DNA of 64,000 nucleotides from Ulota crispa. Lineage: Eukaryota > Streptophyta > Bryopsida > Orthotrichales > Orthotrichaceae. Under the pieces are notes generated by a model. The model saw only the letters and a list, made by a program, of their open reading frames with translations, was not told the origin of the DNA and ran no database searches. A program made the position numbers and the translations under genes. Where the stretch lies: the NCBI GenBank assembly GCA_963920765.1, contig OY987249.1, forward strand, positions 7,750,817 through 7,814,816, in the 5' to 3' direction. Below, piece after piece: positions 1 to 64,000 of this stretch (its first letter is position 1; every line of letters begins with the position of its first letter).

Positions 1-1745
1 CTTAGTTTTGTGTAGAAATTCTTAGTTTTGTGTAGAATTCTAACTTTCTTGCTCCTTGACTTTGGCGCTTGTTGTTGGGCCTACTTTGGTTTGCTTCTTC
101 CATTTTGTATCACAAGAATTATTGACAAAAGCTACTGTAATATTGATAAATATTTAAATATTGTGAAATGTTAAGAAGTTAGTATGGGGCACCCTAAATG
201 CACTATTTGGTGTAGTGTGTGAAAAATGAGGTAACCCAGGAGCTGGATTATCTGGGGCAATTTCTGGCCAGAACCTAGCGTACAAATTGTAGGAAAAGTG
301 AGATCTGAGATGAAACTCTAGCCCTAAAGAGTTACATATAAGCTTCAGGGCCTCCTCCCAGATGCTTCTAGAGTCGTAGGCCTAGTTGAGAGGAGATGTG
401 GAGTTGCCACTCTCTATTTGTGATGCTTGTTTTTTAGTTATTATTTGTCACGAGTGCTCTGGACAATTTTATTTGCTGATGTAGCTTTGATATCCAGCCT
501 AGCTGTCTCGTTATCCAAGTTTTCTGACACCTTTTTTTTTTGGAGTAATTTATGCTGGAATGCAACATGTTGAAAAAGAGACTGAGGTGGAATATGTGGG
601 TGCTTCGAGTTCTAGAGCAGTTAACAGTTGGGACACAAATTGGGGTCATGCACCTTCCGTTTTCTATGTCAGCTAATTAAAACCCAGTCGGACGACAATG
701 TTCCTTCCGATGCTATGCTTGAGAAATTCAAAACACAGTATTTCATCTGCTGCCCCTCAAGTTCCTGAGTACGACTTGAGTATCTTCAAATCATTTGGGG
801 GATGTGACTTTTGCGTCTTGTTCTTTGAATGACTAATCTTTTAGAGCTATATTCTCTTTTTACTTTTAGAAGAACTCCTGATGGTATTCCATAGTTGAAG
901 AAGCCATTTCGTGCCTTATTAAGCTTAGTTGTACTTGCCATGGCAAACAGCAAGAGTTTTGTGTTTCGGATACTTCTTTGGGAATGAGGTCGAGAGAGAC
1001 CAAAACAGTATGGGAAGCTCATGCTCTTTTTAGAAGTCGCCGCTCTCTCTTAAATTTTGAAAGATTCATTGTCGTTCAAACTTTCGATTGAAATTTTTGT
1101 GTGATTTACTCTCATGTGGGTTAACTGATGCATGGATTTGAATCGAAGCAGGGGAGCGTTCTTTCAAAGACTAATATAGATGCGCCGGTTTGGGACTTCC
1201 AAGACAAGAGCATTATGATATAAGGTTAGCAAGTGTAAGGGCAATGGAGAGATTTACAAGCGACATGTCAGCCTTCACAACAATTATAGATACCGATAGT
1301 GACTCTGGAGACAGCTCCCATGAGGTTTTATTGGTAATTTTGAAAACCATGATTAGGACTTCAATTTTTTGGGTTGTGAATAGTTGTTTAGCTCCATCTT
1401 ACTTAATACTTTGACATTATGAGCTCCATTGAGGTACCGTAATAGCACTAGGTCTTGGATCTTTATGCTTGCCGCATTATGTGGTTGATTGCCGCCCATT
1501 GTGATTTTCATTGCAGCTTGTGTGGTTGTTCTTTCTATTTAGTACATGGAAGCTTATGAAATGTTGTATCTAGGAATCAATCCTTGCTTTTGACAAACCT
1601 AAACAGTTGGCATATTGACGATTTTTGGGCTCAATGTTGTAGCTTCTGTTCTCTTTGATTCTATTTAGCCCTCCAACCATCATTCTCTTTACCCTTTTAT
1701 GCTCCAGGCAATGGTACGATGAAACCTGCTTTGATTTTATTTCAG
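1..1745. other. AT-rich leader, no gene recognised
   Basis: No open frame here has a recognisable domain. Around 130-215 the sequence resembles stretches near 3360-3450, 6290-6370 and 56060-56140 (ending in CCTAAATGCACTAT or similar), so it is probably the edge of a dispersed repeat. A short acidic frame near 1280-1325 (reading TDSDSGDSSHE) may be another decayed exon of the pseudogene that follows, but I could not join it by phase. Confidence 0.35.
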
Positions 1746-3125
1746 CCACCAAAGCTGCCACATGGTCTTTTTATGGTACTTGGTGCGAATAGCAGACACA
1801 ACAATTTGCTAGAGCCCTTCGCATCTCATGATCTGGTTTGTGATCTAGATTCCTTCTATCATTTGCAATTGTTCATGACTTTGTATGATGTGGAGAGACG
1901 CTCACAAGTAAGTTAGTTTAAATGTTTGCATTGTCTACTCCTCTTTTACGAAGAAAATACATGTAAGTAATTGCCAATTTTATAAAGACCACTATTTATA
2001 TTGTCTATAATTTTCGTTTTGAGTTTGATAGGATGACTTTCAAAGGGTTTCTGCATCATCACATCCACTAGCAACTTTGCCAACGTTTCAGGACCCGTTC
2101 TCATGACCTCTAGACACTTTAGACATAGTGTCAAGCCAAGTTGTTGGGATATGTCTTTTGATGTACTATCACTGCATCTTAAATATACTGACCAGAAAAT
2201 TGTATTTCTATTTTGCCCTATCCATATTGTTCGTCTTAACCCCTGAAGGCCCCTTGGGCTCTGGAGATATGGTACCAAATACGGTTGCAACCAATATTCA
2301 AAAATTTGAATCTGCTAGAAATTAAGTATTACAACCATACATATTGAAGGACTGTATGATGGTGGGTGCATAAAAAAAATTTGGAAAAGCCTCAAAACAA
2401 CTCAAATATGTATGTACATACGAACGTACATACGGCCGCAAAGGGCTTTCAAGCCGTTTAGGGGTTGATGAACAGTTTCAACAAACTACAATCTTCTTCA
2501 AAGTGTTAAAATCCCCCAAGAGACGGAAACATCATTTGCGTCAAAAAAAAATTGTAACTCTGCATTTAATTGCTAGACTTTGCATCTTATCGCAATTTCC
2601 TTTCATTTGTGGAGAAAGTTTGAATAAATGAAGTCGGAAGTTTTGTATTCAAGGTATTCAGGATGGTCACTATATAGGCATTTGAGTTATATCATGGCTG
2701 TGTTGTGTAGGGTGGTGTCCAAAATGTTGAAAGCTCCTATGCAGCAAAACTGGAAATAAGTGGACGAGCGGCTATTGATCCATTTCCATGACCTTTTGAA
2801 GAAATAGAAAACGGACCTAGTATTGCGCACACGGTATGCTTTATTTTACAGGGAGTTTTTGGCTTCTCTTTGTGATGCTTGGGTTTTTTTAATTCTCTTT
2901 GTTGTCAACACCAAAAATTTAATATCTCCTTTGCTTTTGTCATTTATCAGGAATGCAAGCACGTGAACTTATCTGGATGAATCACCGTGTTTTTGCCTGG
3001 AGATAATACAGCAAGGGTCACTGGATTTGATAGGTTCAAGCCATCGACGAAGTGAGGGAAACATAGCGGATCCTTTCTCATGGCCTCTTGATGCGTCCAA
3101 TCAAATCATGCCTGATATTGACTTG
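1746..3125 (+). pseudogene. Decayed multi-exon gene with repeated DPFxW-type motif
   Basis: Four exon-like blocks lie behind plausible acceptors. They are 1746-1835 (30 codons open, ending LEPFASHDL, then GTTTGT), a block from 2032 (reads QDPFS, stop, PLD), 2711-2833 (41 codons, reads IDPFP, stop, PFE, then donor GTATGC) and about 2951-3125 (ends ADPFSWPLDASNQ, then donor GTATTC). The motif DPFxWP recurs; in two blocks the Trp codon TGG has become TGA. The last block also has a TGA near its start. A TTAA-type element (2240-2464) sits between blocks two and three. The family is not recognised; repeated exons around an acidic motif suggest a low-complexity or regulatory protein. The stops and the insertion make a dead gene the simplest reading. 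Confidence 0.45.
2240..2464. mobile_element. TTAA-flanked miniature element, 225 bp (subfamily shared with 54976-55186)
   Basis: The left end is TTAA-CCCCTGAAGGCCCC; the right end is CGTTTAGGGG-TTGA, so one base of the right target copy has changed. The interior, including a run of ATGTACATAC-like bases and the phrase TTGAATCTGCTAGAAATTAAG, is closely matched by 54976-55186. It lies inside the decayed gene. There is no coding capacity. Confidence 0.7.
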
Positions 3126-3179
3126 GTATTCTACGTTATTATTCTTCACTGCAATAAACATTGCATTTAAGTTGCCTCA

Positions 3180-5125
3180 ACAATTAGGTTGTGTTACCTT
3201 AGAAAGTTACCTCATCACTCATCATATGATCACTTGGAGGCGCATGCATCTTTTTAAATATTAGGGTTTTGCATTGTTTATGACCTCAATGATGTTAGTT
3301 TGTTTTTTGCAACATTATTGTTGTTGTCAAGCAGTTAAAATCTGTTTATGTTGTAATAATTATTAATGAAAATTATTGTAATATGAGTAAATATTCATAT
3401 AGTATAAAATTTCAAAAATTAGTGTGGAGCAACCTAAATGCACTATATAGTGTAGCAAATATTTGGCATTTTCCATTTTTAGCATTTCTCATTTTTTAGC
3501 ATTTCCCAACTTTTGGCATTTCATTTTTGTTCTCAACCAGTTTTTCTTAAACCTACACTAAATGTTGTCCATGTTTGTATTATAACTCTCCACTTTTTTT
3601 GAAAATTTTACTGATTTTTTGTAGTTTCAAAGTTTAGCTAGCTTTTTGCATTTTAACCAACTAACAATACACTAGTTGCATCTTCCTGAGCACATTGTTT
3701 TGGGTCCGTCCATTGGCTAAGGGGCGCCCACAATCAATACGTAGGAAGGAAGCCTAACCAAGAGCCAATTCTTTAAGTCATTTTTTTCTTTTTGATTTTG
3801 TTTGTTGGCCTGGTTGATTCAACGTGCAAACACAGACTGGACTTTTTAAAGCTAAGGTGGAAGCACCTATAGCCAATATTGCCGGCCCCATACTCAATTA
3901 ATCCCTAAAGGACCAAGCCCTTTTTTCTGCCAAAATTACTAGAAATTATCACTTTTAGAAGGTTTAGAAAAAAGGGATTTTATGTTTTGTTTTTGGGAAA
4001 TCTAATCGTAGGATCTTGGCCCAAACTAGAAGAGGTACTTGTGGGAAAAAAAGTAGCTCCTTCCAAATGGAGAGGAGTGAGATATTTACATCTAAAGTGA
4101 AAAAATAAGTTTTTTTCAATGCTGCCCAAAAATTTCAGAAGCTTTTGTCCACTCTTATAACAAAAAAATTGCTCTACCCAAAGTTGCGCTTTATTTTTTC
4201 CATGTAGGAGATCAAGTTAGGTATGTGTGGGAGAATTCTCAAATCAATTGGAACTATACAACACATGGGGAAAAATAGTAAGTAAAAAGAAGTAAAGAAT
4301 GAGTCAAAACACTAAATTGTTAAGAATTTAATTATGGAAATGAAAAATGCAAATCCCAATGGTGATAATGTTGTGATAAACAATCTACTTCCTTTGGTTT
4401 GATTTTTTTCCAAAATATTGAAAATTGAGTAAAATAAGGGACTTCAAAGTTTATTTTAGAGTAGAGATTCCATAACTGCCCGCAAACAAAAACTCCTTGT
4501 AACTTTCATGTCATTGATTGAGATTGAATGATTCAAAGCTTCTCATGAATAAAAAAAATCTAAAGAACCAATTTCAAATTTGAGTTTTAAAAAAATTAAT
4601 TTTTAAAGAAGTTCTTGGGCTACCCGGATGGCAGTCCTCCCAAATTTTTTGAAATTCATGCATAACTTCTTCGTCAAATGTCGGAATGAAGAAGAAATTA
4701 GATGCCCACATAGATCTTTGAATTCCCCACCTTTAATAAAAGTTTAAAAAAATCACACAAAGTAGTTTAGCCATAGGTACATGCCCAAAGTCCAACCTGT
4801 CCCCCAAAGGGACAACGGTCCTTCAGGAGTTAACAGGGTGCGCTATTTTTGATATCAACAATGATGGGTGTATTAGAATGCATTCTTTTGTCCTTTTCAA
4901 AATTAGGACCACTTAAATCATACCACATGCCAAAGTGAAGTAGGAAGTAATGAGCAAAAGTAGTTTGATTATTATCAAAATTACATGAGTTTAGAGGTTG
5001 GTAATGGGTTCAAACCACTTTCTGACTCCCAAAATCTTTAATAATTTCCATTTTTGGCAAATAAAATATCCAAAAAAACCAAAATTCCAAGATTTCTTAT
5101 CTTCCTATACATTTAAGCTTCAATA
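3180..5125. repeat. Dispersed repeat, inverted partner of 55345-56362
   Basis: Apart from the 3902-4829 insertion, this stretch reads as the reverse complement of 55345-56362. Shared landmarks include the GGCCCCATACTCAATTA region, the CAATGATGTTAGTTTG region and the CATGTGATCACTTGGAGGC-like end. Related 75-bp sequences occur at both ends (about 3180-3255 and 5214-5290) in direct orientation, possibly marking an older element's boundaries. No transposase or other coding frame is seen. Confidence 0.6.
3902..4829. mobile_element. TTAA-flanked element, 928 bp, with matching empty site in the window
   Basis: The ends are TTAA-TCCCTAAAGGACC (target copy 3898-3901) and GGTCCTTCAGGAG-TTAA (4830-4833). 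The related inverted repeat at 55.6 kb lacks the element. Read on its minus strand it runs ACTCAATTAGTAGGGTG, against ACTCAATTAA, element, TTAACAGGGTG here. A single TTAA-like site has therefore become two, as expected for a 4-bp target duplication. The interior is about the same length as, and related to, 43708-44642, 47198-48132 and 51912-52840. It encodes no protein. Confidence 0.8.
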
Positions 5126-5289
5126 TTGATCCACACAAAGAAAGGCTATACTTTCTTTGGGTAGACCCAATTTCCAACAGTCCCAACACTAAATATTGCA
5201 TTTTCGTTACCTTGACAATTAGGTTGCCTTACTCTAGTAAGTTAACTCATGACTCATCACTTGCCCACTTGGAGGTGCATGCAACTCTC

Positions 5290-6182
5290 TAAGGGCGGCT
5301 TCACACTATGGCCAAAGGTCTAGAGGTCATCGGTCTGCGCCAATTAGATTGCACAAAACCAAGAGTCCGGCCACTCAACCCTTCACATTAGAGGCCAAAC
5401 TCCAAAGGCCATCATCCTCCAAATGTCTACATGGCAGCACTTTATCATCCAAGGTTGACGGCCTCTTGGCAATAGTTTGGGTCAAGCAAAAATGGAGACC
5501 CAAACTATGGTTGAGATGCCGTCACATTGTTTTCATAAAATAATCAAAAGCTCACAAGATCTTGGCCATTGGATTTGGAAGGTCTAATAAATGCTATGGC
5601 TTTGGACTTTGGGCTTGGCCTTTGGAGGCTTCACACTATGGCCATTGAAGTTGAGAGGCCATGAAATTTATGACTTTGGACTTTGGGCTTGGCCTTTGAA
5701 GGCTTCACACTATGGCCATTCAAGTTGAGAGTTGTGGAAGCTCATTGCCAAGAGTTTGGCCTTTGGACTTGGCCTTTGGAGACTTCACACTAAGGGCAGC
5801 TAAAGGTGTCAAAAACAATAAACACCATATTAGGTAAATTGGGAAAATAGGGGATCCCAATTTGTACGTCACTTGGATCCAGAGAAGTCACCTTAAACCA
5901 GATTTGAAGGTATAAGATTCAATCTCAACCACTAAGATTTTTTCCCTTGCAAATTTCTCCTCTCAAGTGACGACACGTGTACCAAAAAGAAAAACAACTT
6001 AATTTTAGGTGATCCTAAAACCTTCAAAAGTCCCAAAAATTACTCTTTTCCCCAATTTACCTAATATGGTGTTAATAGTTTAATACCTATTTTCAGCTCA
6101 TTTTGTTGGCCTCTCACCAAAATTTGGCCACTCAATCCCATGGCCTCTCCACTTGGCCGGTCATAGTGTGAAGCAAGCCTAA
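5290..6182. mobile_element. Terminal-inverted-repeat element with internal tandem copies
   Basis: The ends are inverted copies of GCTTCACACTATGGCC on the left and GGTCATAGTGTGAAGC on the right. The same GGCTTCACACTATGGCC phrase also recurs internally near 5625 and 5700. A unit of about 74 bp containing TTTGGACTTTGGGCTTGGCC is repeated in tandem at about 5600-5747. No target duplication could be fixed. Another element (5817-6077) is nested inside. Confidence 0.5.
5817..6077. mobile_element. Nested miniature inverted-repeat element, about 260 bp
   Basis: The left end reads AACACCATATTAGGTAAATT and the right end AATTTACCTAATATGGTGTT, an inverted repeat of about 25 bp. It lies in the right half of the 5290-6182 element. 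No coding frame. Confidence 0.6.
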
Positions 6183-6636
6183 ATATTTGAATTGCACATG
6201 ATTTATGACTTGGAAGCTACTAATTTGTCTTTTCTTAGTTTCATTATTATTAACATGCCATTTAAAAACTATTTGTTGCAGTAATTTTTTATGAAATGAC
6301 TGTAGCAGCAGTAAATATTTATTTAGGTGAAATGTAGAGAAGATAGTGTGGGCCAACCCTAAACACTTTTCCAGTGTACACAACAAACCCACGAGACAGT
6401 CAGGGTACCTAATGTACGTTGCGCACAGACAAGTGCACTCCAAAGATAAGGATTCCAAAATTTCACCCAAGCCTACTGTCTACAAACATCAGGAAAACGA
6501 GTTAAGAATAATGTATAAACCAAATTCCTTTAGTAAAAAATGTCAAACAACTTCAAATAGTCACAACAACCAACATATGATTAGAGTTCTCCTTGTCTGG
6601 TCACTGCCAAGAGGTATCGTCACAAAACAAGACGGT

Positions 6637-9600
6637 TTATGAGCTTAGACTACCATACAGCTTTGGAATCCATGTAAACCGGCCACTGTCCCGACTCATC
6701 CTAGCAAGCCTATCAGAACCCCATGAACTCCTCTTCACAATTGCATGATCCTCCACAGTCTTCGGTTTTTCAACCACTGAATCCACAAATATTGGTTTCT
6801 CAACCATCGCCTCCCTAAGCTTTGGTCCGTCAAGCACTGCATCCACAACTTTTGGTTTCTCAACCATCGCCTCCCCAAGCTTTGGTTCCCCAACCACAGT
6901 ATCCCCAAGCTTTGGTCCCTGAACTACTGCATCCCCAAGCTTAAGATTTTCTACAAGCTTAGGATCCTCTACTACTGAACCCATTACCGTTGGTGCATCC
7001 GCTGCTGTATCAACAGAATTCGTTTCTTCCATTCCTGTATCCACAAGCTTAGGTTCTTCTGCTGGCATGTCCACGGATTTTAGTTGCTCCCCAGATAAAT
7101 CCGGAATCCGTGGGTTCTCTATTGATGTGTTCAGAGGCACTGATGTATCCTTGAGCTTTGATACGTCCTCAGTGGTATCCACGGGCTTGGGTTCCTCAAC
7201 TACAGCATGCACAAGCGTGGGTTGCTCAATGGGTGAGTCCAAGGGCTTGGGTTCCGCCCCCGGATGACCTTCCAGAGAAAGAGTCGAAATCTTCCCGGAA
7301 AAATCAGCACTACTACCGGAGTTTCGTATTCTAGGGCTGAACTTGGACACCTTACAGATTCTACCTGACGACAAGGAGCTGAGAGATTGGCCCCGAGGGC
7401 TATCTCTAGAGGATCTTGAGAACTCCTGTGACAAGTCAGAGGCCATGCCGGGGTTCAGCCATTGTTCAGTTCTCTCCTGGACAATCTTCAGCTTCTCCAC
7501 TACCTCACTCATGCTGAGCCTATGCTTGGGGAACTTCTGTAGGCACTGATATGCCAGCTGTGCAAACTTGTGCGCAGGCCTTACAGGGTATCTACCGTTT
7601 AACGCGGGGTCCATTATTTGAAAGAGTTTGTGATGATCGGCGACGAAGGGTTTCGCCCATTCTACTAACCTCTGTTCGTTTTTGGGTCGGTTTCTATCCA
7701 TGACTCTCCTTCCAGTGAGAACCTCCAGCATGACTATACCAAAGCTCCACACGTCGCTCTTCACCGTGAGATGACCCGTTTGTATATACTCAGGCGCTGC
7801 ATATCCTGCCGTGCCCACTAACTACATAGCCCAAAACCGTCATCAAATTATGTCAACTACTCCACAACGTACAATTTTGAAAACAATATGCAACCTCTTG
7901 ACCATAGCTCCAACCAACACATCACTCCTCTCTATCAGCAATTACAAACAGGTTTAGATTGCACAGGTCGAAGAATGAAGCAAGAAATCCTACCCCTTCA
8001 TTGGTGAAAATTTTCACTTTTGATTTGCTTTACCTTATTGTTCAAGCTTGACTTGCACTAATCCAAGTTACAACAGTCCAAGTAGCAAAAACTGAGCATG
8101 AACGAGAAGAAGTTTACATGCTCCTCTAGTAATATCTGAAATTGTAAGGTTACAAGCTACTACTCTGAGGTAGATTTTACCCTTGTTGGCTCAAATACAT
8201 CATAAGTTGTGATAAATGCAATGGATTGATATAAGCATAGTATCTCAACCCTAGTGGTACATGATGTTGGTTTAAGCTTTAAGCATTTGTTGCGTCATCT
8301 ATGCAAGTTATAACCTTATCTTGACAACGATTTCCACTACATACAGTTTCAAGAATCAAGTACTCAATTATGAGAGCACACAATTACCTTGGCATCTAAA
8401 CCACAACCCGCATCTCAACTCCAAATTAGCTCTTGACCGGATGCAGGATATAAAGAAAACATAAAACATGCCTCACCACAGTGGAAACGTGACTGTTGCC
8501 ATCTTGAGGGCCTTGTCTGGCGAGACCAAAATCTGACAGCTTCGGTTCGAAACCTCCATCCAATAATACGTTTGAGGTCTTGAAGTCACGAAAAATAATC
8601 TGCATAAAACCAGATGGAACTGGACTAAATGACTGTACTAAACATGCAGGAATGGTCACACGTGAGCGAAGCGGCACCGATGGGATATAGTATCTACTAG
8701 TAAATGTTCGAAACTACTTCACAATCAATACCGCACCTCAAACCTTGTGATTAATCGACTCAACATACGACTACAACTACATTCCAAAAGAGCATTGTGG
8801 AGATAAAAATAAGAAAAAGTTTAATGATTTGGCTATTGAACCAGAAATTTTGATTGTTTACTTACTTGGATTTCCAATTCATTGTGAAGGTAGGCAAGAC
8901 CACGTGCTGCTCCCAAGACAATCTTGACCCTCGACGCCCATGAAAGACAATTACGACCTTGCTGGAACAAATGATCGTCAAGCCCCTTGTTTTGCATGAA
9001 CTCGTAAACCAGTAGCCTTTGTATTCCTCTTTCATCGTCATCAGTTGCACAGTACCCTATGAGCTTCACTAGATGAGGGCATTCCACCAGCCCCAAAAAG
9101 TGAACCTCTGCCAACCACTCTTTGTGGCCCTGCAAGATGTACGGTAGCCAAAAATGAGGGCAAAAATATGTAATAAAAAAAGAATAGATCACATCTGTGC
9201 AACCAAAACGTCGAAAGAGAAGAGAGGTAGCATAGGTTCACATAAAGTATCAAAAGAGCAGGTTACTAAACCTAGCAATATCATCTCCGTAGGGCTAGAA
9301 TAGCAATACCAGCTAGACATGCGTCACTCTGAGCCCAGCTTGGTACATGAAAAAGAACTCTGCCTGAGTCATTATGTGAACACCACTAAAGAGGATGACC
9401 ATTTCTACTTTCAGAATTGCAGTCAATTTTTTGTAGCAAAATACTAAGATTACTAAAAAAACATACGACCTAAGGTGGACAATATAAAAACAGATAGAGA
9501 CCTAAAATTGTCTCTTATTGACTGATCCCTCTTACCCAACAAGAACTGGTTTCTTCCAGTACACTTGATTGGCCTCCAAAGAGCAAGTAATAAAGATGAC

Positions 9601-10369
9601 TTGGTTAAATGTTAATGGTCACTAATTTTTGACTGGTAATAGAGTTTTCCACTATCACTTAACTAGTGAGAACCTACCACCTTGAAAATTTGCATAAGGA
9701 ATTTATACATATTGATAAAAACTAGATATCTTGCACTCAAAATCATCTCTTCGCAACTCGGTACAGGTTCTAAAATATCACACTTTCAAAGATCATATAC
9801 TGGTTAAAATGCTAAAAGGTGACTCAAACAAGATCGTTTACCTTACCAGTCATTTTCTGACTCAAACAATGAAGCCACATAAAAACTGATGCTGTCTTTG
9901 AGTGTACCTGTTGACTTCTGGCATTGAGCTGTTTCACAGCCACTTCAATCTTCTCTTCACCTCTGCCAAATTTCTGCTTCTGCCTGATAGTTCCCTTGAA
10001 CACTTGACCAAAACCGCCTTCCCCCAGGAGAAATTTCCTGTCAAAGTTCTTGGTTGCTTGTCTGAGCTCTTGGTATGAGAAATCCTTAAGAGAGTTTGGC
10101 TTCCGTACGGAACCACTCTGTGTGAGGATGGTACCAAGGCAGTCGTTATCCGCACCACCTTTAACGAGATCTACCTCAGCCTGGTTGTTGCTTGGATCCC
10201 TTGGATCACAGACAACATAGCTTCCCGAGTTTGGAACTGAGCTCGTACTTGGGTATGTGCCACTGTCACCCTTACTATACTCTCCAGAAGACACATGGTT
10301 GTTCTTCTCCTCGTCAAAAGGCTTTTTCTCAAAGTCACGTACTTTGAACACTTTAGAGAGACACCCCAT
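6637..10369 (-). CDS. PCRK1-like receptor-like cytoplasmic kinase (RLCK-VII) with long repeat tail
   Basis: Predicted cytosolic, membrane-anchored Ser/Thr kinase of the plant RLCK-VII group, which passes signals from surface immune receptors. Exons (minus): 10369-9908, 9129-8866, 8599-8477, 7821-6637; all junctions are phase 0 with GT-AG introns, giving 677 residues. The N-terminus MGC offers Gly2 for myristoylation and Cys3 for palmitoylation. Kinase landmarks are the glycine loop [11 protein letters not shown] (116-126), VAVK Lys146, a catalytic [10 protein letters not shown] with FRD instead of HRD (243-252; family-typical), DFG 265-267 and APE 292-294. The phrases [16 protein letters not shown] and [10 protein letters not shown] resemble PCRK1/PCRK2. 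After a Ser-rich linker comes an unusual tail of about 17 ten-residue repeats (about 472-644). The start codon is the first ATG of an open frame. Family is confident; the exact orthologue is not. Confidence 0.9.
6739..7257 (-). repeat. 30-bp coding minisatellite in the kinase tail
   Basis: About 17 imperfect 30-bp units encode ten-residue repeats such as [20 protein letters not shown] and [10 protein letters not shown]. One unit is shortened to eight residues and a few to the left of it are longer, but the frame is kept throughout. The consensus is acidic pair, Pro-Lys, Leu/Val, Asp/Glu, then small or hydrophobic residues. Confidence 0.85.
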
Positions 10370-12911
10370 AGTTCAAAACTTTGCGCTGTACCCGCGGGAT
10401 TATCATATTGTAATTTCAAAAGATTCGCGAATTCTGTATCGACATGTGGCAATATTAACAAAGTCTCCTATGCTGGAACGCCAACCCCTGATAATCTCAA
10501 ATTAACCTCATGGACTGGAATCCCCTACCCTACCAACATATCACAGCCCTTTAAAGCTGTAACACCCATACGGAACGACCGTCTTGACCGCTGCAGTAAG
10601 AATGGCTCTAAAATTGCACGGAGAAGATACGCCTGAGCTCTTCGTCAGTGGAATCCTCAGGGTTTTGAAGGAAACTAAAAACTGCCGGTATAGCATCACC
10701 CCGAAAAGACCGGCATAACCCTAATATGGAAACAATCAATGCACAGGCTCGTTTCTTCCAATCTCTCTACTAAAACTATACAGCTAAAGGACTTCTACAC
10801 GGATTACCAATCACCCCAAATAGTGCACTTCGCCAGCTCCTCAGTTCACGGCATTTGCAAATCCGAGCTCTGAGAAGTTCCAATCAACACCACGGTCAGA
10901 CACAGAAGGGTCTTTCATAGTCAGTAACCTAATGGAGTAATAGAGAGGAGCTTGATTCTACCATTTCCATTCGAATTATTGCATATTTTCTAAAAAAAGA
11001 GACACGACATAAAAGTCTGAAGGACTAAAATTCAAAACAACTCACTGACCAATCTGACCAACTGCCACAAACCAGCTCGCAAAAAATCTCTGTCGTCTCC
11101 ATTACAACAAACACTCACCGAAAGAAAACACACTAAAAACTTTCACGGTACGCAATCACCCCAAAGCCAGATGAGCTCCTGGGAGCTCGAACCAATGCAC
11201 ACACTTTGAAACGTAGAATGTCCAAACTCTGATTTCGTAATCCTTCTAAGCAAAACGAACAAAGAAAGAAGCACAGAACGCTAGAGAGCTCAAAAAGCCA
11301 TCAGATCATGGTACTGCGCACAACATAGACGAAAATGAACCATATTTATCCATGTGCAACTCTTAGAAAGCACGATATTTGCAATGGAAAGAAAACAATG
11401 AAGAAACTAAAGATCAAACAGAGCAGAGACGGCCATTTGAAAGTTCGAAGTAGCTGAGGAGAGTACGTTAAGGCTGTTGGAGAGTCATGGAGGCCGACTA
11501 ACAAGAGCGAACTAGCACAGCATCCAAATTAAAAGGAACGCCAACAAGCAAGAGGAAGTTTAGAGACGCTCAGTTTACAGAAGCGCCGTTCCACACGTTG
11601 TTCTTCGAGGCGCGTGGTTTACGTCGCGTCAGTGACCGCGTGGTTCAAAGCGAGTTACTGTAGAGTGCTGAGGCCCACTTGGTTCGTTGGCCTTGAGGTC
11701 AAAGGCACGTGGAAGCTCTCAGACGGCATTTGACTGTATTCTTCATGTGTTCATTAGATGACCAAGTGTAAAGGTGATGAGCGTCTAGAGTTATAAAATA
11801 TTATGCAAGTCAGATAAATTCAATTGTACATGGCTACAATAAATAATATAATAACCGTTTAATTAACTACACAAATAAACAAATAAACCATTTGGATACA
11901 ATTAGATTATGTTAGATACAAAATATATATAACGCAATTTAATACATGACAACGATTCATCTAGACGTATGTAAATTATATTAAAATTAACTGAAAAGCA
12001 TCTCCACCAAAAGGCGGTTTTCTCGATATCAGGTGTTGAATTCTTATCCTTAGGCAGTAAGAGACGAACTAGCTAAACCTAGCTTAGCTAGGCTTTTCAC
12101 CAGACACCCCAAACTTCATTGTTTAAAAATCAAATGTTCATATTCTTTTCTGAACTCTTTGCATATTACTTCTTATACCAGTACCTTTGCACAAAATTGA
12201 TATCAACTTGATTTCATCAATTTGCTCATAGAATAAATATGGATTCACGCATTACTTTGGATACACAACACGTGATTTAACCAAAACACTATCCTAAAGC
12301 ATCTACTTTACTATCTAAAATGTTTACCGTACAATGCGTAAGAAGGGTAACGTTTTACGTTCATCGAAAGAAATCACACCTTTCAATTAAAAAGGTACAA
12401 AGTTAATAACATAGACAAAGAGGTAGCAATAGATAAATGGCCACAATGACACACAAACAACAAAATCAAAACGAAACAAATAAATCAGCACATAAAAAAA
12501 GACTAACTCGCATACAAGATAAATTGCAAATTAATAAAATATCAAACCAAAGATTAAAATTAAACATGGAACAAAAGTCAGAACTAAACTAAGTACATAT
12601 ACAAATTTGAAGACTATAAGTTTTCAAAATCACAAGTCCGCAAATTATAAATATGCAAGCTACAAAGGCTGAAGGAGCAGCCATGGAGTTAATTCTAAAT
12701 TGTGACACTATTGTTCATCATAAACATTCTGTTTTCTCTTCACTAAAAGTCTACAGTTATTCGCTATTACACACCTTCCATTAGGATTTGAACAACATGA
12801 CTATTGCATTCCGCTGAACACGGCATGCTCGTTACACAGAAACTGCACATATTTGCCACTCTTCGCAATGCATCGATTTCAACAAGAAGCACAACAGCGG
12901 GTGCACAATAC
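10370..12911. other. Kinase 5' flank and AT-rich spacer
   Basis: The kinase promoter and 5' UTR should lie in about 10370-11700, which is less AT-rich than its surroundings, but I see no unambiguous TATA box or UTR intron. From 11760 to 12800 the DNA is very AT-rich with no recognisable gene. I looked here on the minus strand for a second exon to the Rab remnant at 12912-13031 and found none. Confidence 0.4.
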
Positions 12912-13031
12912 CTGAATAAACCGAGTAGCGAACTCCACACAGTCGGTAGAAGTAGACTCCATACAAAGCTCGACGCTAAAACCTCCTATCAACACCACAT
13001 TGAACTGATAATCGTCCTCGTCGTCCGCCAT
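12912..13031 (-). pseudogene. First-exon remnant of a Rab11/RabA GTPase lacking the P-loop
   Basis: Read on minus from the ATG at 13031, 40 codons are open. They start MADDEDDYQFNVVLIG, like the Rab11 N-terminus, and end CVEFATRFIQ, matching the conserved VEFATRTIQ effector region. The donor CAG/GTATTG follows at the intron position normal for RabA genes. The stretch that should carry GDSGVGKS and the next helix is missing (about 14 codons, in frame), so GTP binding would be lost. Upstream on minus there is a possible 5' UTR exon (about 13650-13372), a GTAAGT donor and an acceptor near 13079, so the remnant seems to keep its original promoter side. No second exon was found. Most likely a pseudogene of the same family as 16999-20603. 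Confidence 0.65.
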
Positions 13032-13818
13032 TTTCCATCTTCGTCGGTATCCTCTTCTTTGGTCGCTCTCTCACCTGCGGACAATACCCGACTATTCTCA
13101 CCAAAAAAATTACAGCAAGTACTCCACATTACAACTAGCACCACGTAGATCCACCAATGTAGACCTCCACAGTACAGCTCAAGCTCCAAAAACACCAAAA
13201 CGAGTACCAGAAAACATCACTCAGCACCTGTACTCGAAACACACTCAGGTCTAAACGGCAGCAAAGAAGAAGCCATGACGAACAACAAAGCGAACTAAAT
13301 ACCAATCAAAGAAGCAACAGAATGTAACCCTAGCAACATGACTAAGCTTACCAGGGAACAGAGCCACTTACCGAACAATGACAAAGGTTCAAAACTAAGA
13401 CCGCAAATGCTTCGGCGATCTGATAGTGATTCAATCCTGCTGACAAGATGGCTGACTTCACAGATCGGCGCCTCAAAAGCGAAGTGAAGCCGTGTTTCGT
13501 GAGAATCGTCGGGAAGACGGGAGATGCTTTCCATGGGAGGCTTGATGCGGAGACGGAGGACAGTTCCACTCGGAATTCAAATTTTAGACTTCGATATTCT
13601 GGAAGGAACTGTCTTTCTCTGTGTTCTGACGTGGAACGGGCGTGAAGGCTCGGGTGGGCACACGCGGGCTCAGGCGGACCGAAACAAGAATGTTAAGTTT
13701 AGTCGGAGCGGGAGTTGACATATTTGGCCCCTAAAAAGGTACTGAAGCACTTACTGTATATGGACACGAACCCTTTTCGGACCCTATTATTCCCCCCAAG
13801 GCAAACCGTAGGTGCATG
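13032..13818. other. GC-richer probable promoter/5' UTR region of the Rab remnant
   Basis: The stretch from about 13370 to 13700 is clearly more GC-rich than its neighbours. On the minus strand it looks like a plant 5' UTR exon with donor GTAAGTGGC near 13371, paired with acceptor CCGCAG near 13079 ahead of the Rab remnant. On plus, a 65-codon frame from 13448 (starting MADFTDRR) is open but matches nothing I know. Confidence 0.35.
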
Positions 13819-14136
13819 TAAGGTATGTACACCAATAAGCGTTAGTGTCCCCATAACCGTCACCTCTGAAATTTTGGAAAATTTGTGGAAATGGATATAC
13901 GTAATGACAAGGATGTATTATATGTGGACATGAAATCTTGAAAGTGGTTATGGGTGCAATGACAGTTTGCTCTTTAAAAGTTCACAACTTATTCTCACAA
14001 TATCCAAATAATACATTCAAAAGTGCAAACACATTATTTTTTTGTTCCTAATAGGATCCTATAATTTGCTAGTTGTTTATTGATACTCATCATGTTCAAA
14101 ACCCTTAGTTTGACACTTATGGGTGTACATACCTTA
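13819..14136. mobile_element. Inverted-repeat miniature element, 318 bp, partner at 57390-57698
   Basis: The ends read TAAGGTATGTACACCAATAAG and CTTATGGGTGTACATACCTTA, an inverted repeat of about 21 bp. An inverted copy with the same interior (GGATCCTATAATTTGCTAG, AAACCCTTAGTTTGAC) lies at 57.4-57.7 kb. No protein is encoded. Confidence 0.65.
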
Positions 14137-16998
14137 AATCAAACCTTTGTTGTGTGCAAAGCAAACACTAGTTGCATACCCTAGTTGCATGTAAATCAAA
14201 CCCTTGTTGTGTGCAAATCAAACCCTTGTTGCACGCAAATGTGACAAGAGTCGCAATGACCATTTTAAGCATTAAAGTGATTTTGTTATTAGACTCTCAT
14301 GCTCACTCATTTGGTCTTCTCCTTGTTTGTTTTCCCAAGGTTCAATGACTAATTTACAACAGGTCTAGGGGCCACAATAGGTGTATCTACAACTTCGTTT
14401 CCAAAAATTCTTATTTTATTCATAAAACTATAAAATGATATGAGGGCAATTTTTTGTGCATATGTGCCCATTTGCTAACCAAAATTTGGTTTCAAAATCT
14501 CAATGCACCATCCTCCTAAATTGGTTTCACAAAAGAGTCCATATAAGGTGCTTCTACCTTCAATGCTAAATCAAGAGTTATTTTCCATGTTGGTAAAGAA
14601 TTGTAAAACTCAAAACAATACACTATTTTGTAGTATAAGTTAGTTAGTAATTTTTCAGTTCTTTTAGTTTTGGGTCTCACATGAAAGTTTGCTTTTAGTT
14701 CATTGGGTTAATAGAGGTTCCATTGTAAGGTTTGAAGATGCCATTTAGGGTTGAAGAATAACAAATCCATACTAAAATTATAATGCTTTCTAGGAAAATG
14801 TGTTTTAGGACTACTTCACATTAGGTGATAAACTTTGGAAAACATTTCGATGCTCAAGAGATAAGATTCTAAAGGCCAATTTATGGTGTGGAGGCATTGA
14901 CAAAATTCATTGAAAAATCAATTTTGGAATAAAAGTTAATATCATATGATGAAATAGAAATCTTGACAGTTATTTTTTGTTCCTTCTTTCCTTTTTAAAA
15001 ATTTGCAAGTCTTTTACATATGGCCTTAACTTTTTGTCCTCAAGATCTTTTACACAAGGGAATTGAGCCCATTATGCATATACTCTAGTTGTGACATTGC
15101 TTTGGGTTGCTTATAAACATTTGGGCTAGAATCTAAGTTTAATTGGCCCCAAATTTAAATGGCATCAATTCTTAGAGTAAAGCAACTTTGAGGATTCCCC
15201 TTCTTTTTGTATTTTTATAACAAAGGGATAAAACTTAATGCAAACAAAAGCTATTGTATTAGCAGATATAGTTAATGGTGTTTCCTAATTTTTTTCTTAA
15301 TGATTCTCAAAATCTTTTAATAATTTTATAAAGTACTGCCTTTGAGGTGTAACAGAGTTAATAATGCTGTGTTCTTTTTAGTCTATACAAACATTCACAG
15401 TTTTAAGATTATCAATTTTAAAAATATGAACTAATGCTATCAAAACTTATGAGTTTGTGAAATTACAAATTTTGCAAATTTGCAATTGCTAGATCTCCAA
15501 GATTTTCAAATTTTGAAAAGGAAATCACAAAAAAGATGGAGGGAGCCAATGAATTACTAATGTATGTATTTCAAATGCCAATACAAGGAACAAACTATTT
15601 TAAACAACTATTTCACAATGGCTGCAAAAGTTCATAATGACTATGAGATGACTCAATTATGATTATTTTGGAATAGTCATCATTTAGGACATGTTTTTCT
15701 TTTCCTAGCAAGTATGTAGGAAAAGTGAATCAAACATAACGCTGTAATCACAAAAAGGTGGTAAAAGTAACAAATGCCACATGTAAATGATCCTACAAAT
15801 TGATGAAAATGTTCAAAATTAATTTGTTTAATACAATTTTTTTTTTGTCAGTGCTCAGTTTGGCTCCAAAATATATTAGTATATATTTATTCTTTGATGG
15901 TAATCCTTCAGCCCATGAATCTTACTAACCGCCATGATGGTAGCAGTGTTAGTTATAGTTCCCCTTTGTTGTTTGAGATTTGGTAGTGCAAATCTATTAC
16001 AGTTATTGTTGAATTTACACATGCACTGAAACCAAAACATTGATGGTATAAACTTAAATATAATACACGACCTCAATATCTAAAACTTTTATGAATAAAA
16101 CCGTGTAATCTCCTTGACCTGAATATAAATTGAATGTACACATGCACAAAAGTTGATAATATTCAGAACGTTTCTGCATAAAACACCCACAAACACTATT
16201 GAAATAAAATTCAAAATCATTTTTTGAAAATTTAATGAATTATTTTACGTTCAATTTGTATGCTTGCAAAATTCTGTAAACTGGATCGTCAATTTAAAAC
16301 TGATTTGACAAATTTTCAGTTGAATTATTAAATTTTAAGTTGCAGGTGTAAGTTTCATAACATCGTTCGGAGGATTCAGTTGTCAATTGTGCATTTGAGT
16401 TTGCACTTCGGATATTGAAGATAATACTTAAAAATTCACATTGCGATTATGAACTTCAGTCTAAATTTGAATGATTATAATTGCGCCTAATTGGTTATGA
16501 TTAATTGAAAAGCACTGGAAGGTTAATCAAATGATATTTTGATGAAACATTGCAATCTCTTACTCTTGAAGAAGAGCAAGAGGAAAAAGGGAAAGATGAA
16601 ATGTAGATGGAACACAACCAATTTCAAATTGCTTTCATACAAAGACATCACAAGGAAAGTTTCAAAGTTGAAGGTACAAATAGGGAAATAAATGAATTTA
16701 GAGGATGTTGTTTACACTTGTTGTATTGCTAAAATATGATGTGAACTTTTTTGTTTGCATTGTGGTGACTTATAACATCCTCATTGTCTATTATTAAGTG
16801 AGGCGCTTATTTAGTGATTATTGGTTAAAGGTTTGTAGCACAAATTATCTTTGGAAGTTTTGAGTATAGATTTGTGTGGTGGTTGTATTGAGTTTTTGAT
16901 ACTTTGTTACTTTTATAATGCACTAAACAAAACTTGGTGTTTTTTTTGGATTCTAAATGACATTGCAAATAAATATAGGGCATTGATGAGAGACAAAG
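14137..16998. other. AT-rich spacer, no gene
   Basis: A short tandem array with units like CAAATCAAACCCTTGTTGTG lies at about 14140-14235. A degenerate hairpin similar to the CACTA-type miniature elements sits near 15600-15710. I see no coding region. The promoter of the Rab-like gene should lie at the right edge, but no clear TATA box stands out. Confidence 0.4.
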
Positions 16999-19900
16999 AT
17001 GGTGGGGGTTTTCAAGATTGTGCTCTTAGGAGACTTTGGAGTTGGAAAAACAAGTATTCTCACTTGCTTATTGGCTAGTCCAATGTACAAGTTTGAGCCA
17101 AGGCATATATCCACAACTAAAGCGTATCACCGTTCCCATCTCATTCAAGTATTGTACACATGTTGTTGCGTTCAATGGATTGGTAGTGAAATTGATTTGA
17201 ATGTTGGTTTTTGTTGTCAATGTTGCAATTGCACATATGTTTTGTATATTGTGCTAATTCATTTGGATAAAAATAACTTATTGAAAGGAATGAAATACAT
17301 CTAGAATTGTAGAATGTATAGTATTGTAAGGAATGCTATAAAAATTGCAAGTAAATCTCTTGTTGAGGATAACAAATAGTTTTACTCTTTTAATAGGGGA
17401 TCAATGTATAAAAAACTTTGAAAGAGATTTGTAGGTTTGTCCTATTTTTTGTTGAATTTGAAAAATGCAACATTAAAGAAAATGAGTAACTTTTGAAATG
17501 TTTGCTTTTTCCTTCCATTTTTTTTGTAGATAGTCAATGGATCAAGAATGATTCAAAAACTTTTATTAAGTGCTCTACATGCCATATCAAAGTCTTTCCT
17601 TTTGTAACTTAGAATTTGTCTTGTATTTCTAATTTATGACAATAATTAGTCAAGAAAACAAGTGCTAATTCTATTAATTTGCAAGTAATTGTTTTGTTAA
17701 AATTGAGGTTTTATAATGGAAATATATTCTTACTAACAATATTGGGATGTATATTGGGATGTAAAGATACAAAGCATGTTTAAACTAGGGTGAACTTAAT
17801 ATGTATATCAATCATACAGTCATTGCAATCACTACATCCCAAATCACTACATCCCAAATCACTACAACAAAATGGGCATTTTATGACTTTAAGTTATGAC
17901 TGTTGTGAGTCATTCAGAATTATGGATGACTCATAACAATCATAACTCAGAGTCATAAAATGCTCATCTTGTTGTAGTGAATGTTTTTATTGTTTAAAAA
18001 GTAATGAAGAAAACAAATTATTAATTCAAAAATGCTAGGCAAAGAAGATTTAACAACAACAATTCTAGGGACCATGTTTGACGCCTTCTTTAACCATATT
18101 TTAATTACAAAAGAAAATTGAGATTGTATAGCGTCATGGTAATCTAGGGTTATTCAAATATCTTGCACCACTAGAAAAAAATGTGTCTAGCTTGAACAAT
18201 TTGTCCACAATAATTGCAAATGTTCACAATGACTATACAATGACTCAATTATGGTTGTTGTAGACATTTGCAAACTAGTCAAGCCACATTTTTTTTCTAA
18301 TATGGGTTTTTGAAAATATGTTTTTTCCAAACATGAAGTGGCCCTATCAAACAAACTTCCTGTTGCTTTAAATTAACAAAATTTTCAACTTTAGTTTGGC
18401 CTTAGTTGTGGCCATTACATGAGAAGTGAATTTACAAGGGCCAAATTAGTTTATAAACTGAAATTTGAAAGAAAAAAAAGGGAAACTCCAAGAAAAAACG
18501 GAGTCAAGAAAATTTTGTTTCCAATTATTGCATTTTTTTCACTTCTTTAAACTACCTATGAGGAAGACATAAAACAATACCTATTAAACATGGGTTCCAT
18601 TTTTTTCATAATCAAATTTTCAAAGTAGAATGCTAAATAGTAAGCGGAGTTCCATGAGCCATGAGCCTAGATATTTTGTCAAAAATGTTGAATTTCACCC
18701 ATACACATGTACATAGGGCCTAATAATTGTGCATTATAAACGTTCATCTCTTGAAAAACTTGCTTTTTAACCCTTACATGCCTAAGGTATCAAATTCTAA
18801 TGGTTTTTACACTAGAATTTGGTGCCTGAGGCACTTAGGGGTTAAGTTTTTCCATTGATTCTGAGCTCAAATTTGGGTTACCGCTCACATAGTCTTGGCT
18901 CACCACTCATGGGCTCACCGTCTTACGCTCACAAACTAATGTCGCCCAATTTTCAATGACCCATTTTTCATGAAATGGTCCCTTCTTTTAACCCTTGAAC
19001 TCCAAATGGGTGGCCATGCCTGCCCTCTACAGTGGTATCTACAATGTTGTGGCAGGTGCCCACCATGAAAATATTGTTTCTTAAAGTCGCAAAAGTCAAT
19101 AGTTCATGGTGCAATTGGTGCCCTCATGAAAATTGCAAAAAGAGTAGCATGGGACCTAACACCGTGGCTCTGAAACTTCTCACTATTTGGGTTATCAAAA
19201 AATATGAATGCCTTAGCTGAGGTTATTTTTTGCTTTCCATGTGATAGTCGTGGGTGACAAAGTGATGGTTGTGGGTGACCGGCATGACGGTTTTGAGTAC
19301 CCATCTCACTATTTAAGAACCAACAAGCCTTGTTTTTAGCATCTCTTACACATGGTTCTTACAATTTCAGTGATTTTGGACTTTGAAAAATCTTTGTGAA
19401 TGGATGCTTGTAGTTGGAACCTTGAAATTGATGCCAATATTTTTGGTTTCCACTTCCTTACTTATAGTATTTTTTTTCAAAGTTAATCAATTGTTTTACC
19501 TACTACAAAACCCTTATTTCCATGCTTATGAGTGCACCTACCTTATCTATGATCACTTCTACAAAAAATTCAGGTGAGAAACTACTTTTCTCTACAATGC
19601 AAAGTGTCTTTTGGAGGCCAAAGGACAATTTTTGTCCTCGTCGACGTTTAACCCTTGAACATCGGATGGGTGGCCGTGCGTAGCCTTTATGACAGGTGCC
19701 CACCCATTAAAATTTTGTTTCTTAAAGTTGCAAAAGTCAACAGTGCATGGCGCCCTCATGAAAAGTGCAAGATGGGCAGCTTGGGACCTAACACTATGAC
19801 TCTCAATCTTCTCACAATTTAGGTTGCCTAAAAATATGAATACATCGCATGGTATACTTTTTTGCCATCCGTGATGGACCAAGTGTTTATGATCACTTCT

Positions 19901-20603
19901 GAAAAAAATCAGATGCAAAAAAATCAGGTGAAAAACGAATTTTTTTTGAATCACAAACTCTTTTTTCCAGAGGCAGAGGACATTTTTTGTCCCCTTCGAC
20001 GTTTAGGGGTTAAGTGTTAAAAAACACTTAATTAGAGTGTGAATTTTGTGAGCACTTGTTTTTGCAAAACCCTAATTTCACAGAGTTTATTTTTTGTTGC
20101 CATTTTGTCAGGTGAACGGGGAGACCATCAATGCCGACATTTGGGACAGAGGAGGGGGGTGCACGCCGGACGACGACATTTGTCAGTTCTACCGAGGAGC
20201 ATTAGGAGCCGTGGTGGTGTACGACGTGACAATGCGGAACTCCTTCGACCGGGTGGACAAGTGGGTGGAGGCGGTGAGGAAATCCGTCGACTCCGAGGTG
20301 GTGATCATGCTGGTGGGAAACAAGGTGGACATGCAACACTTGCGATGTGTGTCGATGGACGAGGCACAAGCGTTAGCAGAGAGAGAAGGCATTTTCTTCA
20401 CAGAAACGTCGGCTTTGGAGTTGACGAATGTGTGCGAGGCGTTTCAGAGGCTTGTGACGGAAATCGTTCCTGTGCTTGAGCGGAGGAGGATTCGTGCTGC
20501 TCATGACAGTGACACTGATGATGGAGGCTCTGATGATGACGGTCTTATTTGTATTCAGAACAAGAAGCGGAGGCCTCGAAGACAGTGCTGTTGCGGATCG
20601 TAA
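16999..20603 (+). CDS. Atypical Rab11/RabA-like small GTPase, both switch regions diverged
   Basis: Two exons, 16999-17148 and 20112-20603, with a phase-0 intron of 2963 bp at the usual RabA intron position, give 213 residues, normal for a Rab. Kept: P-loop GDFGVGKT (11-18), NKVD (120-123), ETSAL (148-152), the YRGALGAVVVYDVT core and a Cys-rich end (CCCGS) suited to prenylation. Lost: switch I reads TTKAYHRSHLIQ instead of a TIGVEFATRTIQ-like block, and the DTAGQERYR switch II reads DRGGGCTPDDD, removing the catalytic Gln. Length through these regions is unchanged, so this is substitution, not a splice error. The ATG has a good context (AAAGATGG) and an in-frame TGA just upstream. Exon 2 is much more GC-rich than its surroundings. 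Guanine-nucleotide binding looks possible; normal effector binding and hydrolysis look doubtful. It may be an atypical functional Rab or an early pseudogene. Confidence 0.8.
17860..17979. mobile_element. CACTA-type miniature hairpin element, 120 bp
   Basis: The ends are CACTACAACAAAATGGGC and GCTCATCTTGTTGTAGTG, flanked by the 3-bp target copy AAT on each side (17857-17859 and 17980-17982). The whole unit folds back on itself. CACTA ends with a 3-bp duplication are the signature of the CACTA (En/Spm) superfamily. It lies in the intron of the Rab-like gene. A degenerate relative starting CACTAGAAAAAAATGTG is at about 18168-18300. Confidence 0.75.
18771..18841. mobile_element. Very short TTAA-flanked element, 71 bp
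   Basis: TTAA-CCCTTACATGCCTAAGG on the left and GCCTGAGGCACTTAGGGG-TTAA on the right, forming a hairpin of nearly the full length. It lies in the Rab-like gene's intron. Confidence 0.55.
18992..19647. mobile_element. TTAA-flanked element, first of two head-to-tail copies
   Basis: It begins TTAA-CCCTTGAACTCCAAATGGG and ends in a TTGTCCTCGTCGACG-type end next to TTTAA. It shares its first part (GTGGCC, GGTGCCCACC, CTTAAAGT, GGGACCTAACAC) with the next copy but carries extra interior. The TTAA at 19648-19651 serves both copies. Confidence 0.5.
19652..20009. mobile_element. TTAA-flanked element, second head-to-tail copy
   Basis: It begins TTAA-CCCTTGAACATCGGATGGG and ends CGACGTTTAGGGG-TTAA (20010-20013). 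It ends about 100 bp before the acceptor of the Rab-like gene's second exon, so it may affect splicing or branch-point use. Confidence 0.6.
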
Positions 20604-22745
20604 GGTAAGGTAGGAGGCTCATATATCGACCATCTAAGGGCCGAAACTGAATTTTGGTTTTCAGTAAAATTTCCTGGAAAGACCAGAAGAATTGACATCT
20701 AACCCAAGTTGTTTCATTTTTTTGATGTTTTGTAGAATTAGTTATGAAATTTTGAAGTTGAAGTGGCATAGGGCATTATAACCGCTCACCTCCTCAAATG
20801 TACACCACTTGTACATTTTGGAAATCTATGAAAAAATACATGTACAGAATGAGAAAATTTTGGAGGGTGAGTGATTTTAGAGCCTGGATGGTTTTCGAGC
20901 CTTCTACCTTGGGAGAATCTTAGAGCATCTATACTAGTTCAGGTTCTTTCAAAGTTTTCCATATGTTTTGGTCAATCCTCAAGTCCCATGATCTCCACCC
21001 ATGCTCTTCAAAAAAGACGGCCTTAGATCCGATTCAAACTAGCGACCGGCCAAAAAAATTTGGACGTGATTGGTTGAAATTTGGGGTTGGACCACTGCAT
21101 GGTTCAAACTAAAGGGTTGTCCGATACTTTTACATCCATCTTCATCAATTAATATAGCCACGTTAGTGGCCAAGATAGTGAAGTTGTGGGGCTTGCTCCA
21201 AGGGTGGTACCAAACTTGTCTGACAGAGGCACTCTTGGATGACACACAATTATAAGGAAAAGCTTCTATTAGGCAAAACATTGGACACACTGCCCGTTTC
21301 AGTTTCCTGGCCAGTTCCTAGTTTGAACCAGGCCTTACATTCCAACATGCCCCATAAGTAAGCAGTTGAACACTTATCAAGGAAAGTAGATCGAGAGATG
21401 AAGCTCAGTAAACTTAGGGTGAATAATGAATGAATAGTGGCTTGAAGGGCCCTTGCTAGATGTGGCAAGAATTAGTATCTTGAGAGGGTTTTGAGATGGG
21501 CCTCAACACTTTTCATCCATTTTGAGCATGTTTGAGCCACCGGTGGAGATGCCCTCATGCATTTCAAACATGGCTCTTGCACTTCAAGCGTGCCCCATAT
21601 ACAGTCATTTGACCATTCACCAAAGCAAATATAGGATAAAGCTCACTAAACTTAAGAGGAATAGTGTTTTGAAGGGTCACTGCTTTGACTCGCTAGAATG
21701 GAGTGCCATGAGATAATTTTGAGGGGCCCTAAGCATTTCTCATCTGTGCTTGGCGTGTGTCAGACTTTGCTAGTGCAAGGCTAGAGAAGCCCTAAGGTAA
21801 CCTACTCCATATTTGAGCGGTCCCCAATGTTGCACTCTACATTTAGGGTGTTCTCCACACACTCTTGAATCCAAAGTGGAGCACTGAATGCCACTTGCAC
21901 AAGCAAATCTTGCCACATGTCAGCTTAAGAGCTAGTTTGGGAGGGTCAAGATTGGAACCGTCAAGTACATGTATAGGAACACATCCAAGTGGTTTCACCC
22001 TTAAACGACATGAAAGTCACCATGGCTGCTCATTACAATGGCGCTATAGTGGTATCATAAAGTGCTCACATGGCTAATACTATAGTCAAAAGTTGCATAA
22101 GCCATAGACCTAACACCGTTTTTTGTGAATCTTCTCACAATTTGGGGTACCTAAACAAATTTGTGCATTTAATGAGGTTATTTTTTGCCTTTCATGATGA
22201 ATCGTGTCTTCATAACTACTTTCTAAAAAAATTGATGAAATTTGGCTTTTTCACATCTAGCATATTGTCATTTTGTCATCCATCGTACAAAAAACATCCA
22301 CATTGATGTTCAAGGGTTAAACATTGACGTTTTTTATTTGGTGGATGACAAAAAACAAAAAACCATGTTTCATTGATTATTTTTGTAAGTGATCATGGAG
22401 ATATGATTCATCATAGAAGGCAAAAAATAGCCCCATTAAATGCACTCACATTTTTAAGTATCCCAAAGTGTGAGAAGATTCACTGAGATGCTGCTAGGCC
22501 CCATGTTACCCTTTTACAATTTTCATGAGGGTGGTATGCAATGTTGGCTTATGCAACTTTTAACAATAATATCATATTGAGTGGACACTTTGCTACGCCA
22601 TTGAAATAGGCAGTTTTCATGTTTACAACAGCCCGCTTTTTGCCACAATGACCAACCTCTTGTTCAAGGATTATAACAAACTTTCCCTGTTAGCCCTAAA
22701 ATTATAAAACTCAAAAGCAACAATGTTCTGGGAGAGCATGGAAGT
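20604..22745. other. Spacer between convergent genes, with a foldback repeat
   Basis: This is the 3' flank of the Rab-like gene and of the RecQ gene, which converge here. About 22080-22570 is an imperfect inverted repeat centred near 22318. Its arms share GTGCATTTAATGAGG and its complement, and GATGTTCAAGGG-TTAA marks a TTAA-type end at the axis; its interior is related to the elements at 18992-20009. At about 20921-21556 the ends AGAGCATCT and GGAGATGCCCT resemble the Harbinger-like element at 56658-57105, but weakly. No coding region seen. Confidence 0.4.
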
Positions 22746-25700
22746 TCACCCTAACTTCAACATTTTGTTGGTTTGATTTCCATAAAAATGATTTGCACGT
22801 TGAACTATTATTTGCAACTCAAAATTTGCATTGAATCTACTCCCAGAATCTACTAATGCCACATAATTGTTTATTTGAAACCTAATGTGTTCATTTTTTT
22901 TTGATGCATCCTTGACAGGAATTGGATCTACACGATATCTAAGGCTCAATGAAGGCAAGAATGTGTACTTCCTATCCAGCTCTAGGTATCTGCCCTTTGG
23001 ATATTTCTAACTAGTCTGTTACCATAGCTAGTTTATTTTCTACTTCTTTGGAGAACGGACAAAAGTCAGCCATGAGAGGAATTTGGAGAATTAAAATATA
23101 CACCAATTTTTGATTATCTTATTAGATAAAATTTGGTGCATTTAATCTTTTTGTTGTACGTCATTTTCTTTTAAATATCAACTAGTGATTTGATCAATTT
23201 TATTGGCTGAATTTTTTTTTGATAGTGGTTTTTCTTAGAGATCATTTGCTGGAAAACAAATGTTTTGAAGTCGGTAGCTATGATTATTGTTTTAGTAAGG
23301 AATGTGTGTCATTAAATTGGTAGATGAAGGCATACTAGTTGGTTTTCTAAGGTGATGACGGTTTTGTTTGTAGGAGGAAGGGCATCGAGGCATTGGGTTA
23401 TAGAGAGAATGATGCAAAAACATATATGTTACACATTCTTTGGCACAAGAAGAGCACCAAATTCAAGAAATTGAATAATAAAAAGCAAAATTACTACTTT
23501 TGAAAAGAAAAGAAGTGGACCTAAAATCTTTTATACCCTAAAAGTAGACAATGTGAATGTAAAATTAGTTGCACCAAATTGTACTTGAATGGACACTTAT
23601 GGAGAATATCATTTTCTTACAATTGTTAAAAGCTTAATGTGTAAAACTCATTTCTTGAAATTGCTTCTAAATTACAAAAGACATATTTTTGAAAGTGATG
23701 TCCTTTTAGTCTTCATTACATAGAATAGTAGTAGAAAGACATATTTTAGATTTATGTTGCTCAAATGGAATTTGATAAGAGAAATTTTCTTTGTAAAATT
23801 TGATAGATGATTTTTTTAATATTAAAAGACAAAGAGGTAGTGCTCAATCCAAAACCATGCAATGCACTTTCTTATATGTTAACCTTGTTCATCTTTATAG
23901 ATCACAAGTGCAAGCTTGAATTCTAGACATATGTAGATAGAGCACATATATACAAAAACATGAGTTTTCATCCATCCAAGTTTTGCTAGATTCTTGTGTT
24001 AGATTTCTTGTATATGTTTAGCATGGATCTTAAACATTTTAATGAAATAATTCCATGGCACAAAGAGTACAGATTTTACTTATTTATAAAAACAAAAAAA
24101 AATCAATTCAAACAAATTACACAAATTTGTTTAAACAATAATAACTAAAAAAATCTTTAAGAATCACCAAAATTAGATCCTCACATTATGAATACAAAAA
24201 CCAATTATTTGAAAGTCATTAGTCATTTCATGATCAACTTTACAAAGAATTTAAGATTATTTTAGATAAAATCTATTAACCCCTAAAGGACCGTTGTCCC
24301 TTTGGGGGACAAATGGGATTTTGGGCATGTACCTATGGCTAAACTATTTTGCGTGATTTTTTGAAATTTTTATGGAAGATGGGGAATTCCAAGACCTAAG
24401 TGAGCATCTACATTTTTCTTCATTTTGACATTTATTGAAGAAGTTAAAAATGAAACTCTAGAAAACGACGCTCGACGAGCAGCAAAAAAACATTTTTTAA
24501 ATTGCATTTTTTCTAAAAAAAATTATGAAATAGGTTCTTTAGACTTACATGTACGTAGGGAGCTTTGCATCATTCAATTTTGATAAATGAGATGAAAGTT
24601 ATAAGAAATTTTAGTTTGCAGGTAGGTACAGTTTCTCTCAAAAGCATACCTACCCGCAAACTAATTTTTTTTATAACTTTCATCTCATTTATCAAAATTG
24701 AATGATTCAAAACTCCCTACATACATATAAGTCTAAAGAACCTATTTCATAATTTTTTTAGAAAAAATGCAATTTAAAAAAAGTTTTTGTGCTACCCTCA
24801 GAGCGTTGTTTTCTAGAGTTTCATTTTTAACTTCTTCAATAAATGTCAAAATGAAAAAAAATGTAGATGCTCACATAGGTCTTGGGATTCCCCATTTTCC
24901 GTAAAAATTTCAAAAAATCACACAAAGTAGTTTAGTCATAGGTACATGCCCAAAATCCCATTTGTCCCCCAAAAGAACCAACGGTCCTTTAAAGGTTAAG
25001 ATAAAATGATGAGTGCAATGACGGATTCAATTCAACCATATGGATATGATTTGTGAATCATGATAAATCTTATTTTTAGATAATTTTATGAACATTCTTC
25101 CATCAGCATTATATTTTTGTAATTTTTAAGATTTTCCCCGTTGTCTTAAATGAGTTAAAAAGTCAAGGCTACTTTAAATTATCCAAACATATGAAGTGGT
25201 GATGGTAAAAATAAGGCTACTTTGTACTTCCAATCATTGATGTAAATCGCAATTTAAAAACATATTTTAATGACTACTTTTCAACAAAAAAAAAAAAGAT
25301 TGTTCTCCACATACAATAGCAATAATTGGATCTACAACGATTTCAATGAATTTTAGGAAAAAAGCCCAAAATTCCTCCTAATTTTGATTAAAATTTGAAC
25401 TTTAACTATCTTCACAAGATTTTTTGCGCATCAAGCTTACAAGTTATGTTCTACTTGCCGGTACTTTTAAAAATGAAGTTTTTCTTTTATGTTTCCTTTC
25501 TAAAATTGGTTTGGATTGACACTTTTGACATGAATAATGTAGATTTTTGAGATTAACAACATTCATTCTTTTGTAGCTACTTTAATTTTGTCAAATAAAT
25601 TTGGAAATTTGTATCAAATGAATGTTAGCCCCTAAATGCCCAAGGGGTAATGGCAAAACTTATATGCATTATAAAATGGTATTTATGTAACTTTGATGAA

Positions 25701-28700
25701 GTTTGCTTCAAAAGAGAAAATAAGGATCATGATGTTCAGTAATTATCCATATGATCAAATATTCAAAAAAAAAAATTAGATTTTCATTTAATGAATTTAG
25801 AAGCATTTACCATTTAATATTCACCAAAACTAAAAAAATTATTCATAGATTTTAAAATTTGGTATGATTGGTTAAAAACAGACATTCTATTGTAAACTTC
25901 AAAAATGTAGTCTTTTCAAAAGAGAGAACATCATTAGTTTCCCAAAATAGTAAATTTTATAGCACTAGCAAATATTGAAGTGTTTGTCTTTGAAAATTTC
26001 TTGAAGATGGAGTTTAACTTGGATTGACATAATTCAAGTTGGGTTGGAAAATAGACTTGATTTCTTATTTAGAGATATTTTAAATTTAAAATAAAATAAA
26101 ATAATCATCTCAGGCAACTCGTGAAATACGAGCAGCATCCAAGAAATGGTCATTTGAGCGCTTAGGAATTAAGTGCAAAACTTCCTTAACACAATTATAA
26201 ATTATAAGTTTTCACCCTAGTAGCAAACATAGTTGTACCTACTGAATTGATTTTCTATTGTAGTTTTTACTTTATTTTTCTGGTGAGCCTGGTGCCATAG
26301 CTGTAATCATATCTCCTTGTGGGTGAAATTTCAATGCATGTCTTTTTGAACTTTTCAAAAGATGTAAACCTTTGTGTGTTGGCATCAAATATTTCATGTA
26401 TGGTGTTGTTCTCTGAAAATTGTATTCATTGTCAAAGTTTCATTATACTCAAACTATGTCATGTCATTCGTAAGTTTCAATATTGCATATATGTATACAA
26501 TTTAAGAAAAACCCATTTTTAGTTCCAACAAGAAATCGTATCTTTAAAATTATTATTTGATGAGTTTATTCTAAATTTAAAAGACCTACCGAATGTTTGG
26601 TTTCAGTTGCAATTTCGTGCCTTGTAGTCTATCCCACCAATATTGAAACGTAAATATTAAAAATTTGATTTAATAGTGTATTTATTTATGTTGAGTTGTA
26701 GGTATTAAGCCAAATTTTCATGTGTTGTAAGTTTGGATTATCAAATCATAAATTCTTAATTAGTATGCTAAATTTTGATAGGTTTGAAATTAATATAGCA
26801 ACCACAATACATGAGTTCTTTTGGACTTTATTCATATTTATTTTAAAGTTGATTTCTTGAATACTATGGTGCTTTATACTCATTGAGAGCACTATTAATG
26901 AAATTTGTATTCAACTGTACAAAGTTATAAAATCTTACTGGATCTTTTAAATATCCATGTTCTAACAATACGCGAACAAAGCCTCGCCACCACAAACGCT
27001 TTGTCCTTTTTGTGCCCTTCATGAAATAAAAATTTAGAGATGTTATTATAAAATATATAATTGTTAATTTCTGGAACCTTGAGATTGTACTACAAAGTGT
27101 AACTTATGAAAGAAGAATATTTTTTAAACAAATGTGGTAACATTGGAAAGAATTTGGAGTCTCTCAAAGGTTGCTTCTTTTTGTCCTCTATTTGTTATAA
27201 GCCCTTTGTTTTTCAACTTCTTTATATTAACCATAATTTTTCAAACCTCTAAGAAAAACTCAATATACTATGGAAACTTTACGTATTTTCATTTTATGAG
27301 AACACAAGACATATTTCGTTGTACAAACTTTCTAGCAACGTACTACACTAAACAAGATTTAACTAGTTTTGAACTATTGATAAAACTTTAAACCAATAAT
27401 ATGAATTTGAACTATTGCAAAACATTGTGGCCTCTTTCAATGTTTAGGAAAATCCTTGAAAATTTTCTTAATATATTTAAGCATGTTCTTGGGAATTTTC
27501 CAAAATTTGTATGTATTTCCAAAACAAAATTTGTTGAATTACAATTTTTGGACTTCGGATACTCTAGAATTAGTTGGATACACCATTCTTGTAGATGCTA
27601 TAAACACTTAAACTCATTATTTGTTAATTTGGGAAAAAATACAATTTTGTAATTTTTGGGATTTATATTTTTAAGAGATTTTTGGTGATTTAGAGTGAGT
27701 TTTATAATGATTTCTTCAAGATCTTACATCATGATGAAATATGTTGCAGGAATTATCAAGAAACTAACTTTAAATCACCAAATATTCTCACAAATGCAAA
27801 ACTCAATATTCCAAAATTTGTTTTGAAATCTGTTTTCCCAAATTAACAAATATTGTATTTAATTGCTCTTGAGATCACTATTAAAAAATCTTTATAAATT
27901 ATAACCCAAATCACTAGAAGAAAGACTGTCCTAAACTATTGGTTCTCAACAATTGCAAATGTCCTAAACAACTGTAATTGATTTTTAGGGCATTTGTTGT
28001 CATAGTGAATTAGTTGTTTAGGATAGTTTTTTCTTGTAGTGAATTGTAACCATCTAGGTCTTGATTTAGCAAGGCAAGTGAATTTTAAAGTACTCACACT
28101 AGAAGAAACATTTGTCCTAAACAATTGGTTTACAATGAATGCAAATGTCTTAAACAACTATACAATGACTCAGTTGTAGTTATTTAGGACATTTACAATT
28201 GTTATGAATTAATTGTTTTACACACATTTTCTTCTTGTGCCAAGGCCTTGTCATGGCTCCAAATTATTTCCAATGAGCAAGATTCATACATTCTATCCAT
28301 GTTGTCACACCTATTATTAAATTGATTAACACTTTTCTACACACTTCCAATATCAAATTTCAAGTTTTTTCTTTAAAGTTTATTTTGGGATGAATAAAAG
28401 CAGTTTTAATAATAATTCACATCTTTTCTAGAAGTTTACGATATAAAATTTTGTGTATGTTGATTTTTACAAAATTTATCCTAATAAAATAAACATCTGT
28501 TTTGTCGAAAAAAAACTCAAACTAAACAAGCCAATTTTTGACATAAGTCAAGCTTGTACCTTTTTGAACAATAAATTATTTGTAGTAAACTTGTTATAAA
28601 TCCATATCACAAATATTTTTAAACACAATAGGAAGAATCTTAAAGCACTAGATGAACGTAAGAGAATTTTGTATCTACATAAGATGTACTTGAAATAAAC

Positions 28701-31700
28701 AAATTTAAATGCATTTTTAATTTCTTTGTTTAAAAGAAGGAGACTAACACAAAACCAAGAACATTTTTTGATCCATTATTAAATCTATTTGAAAAATAAT
28801 TGATGCAATTCCAACAAAATTCAAGTTTTATGTCCAATTTTAAAAATGAGTTCTTGAATTAGATAAAGATCATCTTGAAAAAAAATTGGATTCAAATAAT
28901 AAGGTAAGTTTATAACCTCATGACGAATGATCTTCACAACTTCTTTGAATTCTTTTCCACGACCTCTCTATAGCCATTATGCAAATTTGACATTTACATT
29001 AGTTCTATAGTGGGTAGAATAACCATTTAGAGTTCAAAATGGTGATAGTTTAAACTATCATTTGAATTCAAAATGTTGGGTTCATAAACACAACTCCAAT
29101 TTAAAGTTATAAGAATTTTTTGGATGAATAAATCAAGAATGCCAAAATATATTTACAATAATCTGCTGAATAAGCATAGCCCAAAATTTCATGTGTAACA
29201 ATATTTAATCACTTTGTCACAAGTTTTTTTTATTTTAATATTTTTACTTGCAATGTAGTTATTATTAATTTATATCAATTTCTAAGCATTAAAAAAAAAA
29301 GTATATAAGCCAATTGATTGAATGGTTTTTTATGACTCATTTGATCATTCTAATCTTGATTATGTGATTATGGTGTTTTTGTTTATTCATTTAGTTGCAT
29401 TTAAATGAACCTATTATACTATACTATAGGTGGTCAGCTTTTTTACTAAAGTGCAATATGTCAATTTAGTTTTGGCAATTGCAAAATGAATTAGGACTAA
29501 GCACCTTGACCAGAACTAACACATAATTTGAAACTTATTGAGACTTTAACTTTGTGTTGTTGTTCAACCTTATAGTTTTTAACTACCATTTGATTTTAAA
29601 ATTTGTCATTCATTGACATAAAATTGTTCACTCTAGGATTATGTATTTGAATGCAATTGTTCACTAACCAAAACATATTTAAATAGTATTGAGTATATTT
29701 TATCACAAATGAAAAAACTATAAATTACATGCAAAGCAACAATCATAGTACATTTGTATTTTTAAGTGCTTTCATCAGTAGTCTTGCTTCTTCCATCATA
29801 TCTTCTTGCTTGGGTGGTCCATTTATACATATGTCACATCTAAACGTTCAACAATTAATATTATAGAAGATAATTTTCATTCTCATCTTACTATACTAAT
29901 AAGTAATTTTATACTAAAACTTTAAAATAGATTACTTTGGTAGTATTTATGTATAAAAAAGATGGATAATTATATTTTAATTCCAACCGAATCTTTCCAA
30001 ATGTCGAATGTGTAGTTATCGTTTTTTCAAAAACATGAATTGGCAATTAAAATCTACAAGATTTAAAATCCTTCTTATAATGGTTGCATATAATTGAAGG
30101 GCCTTTGCAAAGCCTTCATCTTGGAGCCATCTATTTTTTTTATCTACCAACTCTAAAGGTATGTTAACCTCTGAACATTTGAGTGTGGTGCTACCACTAG
30201 TACAATATGAGTTGTTTTTTTTGTATTTGGAATAGTTTCACACCTTTACTACATTTGAGATCAATAAAGGAGTTGGAGAATAGATCAAAGTGGTTTTAGT
30301 GAGCTACTTGAGATCCCAAATTAAAACCTCTTATTGGTACTAAATGCCAATTATACAGCAGCGTATATATTATGCCCTATGACCATTTTAGGGTTAAAAA
30401 AAGGGAATTGCTAAAGTCACACCTGAAATTGCTAACCCACACCCCAAGGTGTGTTTTAGGCATGAAATTTAAGAATTTAATGTTAATATTTTTGATTTGG
30501 ATCAAAATATTTGTTTCACCTCTATCACTCTAAGGCTATATTCAAAAAAATTGGAGGTGTTTGAATGTGAAACTAAAAACATAGGATTTTGAATTTCTTA
30601 AAGCAAAAATATATCAAGAAAATATGAGAGAAAATAGCAATGGGACAATTAAAGTTTAACAACAAATTGTATTTGTTCTTTTTTCTTTGAAGGAGGTGTT
30701 AAATGCTGAGATTGAATGAATGATGGACCACTTGAATATAAAAAAATGACATTAAATTCTCAAATTACATGCTCATAGGGGTGTGGCTTGGGGAATGCTA
30801 TTTCATGATGAGAGGGGATTTGTGAGCCATGAGCCATAAGCTGGGATTTTTAGTCTAATTAATAAATTCCACCTATAAATGTGTACCTAGGGCCTTGTAG
30901 TTATGCATTTTAACCCCCTCATTGTCGGGGATGTTTTTGTCCCCAAAACCCATTTGTTTTTAGAATAGCCGTCAATGAGGGATTAAACTACCATCTCTTG
31001 CAAAACTTGTTTTTTTAGTTACAGTTCACAAAATCTCACAAAATCTTGAATCTCTGCTCATGGCTCACCATTCTACGCTCACCAAATAGCGTTGTCCATC
31101 TAACAAACAAATTAAAAGTAGAAATTTTGTATAGTGTGGTATTTCTTAATTGTTTTAAGGCAAACCTTATTCAAATTAATCAAAAATAACATCTTCTGAA
31201 AATAACCTTTGAACAAAAAAATACTAAGTAAAATCAGAATTGTAGATTTCCTATAAAGACAATTTGCTTCCTGAATTCCATATATTGTATTAAGTTAAAT
31301 GTCTTAAAGTTATATAACTAATGCTCTTTTTTACTACATCATTCAAATATACTAAAATTTGTATTAAATAATCATCTACTTTTGAATCATGAATAGTTTG
31401 TATGATAGTTTGTGAAACATTTGAAAAGTTTTTAGAAAACTTAGAATTAACGAACCTAGTTGGATTACACTTCAAAACACCACCGACAGAGGTGAAATTT
31501 TCCCAAATGAGTAAGCAAAAAAATCCATAAATATATATTATCACTATAGTGATTTCAGTTTGAAAAAAACAAGGCATAAGCCATAAACCACATGGATTCA
31601 ATTTCTTTTTTAAATACAACACTCATGTTGCAATGGAAAAATACGTACATATAAAACATGTGTATTGTATGTATGAATAAATGGTTATAGAGTGAGAGCC

Positions 31701-34700
31701 TACTATTTTTATTTTGAATATTTAATTAGGAAATTGATATGTGCACACTGGGGTTGATATTTGCACACCTCCTTGGGAGGTAAATTGTAGATTTCTACTA
31801 TCAAAAATCTGAATTTGAGAATTTTGAATTCAAATTTGGACTTAGAGATCATGGTTTATTCTAGAACCGTAAAAAAGTTTGCAATTGGACAACACCCAAT
31901 GAAAAACTTTATCTTTTTTTACAAACAAAAGTAAAAGTAACACTTTTTCCCCTAGCTAAGCTTTTTCACAAAGTGTTGTTTAATTGCAACTTCTTTTTAT
32001 GGTTCTAGAGTAAATCATGGTCTCTAAATCCAAATTTGAATTCAAAATTCTCAAATTCAGCTTTTTGATGGTAAAAATCTACAATTTACCTCCCAGGGAT
32101 GTGTGCAAATTTTAACCCCCGGTGTGCACATATCAATTCCCTTTAATTAAAATGGCCATCTACTTAAGACAATAAAACAGCCATTTGATATGAATCTAAA
32201 AACTCACAAATGGCATTTTTCTCGAATGTGTTCCCCAAAATATTCCATCAACATGTAAGTCCGACATAAGTTTGTTTTTATAGCATATCTGTCCATCTAA
32301 TAGAGAATATTTTAAAAATTATTTATACTTAGCTAAATGAAACTCGTTTATTATAACCATATACAAAATAGATTTGAAAGTAGTGAAAAACTATAAAAAA
32401 AATATCATTGGTTTTTATTTCAAACTGTTAATGATTGGTAAATCATTTTGTTTATCAAACTGAAACTACATATACACAATAAAATGTTTTCATGTTCTAT
32501 TGAATAAACTGAAATTGTACTCCTCAAGTTTTATCTTTTTTGAACTATCACAGAGCTAAATTATTCAATTTTCCAAATTTCCCAAAATTATGGTAAATAT
32601 AGGCATATCGATTAAGAACCTATTGGTAAGAAAATTACTGTAATTTGGACTCCAAGTTTTTATTTATAAGATCTATAATATGGAGATGATTAAAGAAATA
32701 CGTGCATGTAAACGATATATTTTGAACCTTAAAAAAATTGAACATGTGATATTCATATAAGCATGCAATCACCTTGAATTCTAAACAAACCATGTAACAT
32801 ACTCAAAAAAGTCTCTCCTTCATATACAATTTATGGCCTAGAGAGTGCCTAAAACCTTTGGGTCAAAGGTACTTGTGCCGTTGAAGGTAAGACAAGTTTT
32901 TTACTGGGGGAGTTTTTATATGATTCAATTAAAGAGGGGTTATTTCAAAATCTCAATTGTTGTGGATAGCATCGTAAATCACTTGTACAGCATATTTATG
33001 GAGAAATTTCATGGAGACCCCTGAGGTTTGCAAAGTTTTCATAGATACCCCTGCTTTTTCAGAAATATTACAATTATCCTTGGACCATAATTTTAAGAAT
33101 TTGTTTTGTTATGCATGTCCCTTCCTTCTCTCGTTGTGCACACACTACTTCTTTCTTGTTAAGCATACAAATAAAGGAAGAAGGGAAGTGGCATGCAAAA
33201 CAAAACAAAAGCTTAAAAATTACATGGTCCAAGGGTATTTGTGGTATTTCTGAAAAAGCAGGGGTATATATGAAAATGTTGCAAACTTCGAGGGTATCCA
33301 TGAAATTTTCCCTATAAGGTGAATAAATCAACCAAAAGAGGGTGAGAAAATTCCTTTAGAAATGCCACCAGATGAATTAATGAAGTCGGCATAGTAGAGG
33401 AATTTTTTTACTGTACCTATGACACCGAGAAAGCATGTGCCGAGCAATAATTGCTTCGTGGCTATCCCTAAAACTGGCCAACAAAGTGGGAAGTGTCGTC
33501 ATATCCACAAACAACTCTGTTACAATGCCAAACTTGAGATCAAAATGACAATTGTTCAACAAGGTGCAACGTTGCGGTACTAACAAAGAGCTGACAACCA
33601 GATGTATTTGCACGAAATATATTCAATCACTTACGACAGTGTGATAAACCCCCGTCTCTTCCAGCTCTTCCTGCTTCCTGATAATAATCCTCCAAACTCT
33701 GTTGCATGCAATCTCAATTATGGGACAGCTTTTGCATAAATGTGGATCTCATATTCCGCAAGCGTAACAAATAAACCAAGTTGAGTCATCATTCTAGAGC
33801 GCAAAATGCAAAGCGAACATGCCGATTTAAGAGACTTAAATCTTTTGCAATTACATGTAATCAAACTCATACAATTGAGATTAGGAGCAATTCCGCTTAA
33901 AAGACTCATTATCTTCAGAACATACAGTCATCAACTGAGTTCAAGTACACCTGCGGCCAGCCATAATGAATGACGTGAGAGATGTTGGGCTTGTGAATCC
34001 CCATCCCAAAAGCAATAGTGGCGATCACTACCTGCACAAAACAAAGTTCCTTTCGGAAGTGCTACTACTCTACTGTATGTCTTATCTGTAAGTTGCAAGA
34101 CTTTACAATAAATGAAGTAAGCGCAGCTCAATTTTCCAGTTCAATATGATAATTAGATGCATTATTTAATAATCACTGAATTCAAAAGTCCTTCTGTATG
34201 ACAGGAATATCAACCATGATTGAACTTCGGATACTCACCTGCAAACGATCCGCATGAAAGAGTTCATGGACTTCTCTAAGATGCGCCTTTGGCAACTGTC
34301 GTAGCCACGTACATAAAATGCAATGTGAAATAGTTTCATCAGAGGTAAAATCAAAGGCAGTGAGGAAATACAGATCTCAGATTCAGTTTAAAGTTTTATC
34401 GTACATTTATCTTCACATGAGGCTAAGTGCAGTATAAATCTGTTGAAGAAATGTAATAAACATCTCCGAATCATCCCGGTGGTGCCAACCTGCGAATGAT
34501 AAGCCATACTTTTTACGCCACGCCTTCGAAAATACGCAGCCAATTTATCAGTTTCGGTTCTCGTAGGCATGTAGATAATGCACGCTCCTCTGCGCCTCCC
34601 CAGCTTGTTTTTGATTCCATCATGTCGAATACCAGTAGAAAGTTTTCGACGTAGTCTCCTCAACTGATTACCACTATACCCTCTAGATTGCACTGCATAT

Positions 34701-37700
34701 GTCCACCAGCACAGACAAAGGAAAATACCTGTTAAAAATCACCTTCAAGGCTGCCCATATAATGAGAAGAAGGACGTTTATTGACGTGTAACACTAAAGT
34801 GTGCCAATACTTTCTGGAAACCGTGCACGGTGTGAAGTTCAGAATCTGTATGTGACCTGGAGTTCTATCTATGAAAATATGGTCAACTCATCCGTCAAAT
34901 TTTTGCTAAACCCTGTTACATTGCAAGCCAGTTCTTAACTGGTATAGTAACTTACCAGTAACCACATCAATGCATTTCAATTTCAACAGTATATTTACCA
35001 ACAAAATTTTACTTCATCATAAATTTGCTTTGGCTTGCAAATCGTCCCATTCGCACATAAAGTCACTCATTTCCCTAACATATAAGTCTAATTACAAGTC
35101 CTTACATGCCATGAAAATATTACAAGGCCCTTCTCAAGAAAGAAATAGGCCTTCCAGAAATTGCGGTTCCCGATTTCCAGGGGGAATGCAGAGGAGTTTT
35201 TTGGCAACAAGTCGAGGTCAATGTTGCATGAATGAGAAACTTCAAAGATTGTCTCATTATATAGCAATGTATGTGTTGTGATATTTGTATAACGGGTGGA
35301 CAAAGGCGAAGCAGTCACCATCATAGGGTATGTTCACATTTGGTCTTAACAGGGGTTTAGGGTTTAGGAACATTAGATGCATCTGGACACACCTTTAGAC
35401 TGCATTCATATTGTTAATATCCCTCTTAACACCAATTATGAACATTCCCTTATTAGACAATGCATTAAGATTAGAGGTGCTCACCTTCAAAATCGCCACC
35501 CATTCTCTCCTCCTCTGGGTTCATTGGGGTCTCGTGCGGGTCCTGAAGGTTACCATCTTCAATACCTCGCGTGACATATGTCTCATCGTCATCATCAGTT
35601 TCCTCAAACTCAGTCGGTATGTGCTCTGGATCTTCATCAAGATTTCCACCAGGCAAAGGAGCTACTTCTGGACATTTTGCTCTAGCGACGGCGGTTGCTC
35701 TTTCTATTTCATTCGCTTCGTCAGCTGGCCTCGAGTCCTCCAACTGATTAGGCCGAAGATCAGGAACTTTATTTGTGGATGGATACCTGTGGTTTGATTG
35801 CATATCATGGTCAAGTTTCGGGCGAGGTCGACCCCTACTTTGGCCCTCTCCTCTCCCCTTGTATTTTTTGATGACAGGCTCGAAGTCTTCTTTGTAAGAA
35901 TCAGGGTGCGACGTTCTACTGTGATGTACCTACATCGACAGAAGGCATATCAGATGACAGTACACCGTAGGATACATTCGTAAGTAATCATCATGTCTGA
36001 ACTCGATAAGAACCCTAATTGATGGCCGCTAAGACCGTTCTTGAGTGTAACAGTACGGTATGAAACACTTCCTCGACGCAATGTGATGCTTATAGAATAT
36101 CATTTCAAGAGAGGTTGATACTTTCATAACTGAAAGGCTCATATCCTCTTGAAAATGACAATCCGGTAGCCGTTTGAGAGGGTGTTTATACAGTGATACA
36201 AAGTAACAGGCCATAATTACAGCCAACATTAGGCGGAAGTTGAGTTAAAAGTAGGTAACAGGTACATCATGCGACACATTTTAGGGTAACATCACAAGAG
36301 TTTACCGAAAATAAAAGATTGGGCCTGTGGAAGGAAGTGACAATAATCTTGGGGCGAGACTCCTTTAGGTTCAAGCACTTCAGAATATCGTCACGCACTC
36401 GGCCTGTTGCAGTTGCTGTGAGGGCCATGATAGGAATGCGAACCTTCTTCCCTTTCCACATAATATCATTGAAACTACTTCGAAGTATTCCCAATCTCCT
36501 GCAAAGTAACAGGCCATGCTTGTCAATGCTGTCATGATTCACGTAAGGATCCACGAGGTATGAGCGTAATGTTCAAACTTAGCGATCTTTAATTAAGATG
36601 TAGACTAACCTTGATGCTCATTGTCTCGAATTCAGATTCTAAGCGAAAAGTAAGTGAACAACACGGACTTAATTAACATCTAGTATTACCCAAAAGAGTT
36701 CAAGAATCACTACCACAAAGCGTCAGAAGCTTGCAGAAACGCGATATTCGTTAATTTGGAAAAAACCTTGATTTTGGGACTAATGAATTCTCAGTTTTAA
36801 GAGTTTTTAGGTGATTTAGAGTGATTTTTTGATGATTTCTTCAAGACCTTACATCAATGCTGAATTATCTTGAAGGAATTACAAAAAAACTCACTTTGGA
36901 TCACCAAAATATTCACACAAATGCAAAATTTAGTATCTCAAAATCTATATTGGGAAAGTATTTTTTCCCAAATTAACGAATATCATGATGAGATACAATG
37001 CAGGGCAAATTATTTACCCATATTCAGGCCGAAAGTCGTGGCCCCACTTCGAAACACAATGAGCCTCGTCGACAGCAAACAATGCTATTCCTCTGCTGCG
37101 AGCTAAGCCCTGCAAACCATTCGCCAGCCTGCCATCATGAACACTGTGACCATCATAGAAGAACGCCATATTTGCAAAACATCGACGACAAAAAAATACG
37201 TGTGAACAGAATGTGTACAGAATCAGAGGAAATAAAATGTATAAGATAATCTGCAGTTACCGTGGGAGGGATTCTGGGCACATGTAGATAAGGCTATAAC
37301 TCCCGTACAAGGCCCTTCGTTCCACTCCATGGTCAGGCTGCGAAGATCCAAGAAAGCAAGCAGAAATTCCTGCAGCTGCTAATTGTAGGCATTGGTCGTG
37401 CATCAGACTGATCAATGGGGAGATGACCACCACCACTTTCCCGGAAATCAACGCTGGTAGTTGGTAGCACATGGATTTACCTACATCACGCTCAGCTCTT
37501 TTTATGACAGATCGTGGAAATTAGAAATTATGATACCTTGTCACACAACCCTACTTATATTTTTGGTGTCTATTAGTCTCCAAAGTAATTGGCAATGTGG
37601 TTGCTCTCAAAGCACAAGAAATATTAAGCGATCTACGCAGATTTTGTTTAATAGAAAATTTCATGGATATCCCTCAAGTTTGCGATATTTGCATAGATAC

Positions 37701-38158
37701 TCCTGCTTTTTCAGAAATTGCACAAACACCCTAGGACCATAATTTTCAGGCATTTATTTGCTATGCTCGTACTTTCTTCATGACCAATGTTGAAGAAGGG
37801 ATTGTAATGAAACAAAAAGAAAAAAAGTAACGTGCGCACAAAGGAAGAAGGGAAGAGGCATGCACAACAAAACGAAACAAAACAAACACCTTAAAATTTT
37901 GATCCAAGGGTATCTGGCAATTTCTGAAAAAGCAGGGGTATCTATGTAAATATTGCAAACTTCAGGGGTATCCATGAAATTTTCCTGCGGTAATTCAAAG
38001 GAAAGACAGAGAAAGGCCTTACCAGAACCGCTCGCAGACAGTACAAAGCAATCCCGGCCATGAACCCATGCCCTTAGGGCTTCTTTCTGGAAGTCCTTGA
38101 GCTTCTGGTGACCAAAATGCTGCCGCAAGAGACATCGCGCTCTCCCTAAGCAATCCAT
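22746..38158 (-). CDS. RECQSIM: RecQ-family DNA helicase, RecQsim type, 16 exons
   Basis: ATP-dependent 3'-5' DNA helicase of a plant-specific RecQ branch, nuclear, acting in recombination and repair. Exons (minus): 38158-38023, 37480-37261, 37128-37018, 36498-36306, 35929-35485, 34692-34490, 34295-34239, 34031-33951, 33698-33635, 33516-33417, 32288-32208, 29839-29752, 28967-28917, 27016-26939, 26628-26590, 23006-22746. All phases agree, giving 735 residues. Seen: Walker A SGSGKS (43-48), DEAH (139-142), MALTATAT, an acidic insert (about 228-403), [33 protein letters not shown] (489-498), zinc-site Cys545, 562, 565 and 568, then LWWRGF. The insert inside the helicase core is the mark of RecQsim. 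Exons 1-14 are firm; exon 15 and the last exon with its stop are less sure. An in-frame stop precedes the ATG; any N-terminal extension would need further upstream exons. Confidence 0.88.
24280..24995. mobile_element. TTAA-flanked foldback element, 716 bp
   Basis: The ends are TTAA-CCCCTAAAGGACCG and CGGTCCTTTAAAGG-TTAA. The arms, about 340 bp each, are nearly complementary over their whole length, with the axis near 24640. Arm sequence (GGGCATGTACCTATGGCTAAAC) also occurs in 3902-4829, 43708-44642 and 47198-48132. It lies in the last intron of the RecQ gene. A transcript crossing it would form a very long hairpin. Confidence 0.8.
25629..26168. mobile_element. Degenerate TTAA-type element, about 540 bp
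   Basis: The left end is TTAG-CCCCTAAATGCCC; the right end is GAGCGCTTAGGAA-TTAA, resembling the GCGCTTAGGGG end of 63659-63886. One flank and some end bases have changed. It lies in the last RecQ intron and has no coding frame. Confidence 0.45.
27912..28041. mobile_element. CACTA-type miniature hairpin, 130 bp
   Basis: The ends are CACTAGAAGAAAGACTGTCC and GTTTTTTCTTGTAGTG, with target copies AAT at 27909-27911 and 28042-28044. The arms contain GTCCTAAAC and its complement. It lies in the RecQ intron between 28917 and 27016. Confidence 0.7.
28098..28239. mobile_element. CACTA-type miniature hairpin, 142 bp, older copy
   Basis: It starts CACTAGAAGAAACATTTGTCC and ends CATTTTCTTCTTGTG. The flanks TCA and CCA agree at two of three bases. 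Same family as 27912-28041, from which it lies 57 bp away in the same RecQ intron. Confidence 0.55.
30914..30982. mobile_element. Short TTAA-flanked hairpin, 69 bp
   Basis: TTAA-CCCCCTCATTGTCGGGG on the left and CCGTCAATGAGGGA-TTAA on the right. The TTAA flanks are intact, but the ends differ from the main CCCCTAAAGG type, so family membership is tentative. It lies in the RecQ intron between 32208 and 29839. Confidence 0.45.
31729..32141. mobile_element. Long-arm hairpin element, 413 bp, with 8-bp target duplication
   Basis: The ends GGAAATTGATATGTGCACAC and GTGTGCACATATCAATTCC are inverted copies, and pairing continues for about 150 bp on each side. The 8-bp TTTAATTA flanks both ends (31721-31728 and 32142-32149). 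Eight-base duplication fits a hAT-type insertion mechanism, though the terminal bases are not typical hAT. The element lies in a RecQ intron, 67 bp downstream of exon 32288-32208 in gene orientation. Confidence 0.65.
33002..33311. mobile_element. Miniature inverted-repeat element, about 310 bp, partner at 37654-37984
   Basis: The ends are inverted: AATTTCATGG and CTGCTTTTTCAGAAAT on the left, and TTTCTGAAAAAGCAGGGGTA and CCATGAAATTTTC on the right, giving arms of about 70 bp. The second copy is in the first RecQ intron, so two copies sit in one gene. No target duplication could be fixed. Confidence 0.7.
37654..37984. mobile_element. Miniature inverted-repeat element, about 330 bp, in RecQ intron 1
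   Basis: Same family as 33002-33311: GAAAATTTCATGGATA on the left, GGTATCCATGAAATTTTC on the right, and CTGCTTTTTCAGAAATTGC and its complement inside. It takes up most of the intron between exons 1 and 2 and ends 38 bp from the exon 1 donor. Confidence 0.7.
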
Positions 38159-39834
38159 TCTTCAATCACTTCATCACCCACACCTCTGCCTGCATCTCTG
38201 GAGTATTTGGTCTCATGACCTTATTGATAAGTGCTGTACAAAATTTGCTCACCCTGAAATGCAGCAATTAAATTATCCCTAAAAACATCGAATTCCTCGC
38301 TAACTGTAGAATTTCCAAATCAAGATTGCAGCTCGTCATCTGTGCGAACTCCTAAGCAAATAGCAATAGCTCCGTATATCGAACTCTCAATTCTACGGCG
38401 CACATCGAAATGAACAGGACGAGCATATCTGAGTTCATGACTCAATTTGGCTTGTCAAGACGTCTTGCTTCATTGACGACTTTCCTTTATAATTACAGCA
38501 GGAAATGCAAAGCAACACCTATCGACTTTCGGAGATGACATGATCAAGCTCGATGGAGTGAAAAGCGGAGTTAAACCGGAGGCAGAGTGCATAACAAGGG
38601 TTAATAAGACATATATCGATGGAAGGGCATTGGAGAAAAGAAAGAGCAAAAGTGTCACGACGGTTAGCTGCAGCTTCCGAGATGTTAGGGAGTACTCTCC
38701 TCGAAAGCAGCACAATGTTAGACCATACACTAGAAGAAATCTTGTCCTAAACGACTTGACCACAATGACTGCAAATGTCCTAAGGACATTTGCAATCATT
38801 GTGGTCAAGTCGCTTAGGACATGTTTTTCTTCTAGTGATAGGTCCTTTCTCTTCGTTGCGAAATGGCATGGTTGGTATGATCCATGCGCATTGCCAATCC
38901 CAGTATTGTACATGCAGGCCATTTCGACTTATCCGGCATACTGGGCGTTGCAAGGAAGGTGTGAGGCCAGGCAATTCCATGTAAGGACAACGGTCAACCC
39001 GATGCTGATTCTTCTAACAAGTGTAGAGACGCTTCTTGCATAAACCGATGTATCACAGAACCGGAACATTTTAAGATTGAGATCCTACGTTTGCAAAAAG
39101 AAACATCCATATTAAGTGATGTAAAAAAGCAAGCTGCATAGGATTCTTAGTAACTGATTATTTTGTGTCCATTTTTGAAGTAGTAGCTTTGCATCGTCAC
39201 TGTAACAGGCTTCAAAACCTGGTTCAATTTTTTTCAAGATCAAGGGTCAGCTAATTGCTCATTAGAGTCTCTCAAGTCTCAAATATATCGGTTAGCGTAG
39301 GGCCAATAAACAGGCCTTCTTTTAATGTCAGAATCTCAATGTGCAAACGAAAAGAAAGTGACGTTGGAGACTCACCATAGTCGATATGCATTTCGCTGGT
39401 GTAAAATTTGATGCACGGGCAATCCAATTAATCAGAATGCGATGCATCAACGTGAATCCGATAAAGCTAATCACGAGGATAGCAATCCACAGCATGCACA
39501 CATACCGAGCAAAGCACAGACACATATGTTCAGGAGGCAAGCAAGCTAGAACACGTTTCATTACAAATTATACGAGGCTTTATTCACAAGAGCAATATCG
39601 AGTACAGCATTGTGATATGTCGCCCGTTTCGAAACTAGCAAGGAACCTAATTCTTCGATTTTCCAACAAATATCATGCTCTTCTCCTATGACCATCACAT
39701 TGCAACATTAAGATCACAGTACCAACAGCGGATGCTTCTTCACATGCTCTCAGGATCACAGATGTCTCCCATTCCGTTCGTTTATCGAAGCCGACAGCCT
39801 CGTACGCCATATCCAGAGTCGGTCATCAATTGTT
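38159..39834. other. RecQ upstream region and sHsp 3' flank
   Basis: The RecQ promoter should lie at the left side; no clear TATA box is seen. On minus, frames just upstream of the RecQ ATG stop within a few codons, so no simple N-terminal extension is visible. A perfect-looking hairpin element occupies 38728-38837. Two overlapping frames near 38540-39043 are open through that hairpin and look like chance. Confidence 0.4.
38728..38837. mobile_element. Near-perfect CACTA-type hairpin, 110 bp
   Basis: The ends are CACTAGAAGAAATCTTGTCC and GGACATGTTTTTCTTCTAGTG, with target copies ATA at 38725-38727 and 38838-38840. The arms of about 53 bp pair with only a few mismatches and almost no loop (axis at GTCCTAAGGAC). 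It is the best-preserved copy of this family here and a plausible small-RNA source if transcribed. Confidence 0.75.
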
Positions 39835-40308
39835 TCAAGAAAGCGCGATCTGGCGAACTTGTGGCTTCGGTTTCTGCATTTTAGGAATAGTCACAGTCAG
39901 CACACCATCCAGCACCTGCGCTTTCACTTCGTCCGCATTCGAATTCTCCGGCAGCCGGAAGCGCCGCAAAAACGTCCCGCGCGCACGCTCCACGCGATGC
40001 CAAGTGTCGCCCTTCGCCACGTCCTCCTTCTTCCTCTCTCCGCCAATTTCCAAAGTCTTCCCATCCACCACCTGCACTTTCACTTCCTCCTTCGTCAGTC
40101 CAGGAAGATCAGCTTTGAACACATGCGCCTCCGGAGTCTCGCGCCAGTCGATCTGCGTGTTGGCCACCGCGTGCGCATCCCGTGCGAACTGCCGCGACGG
40201 AGTGTTGTTCTCCAAAACCGAGAATCCTTCGAACGGATCCCAAACAGCACCGCTCGCCAGCGTGTCAATAATGTCGTGGCCTCCGCGACCGAACAGAGAC
40301 AGCGCCAT
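39835..40308 (-). CDS. Class I cytosolic small heat-shock protein (Hsp20)
   Basis: ATP-independent chaperone that holds unfolding proteins as large oligomers in the cytosol. An intronless frame of 157 residues is normal for 17-18 kDa plant class I sHsps. The start is taken at MALSLFGRGG, which matches the class I N-terminus; a methionine eight codons upstream (MLLRLWIA) is open but not family-like. It has the WDPFEGF motif (23-29) and an alpha-crystallin domain at about 48-143 with VFKADLPGL, WHRVERARGTFLRRFRLPE and the GVLTV box (135-139). A C-terminal QIAL gives the I-x-I/L contact used in oligomer assembly. The coding sequence is GC-rich compared with its flanks. Heat-shock elements upstream support heat induction. 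Confidence 0.93.
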   Translation of the reverse strand: MALSLFGRGGHDIIDTLASGAVWDPFEGFSVLENNTPSRQFARDAHAVANTQIDWRETPEAHVFKADLPGLTKEEVKVQVVDGKTLEIGGERKKEDVAKGDTWHRVERARGTFLRRFRLPENSNADEVKAQVLDGVLTVTIPKMQKPKPQVRQIALS

Positions 40309-40517
40309 TGCAATCCAAAGTCTCAGCAACAATCAACCGATCCGACAAAGCCAAAGATCAATACTACAGCAACCTCGAAGCTCGCTGAAAATTATGCTCA
40401 AACGTATTCAAGCAGCAACACCTGCGGCAATTGCTAATTTGCTCAAAGGAAAGCTCAAACTGCAAATTACAGCGATTGTCAAAACGCTTCTGATGCGCAG
40501 AGGCAGAGACAATGTGA

Positions 40518-40648
40518 CTCTTATACTGGCACTGATCGAAGCTCAAGAAGCCTGGAACATTCGAGAATTCTTGAGAGCTCAGTGGAAGCGTCAGTCGTAA
40601 TCCGGAAGAAGAAGACGGGACGACGTTCAAGAACGTTCCAGAAATTTC
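40518..40648 (-). promoter_or_regulatory. Heat-shock promoter of the small Hsp gene
   Basis: A five-unit heat-shock element with perfect spacing lies at 40626-40648 (TTC-aa-GAA-cg-TTC-ca-GAA-at-TTC). A second, three-unit element is at 40555-40567 (GAA-ca-TTC-ga-GAA). On the minus strand TATAAG (40525-40520) lies about 30 bp downstream of the proximal element, as expected for heat-shock factor sites next to a TATA box. This predicts a 5' UTR of roughly 180 nt. Confidence 0.85.
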
Positions 40649-40922
40649 AGTCTGTTACTAACTTACTAGTTCCCGCCGCCCCGAGATTGGTCCAGAACAG
40701 TCCAGGACTCCAGGCCCGTCGCTGTGGTGACAGGACGTATCAAATTCATCCGTCGCACTCTCATCCAGACTCTACACACGTCATTCAATATTTTCATAGT
40801 TTGAGTTTCATACAAAAAGTATTTCTTATTGGCATTGTATGGAAGCCAAAGGTACAAAATCCACAAGATGTGGTTTTCTTCTCAAAAAAAAGCTTGTGGT
40901 TGTCAAACACAAAATCTGTTAA
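40582..40922. repeat. sHsp upstream segment duplicated at 50756-51013
   Basis: The sequence from GTGGAAGCG (40582) through GGTTGTCA (40898-40905) and on into the next TTAA-type element is repeated at 50756-51013 and after 51895. The second copy lacks about 60 bp that here contain the five-unit heat-shock element. Shared text includes TTTCATAGTTTGAGTTT and CACTGTATGGAAGCCAA-like runs. Confidence 0.8.
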
Positions 40923-41503
40923 CCCCTAAAGGCCTAAGCTAAGTTTTCACCAGAACCACTCTAGAACTGCCATATATAAAACTGTCATTTCTATTACAAG
41001 TACCAAGTTTTAGGAAAAAAACATTTTTTGACACATGTAATTGTAAGATCTTGTACTACACTAGAATCAAAAGATGTGAAAACAAAATTCAGTAGTTTTC
41101 ACGATGTAGATTGTTAGATATTTGAGTTTGAATTGACAAAGTTTCATTTTTTGTCCCTGCAAAAATCCGGGCAGCTGCACTTCAAAAGGTCATACTTGTA
41201 TGAAAAAAATTCCAAAATGGTTGTAATTCTTTGGGTTTGTTCTTCAAAGCAAGTTGGGTATACACTTGAAAGTTTTCAAATCATTTGGAATTGTGCAACA
41301 CATGGAAAAAAAATAGCAAGTAAAAAGAAGTAGAGAATGATTCAAACCATTAATTTGTTAAGAACTTAATTATGGAAATGATAAATTTCAATCCCAACGG
41401 TTGTAATGTTGCAATAAACAATCTTCATCCTTTAGTTTTGTTTCTTTTCCAAAATATTGAAAATTGAGTAAAATAAAGGACTTCAAAGCATATTTTAGAG
41501 CAA
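40923..41503. mobile_element. TTAA-type element, right side cut off by the large palindrome
   Basis: It starts TTAA-CCCCTAAAGGCCTAAGC and runs parallel to 51912-52840 (GATCTTGTACTACACTAG, GGTTGTAAT, ATTGAGTAAAATAAAGGAC). The match stops after ATTTTAGAG at about 41503, where the large hairpin begins. The rest of the element is not seen beyond 48462. Confidence 0.6.
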
Positions 41504-41817
41504 CGACGCTAGAATGGGAGCAATGAACATTGAGTAGTGAGCAATGAGCGGTGAGTAATAAAAGAGACCTTTTAGAGTGTAGGAGGAGAAACAAAATTTT
41601 CCGTAATTTGAGATTGGATGTTTTGAAACAACAAAAAATTCCCTAAAGCAATACAATTTGTCTCTAAAGTGCAGTAATCATTTGAAAGAAGGGAGGATGT
41701 GGATGAATTACATCAATGATATTCATTGGAGCCAAGGAATGGAAATTAATATGGATGAAAAGTGGTGGTCTAAGGTAGATGGAAAAAATCTGTGATGGTT
41801 GTTTAGCATATTGAAAT

Positions 41818-43689
41818 TGTTGTGATAGAGCTACAGTCTCTAAGGAAAGTGTTGGGAATAGAAAACACAATGAGGACACAAAAGAGATATAACAAAGTAT
41901 GCAAGGAGAAGAAGTAACAAGTGTTATTATCCAAGTAGGGTTTGCCTATTATATACAAGGGAAGATCAAAGAGAGAATGTAAAAGTCCTTCTCTACTATT
42001 GGTCCACGGGATCCCTTTACCAAAGTAAACTCTAGTGAACTCTAGTTAACTATGTGGAGAGTGTATTAATAGAATACTTATCTCAACACTCCTCCTCGCT
42101 CAACACAATATTTGTATCAAACTCTAAACAATGTCCTATATGATAATTCCCGTAATCTTGTAAAATATACAGCTATTGCCTCAATAAAACCTTATCTGGG
42201 AAAACCTTGTTAATGATCAAGGATAAAACCATAGATGAAGGAAAAAGAGTACAACACCCCTAACAATCTATTCACATGGTAAAATCCAATGGAAAAAATC
42301 CATAGAAGGATAGCAAAGGTTCCTATAATATAAATCTATTGAGTCTCTTGCTCCAAACTGTTGAGTCACCGCATTCCAATGCCATGAATAAGTTGATGAA
42401 CATGCTTTGTAGAAGTAGCCAAATATAAAAATTCTCTGACCGCAGCGAGGTATGGGTTTTATTTACCCAATGATTCCTCCTCCTCCTCGCAAGGACAATA
42501 AGGGTCATCAATTATGTCGTTAGTAAAATAAAAGCTTTACCTCTTACACAAAGAAGCATACTCCTCCTTGATATGCAACTTTCCGCTTCAACCAATCAAA
42601 GCAGCACATTACTTTGTTTATAGGATTGATCATCTTTATCATTATGTCTAACAAGACATGGAATAATTTTCTTGTACAATGTAGAACCTAAGTGGGTCAG
42701 TAGTCCATGCCAAGTTGAAATTTTTTGCTATCTTTACATTGAAGATAATGCAAACTGGATACACCAGGTGGTCGGATCTCAATCTGGTACAAACCACTTG
42801 CCCGTAGCAAAGGCTGTCTCCACAACTTTATCATTAGGTGGTTGGACCCGTAATCCAACATAAACCTCTTACTCCAACAAAGGCTATTTCCACAACTCAT
42901 GTGGACGGATTGTAATCCAATATAAACCACTTGTTGAGCAAAGGTTGTTTCCACAACTTTAGCATTTTGTCACATGGCCCACTTGGAACTTACATTTGTA
43001 GCAAAAATGCATCTCAAACGAACGCTTATCATTGTTATTAGTAAAAGAAGCAAAAGCAATGTTATACAGAACACAATGATAAAAATTAGAAGTACTTCTA
43101 GTAAGAGGTTGGTCAGAAACAACGCACCTGGTTAAGTATTCCCATAAATATGTGTTTTTGAGATTCTCGTTTATGGAAGGTAATTGCTCCCGTCAACCTC
43201 CAATTGTGCAAAGAGAAGAGGTTGAAGCACTAGTGTCTCAATGTTACAAGTAGCTATTGGCACTACAATAGATGTGGCAGCAAAAGAACGTAAAGTAGCC
43301 ATGAGAGATGAAGAAGATTATAATAAACCCGCTCAAAGAGATTAAAGCAGAAGAGCATATTGATAACGTGTTGGATAACATGTTAAAATAGGTGATTAGA
43401 GCTTTGTGCTGATAACATGTTGTAATAGAGCTACAGACTCTAAGGAAAGTGTTGGGAATAGAAAACACAATGAGGACACAAAAGAGATATAACAAAGTAT
43501 GCAAGGAGAAGAAGTAACAAGTGTTATTATCCAAGTAGGGTTTGCCTATTATATACAAGGGAAGGTCAAAGAGAGAAAGTAAAAGTCCTTCTCTACTATT
43601 GGTCCACGGGATCCTTTTACCAAAGTAAACTCCAGTGAACTCTAGTTAAACTATGTGGAGAGTGTATTAATAGAATACTTATCTCAACA
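41818..43689 (-). mobile_element. Small LTR retrotransposon (Copia/TRIM-like), non-autonomous
   Basis: The LTRs at 41818-42088 (271 bp) and 43418-43689 (272 bp) are nearly identical and have TG...CA ends (minus strand TGTTGAGATAAG ... CTATTACAACA). The 5-bp GAAAT is duplicated at 41813-41817 and 43690-43694. On minus, TGTTATCAGCACAAAGC follows the 5' LTR, fitting a primer site of the initiator-tRNA type, and a purine tract GAGCGAGGAGGAG precedes the 3' LTR. Inside the LTR, TATATAATAGG may be the TATA box. The interior of about 1.3 kb has no gag or pol frame; about 42766-42966 holds three imperfect tandem units with the phrase AAACCACTTG. It was inserted into the left arm of the palindrome. 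Confidence 0.85.
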
Positions 43690-43707
43690 GAAATCAATGA
43701 ACATTAG

Positions 43708-44642
43708 CCCCTAGAGGACCATTGTCCCTTTGGGGGACAAATGGGATTTTGGGCATGTACCTATGGCTAAACTACTTTGTGTGATTTTTTGAAACTTTTA
43801 TTGAAGATGGGGAATTCAAAGATCTGTGTGGGCATCTAATTTTTCCTTCATTCTGACATTTATTGAAGAAGTCATGCATGAATTTTGAAAATCATGGGAG
43901 GCCGGGCAACCAATTTTATTTTTAAAAATAATGTTTTTTTCAAAATAAAAATTTGAAATTCATTCCTTAGATTTATACATATGTGAAGAGCTTTGAATCA
44001 TTCAATTTTGATTTATGAGTGAAAAGTTTTAGTTTGCGGGCATGCACGGGATTTCCATACCTCCATTCCTTTTGCCTTTGGTGCATTACTTTTTTGAGCT
44101 CTTTGTGAATTTGTTTTTTGATTTCTTTTTTTTCCTTGTTGTAGTAGATTAAGATTCCTTGGTTTTCACCATTTGGATCAAAAGAATTCATATGTCTCAA
44201 TTTTACATAAATCCTCCAATTTTGCCTAGTATATATGCAAATTTCATGCCCTTACAGCATTGCAAGATTTTACAAAGTATGATCCACACCTCCAATTCAT
44301 TTGAAAAATCTCCCACACTTACCTAACTTGGTCTTCTACATGGAAAAAATAAACCTCAACTTTGCATAGAGCAATTTTTTTATTTATTTAGGGGCAATTA
44401 AAGGCTTCTGAAATTTTTGGGCAGCAGGGAAAAAACCTTTTATTCACTTCAGATGTCAATATCTCACTCCTCTACATCTAGAATGAGATGGTTTTTTCTC
44501 CACAAGTACCTCCCATAGTCTAAGACAAGATCTTATGGTTGGATTTCCAAAAATAATTGTTTTTCCTACCTTTCTATTCATTCCTCCAAAAGTGGCAGTT
44601 TTTAGTAACTTTTGTTGAAAAAAGGGCTTGGTCCTTTAGGGG
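43708..44642 (-). mobile_element. TTAA-flanked 935-bp element, left arm copy
   Basis: The ends are TTAG-CCCCTAGAGGACCATTG and CTTGGTCCTTTAGGGG-TTAA. It is the mirror image of 47198-48132 and is related to 3902-4829 in length and interior. Two inverted copies at the far ends of the inner foldback give it the layout of a composite transposon. Confidence 0.75.
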
Positions 44643-45500
44643 TTAAGCAAATTATATCCATAAAAGACCTACATTTTTATTGCCATGGGCAATAATTGGT
44701 GCAATGATTTTGTAGATCATGTACAGTACATTCAAGCATCTTTCCTCAATTTTACAAAAGTCTATCAATTTCTTCTTAATGACTCAACATGATTTTAGCT
44801 GCCATAGTAAGAAATGCACTTTGCTTTAGAAGAATCATTTTGTAGATCATGTACAATACATTCAAACATCTCACTTGATTATACATAAGTTAATTAATGT
44901 ATTTATTTATAAAGATTCAATAGCCTAGTCCTGCCTAAATACCACATCCATGTTCCTCTAAAAGCAGAAAAATTTATTGAGATAAATTCTAATATTCCAA
45001 GTAGCATATTATTCAGCATCCGTAATACTTGCTCCCGTATTGGAGGTTTGAAATGAATATTAGAAAGTCAAATTTAAACGTTCTCAACAACGCATTTTTT
45101 GGAATTGAGGGTATGCTTAAGGGTGCAAAGGACTGGCCAAATCAGGTTCTTGCTTTGCACATTTGGAACTTGAATTCTTGAGGTCAAGTACGATGTTCAA
45201 ATGTTAATAGAAGAAAAATATCAACACCTATTAGGAGTTAAGAAAGTGAGGAATATGGCTCCTGAACGCCTTAGAAAAGGGCAATTCAAATTCTAATTGC
45301 CCCTTAGTGGATGCATAGAGGAGGAGAAATAGTTATAGTACTATTTTCAAAACTAATAACTCAAATAGTATTTGACTTAGTAGTTTTGAAGATAGTTCTT
45401 AAACTACTTCACTTCCTTGGTGTGCATCCATTGAGGGGCAATTAGAATCCAAATTGCCCTTTTCAAGTGTGTTTGTGAGCCCAATGCTTGACTCAATTAA

Positions 45501-45549
45501 CCCTTAAGGGCGGATGTGGCCGCTCAGGGGCCTAGTGGGCCCTTAAGGG
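45501..45549. mobile_element. 49-bp TTAA-flanked unit at the palindrome axis
   Basis: TTAA-CCCTTAAGGGCGG on the left and GGGCCCTTAAGGG-TTAA on the right, with about 20 unpaired bases between them. It sits exactly at the axis of the large palindrome. The same unit appears again at 46291-46339 because the sequence flanking the gap is duplicated. Confidence 0.6.
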
Positions 45550-45791
45550 TTAATTGAGTCAAGCATTGGGCTCACAAACACACTTGAAAAGGGCAATTTG
45601 GATTCTAATTGCCCCTCAATGGATGCACACCAAGGAAGTGAAGTAGTTTAAGAACTATCTTCAAAACTACTAAGTCAAATACTATTTGAGTTATTAGTTT
45701 TGAAAATAGTACTATAACTATTTCTCCTCCTCTATGCATCCACTAAGGGGCAATTAGAATTTGAATTGCCCTTTTCTAAGGCGTTCAGGAG

Positions 45792-45991
45792 NNNNNNNNN
45801 NNNNNNNNNNNNNNNNNNNNNNNNNNNNNNNNNNNNNNNNNNNNNNNNNNNNNNNNNNNNNNNNNNNNNNNNNNNNNNNNNNNNNNNNNNNNNNNNNNNN
45901 NNNNNNNNNNNNNNNNNNNNNNNNNNNNNNNNNNNNNNNNNNNNNNNNNNNNNNNNNNNNNNNNNNNNNNNNNNNNNNNNNNNNNNNNNNN
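45792..45991. other. 200-N scaffold gap with overlapping flanks (probable misjoin)
   Basis: Exactly 200 N. The 590 bp before the gap (45202-45791) and the 590 bp starting right after it (45992-46581) read the same in the same orientation, offset by 790 bp. The two contig ends therefore seem to overlap. Joining them would remove the gap and one repeat and leave a single palindrome axis. Confidence 0.85.
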
Positions 45992-47197
45992 TGTTAATAG
46001 AAGAAAAATATCAACACCTATTAGGAGTTAAGAAAGTGAGGAATATGGCTCCTGAACGCCTTAGAAAAGGGCAATTCAAATTCTAATTGCCCCTTAGTGG
46101 ATGCATAGAGGAGGAGAAATAGTTATAGTACTATTTTCAAAACTAATAACTCAAATAGTATTTGACTTAGTAGTTTTGAAGATAGTTCTTAAACTACTTC
46201 ACTTCCTTGGTGTGCATCCATTGAGGGGCAATTAGAATCCAAATTGCCCTTTTCAAGTGTGTTTGTGAGCCCAATGCTTGACTCAATTAACCCTTAAGGG
46301 CGGATGTGGCCGCTCAGGGGCCTAGTGGGCCCTTAAGGGTTAATTGAGTCAAGCATTGGGCTCACAAACACACTTGAAAAGGGCAATTTGGATTCTAATT
46401 GCCCCTCAATGGATGCACACCAAGGAAGTGAAGTAGTTTAAGAACTATCTTCAAAACTACTAAGTCAAATACTATTTGAGTTATTAGTTTTGAAAATAGT
46501 ACTATAACTATTTCTCCTCCTCTATGCATCCACTAAGGGGCAATTAGAATTTGAATTGCCCTTTTCTAAGGCGTTCAGGAGCCATATTCCTCACTTTCTT
46601 AACTCCTAATAGGTGTTGATATTTTTCTTCTATTAACATTTGAACATCGTACTTGACCTCAAGAATTCAAGTTCCAAATGTGCAAAGCAAGAACCTGATT
46701 TGGCCAGTCCTTTGCACCCTTAAGCATACCCTCAATTCCAAAAAATGCGTTGTTGAGAACGTTTAAATTTGACTTTCTAATATTCATTTCAAACCTCCAA
46801 TACGGGAGCAAGTATTACGGATGCTGAATAATATGCTACTTGGAATATTAGAATTTATCTCAATAAATTTTTCTGCTTTTAGAGGAACATGGATGTGGTA
46901 TTTAGGCAGGACTAGGCTATTGAATCTTTATAAATAAATACATTAATTAACTTATGTATAATCAAGTGAGATGTTTGAATGTATTGTACATGATCTACAA
47001 AATGATTCTTCTAAAGCAAAGTGCATTTCTTACTATGGCAGCTAAAATCATGTTGAGTCATTAAGAAGAAATTGATAGACTTTTGTAAAATTGAGGAAAG
47101 ATGCTTGAATGTACTGTACATGATCTACAAAATCATTGCACCAATTATTGCCCATGGCAATAAAAATGTAGGTCTTTTATGGATATAATTTGCTTAA

Positions 47198-48132
47198 CCC
47201 CTAAAGGACCAAGCCCTTTTTTCAACAAAAGTTACTAAAAACTGCCACTTTTGGAGGAATGAATAGAAAGGTAGGAAAAACAATTATTTTTGGAAATCCA
47301 ACCATAAGATCTTGTCTTAGACTATGGGAGGTACTTGTGGAGAAAAAACCATCTCATTCTAGATGTAGAGGAGTGAGATATTGACATCTGAAGTGAATAA
47401 AAGGTTTTTTCCCTGCTGCCCAAAAATTTCAGAAGCCTTTAATTGCCCCTAAATAAATAAAAAAATTGCTCTATGCAAAGTTGAGGTTTATTTTTTCCAT
47501 GTAGAAGACCAAGTTAGGTAAGTGTGGGAGATTTTTCAAATGAATTGGAGGTGTGGATCATACTTTGTAAAATCTTGCAATGCTGTAAGGGCATGAAATT
47601 TGCATATATACTAGGCAAAATTGGAGGATTTATGTAAAATTGAGACATATGAATTCTTTTGATCCAAATGGTGAAAACCAAGGAATCTTAATCTACTACA
47701 ACAAGGAAAAAAAAGAAATCAAAAAACAAATTCACAAAGAGCTCAAAAAAGTAATGCACCAAAGGCAAAAGGAATGGAGGTATGGAAATCCCGTGCATGC
47801 CCGCAAACTAAAACTTTTCACTCATAAATCAAAATTGAATGATTCAAAGCTCTTCACATATGTATAAATCTAAGGAATGAATTTCAAATTTTTATTTTGA
47901 AAAAAACATTATTTTTAAAAATAAAATTGGTTGCCCGGCCTCCCATGATTTTCAAAATTCATGCATGACTTCTTCAATAAATGTCAGAATGAAGGAAAAA
48001 TTAGATGCCCACACAGATCTTTGAATTCCCCATCTTCAATAAAAGTTTCAAAAAATCACACAAAGTAGTTTAGCCATAGGTACATGCCCAAAATCCCATT
48101 TGTCCCCCAAAGGGACAATGGTCCTCTAGGGG
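47198..48132 (+). mobile_element. TTAA-flanked 935-bp element, right arm copy
   Basis: The ends are TTAA-CCCCTAAAGGACCAAG and CAATGGTCCTCTAGGGG-TTAA (48133-48136). Same length as its mirror at 43708-44642. Compared with 3902-4829 it shares AAGCCCTTTTTTC, GAGGAGTGAGATATT and CCCAAAAATTTCAGAAGC. Confidence 0.75.
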
Positions 48133-48462
48133 TTAATGTTCATTGCTTTCAACATGCTAAACAACCATCATAGATTTTTTCATCCACCTTAGACCGCCAC
48201 TTTTCATCCATATTAATTTCCATTCATTGGCTCCAATGAATATCATTGATGTAATTCATCCACATCCTCCCATCTTTCAAATGATTACTGCACTTTAGAG
48301 ACAAATTGTGTTGCTTTAGGGAATTTTTTGTTGTTTCAAAACATCCAATCTCAAATTACAAAAAGTTTTGTTTCTCCTCCTACACTCTAAAAGGTCTCTT
48401 TTATTACTCACCGCTCATTGCTCACTACTTACCGTTCATTGCTCTTGTTCTAGCGTCATTGA

Positions 48463-50755
48463 AGAGCACTGACACTCACCTCAAACAAAACATTCAGGTA
48501 ACGCAATTTTGAAGGCCCCATAGTGTTTCACCACTTGTGCCTAATGAGGGAATTTCACTTCAAAAGAAGGAAATTTGAAGATAGCCACTTGGCAAACTCT
48601 GGCTAATTTGTCAAGCCGCTCTAAGTTGTCAATGTGAGCCCAGAATTACGTGCAACTATGATTTTTTTTGCGATACTCCTTAATGCCTCAATCTTCTCCG
48701 GCGGTAGCTTTGGCACGGCACCTGAAATAGTAAAAAAATTAGCAGCTGCTTTTTGAAACAAAAAAAAGAATTAAATTAGTATTTCATAAATTATTTGAAC
48801 ACACAATGTAAATAACAAAATTTGGGACAAAACAAGTGAATACTTGGACTTGCGACATAATTTGAATTGCTCCTAAGTCCCACTAGAATCTCAAAATCTG
48901 ATTGGTGGAGAGCTAGAACTTGGGACATCGCCATTCACACAGTAGGGATTTCAAAGCTCTATTGTTTCCTCACCAACATTTTTTTCCTACACTATTTTCT
49001 CCACCCCTATTTGCAAAAAACAACTATGGTATTTTGCAGTTTCAAATCAAGGGATTGGAAAATTGGTGAAGACAAGGTTTTGTTACTTTTTGTTAATTTT
49101 CCATTTTCTCACTCAAGGGAGCTCCTTGCCTTTATAACCCTAAAAATTTGGATCTTGTAATGAGGTGAGACCTATAGAGAGTTGGTATATAAGACATAGT
49201 GTGAAACAATTCTTACCTCATGCATTTCACGCTTCGCTTTTGACTTGCTTGACCAGTAGCCTGCTTGACTCCCCGCCCATGCACTAGGCCCCCCCCGGCC
49301 TCCATGCACCTAGCCCTAGGTCATGCCCTGCGCCACGTTTCCTTACGCCCTTGGCTTTTTCTTCATGGCAAATTTGAGAATTTTAGCAGTGGCAAACACA
49401 ACGTTGAGCTGCGCAAAGAAGAGCAACTGCTCATTGCTTGAGTCAAGCCTCTGAGTCAATGCCAATTTTTCCGCAACATACTCCTTCTTGAAAACAGCAA
49501 CCTCTTTAGCCAATTCTTGAATCTTCTCCCTAGTAGATGCCGCCATACCTACAGCATCCCTAACATAAGTTGGCTTACACTCCCCAAAAAAATCACGAAA
49601 AGCAAAGGCACTAATGATACTAACACACGGCACCGCTCGCCATCAGCAACAATCAATTGATCCATTTCAAGGTGCATGCTGAGAATCGTTTTGAGGACAC
49701 AAAGGTTTGCTTTGCATTCCCTTAAGAGACAAGAACAAGAAACAACTTGCTTCTCGCTGAGAAAAAAAAAATGCAAAGCTAATAGGACTATACTTAGGAA
49801 AAAATATGCAAAGCCAAAAGAATTATGCAACAACGTTCATTCCTAACCAAATCAATCAATCTCTACAAAAAAAATCCTGCTATATTTTTGGAGCATAAAG
49901 ATAACGGGCCTCATCCCTCAAGCAACTATTACTAGACCGTTTGCCTTCATTTTATTCGATATTATCATCATTCAAGACGCAAAGGCAGCAAACATAATGA
50001 TGTCAAAGAAAAAGCTCAAGGAAAGCATGACACCTACCAAAAGAAAATTAAAAAAAGCACGCTAACAAACAATCACAATTAGTTCTTATTGGACTTCGAA
50101 TTAGAGTTGCAATTAAACAGCCAAGGGTTATTGTTACAAAAAAACAAAATAATACTCCAGGGCATATACGATTTTAGAATGCGTTCTTTTGCAAACTAGT
50201 TTTGAATTCTTCTCTACTCTTTTCCAACTTCCTGAGTTCTTAAGCTAGTATGAAATCCTCATATGTAATTGAAAAACATTGAAATATCAATCAAATTTAT
50301 GATGAGTAAAATGTGAATTGAATACATTCTCAAAAGTTCTCAAGCTCCAGTATTGGTAGCATGGCTAATGGCACTTTACAATTAAAAATAGGAAAGAATT
50401 TTTAAGGAACAACTTAGTATGTAAGTGTAAGCAATCTATTTACCAGCAAGACAAATTGCAGTAACTAAAAATGTGGAATTCATCACCTTGACAATCAATG
50501 TCCACAAGTAACTTACAGCACAAGAATATCTCTTCTTCTTTGAACAATAAAAGCAGCAACCTCAATTATGTCAGAGTAAGAAAAAAACACAATCTCAAAC
50601 ACAAGAAAAACAAGACACATGCAAAAAGTACTTTTCAAAACAGCCTAAAATTCTTTCAGTAAGTTCATCCTTGGGAGGATAAGAATCATAAGATACCTCA
50701 AATTGAAATTGCAAGAATCAATCAATTGCAGCTGCGACAAAGGCACAACACTTGT
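48463..50755. other. Spacer with one possible coding fragment
   Basis: Mostly AT-rich with no recognisable gene apart from the frame annotated at 49343-49633. A patch near 49270-49345 is CCCC-rich and GC-rich. I found no element ends I could pair. Confidence 0.35.
49343..49633 (-). CDS. Possible coding fragment, helical/coiled-coil, family unknown
   Basis: An open frame of up to 96 codons ends in a natural stop. The last 70 residues (from about MAASTREKIQELAKEVAVF to KILKFAMKKKPRA) look like real protein: alternating hydrophobic and charged residues and a Lys-rich end. An acceptor-like CTGTAG stands just ahead of that part, so it may be a last exon. A second frame upstream (about 49630-49740) reads LRECKANLCVLKTILSM and may be another piece, out of frame. 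I do not recognise the family; an old transposon-derived gene is possible. Confidence 0.3.
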   Translation of the reverse strand: MPCVSIISAFAFRDFFGECKPTYVRDAVGMAASTREKIQELAKEVAVFKKEYVAEKLALTQRLDSSNEQLLFFAQLNVVFATAKILKFAMKKKPRA

Positions 50756-51013
50756 GTGGAAGCGTTAGTCGGAAGCTTAATCCAGAAGAAGAAGACAAGA
50801 CAATAGATTGGTCCAGAACCGTCCAAGCCCATTGCCGCGGATGACAAGGCAAATTCATCTGTTGCACTCTCATCCAAACTCCAGACACATCATTCAGTAT
50901 TTTCATAGTTTGAGTTTTGCACAAAAAGTATTTCTTATTGGCACTGTATGGAAGCCAAGGGTACAAAATCCACAAGATGTAGTTTTCTTCTCAAAAAAAG
51001 CTTGTGGTTGTCA
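50756..51013. repeat. Second copy of the sHsp upstream segment, without heat-shock element
   Basis: Matches 40582-40905 except for a deletion between GAAGACAAGACAATA and GATTGGTCCAGAAC, which removes the five-unit heat-shock element. No sHsp coding sequence lies next to it. After the hAT-like insertion the match resumes at about 51896. Confidence 0.8.
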
Positions 51014-51887
51014 CACGGGTGGATCACTTAGTGCATTTTTAAATTGAGGTGCGGCATAATATAGCAAGGAATTTATTCATTTGTGATAGAAATTATAACA
51101 AACTCATAACTAAAAAAGAGATCATTCAAAATGCAAAATCTAATATAAACAATATAGATTCACTAAAAAATCTAAGACATTGATTTTTTTATAACTAATG
51201 TAGGAGCACAAGATTTGAAGCTATCATATGCACAAGACTATATCTAGTATGGATATGTAAAGACATCTGGGTATTTGAAGGGCTATATTGTATTAGATGA
51301 AAAATAAAAAACAAATGTGAATTAGCAAAAATAATAAAAAGTGAAAAAAACTCAAAATTTAAAACCAAAAAAAATCTCATAGCCTATATCATAGCAAAAA
51401 ATATGGTGTCAAAATCAAATACAAATTTAAGTCCAAAAGAAGTGTCTAATAAACAAAGTGAAATAAATAACAAAACTTTGTGTAAACAAATGTGCCCTAA
51501 CTATGATCCAAACAAAAAAATAGATTGAAAAAAAAAAAAAAAAAAAATCTTAACAAAAAAATAGGAGATACAAAAGAAAACTAAATTTTCTATAATATTA
51601 AATTCCATTCATCAAATATTCATATGCATTTTTTATACCTCATACCCAAAACCTTTTTAAGTCACTTTGCTTGATAATTCATTTTTTTCCTATAAAAAAA
51701 TAGCGTGGGAAAATATAGAATCCCCTAAGTCGTATAATTAATTATAGAGTGTTCTAATATAGGTCATTTTACCAAATTATATAACTATAAAGGCATATTT
51801 ATTTTGCATGAGAGGTAAATAGCCCCCTGAAAAATACCTCATTGCCACACAAGGGGTATCTAATATTTAAAGAGTGATTCACCCGAG
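51014..51887. mobile_element. hAT-like non-autonomous element, 874 bp, with 8-bp target duplication
   Basis: The ends are CACGGGTGGATCACT and, inverted, CTCGGGTGAATCACT (13 of 15 match). GGTTGTCA flanks both sides (51006-51013 and 51888-51895). The paralogous stretch at 40898-40905 has a single GGTTGTCA and no insertion, so it serves as an empty site. Eight-base duplication fits hAT. The interior is A-rich with a run of about 20 A near 51530 and no transposase. Confidence 0.85.
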
Positions 51888-51911
51888 GGTTGTCAAGAAC
51901 ACATATTTTAA

Positions 51912-52840
51912 CTCCTAAAGGTCTAAGCTAAGTTTTCACCAAAACCGCTCCAAAACTGCCATTTCTAATGTAAGCACCAAATTTTAGAAAAAAAAAAATT
52001 GACACATGTAATTGTTAGATCTTGTACTACACTAGTATCAAAAGATGTACAAAAAAAACTTAGTAGTTTGCACGATGTAGATTGTCAACTTTTGAGTTTG
52101 AATTGACAAAATTCCATTTTTGTCCCTACAAAAATCTGGGTAGCTGCACTTCAAAAGGTCTTATTTGTATGAAGAAAATTCCAAAATGGTTGTAATTTTT
52201 TGGGTTTGTTCTTCAAAGCAAGTTGGGTATACACTTGAAAATTCTCAAATCATTTGGAATTGTGCAACACATGGAAAAAAAATAGCAAGTAAAAAGAAGT
52301 AGAGAATGATTCAAACCATTAATTTGTTAAGAACTTAATTGTGGAAATGATAAATTCCAATCCCAATGGTTGTAATATTGTAATAAACAATCTTCATTCT
52401 TTAGTTTTGTTTCTTTTCCAAAATATTGAAAATTGAGTAAAATAAAGGACAAGTTTATTTTAGAGAAGAGAAACCATAATTGCCCGCAAACAAGAACTCC
52501 TCACTACTTTCATCTCATTGGTAAAAATAGAATGATTCAAAGCTTCCCATGTATACATAAATCTAAAGAATCAATTTCAAAAAACAAAATTCAAAAAATG
52601 TAAATTTTAAAAAAGTTTTCTAAGCTGCCCAAGTTGCTTGATGAGAAAAAAAAAACTACATATCATGCAATGACTTTTGAACCATGAAGTTAATATTTAT
52701 GAAAATTGTTGGGTCTCAAAGCTACTTCTTAGACACATCATGTGTGAAAATTTCAAAGAAAAAAAATGAAAAACCTATTGGTAGTGAGCTGCCTAAAATT
52801 GCTATGTTGCCAAAAAAAAAGGTGTTTAGGCCTTTATGGG
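51912..52840. mobile_element. TTAA-type element, about 930 bp
   Basis: The left end is TTAA-CTCCTAAAGGTCTAAGC; the right end is GTTTAGGCCTTTATGGG-ATAA, so the right target copy has one change. It is the full-length partner of the truncated 40923-41503 copy. No coding frame. Confidence 0.6.
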
Positions 52841-54975
52841 ATAATCCATTGTTGGGATTTTTATTTTTCAAAAATAATCCTCTGAAATTTGGCTTGCACA
52901 AAATCTTAGTGTAGTGTGAATTTCAAGCCATGTTTGCAATTTAAATCCATGTAGGGAATGTATCAAGTCTTTGTTGTTCATGACAATTGTGGAGATATGC
53001 CTAACATAATTTGGAGCATGTTGGCATTAATCAAGCAAAAAATGTTCACTGCATGTGATCAAAGGGGCTTGAAAACTTTGGACAAAGGTCAATTTTTTTA
53101 CTAACTTCAACTAATTGTATCTCTCAATCTGTATAATCAAACCTCATGAAACTTTCACTATGCCTTCCTACATAAGTCTAATACAAGATCTTAGGGTTAG
53201 ATTTGTAGAAGGAAAAAAAAAGACAATTTTTCTTAGGATCAAATTTTTGAAAATGGAAGTTTTGAGTCATTTTTGAGAAAAATATGGGCTTGTGCAACTG
53301 GGCATTCCAACAAAATATATGGGGTTTGCAAGGAAACTTTACATGGGCTAGCTTAAATTCTTTCATGATGTTGGCCAACATTTAGAAAGAGATTTTGAAT
53401 TCACTGGCAAAAATCCGGAATTTCTTGTTTTCAATCAATTTTTCATTGGACTGCACTAGATATTTTGTGTATACATACTATAATAGATTATAGTCGGTGT
53501 TTTTGTACAGCTTGATCAAATCTTGAAGTGGTGGTTTCAAATTCAAGTGATTCTTTTGAGATTTCAATCAAATGACAAATCACTAAGGTAAGAGGCTTGG
53601 GAATGGACCATCTGAGGGAAAGTGCACTTTTGTGGAAAAATTGTGGCAGCTTGGCAAAATGGAAATATTTTGGGTAGAAAGCCAAAGAAGAGATAGTTTT
53701 GTGGCCATTTGATTTGAAATTTCCTAAGTTAGTATGAATTAACTACAATTTTTCAAAGCAAAAGGTGCATAGGTAGCTATTCTTGATCATAGGTGGTAGC
53801 ATTCATGATGCAAAGGCGGCTTGTAAATGGAGCACATGAGTCCAAAAAGAAGCCACTACAAAGTCAAGAATGCTCCAATAAGGCTCTTTAAGCGTGCAAG
53901 CACCCATTCCATATTCTAATCTTCACATCATGATTGAAAAAAAAAAATTGTTTATTTTAGTATGACATGTATCTATATTATACTGAAAGACAAATCTAAA
54001 CACAACTATGACTAGTAAGCATACACAATAGTGGCTCATGTCACTCTCTTAAGTTCCTAAAAAACGGTGATTACACAAGTACAATTTCTGAACATAGAAA
54101 AATGTGACCTTTTTAAGAACCTTTGTGCATTGTTTTAGTGACTCTACATGGTTGGTTCAAAATGCTTAGTTTGAATTAGAGCCCCCTACCTTAAGTGCAT
54201 GTACTCCTCAAATATTAATGTTGGCATTGCTCTTCCTCATTTGTTGAGCCATGATGATGGACAAATAGACTTGCACGACACCCGATAACCCCTTGAGCAT
54301 CTTGCTAAGAAAATTTAGCATAACTCCAATATGAAACTTCAACACATTCCCTAATTTTTGGAAAGTTGAACAAGTAATCACATAATCCAAACTAGTCATT
54401 TTATATCCACCTATAAATCAAATATTTCAAACCAATCTAATTTCAAATCCAAGTAAATTTGTAAAATTCCCACCATTGAGAATCTCAAATTTGTCAATTT
54501 GGGCAGCACTTTACAATATGGATTTTGGATTTTGATGTAATTTTTTTCCAAAAAAACATTTACCTGATGCCTAATCCCATGAGATTGTGTCTAGACAATC
54601 TAGCCATACTTGATGGAAACAAAAAACTCCATAAATGGGAAAAAAATCTACAAATGGAAAAAACTCCAAAAGATATGGTCACTCAAAGTAATTGGATTCC
54701 ACTAGCTCCTTACTTTAGAGCTACAAAAACCTTGCCCAAATCAAGAAAAAAAAATGACACACAACCAAACTCCCTTGTACAATACAAGATATGGGAGCAC
54801 CCATCCCATCTACTCTCTAAGCCACTCCCTTCAATTGTCCAAAAACATTCTTCTCCTAATTGTTGAAAAATAGAATATTTTCCATATTCCTTGTAGAATC
54901 TAAAGCAAAGCAAGCACTTCAAGGAATAACAAGCCAATCAAAAATTGTTGGACTAGCAACTCCATTTGCACTTAA
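52841..54975. other. AT-rich spacer, no gene
   Basis: Several frames of 60-110 codons are open by chance (for example 54525-54866) but have biased, low-complexity content and no domain. No paired element ends were recognised. Confidence 0.4.
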
Positions 54976-55186
54976 CCCCTAAAGGGCCCTTGGGCTCTGG
55001 AGCTACAATACCAAATACGGTCGCAATCGATATTCAAAAGTTTGAATCAGCTAGAAATTAAGTGTTACAACCATACATATTAAAGGATTGTATGATGGTG
55101 GGTGCATAAAAAATTTTGGAAAGCCCTCAGAGCATCTCAAATACGTACGTACATATGACCGCAAAGGCCTTTTGGCCGTTCAGGGG
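54976..55186. mobile_element. TTAA-flanked miniature element, 211 bp
   Basis: TTAA-CCCCTAAAGGGCCC on the left and GGCCGTTCAGGGG-TTAA on the right, both target copies intact (54972-54975 and 55187-55190). Close relative of 2240-2464 in the same orientation, with the phrases TATGATGGTGGGTGCATAAA and GGCTCTGGAG. Confidence 0.75.
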
Positions 55187-55344
55187 TTAAGTGATAGACC
55201 AAAATATGAGCTCAAAATCGGTCTCTTTTGTGTACTTTCACACCTCCGAGCACTCCATTTGGCCATAATGGGCTCTTTGGACGCTTAGGGGTTTAGCAAA
55301 TTTGCAACAAATTAAGTTACAAAGAGTTTGAAGCAATAAATAAT

Positions 55345-56362
55345 TTTCCTATATACAAAGATAAGAAATCTTTGGATTTCAATTTTTTTTTATAATTTTT
55401 TTGGCAAAAATGGAAATTATCAAGAAATTTAGGAGTCAAAAAGTGGTTTGAATCCATCATCAATCTCTAAACTCATGTAATTCTAATAATAATCAAACTA
55501 CTATTCACTTATTACTTCCTACTTCACTTTGGGACATGTGGCATGACTTAAGTGGTTCCAACCTTGAAATGAACAAAAGAATGCATTTTAATACACCCAT
55601 CACTGTTGATATTGAAAATAGCTCACCCTACTAATTGAGTATGGGGCCAACGTTGTTGACTATAGGTGCTTCCACCTTAGCTTTAAGAATCCAATTTGTG
55701 TTTGCACGTTGAATCAACCAAGCCAACAAACAAAAATCAAAAAGAAAAAATGACTTAAAGAATTGGCTCTTGGTTTTCCTTGTTAGGCTTCCTTACTTGG
55801 TATTGATTGTGTGCGCCCCTTAGCCAATGGACAGACCCAAAACAATGCACTAGGAAGATGCAACTAGTGTATTGTTAGTTTGTTAAAATGCAAAAAGCTA
55901 GTTAAACTTTGAAATTACACAAAAAAAATCAGTAAAATTTTCAAAAAAGTGGAGAGTTATAATGCAAACATGGACAACATTTGGTGTAGGCTCAAGAAAA
56001 ACTGGTTGCGAACAAAAACAAAATGCCAAAAGTTGGGAAATGCTAAAAAATGAGAAATGTTAAAAATGGAAAATGCTAAATATTGCTACACTAAATAGTG
56101 CATTTAGGTTGTTCCACACCAATTTTTGAAATTTTGCACTGTATGAATACTCACTCATACTACAATAATTTTCATCAACACTTATTACATTATAAACTGA
56201 TTTTAAGGGCTTGACAACAACAATAATGTTGCAAAAAAACAAACTAACATCATTGAGGTCATAAACCATGTGAAATCTTAATATTTAAAGAGTTGCATGC
56301 GCCTCCAAGTGATCATATGATGAGTCATGAGGTAACTTTCTAAGGTAACACAATCTAATTGT
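55345..56362. repeat. Dispersed repeat, inverted partner of 3180-5125, with empty site
   Basis: Reverse complement of the left-end repeat. At 55631-55634 it holds a single CTAA (TTAG on minus) where the left copy has the 928-bp TTAA element, giving the unoccupied state. A further partial copy of the family, in direct orientation relative to 3590-3690, follows at about 56400-56655. Confidence 0.65.
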
Positions 56363-56657
56363 TGCAGCAACCTAAATGCACTATTTATTGTCATGAAGCT
56401 CAAAATACTCCCAAACCACAAACCCTTACCAAAGTGTCAGTTGAAGATAAACTTTGAATTCCATTGGCTAAAAATCCAACATTTATCATTTTCAACTATT
56501 TTTTGCTAAATTGCACCATATATTTTCTATAATTATATTATGATTTATTATAATTATTATTGTTATTATTATTTTTATAAAATTTTACTAATTTTTAGCA
56601 GGTAATTTCAAACTTAACCAGCTTTTTTGCAATTGGAACCGGCTGATAATACACTAA

Positions 56658-57105
56658 GAGCATCTCCAGTGATTGGCTTGGGCCTCAGGAGTAGCGTGGC
56701 CAGAGGGTCATTTGCTTGCTTCTAATCTCTATCGGTGACTCGCTCAAGGAGTTTTTCTACCCGGCCTCGCTAACGAAGGCTCCGGGGACGCTCAACACCC
56801 GGGGTAGTTTGATATTTGCGCGAGCCTGTTTCTTGAACTAGGTTCTTACAATTCCACAGAATAGGCCAAAAATAGGATAGAATCAGACCTTGCTGTTGAC
56901 CTATCGCAGGGCCCCGTGCTGTCATGGTGAAGATGCCCCAATTGTCCGCAATCCACAGCTAATTCTAGCAAAACTTTCAATAACAAATCCTATAGCGCGT
57001 TCAAACGGGTGGAGATCAGCATTTTTCCCGGAGCCGATCCATTACAGCAAAGCTATGCAGCATCATTTGACACGTACAAGAAACGACCAACCGGTGGAGA
57101 TGCCC
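56658..57105. mobile_element. PIF/Harbinger-like miniature element, 448 bp
   Basis: The ends are GAGCATCTCCAGTGATTGG and, inverted, GGGCATCTCCACCGGTTGG. TAA is duplicated on both sides (56655-56657 and 57106-57108). A 3-bp TAA/TTA duplication with these ends fits Tourist-type elements. The interior is markedly more GC-rich than its surroundings; it may include captured host sequence, but I could not name it. Confidence 0.65.
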
Positions 57106-57389
57106 TAAAGGCCGGTTCTTCTCGGGCATTGACCCTGACCTCTATTATGTCGGTAGTAGGAGATAGAATTTCTCACCTATAAAATAAACTGGCATTTTTT
57201 TCTCCTTTTTGCTTTTATTCATAAAAAAAAATGGAGGTTGCAGAGCCCGGGACCCACAGAGTGGTATCTTACTATATGATAGCAAGGTATAAATTACAGC
57301 AGTCTCATATCTGTGGGACCATGGCGGGGTAGAAAATCTCAAGTTTTTCACTTTGAGGTTAATATAAGAATTCAGAAATTTATCACCAG

Positions 57390-57698
57390 TAAGGTAGGAG
57401 TACTCATAAACGTCAAACTAAGGGTTTTGAACATGATGACTATTAATAAACAACTAGCAAAATTATAGGATCCTATTAGAAAAAAAAATGAGTTTGCACT
57501 TTTGAATGTATTATTTGGATCATGTGAGAATAAGTTGTGAATTTTTAAAGAGCAAACTACCATTGCACCCATAACCACTTTTAAGATTTCATGTTCACAT
57601 GTTGTGCATCCTTGTCATTACGTCTTTGCACTTTCACAGATTTTCCAAAATTTCAGAGGTGACGATTGTGGGGACACTGACGCTTATAGGTGTTCCGG
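57390..57698. mobile_element. Inverted-repeat miniature element, partner of 13819-14136
   Basis: Inverted copy of the 13.8-kb element, with ends TAAGGTAGGAGTACTCATAAA and CGCTTATAGGTGTTCCGG. The ends have drifted more than in the other copy. Confidence 0.6.
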
Positions 57699-58752
57699 TT
57701 GAATTTGAAATTTTTGATTGCATACATGGGTTTAGAATCCCTAGTGTGGTGCGGAATTCTATGTGAGAATGATTTTAGTGAAATTCATAAAAATCATAAA
57801 GTGAACAAATATCCATGCATGCAAATGTGGCTTATATGCAAAAGGTGCATAGACAAGCTTGTTTAGCATGTTTCAAGGAAGAAGAATTACTTTTTAGGAG
57901 TTTTATGTGATTTTGAAACAATTTAATTATAGTTGAATTGCAATAAAGGGATACCACAATTATGTGACTTAATATAGGAGGTACTAAAAATTGTACTTTG
58001 CTCCAAATGGGGTATTTGATATACTATAAGAGAAGTATTGTTGAGAGCTTTCCAGCATTATACATGTGATTTATTTGGATACAAAAAACACTCCACTTGT
58101 CAAACTTTGTTGAAGATCTAATGGCAATGCTTTGCTAACCGCAATGCACTTCAAATTTTATTGACAACAAAGCAATCCTAGTTGTTCCCTTATTTCCTCC
58201 CTACCAACCACCAACATGGAAGTGATTAGTAAGTTTTTTGTTTAGCAATGTGGAAACATACTTTACCAACATAGGTAAAATCTTTGATTAAATATGGAAA
58301 AAGGAAATGAACACACTCTTCTTTTGCAAGTGTTTTGTCAATGCCTAAAGGAAGGAGTTGGAAACCATACATATAACAAAAAAATCTATATTTATAGCTC
58401 AATAGTAGGTGTTTATGGCATTAACCCATTAAGGTCCAGCCGACCAAATTCTCGTTGATTTTGACTCTATTAGTTGGTAGGGAGAGCATGTTAGGGAATT
58501 TGAGCATGCAGTAAAGGGGATGGGTATAGGCAATTAGGAACCCCATAGTTTGAAACAAAAATAAGGTTTAGCCATGCTGCCACGTGGTCATGACATTGGA
58601 AAAACTCAAGAAGTATTGGCTACCAAAATACAAGAATGAATATAGAAAGGTGGTCATAATTGATAAGGATTGAGTACTTGTACGTGTTCTCAAGAATCCA
58701 GGTTTTCCCTAAACCCATCATCATTTTAAAGAATTGCCACGTGGTCCATTAA

Positions 58753-59657
58753 CCCCTAAAGGCCTAAGGAGCCCACTTTGGGCCTTATGAGAACTTGGGT
58801 AGGCTCTATTGACTTCATAATTTGGAATTTTTTCATGAAATTTTTAGGATGGATGCTACTCATCATAATATATATCTGAAGCTTTATTTCATGTCATTTC
58901 AATAAGTATTGCAAAAGTTAGAAGGTTTTTTCAATTTCAATGTCAAACCAAGCAGCAAAAAATATATTCTTTTTTTAAATTTTTTTTTCATAGAATTGCA
59001 TAGATTGATACCTACTCAAAAAAAATTGAATCACTCAATTCCAAATAATGAGGTAAGAGTTACAAGGAGTTTTCTTTTGCGGGCAATGAAGGTAGGAAGA
59101 AGGTAGAAAATACATATAAAGTAATCTTTTACTCTCAATTTTGTAAATTTTCAAATAAATGAAAAATAAAGTTACTAATTGTCTATTAGAGCATTTTCAC
59201 CATTGGGGTTAACAATTTTCAAATTCTTCCAAAACTTATTAGCAAATTAGTTATATCTTCCATTCATCAATACCTTTCACTTTACAATATTTGTAAAAAT
59301 GAATCCAAAATTTTTTTGGTTAAATTTTTTATATATGCTTTCAACCCATTTTCCAACATATTGCAAAAATTGCACAAGAAATACAACATATGTGTTTTTT
59401 TCTAAAAAGTTTGAAAATCAAAACTTCACCTTTGGAAGGACTAGAAAAACTTATAGTTTGAAGTTTAGGCACATTGATCGTGCAATTGGTGGGGATATTC
59501 ATTCTGAAAGTTTGGGACAATGTAGTTGTGCAAGTCAACCAAAGGATCCTACGGTTGGGTTTGTTAAAAAATAAGTTTCAATGAAGATTTTGACCTGGTT
59601 TGGGGACTAGTATTTTGAAGCAGTTTTGGGCCTCTAAACACAAAAGAATTTTAGGGG
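58753..59657. mobile_element. TTAA-flanked element nested in 58425-60016, 905 bp
   Basis: TTAA-CCCCTAAAGGCCTAAGG on the left and AAAGAATTTTAGGGG-TTAA on the right, with target copies at 58749-58752 and 59658-59661. Its position inside another element of the same type shows that it inserted later. Confidence 0.7.
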
Positions 59658-59830
59658 TTAAGCAACAAGAAAGAACAATCCATAAAGAAATGTGATTCAA
59701 CACCGTAGAGACCGCCGTATTTGTACAAAAATGTATACATGCACATTTAAACCTACCTGCAAACAAAATCAAACATTAAAAAATAATGCATACCCATAAA
59801 CCATGACATTACCATCCATACGGTTGGATC

Positions 59831-60012
59831 TTCTATATGCATTTGTATTCTTTATTAGTATAAAATTTTCCAAAACACCAAAAAAGGCCTTACCCACCCC
59901 AAAATCAACCACGGACCTTAATTCTATATGCATTTGTATTCTTTATTAGTATAAAATTTTCCAAAACACCAAAAAAGGCCTTACCCACCCCAAAATCAAC
60001 CACGGACCTTAA
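59831..60012. repeat. 91-bp tandem duplication at an element end
   Basis: Two adjacent copies with a 91-bp period (from TTCTATATGCATTTG at 59831 and 59922), ending in CACGGACCTTAA. They appear identical by eye. The duplication includes most of the right terminal inverted repeat. Confidence 0.85.
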
Positions 60013-60020
60013 TGGGTTAA

Positions 60021-62439
60021 CTATAGCAAATGTTGGTATCATGTTCATGATTTTATGACCTTTCATAACCTTGTTCCCTAAGAAAAAGAGTCAATAAAAT
60101 GAGGTTGTATATCATTGGTATTTTAGCAAAAACGCTCTTAATTTTTGTAAACTTTTCTGATACATGGAATTTTGTCCTTAAATTTGGCTTGTGGAAGGAG
60201 ATACAATCTACCAACAACAAAATAGGAACATGTTTCAACTTTTACTATTGTTCCTAAGAAAGTCTGAGCTCTTCCACTTTGGCCTTGGCTTGGTATATTG
60301 GACATACATGTAACTTATGTGGAGCCGGTGTGGAAATTTTCAGATTTTCACCTACCAATAACTGTAAGAGCAGGATATCTATGTATAGATTTTGAGACCT
60401 TGGCTAGAGCGTCACTAATCAAGCATTCTGAACGGCTCAACTTGTGACGGCTATCATTGGAAGTGTTTAAAAAAAATCTATAGATAAACAAAATGATATG
60501 CAGGTTTGGAAAATTAGATAATGAAAATAGAGTTCATTGAAAGCAAGTTAAAAAACAATTGAGGCACCAAATCATGCCTAGAAAGAAAATTCATGGTAAT
60601 GGCATAGCAAAGTTTCAAATTTTAGTGTGTCATTATCATGGTTTTTCTTTCTTGGGTGTGATTTGCAGTCTTGTTTGTCTTTTAGCTTGCTTTAAATAGG
60701 ATTTTTTCTTGTCCAATTCTAAAATCACGTGTTGTTTTGTTTATTTGAATATATTTTTTGTATGCTTTTAATGATAGTAATCACAAGTTCTAATTTTAAT
60801 CCAAACAAAACATAGCAATATATTTTGTGAGTTGTTTAAAGTGCTAGATTGATAGAAATAAAACTAACCCATGGCAACATAGGAACGGCTTGGTTTATTG
60901 CAAATATGTTGATGTGGGATGAGGGTGGAAAAGCTTAGCATATTTTGCAAACAAGGGTAAAAGTAAAAAAGAATTGCCCTAGTATCCTCCTCCATGGTTT
61001 CAGACTAAAACAATGTCTTTGAATCCACATGTGAGTTCAAAATTCAATAATTTAGTCTAATAAACATCTAAACTCTTACATTTTTGTGGTGGGTGAAAAA
61101 TGAAAACTTTCCCACCCTAGCACCACATTGGCGTATGTGCAGTAAATCAAGCCCATGGAGACAGCTTAGTTTATTGCACATATGTCAATGTTGGACCATG
61201 GTGGGAATGCTCAATTTTCTTTCTAAATAAAAGTAACAGTTACCAAAAAAAATCCTTATTTTTTCAGTTGTTCAATTTTATTCTCCCAATTTTGAATCCA
61301 AATATGAATTCAAAATACCCAAATTTAATTTCCCAATGATAAATATCTAACATTCACATTTTTTGGCAGGTGTAAAAACAGTGCATTTCCACCCTGGCTC
61401 CACATCGACGTATGTGTAGTAAACCGAGCCCATGGGTATAGATACTTACTTTTACCCTTCATTCTTGGAAAAGCTGAACTTTTCCATTCTGATTCCTGAC
61501 CCCATAGACAAGCATGTGCAGTATACCATGCCCCTGGTATGATCATTGTCCTGACTCCCGAGCCCATGTTGTGACTTGTGAGTAAGTTACTGTTGGTCAC
61601 ATCCAACAAAAGAGTTAAATGAGAAGAGGCTGGGCCGCTGGGGGTTCATTGAATTAAGATCCGGGGACTTTTGCATGGTCCTCCAAGGCTCCAATTCTCC
61701 AAGTCCAAGGGGTCCTCCTGAATGCCCGTTTGAATGGGCTCCCCCAAAATAGCAGTACAGTTCGCTTCCAATCAGAGGCACTGAAGTTTCTTGCATGGGC
61801 CCCTACCCCTCCCCAAAGTGGCTTGACGCCCTCCAATTTGGGTGCTACTTCCCAAGCTGCCCGGTTCTTTATTTAGGCGAATTTTTGTCACAATCTTATC
61901 TCAGTTTGACACTTACACTAGGGGTAGTCAGGGTTTCTGGGAGAATGAAAAGAGAATGGAGATTGAGAAGTTGTGGAGAGAAAAGAGTTAATAGGAGCTC
62001 ATTCTTTGTGAAAATGGTGTGACATTTTGTTTGCTTGTTTTGGAGAATGAGAATGGGGAATGTTTACTTGCTGCACTCTCCATCAACGAGAGCAGTCAAT
62101 TGACAATAAAAGGTGAAACTTCTCTTGCAACAGTTCATTCTTCACCTTTGGAGGAAAAGAACTGAGCGGTGATAAGTTTTGTACACAAAGCAAAGTGGAG
62201 GCTCCAGCAGTCAATTGACGAGCGACATGTTCGCGTTCTCAATCTCCATAGGTGGAGAAGAAAGTGTTGTGACTATCCCAACTAGTAGTAGTTACGGTTG
62301 GTCTGAGATTGAGATTTCTGTGAAGATTGAGAAATGGCTAAGTGAAAGTAGGAGCCAAAGGGAGCACTTCTCCATGAAAGGAGGTGTGACACCCCTTCTG
62401 GGCAATGGAGAATGGAGAATGTTTTTCTTAGAAAAAGGG
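60021..62439. other. Spacer with repeated phrases, no gene
   Basis: At about 60870-61440 a phrase of the type GTTTATTGCACATATGTCAATG recurs two to three times in both orientations, suggesting an old foldback element. At about 61620-61860 the DNA is more GC-rich but shows no domain. Frames near 61795-62487 are open by chance as far as I can tell. Confidence 0.35.
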
Positions 62440-63658
62440 TTAACCCCTAAAGGCCCAAGTGGGGTTTGGGCATGTACCTACAACTAAACTACTTTGTGTG
62501 ATTTTCTATAACTTTTATGGAAGATGGGGAATTCTAAGATTTGCATGAACATCTAATTTTTTCTTCATTCCAACATGTATTGAAGGAGTTTAAAATGAAT
62601 TTCTAGAAAATGGGGGAGGGTGGGCAGCCCAGAAAATTCTTTAAAATTGTTTTTTTTTTAAATAAACATATGAAATGGGCTCTTTAGATTTATATATAAG
62701 TGCACGCGGAGGTCACTCAATGTATTTTTTGGAGGTCATGTGTGATCAAGTAAATTTTCCACCCCCTATTTACTTTTTAATAAAATTTGATTTAGCTCCA
62801 AAATTTTGGGTGATCTCACAAAACCATTACATCTTTTATGTGAAAAAAATTTGGATTCAAATAAATTAAACAAGATATCCAAACGTGCAACTGAAAATTG
62901 CACCAAAATGGCTAAATTTTCACTCCAAATATTTATCAAGATTGCGTTTGAATGACAACTATATCAAAGTTTTAGTATACACAAATTATAATTGAGCCTT
63001 CATTTATTGGCAATTTAAAAATAATTTTTACCACATAATGTAGGGGGTTGAAATTTTTTTCAGCTATACAATGTATTTACTTTCTTCCAAAATTTGTAAG
63101 TAATCATTTAGAATAAAGAAAATTTCCAATAATTCACAATGTAAACTTTCAATATAGAAGAACACACCATAATTTTTTCAAACTATTTAAATTGATTTCT
63201 TACAATTTAAAGATAGGGGTCAAAGATTTTGATCGCACGTATACCACAAGAAAATGGGGAGTGCACCCCCCGTGTATAAGTGGGGAGTGAATTTGTACTA
63301 GTGTTTTTGTTTGGGGTGATAAATTGCCAAAATTTGCCAAAATTTGCCAAAATTCACCAATGAAGGGACTGCTTTTGCCCTCCATTTCCCACATGTCATG
63401 CCACAATCATTTGCTTTAGATGTCTTATTGCACTAAAAAGTTGGGGATTGCGTATGGACTTCACCAAAAACTAAATGTAAAAAGCCAGATTTGCACCTGA
63501 AAGAAAAGATAATTGCCAAATTAGCACCAAACACAAAATTTCAATTTAAACATTGATGTGTACCCATTTCCTAACAAACACATGCCATTACATTCTCAAA
63601 AGAACCTCCAAATTACCACATTTGAGGTATGTGTCACATTTGGGTGCTTCTACCTTAA
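62440..63658. mobile_element. Single TTAA-type end without visible partner
   Basis: TTAA-CCCCTAAAGGCCCAAG (TTAA at 62440-62443) is followed by about 200 bp related to the arms of 24280-24995 (GGGCATGTACCT, CTTTGTGTGATTTT, GGAAGATGGGGAATTC). No matching right end occurs before 63655, so the element is probably truncated. Confidence 0.4.
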
Positions 63659-63886
63659 CCCCTAAGCGCTCAGTCAACATTATACTGTTGATGGGCCCAC
63701 AAACTTTATCTCACTTTTTCTCTCAATCTATATGGTGAAGACAGTCATGATTGGTCCACATCGGCAAAGAAGGCAGTCATTTTTCAAATCCTGCAATCAC
63801 TTTTTCTGAATGTAATTTTCCAAGTTGTGGTGGCCATTAAACCCCATTTTCTCCTAAATCCCAAAATAACTCAGGGCGCTTAGGGG
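63659..63886. mobile_element. TTAA-flanked miniature element, 228 bp
   Basis: TTAA-CCCCTAAGCGCTCAG on the left and CAGGGCGCTTAGGGG-TTAA on the right, with target copies at 63655-63658 and 63887-63890. No coding frame. Confidence 0.7.
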
Positions 63887-64000
63887 TTAAAGAGACAGCA
63901 GCAGCAGTGCAGCACTGCCAGGGATAGTAGGGCCAGCGGCCAGCCAAGTTGGCAAAAATATCTCGAGGCAAGTTGCAGAGCATGCGGGCCACTTGAGGGG

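Follow-up and report, generated by a model that had tools for sequence, protein, structure and literature searches.

Short TTAA-flanked elements with piggyBac-type ends, and the transposase-bearing elements that share those ends, in a plant genome

The stretch of DNA analyzed here (64,000 nucleotides, called the window) comes from a 274.8-Mb genome in 157 contigs, whose ten largest measure between 41 and 16 Mb. The host organism is a plant, conceivably a moss. The window encodes a small heat-shock protein that matches Hsp16.9B (PDB 1gme, E 1.1e-40), which we take to be a wheat protein, and the genome contains six matches above the cut-off to the SAM_LFY domain, presumably a marker of the plant gene LEAFY (best E 1.2e-27; weaker ones could represent other SAM domains). 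The window contains the following mobile elements and related features, each given with its basis in parentheses:

2236 to 2468, plus strand: short TTAA element of the same family as 54972–55190 (right tetramer TCAA on the element strand)
3898 to 4833, plus strand: family A element, non-autonomous and piggyBac-type, 928 bp between TTAA copies (TTAA at both edges, genome copies, empty sites)
18767 to 18845, plus strand: 71-bp element between TTAA copies (end pairing; 64–71 bp elements elsewhere)
19648 to 20013, plus strand: probable TTAA element (weaker terminal repeats)
24276 to 24999, no strand assigned: palindromic element with two like ends (arms 90–91% identical)
40919 to 41500, plus strand: truncated element, relative of 51908–52844 (sequence comparison)
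43704 to 44646, minus strand: family A relative with TTAG as its left tetramer (inverted duplicate of 47194–48136 across a gap)
45497 to 45553, also 46287–46343, no strand assigned: not an independent unit, center of a larger palindrome (flanks are inverted repeats too)
47194 to 48136, plus strand: relative of family A (74–76% identical to the 11 family A copies compared)
51908 to 52844, plus strand: TTAA element with interior sequence in common with family A (its right tetramer, read on the element strand, is TTAT)
54972 to 55190, plus strand: short TTAA element of the same family as 2236–2468 (end pairing)
55352 to 56398, minus strand: inverted paralogue of the family A target, with the empty site at 55631–55634 (one tetramer, TTAG on the element strand)
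58421 to 60020, plus strand: 1.6-kb unit with ends CCCATTAAGGTCC (further end-like sites inside)
62440 to 62702, plus strand: one end and part of a palindrome-family arm (second end looked for, none found)
63655 to 63890, plus strand: TTAA element of 228 bp whose ends read CCCCTAAGCG (CCCCTAAGCGCC lies downstream of transposase locus L029)

Ends were recognized by a CCCYT-like motif, and the range of end variants described below is biased for that reason. Allowing up to two mismatches, TTAACCCYTAAGG occurs at 23 sites in the window, whereas 100 shuffles averaged 3.5 sites and never exceeded 10. A looser end profile gave 20 left and 19 right ends in the window, which form 17 left–right pairs of at most 1.7 kb with 13 distinct right ends, some right ends being shared; 30 dinucleotide shuffles of the window yielded 0.27 pairs on average and never more than 2. 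The right end of 24276–24999 was seen in the end reading and lies below the threshold of this pairing. In the genome as a whole, the exact end TTAACCCYTNANNGNC occurs 42,149 times, compared with 92 for the reversed pattern used as control. Exact TTAACCCYTNANNGNC ends thus occur about once per 6.5 kb genome-wide, and 14 lie within the window. The window units, the copies fetched from elsewhere and the genome counts all have terminal inverted repeats starting with CCC or CCY, as piggyBac elements do.

At least 16 units of the window had been predicted to end in TTAA-CCCYTAAGG-like repeats, with sizes from 49 bp upward and unrelated interiors. Nine of the 16 positions are well paired (2240, 3902, 18771, 24280, 47198, 51912, 54976, 58425, and 63659), and the rest are weak, unpaired, mirrored, or non-independent. 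By the end profile, pairing within the window is weak for 19652 with 20013 and for 58753 with 59661, and no convincing partner end was found in the window for 18992, 25629, or 40923. The positions 43708 and 47198 are not independent insertions; they are mirror copies around an assembly gap, 2.1-kb inverted repeats that are 99.3% identical and flank the 200-N gap at 45792–45991. Either the assembly was joined at this place or the mirrored arms (43690–48150) form a genuine giant palindrome. The 49-bp unit at 45501, which had set the lower size bound, was rejected as an independent element, being the center of a larger palindrome whose flanks are inverted repeats too, and in L065 and L066 its copies are flanked by largely the same sequence. 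The interiors also proved not to be unrelated, as interior sequence is common to 3898, 24276, 43704/47194, 40919/51908, and 62440.

Two palindromic repeats of the window recur elsewhere. The one just described, with a CCCTTAAGGG core (45497–45553, L065, and L066), recurs with similar flanks and may be a further palindromic transposon family. The other, of about 430 bp, lies at 31721–32151 and has relatives of 76–84% identity in or beside the transposase loci L045/L012, L046/L022, L034, and L038.

Unit 3898–4833 starts with TCCCTAAAGGACC and ends, read on the opposite strand, with CTCCTGAAGGACC. Among 40 places scored from 8,323 first-look candidates, each covering at least positions 7–907 of the 936 and one being the query itself, there were 39 other family A copies, 87–92% identical to it. 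The identity between any two of 12 family A copies is at most 0.923 (median 0.897); 47194 is an outlier at 0.74–0.76. The repeat that the 3898 element entered (window 3144–5292) is itself dispersed.

When the joined flanks of 3898–4833 were used as query, 2 of the 40 places scored were its own flanks and 38 crossed the junction at 75–89% identity. The inverted paralogue in the window had been predicted to keep a single TTAA-like tetramer at 55631–55634, and it does, as CTAA on the plus strand and hence TTAG on the element strand. The junction was aligned in four target copies without the insertion, and their tetramers are TTAA (L067), TTAA (L072), TTAG (L068, the window paralogue), and CAAA (L071). 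These empty sites are uninterrupted paralogues within one genome and not excision products. Among the 40 ends of 20 fetched copies, 37 are flanked by TTAA, one by TTAG, and two by TGAA, the last two having been printed two bases off and read after the shift. Insertion was therefore accompanied by a 4-bp TTAA target-site duplication, as in piggyBac.

A search of the same genome with the piggyBac transposase domain DDE_Tnp_1_7 (PF13843) gave 120 matches, the best with E 1.3e-73, from the 116 places scored of 528 candidates, so that at least 116 places encode such domains; the same search of 14 control genomes gave no match. Stop codons are present in 110 of the 120 matches and absent from 10. 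Introns may account for some of these stops, which we count against present activity. The open reading frame at L042 matches DDE_Tnp_1_7 in Pfam with E 4.1e-67. Its PDB matches are piggyBat (E 2.6e-24) and piggyBac (E 7.6e-20), with alignment, to 6X67 among others, on TVDE, TDNFFTS, and GVDIVDQ. Over 31 translated domains, with a median identity among themselves of 35%, the three catalytic columns contained Asp in 28, 23, and 26 of them, the DDD arrangement of piggyBac. The Cys-rich C-terminal domain of piggyBac is represented, by a CxxC-CxxC pattern, 110–270 nt after the transposase domain in 21 of 30 loci (three of them with an internal stop), compared with one match in 90 control stretches; a stricter Cys-rich pattern was found in 3 of the 30.

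Around 30 transposase loci no matching pair of ends was found within flanks of 1.5 kb, because the elements are longer than that (5.0–5.7 kb in the four read whole) and their ends vary. Both ends enclosing a DDE_Tnp_1_7 domain were seen in L039, L040, L045, and L046. Over 5.0 kb that include the transposase, the identity between L039 and L040 is 90.5%, and their homology extends from TTAA-CCCCTCATCGCC to within one base of CCCTTCATTGCC-TTAA. In L045 (5.7 kb) and L046 (5.5 kb) the transposase lies between CCCCTAAATGCC ends, one outer tetramer of L046 being TCAA. For L038, L025, L026, and L034 one end was read per locus, 3' of the transposase domain; the termini lie 1.6–1.8 kb after the domain and read CCCCTAAAGGACC in L038 and L034, CCCCTAAAAGACC in L025, and CCCCTAAAGGATT in L026. 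The search suggested in the original prediction for a transposase with the same ends as the short elements was thus successful, with CCCCTAAATGCC at L045 and L046, CCCCTAAAGGAC at L038 and L034, and close variants at L025 and L026. Among 12 further transposase 3' flanks, six had a usable end (one with TAAA), one was ambiguous, and five had none; an end search gave no end in L042 and no clear one in L043.

Short and long elements share more than their terminal motifs. The four loci with a single end read align with the family A relative at 43704–44646 at 77–78% identity, and the alignment reaches the terminus in L038, L025, and L034 and stops 88 bp short of it in L026. L061 (931 bp) and L062 (906 bp) are L045-type elements minus the middle: their first 552–554 bp or so match L045 at 84–85% and their last 86–136 bp at 75–80%. 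They were the only clear deletion derivatives of the L045 type among 14 short elements compared. A family of about 650 bp with 10 copies (L051–L060; 74–92% identical among themselves) resembles L045 and L046 at the ends only. The shortest independent copies read were four with 64–71 bp between TTAAs (L047–L050). For 18 short elements the printed 10–15 bases of flanking sequence look unrelated by eye, save those of L052 and L055, which both adjoin what looks, again by eye, like the end of another element. These elements have the properties of MITEs, in that they are without transposase, have ends in common with a transposase-bearing element, and exist as many dispersed copies. The short and long elements share ends and adjoining sequence, and the long ones carry a piggyBac (DDE_Tnp_1_7) transposase.

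Ends and transposases also co-vary. For 16 loci the distance between transposases was correlated with the distance between end motifs (Mantel r 0.65, a value reached in 0 of 9,999 permutations), and the correlation persisted when the set was thinned to 11 loci (r 0.44, 25 of 9,999). At 8 of the 16 loci, position and orientation were the sole basis for assigning the end, and one of these eight, L017, has TAAA in place of TTAA. The variants assigned by transposase lineage are CCCCTAAAGGAC, CCCCTAAATGCC, and CCCTTCATTGCC; those placed by position only include CCCCTAAGCGCC, CCCTTTAATGAC, and others. Because the variants differ between transposase lineages, the radiation resembles a group of parallel families, each made up of a transposase and its MITEs.

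These relationships bear on the possibility that two systems are present, the short elements having been moved by another TTAA-specific transposase and the piggyBac copies having merely received insertions. Short TTAA elements do adjoin transposase loci, for example in L039, as such an arrangement would allow. It is nevertheless highly improbable in view of the end-to-end homology of the two transposase elements L039 and L040, the retention of both terminal regions of an L045-type element in L061 and L062, the terminal regions that four transposase loci have in common with elements of the window, and the co-variation of ends and transposases.

A still less probable alternative is that the elements are of the Tc1/mariner type (Stowaway-like), for which the target would be the 2-bp TA next to a conserved base. 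Since TTAA is a palindrome around TA, the TTAA empty site fits a TA target as well and cannot by itself separate the two; counts of the outer bases can. The genome contains 4,241 occurrences of TTAACCCCTAAATGCC and 217 of VTAACCCCTAAATGCC, and none of either reversed control, so that the fourth base outside this type of end is T in 4,241 of 4,458 cases, and the target is therefore TTAA and not TA. In 235 kb made up of the window and transposase loci, selected without regard to flank, the 18 CCCCTAAA[AGT]G sites are preceded by TTAA (15), TTAG (1), ATAA (1), and TCAA (1). The outer position is T at 17 of the 18, with no skew one base further out. For two looser motifs in the same 235 kb, TTAA precedes 25 of 57 and 31 of 47 sites. 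In addition, it is PF13843 that is carried by elements with these ends.

Equally improbable are PIF/Harbinger (Tourist-like) elements, for which the target would be the 3-bp TWA: the TAA/TTA duplication given for Tourist MITEs in the passages seen of one review (PMC10004981) does overlap TTAA, but a 3-bp direct repeat does not produce TTAA on both sides, as is present at 37 of the 40 fetched ends, and the transposase found is DDE_Tnp_1_7. A TA or TWA target, or ends joining a Harbinger or Mariner family, had been named in the original prediction as the findings that would contradict it; neither the base counts nor the TTAA on both flanks gave such a result. The predicted reading, piggyBac-type ends with TTAA duplication, is instead supported by the flanks, the empty sites, and the transposase with the same ends.

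Five features that define piggyBac were looked for and all five were found: the TTAA target, ends starting with CCC or CCY, an enclosed DDE_Tnp_1_7 domain, the DDD residues, and the Cys-rich motif. On this comparison of sequences, the units of the window are almost certainly MITE-type members of several piggyBac lineages that would have been mobilized in trans by the transposases of those lineages. The long, mostly decayed transposase elements are most likely the sort that moved the short ones. The transposase would bind both ends of a short element in trans, the element would be cut out together with its TTAA, and the excised element would be joined into another TTAA by the hairpin mechanism of piggyBac, for which excision through TTAA hairpins is described in the sections seen of PMC7351741. 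Divergence between the sampled copies suggests that this movement was past rather than very recent. The maximum identity of 0.923 in family A and the 90.5% identity of the two 5-kb copies show no recent burst in the small part of the genome sampled.

The element at 24276–24999 is a palindrome of two like ends, both of which resemble the right end of family A. The arms were not derived from family A itself, to whose right end they have a median identity of 75.5%. When the whole palindrome was used as query, which ranks palindromes first, all 40 scored places matched at near full length on both strands. When one arm (from L073) was used, 25 of 40 scored places had both arms and 15 had one full arm, 7 of the latter adding a short piece of the other arm. 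Three of the single-arm places were read: L110 has a single arm, L109 has one arm and a 68-bp remainder of its counterpart, and an insert interrupts the palindrome L111. Twelve palindromes were examined, comprising ten fetched copies (L073–L082), that of the window, and one in L039 (530–1255). They are 721–728 bp long, and their center looks common by eye. In 10 of the 12 the two arms of one copy are sisters (branch support of 0.86–0.995 in nine and 0.21 in one), and the median arm identity is 0.90 within a copy compared with 0.83 between copies. Simple copying of a single ancestral palindrome should leave the two arms of one copy no more similar to each other than to those of other copies; hence either homogenization or repeated formation has occurred.

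Repeated formation would mean that one-armed copies are converted into new palindromes time and again at a hotspot hairpin, with no single mobile family and no homogenization. This could well be the case, although we rate it somewhat below an even chance. Separate origins would give the sister arms found in 10 of 12 copies, and one-armed copies do exist, as the 15 single-full-arm places and L110 indicate; on the other hand, both arms are present at 25 of the 40 places scored with one arm, the 12 copies agree in length and center, and a one-armed copy may be a later truncation (compare L079, a full palindrome that appears in the one-arm search as one full arm and a 46-bp piece). The other reading, which we hold tentatively and with more doubt, is that the palindromes of about 724 bp with two like ends form their own mobile piggyBac family, whose arms have been repeatedly homogenized within copies. 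As part of this same tentative reading, homogenization might take place at or near each transposition or through hairpin-templated correction, leading to concerted evolution of the two arms in each copy despite an ancestral center that is common to the copies. A search of the literature on palindrome arms gave nothing pertinent.

In the open-license literature, piggyBac in land plants, mosses, liverworts, and ferns appeared in repeat-table lines and passing mentions alone. The superfamily is listed among those of angiosperm MITEs in one review (PMC10004981) and named among those of plant DNA transposons in another (PMC10794571), in the excerpts seen of each. Repeat tables have a 'PiggyBac' line for C-Fern (1,230 fragments, 0.00% of the genome; PMC6890710) and for Stipa (1, 0.00% of the genome; PMC8319324). 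These lines share the superfamily label with the elements described here, for which the anatomy is given, whereas none accompanies the labels in the portions of those papers at hand. The text retrieved from a Physcomitrium transposon paper (PMC7466625) has no occurrence of piggyBac, and in that retrieved from a moss genome paper (PMC10619864) both matches to the word 'piggybac' are to 'expression piggybacking'.

The superfamily itself is known, and what is noteworthy here is the scale, the plant host, and the palindromic class. The natural diversity of piggyBac, one of the main transposons of genome engineering, is best known from animals. Diverged transposases, ends that track their lineages, and more than 42,000 exact ends together provide a natural experiment on the co-evolution of transposases and their ends. 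Such elements may also be a source of high-copy MITEs that plant repeat annotation misses or labels 'unknown'. Stowaway and Tourist MITEs are likewise abundant short inverted-repeat elements of plants, and the target duplication of Stowaway is TA. Both differ from the elements here in their duplications (TA or TAA/TTA) and, following PMC10004981, in belonging to the mariner or Harbinger superfamilies. Insects have piggyBac-type MITEs that are short, transposase-less, and flanked by TTAA; the elements here differ in having a plant host and in having been traced to transposase-bearing elements.

The piggyBac element of Trichoplusia ni and piggyBat (PDB 6X67/6X68 and 9C0F) have the same TTAA target, CCC-starting ends, DDD residues, and Cys-rich motif. 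A small palindrome near the end, seen by eye in the window, is also present in piggyBac, according to the sections seen of PMC7351741. Unlike piggyBac and piggyBat, the elements here have a plant host, lineage-specific end motifs, transposase matches that mostly contain stops, and very many short members. Finally, piggyBac needs asymmetric left and right ends (LE and RE) in cells, as stated in those same sections (PMC7351741), whereas the palindromic class has two like ends, and for this reason an abundant class of this kind is of interest under either reading of its origin.
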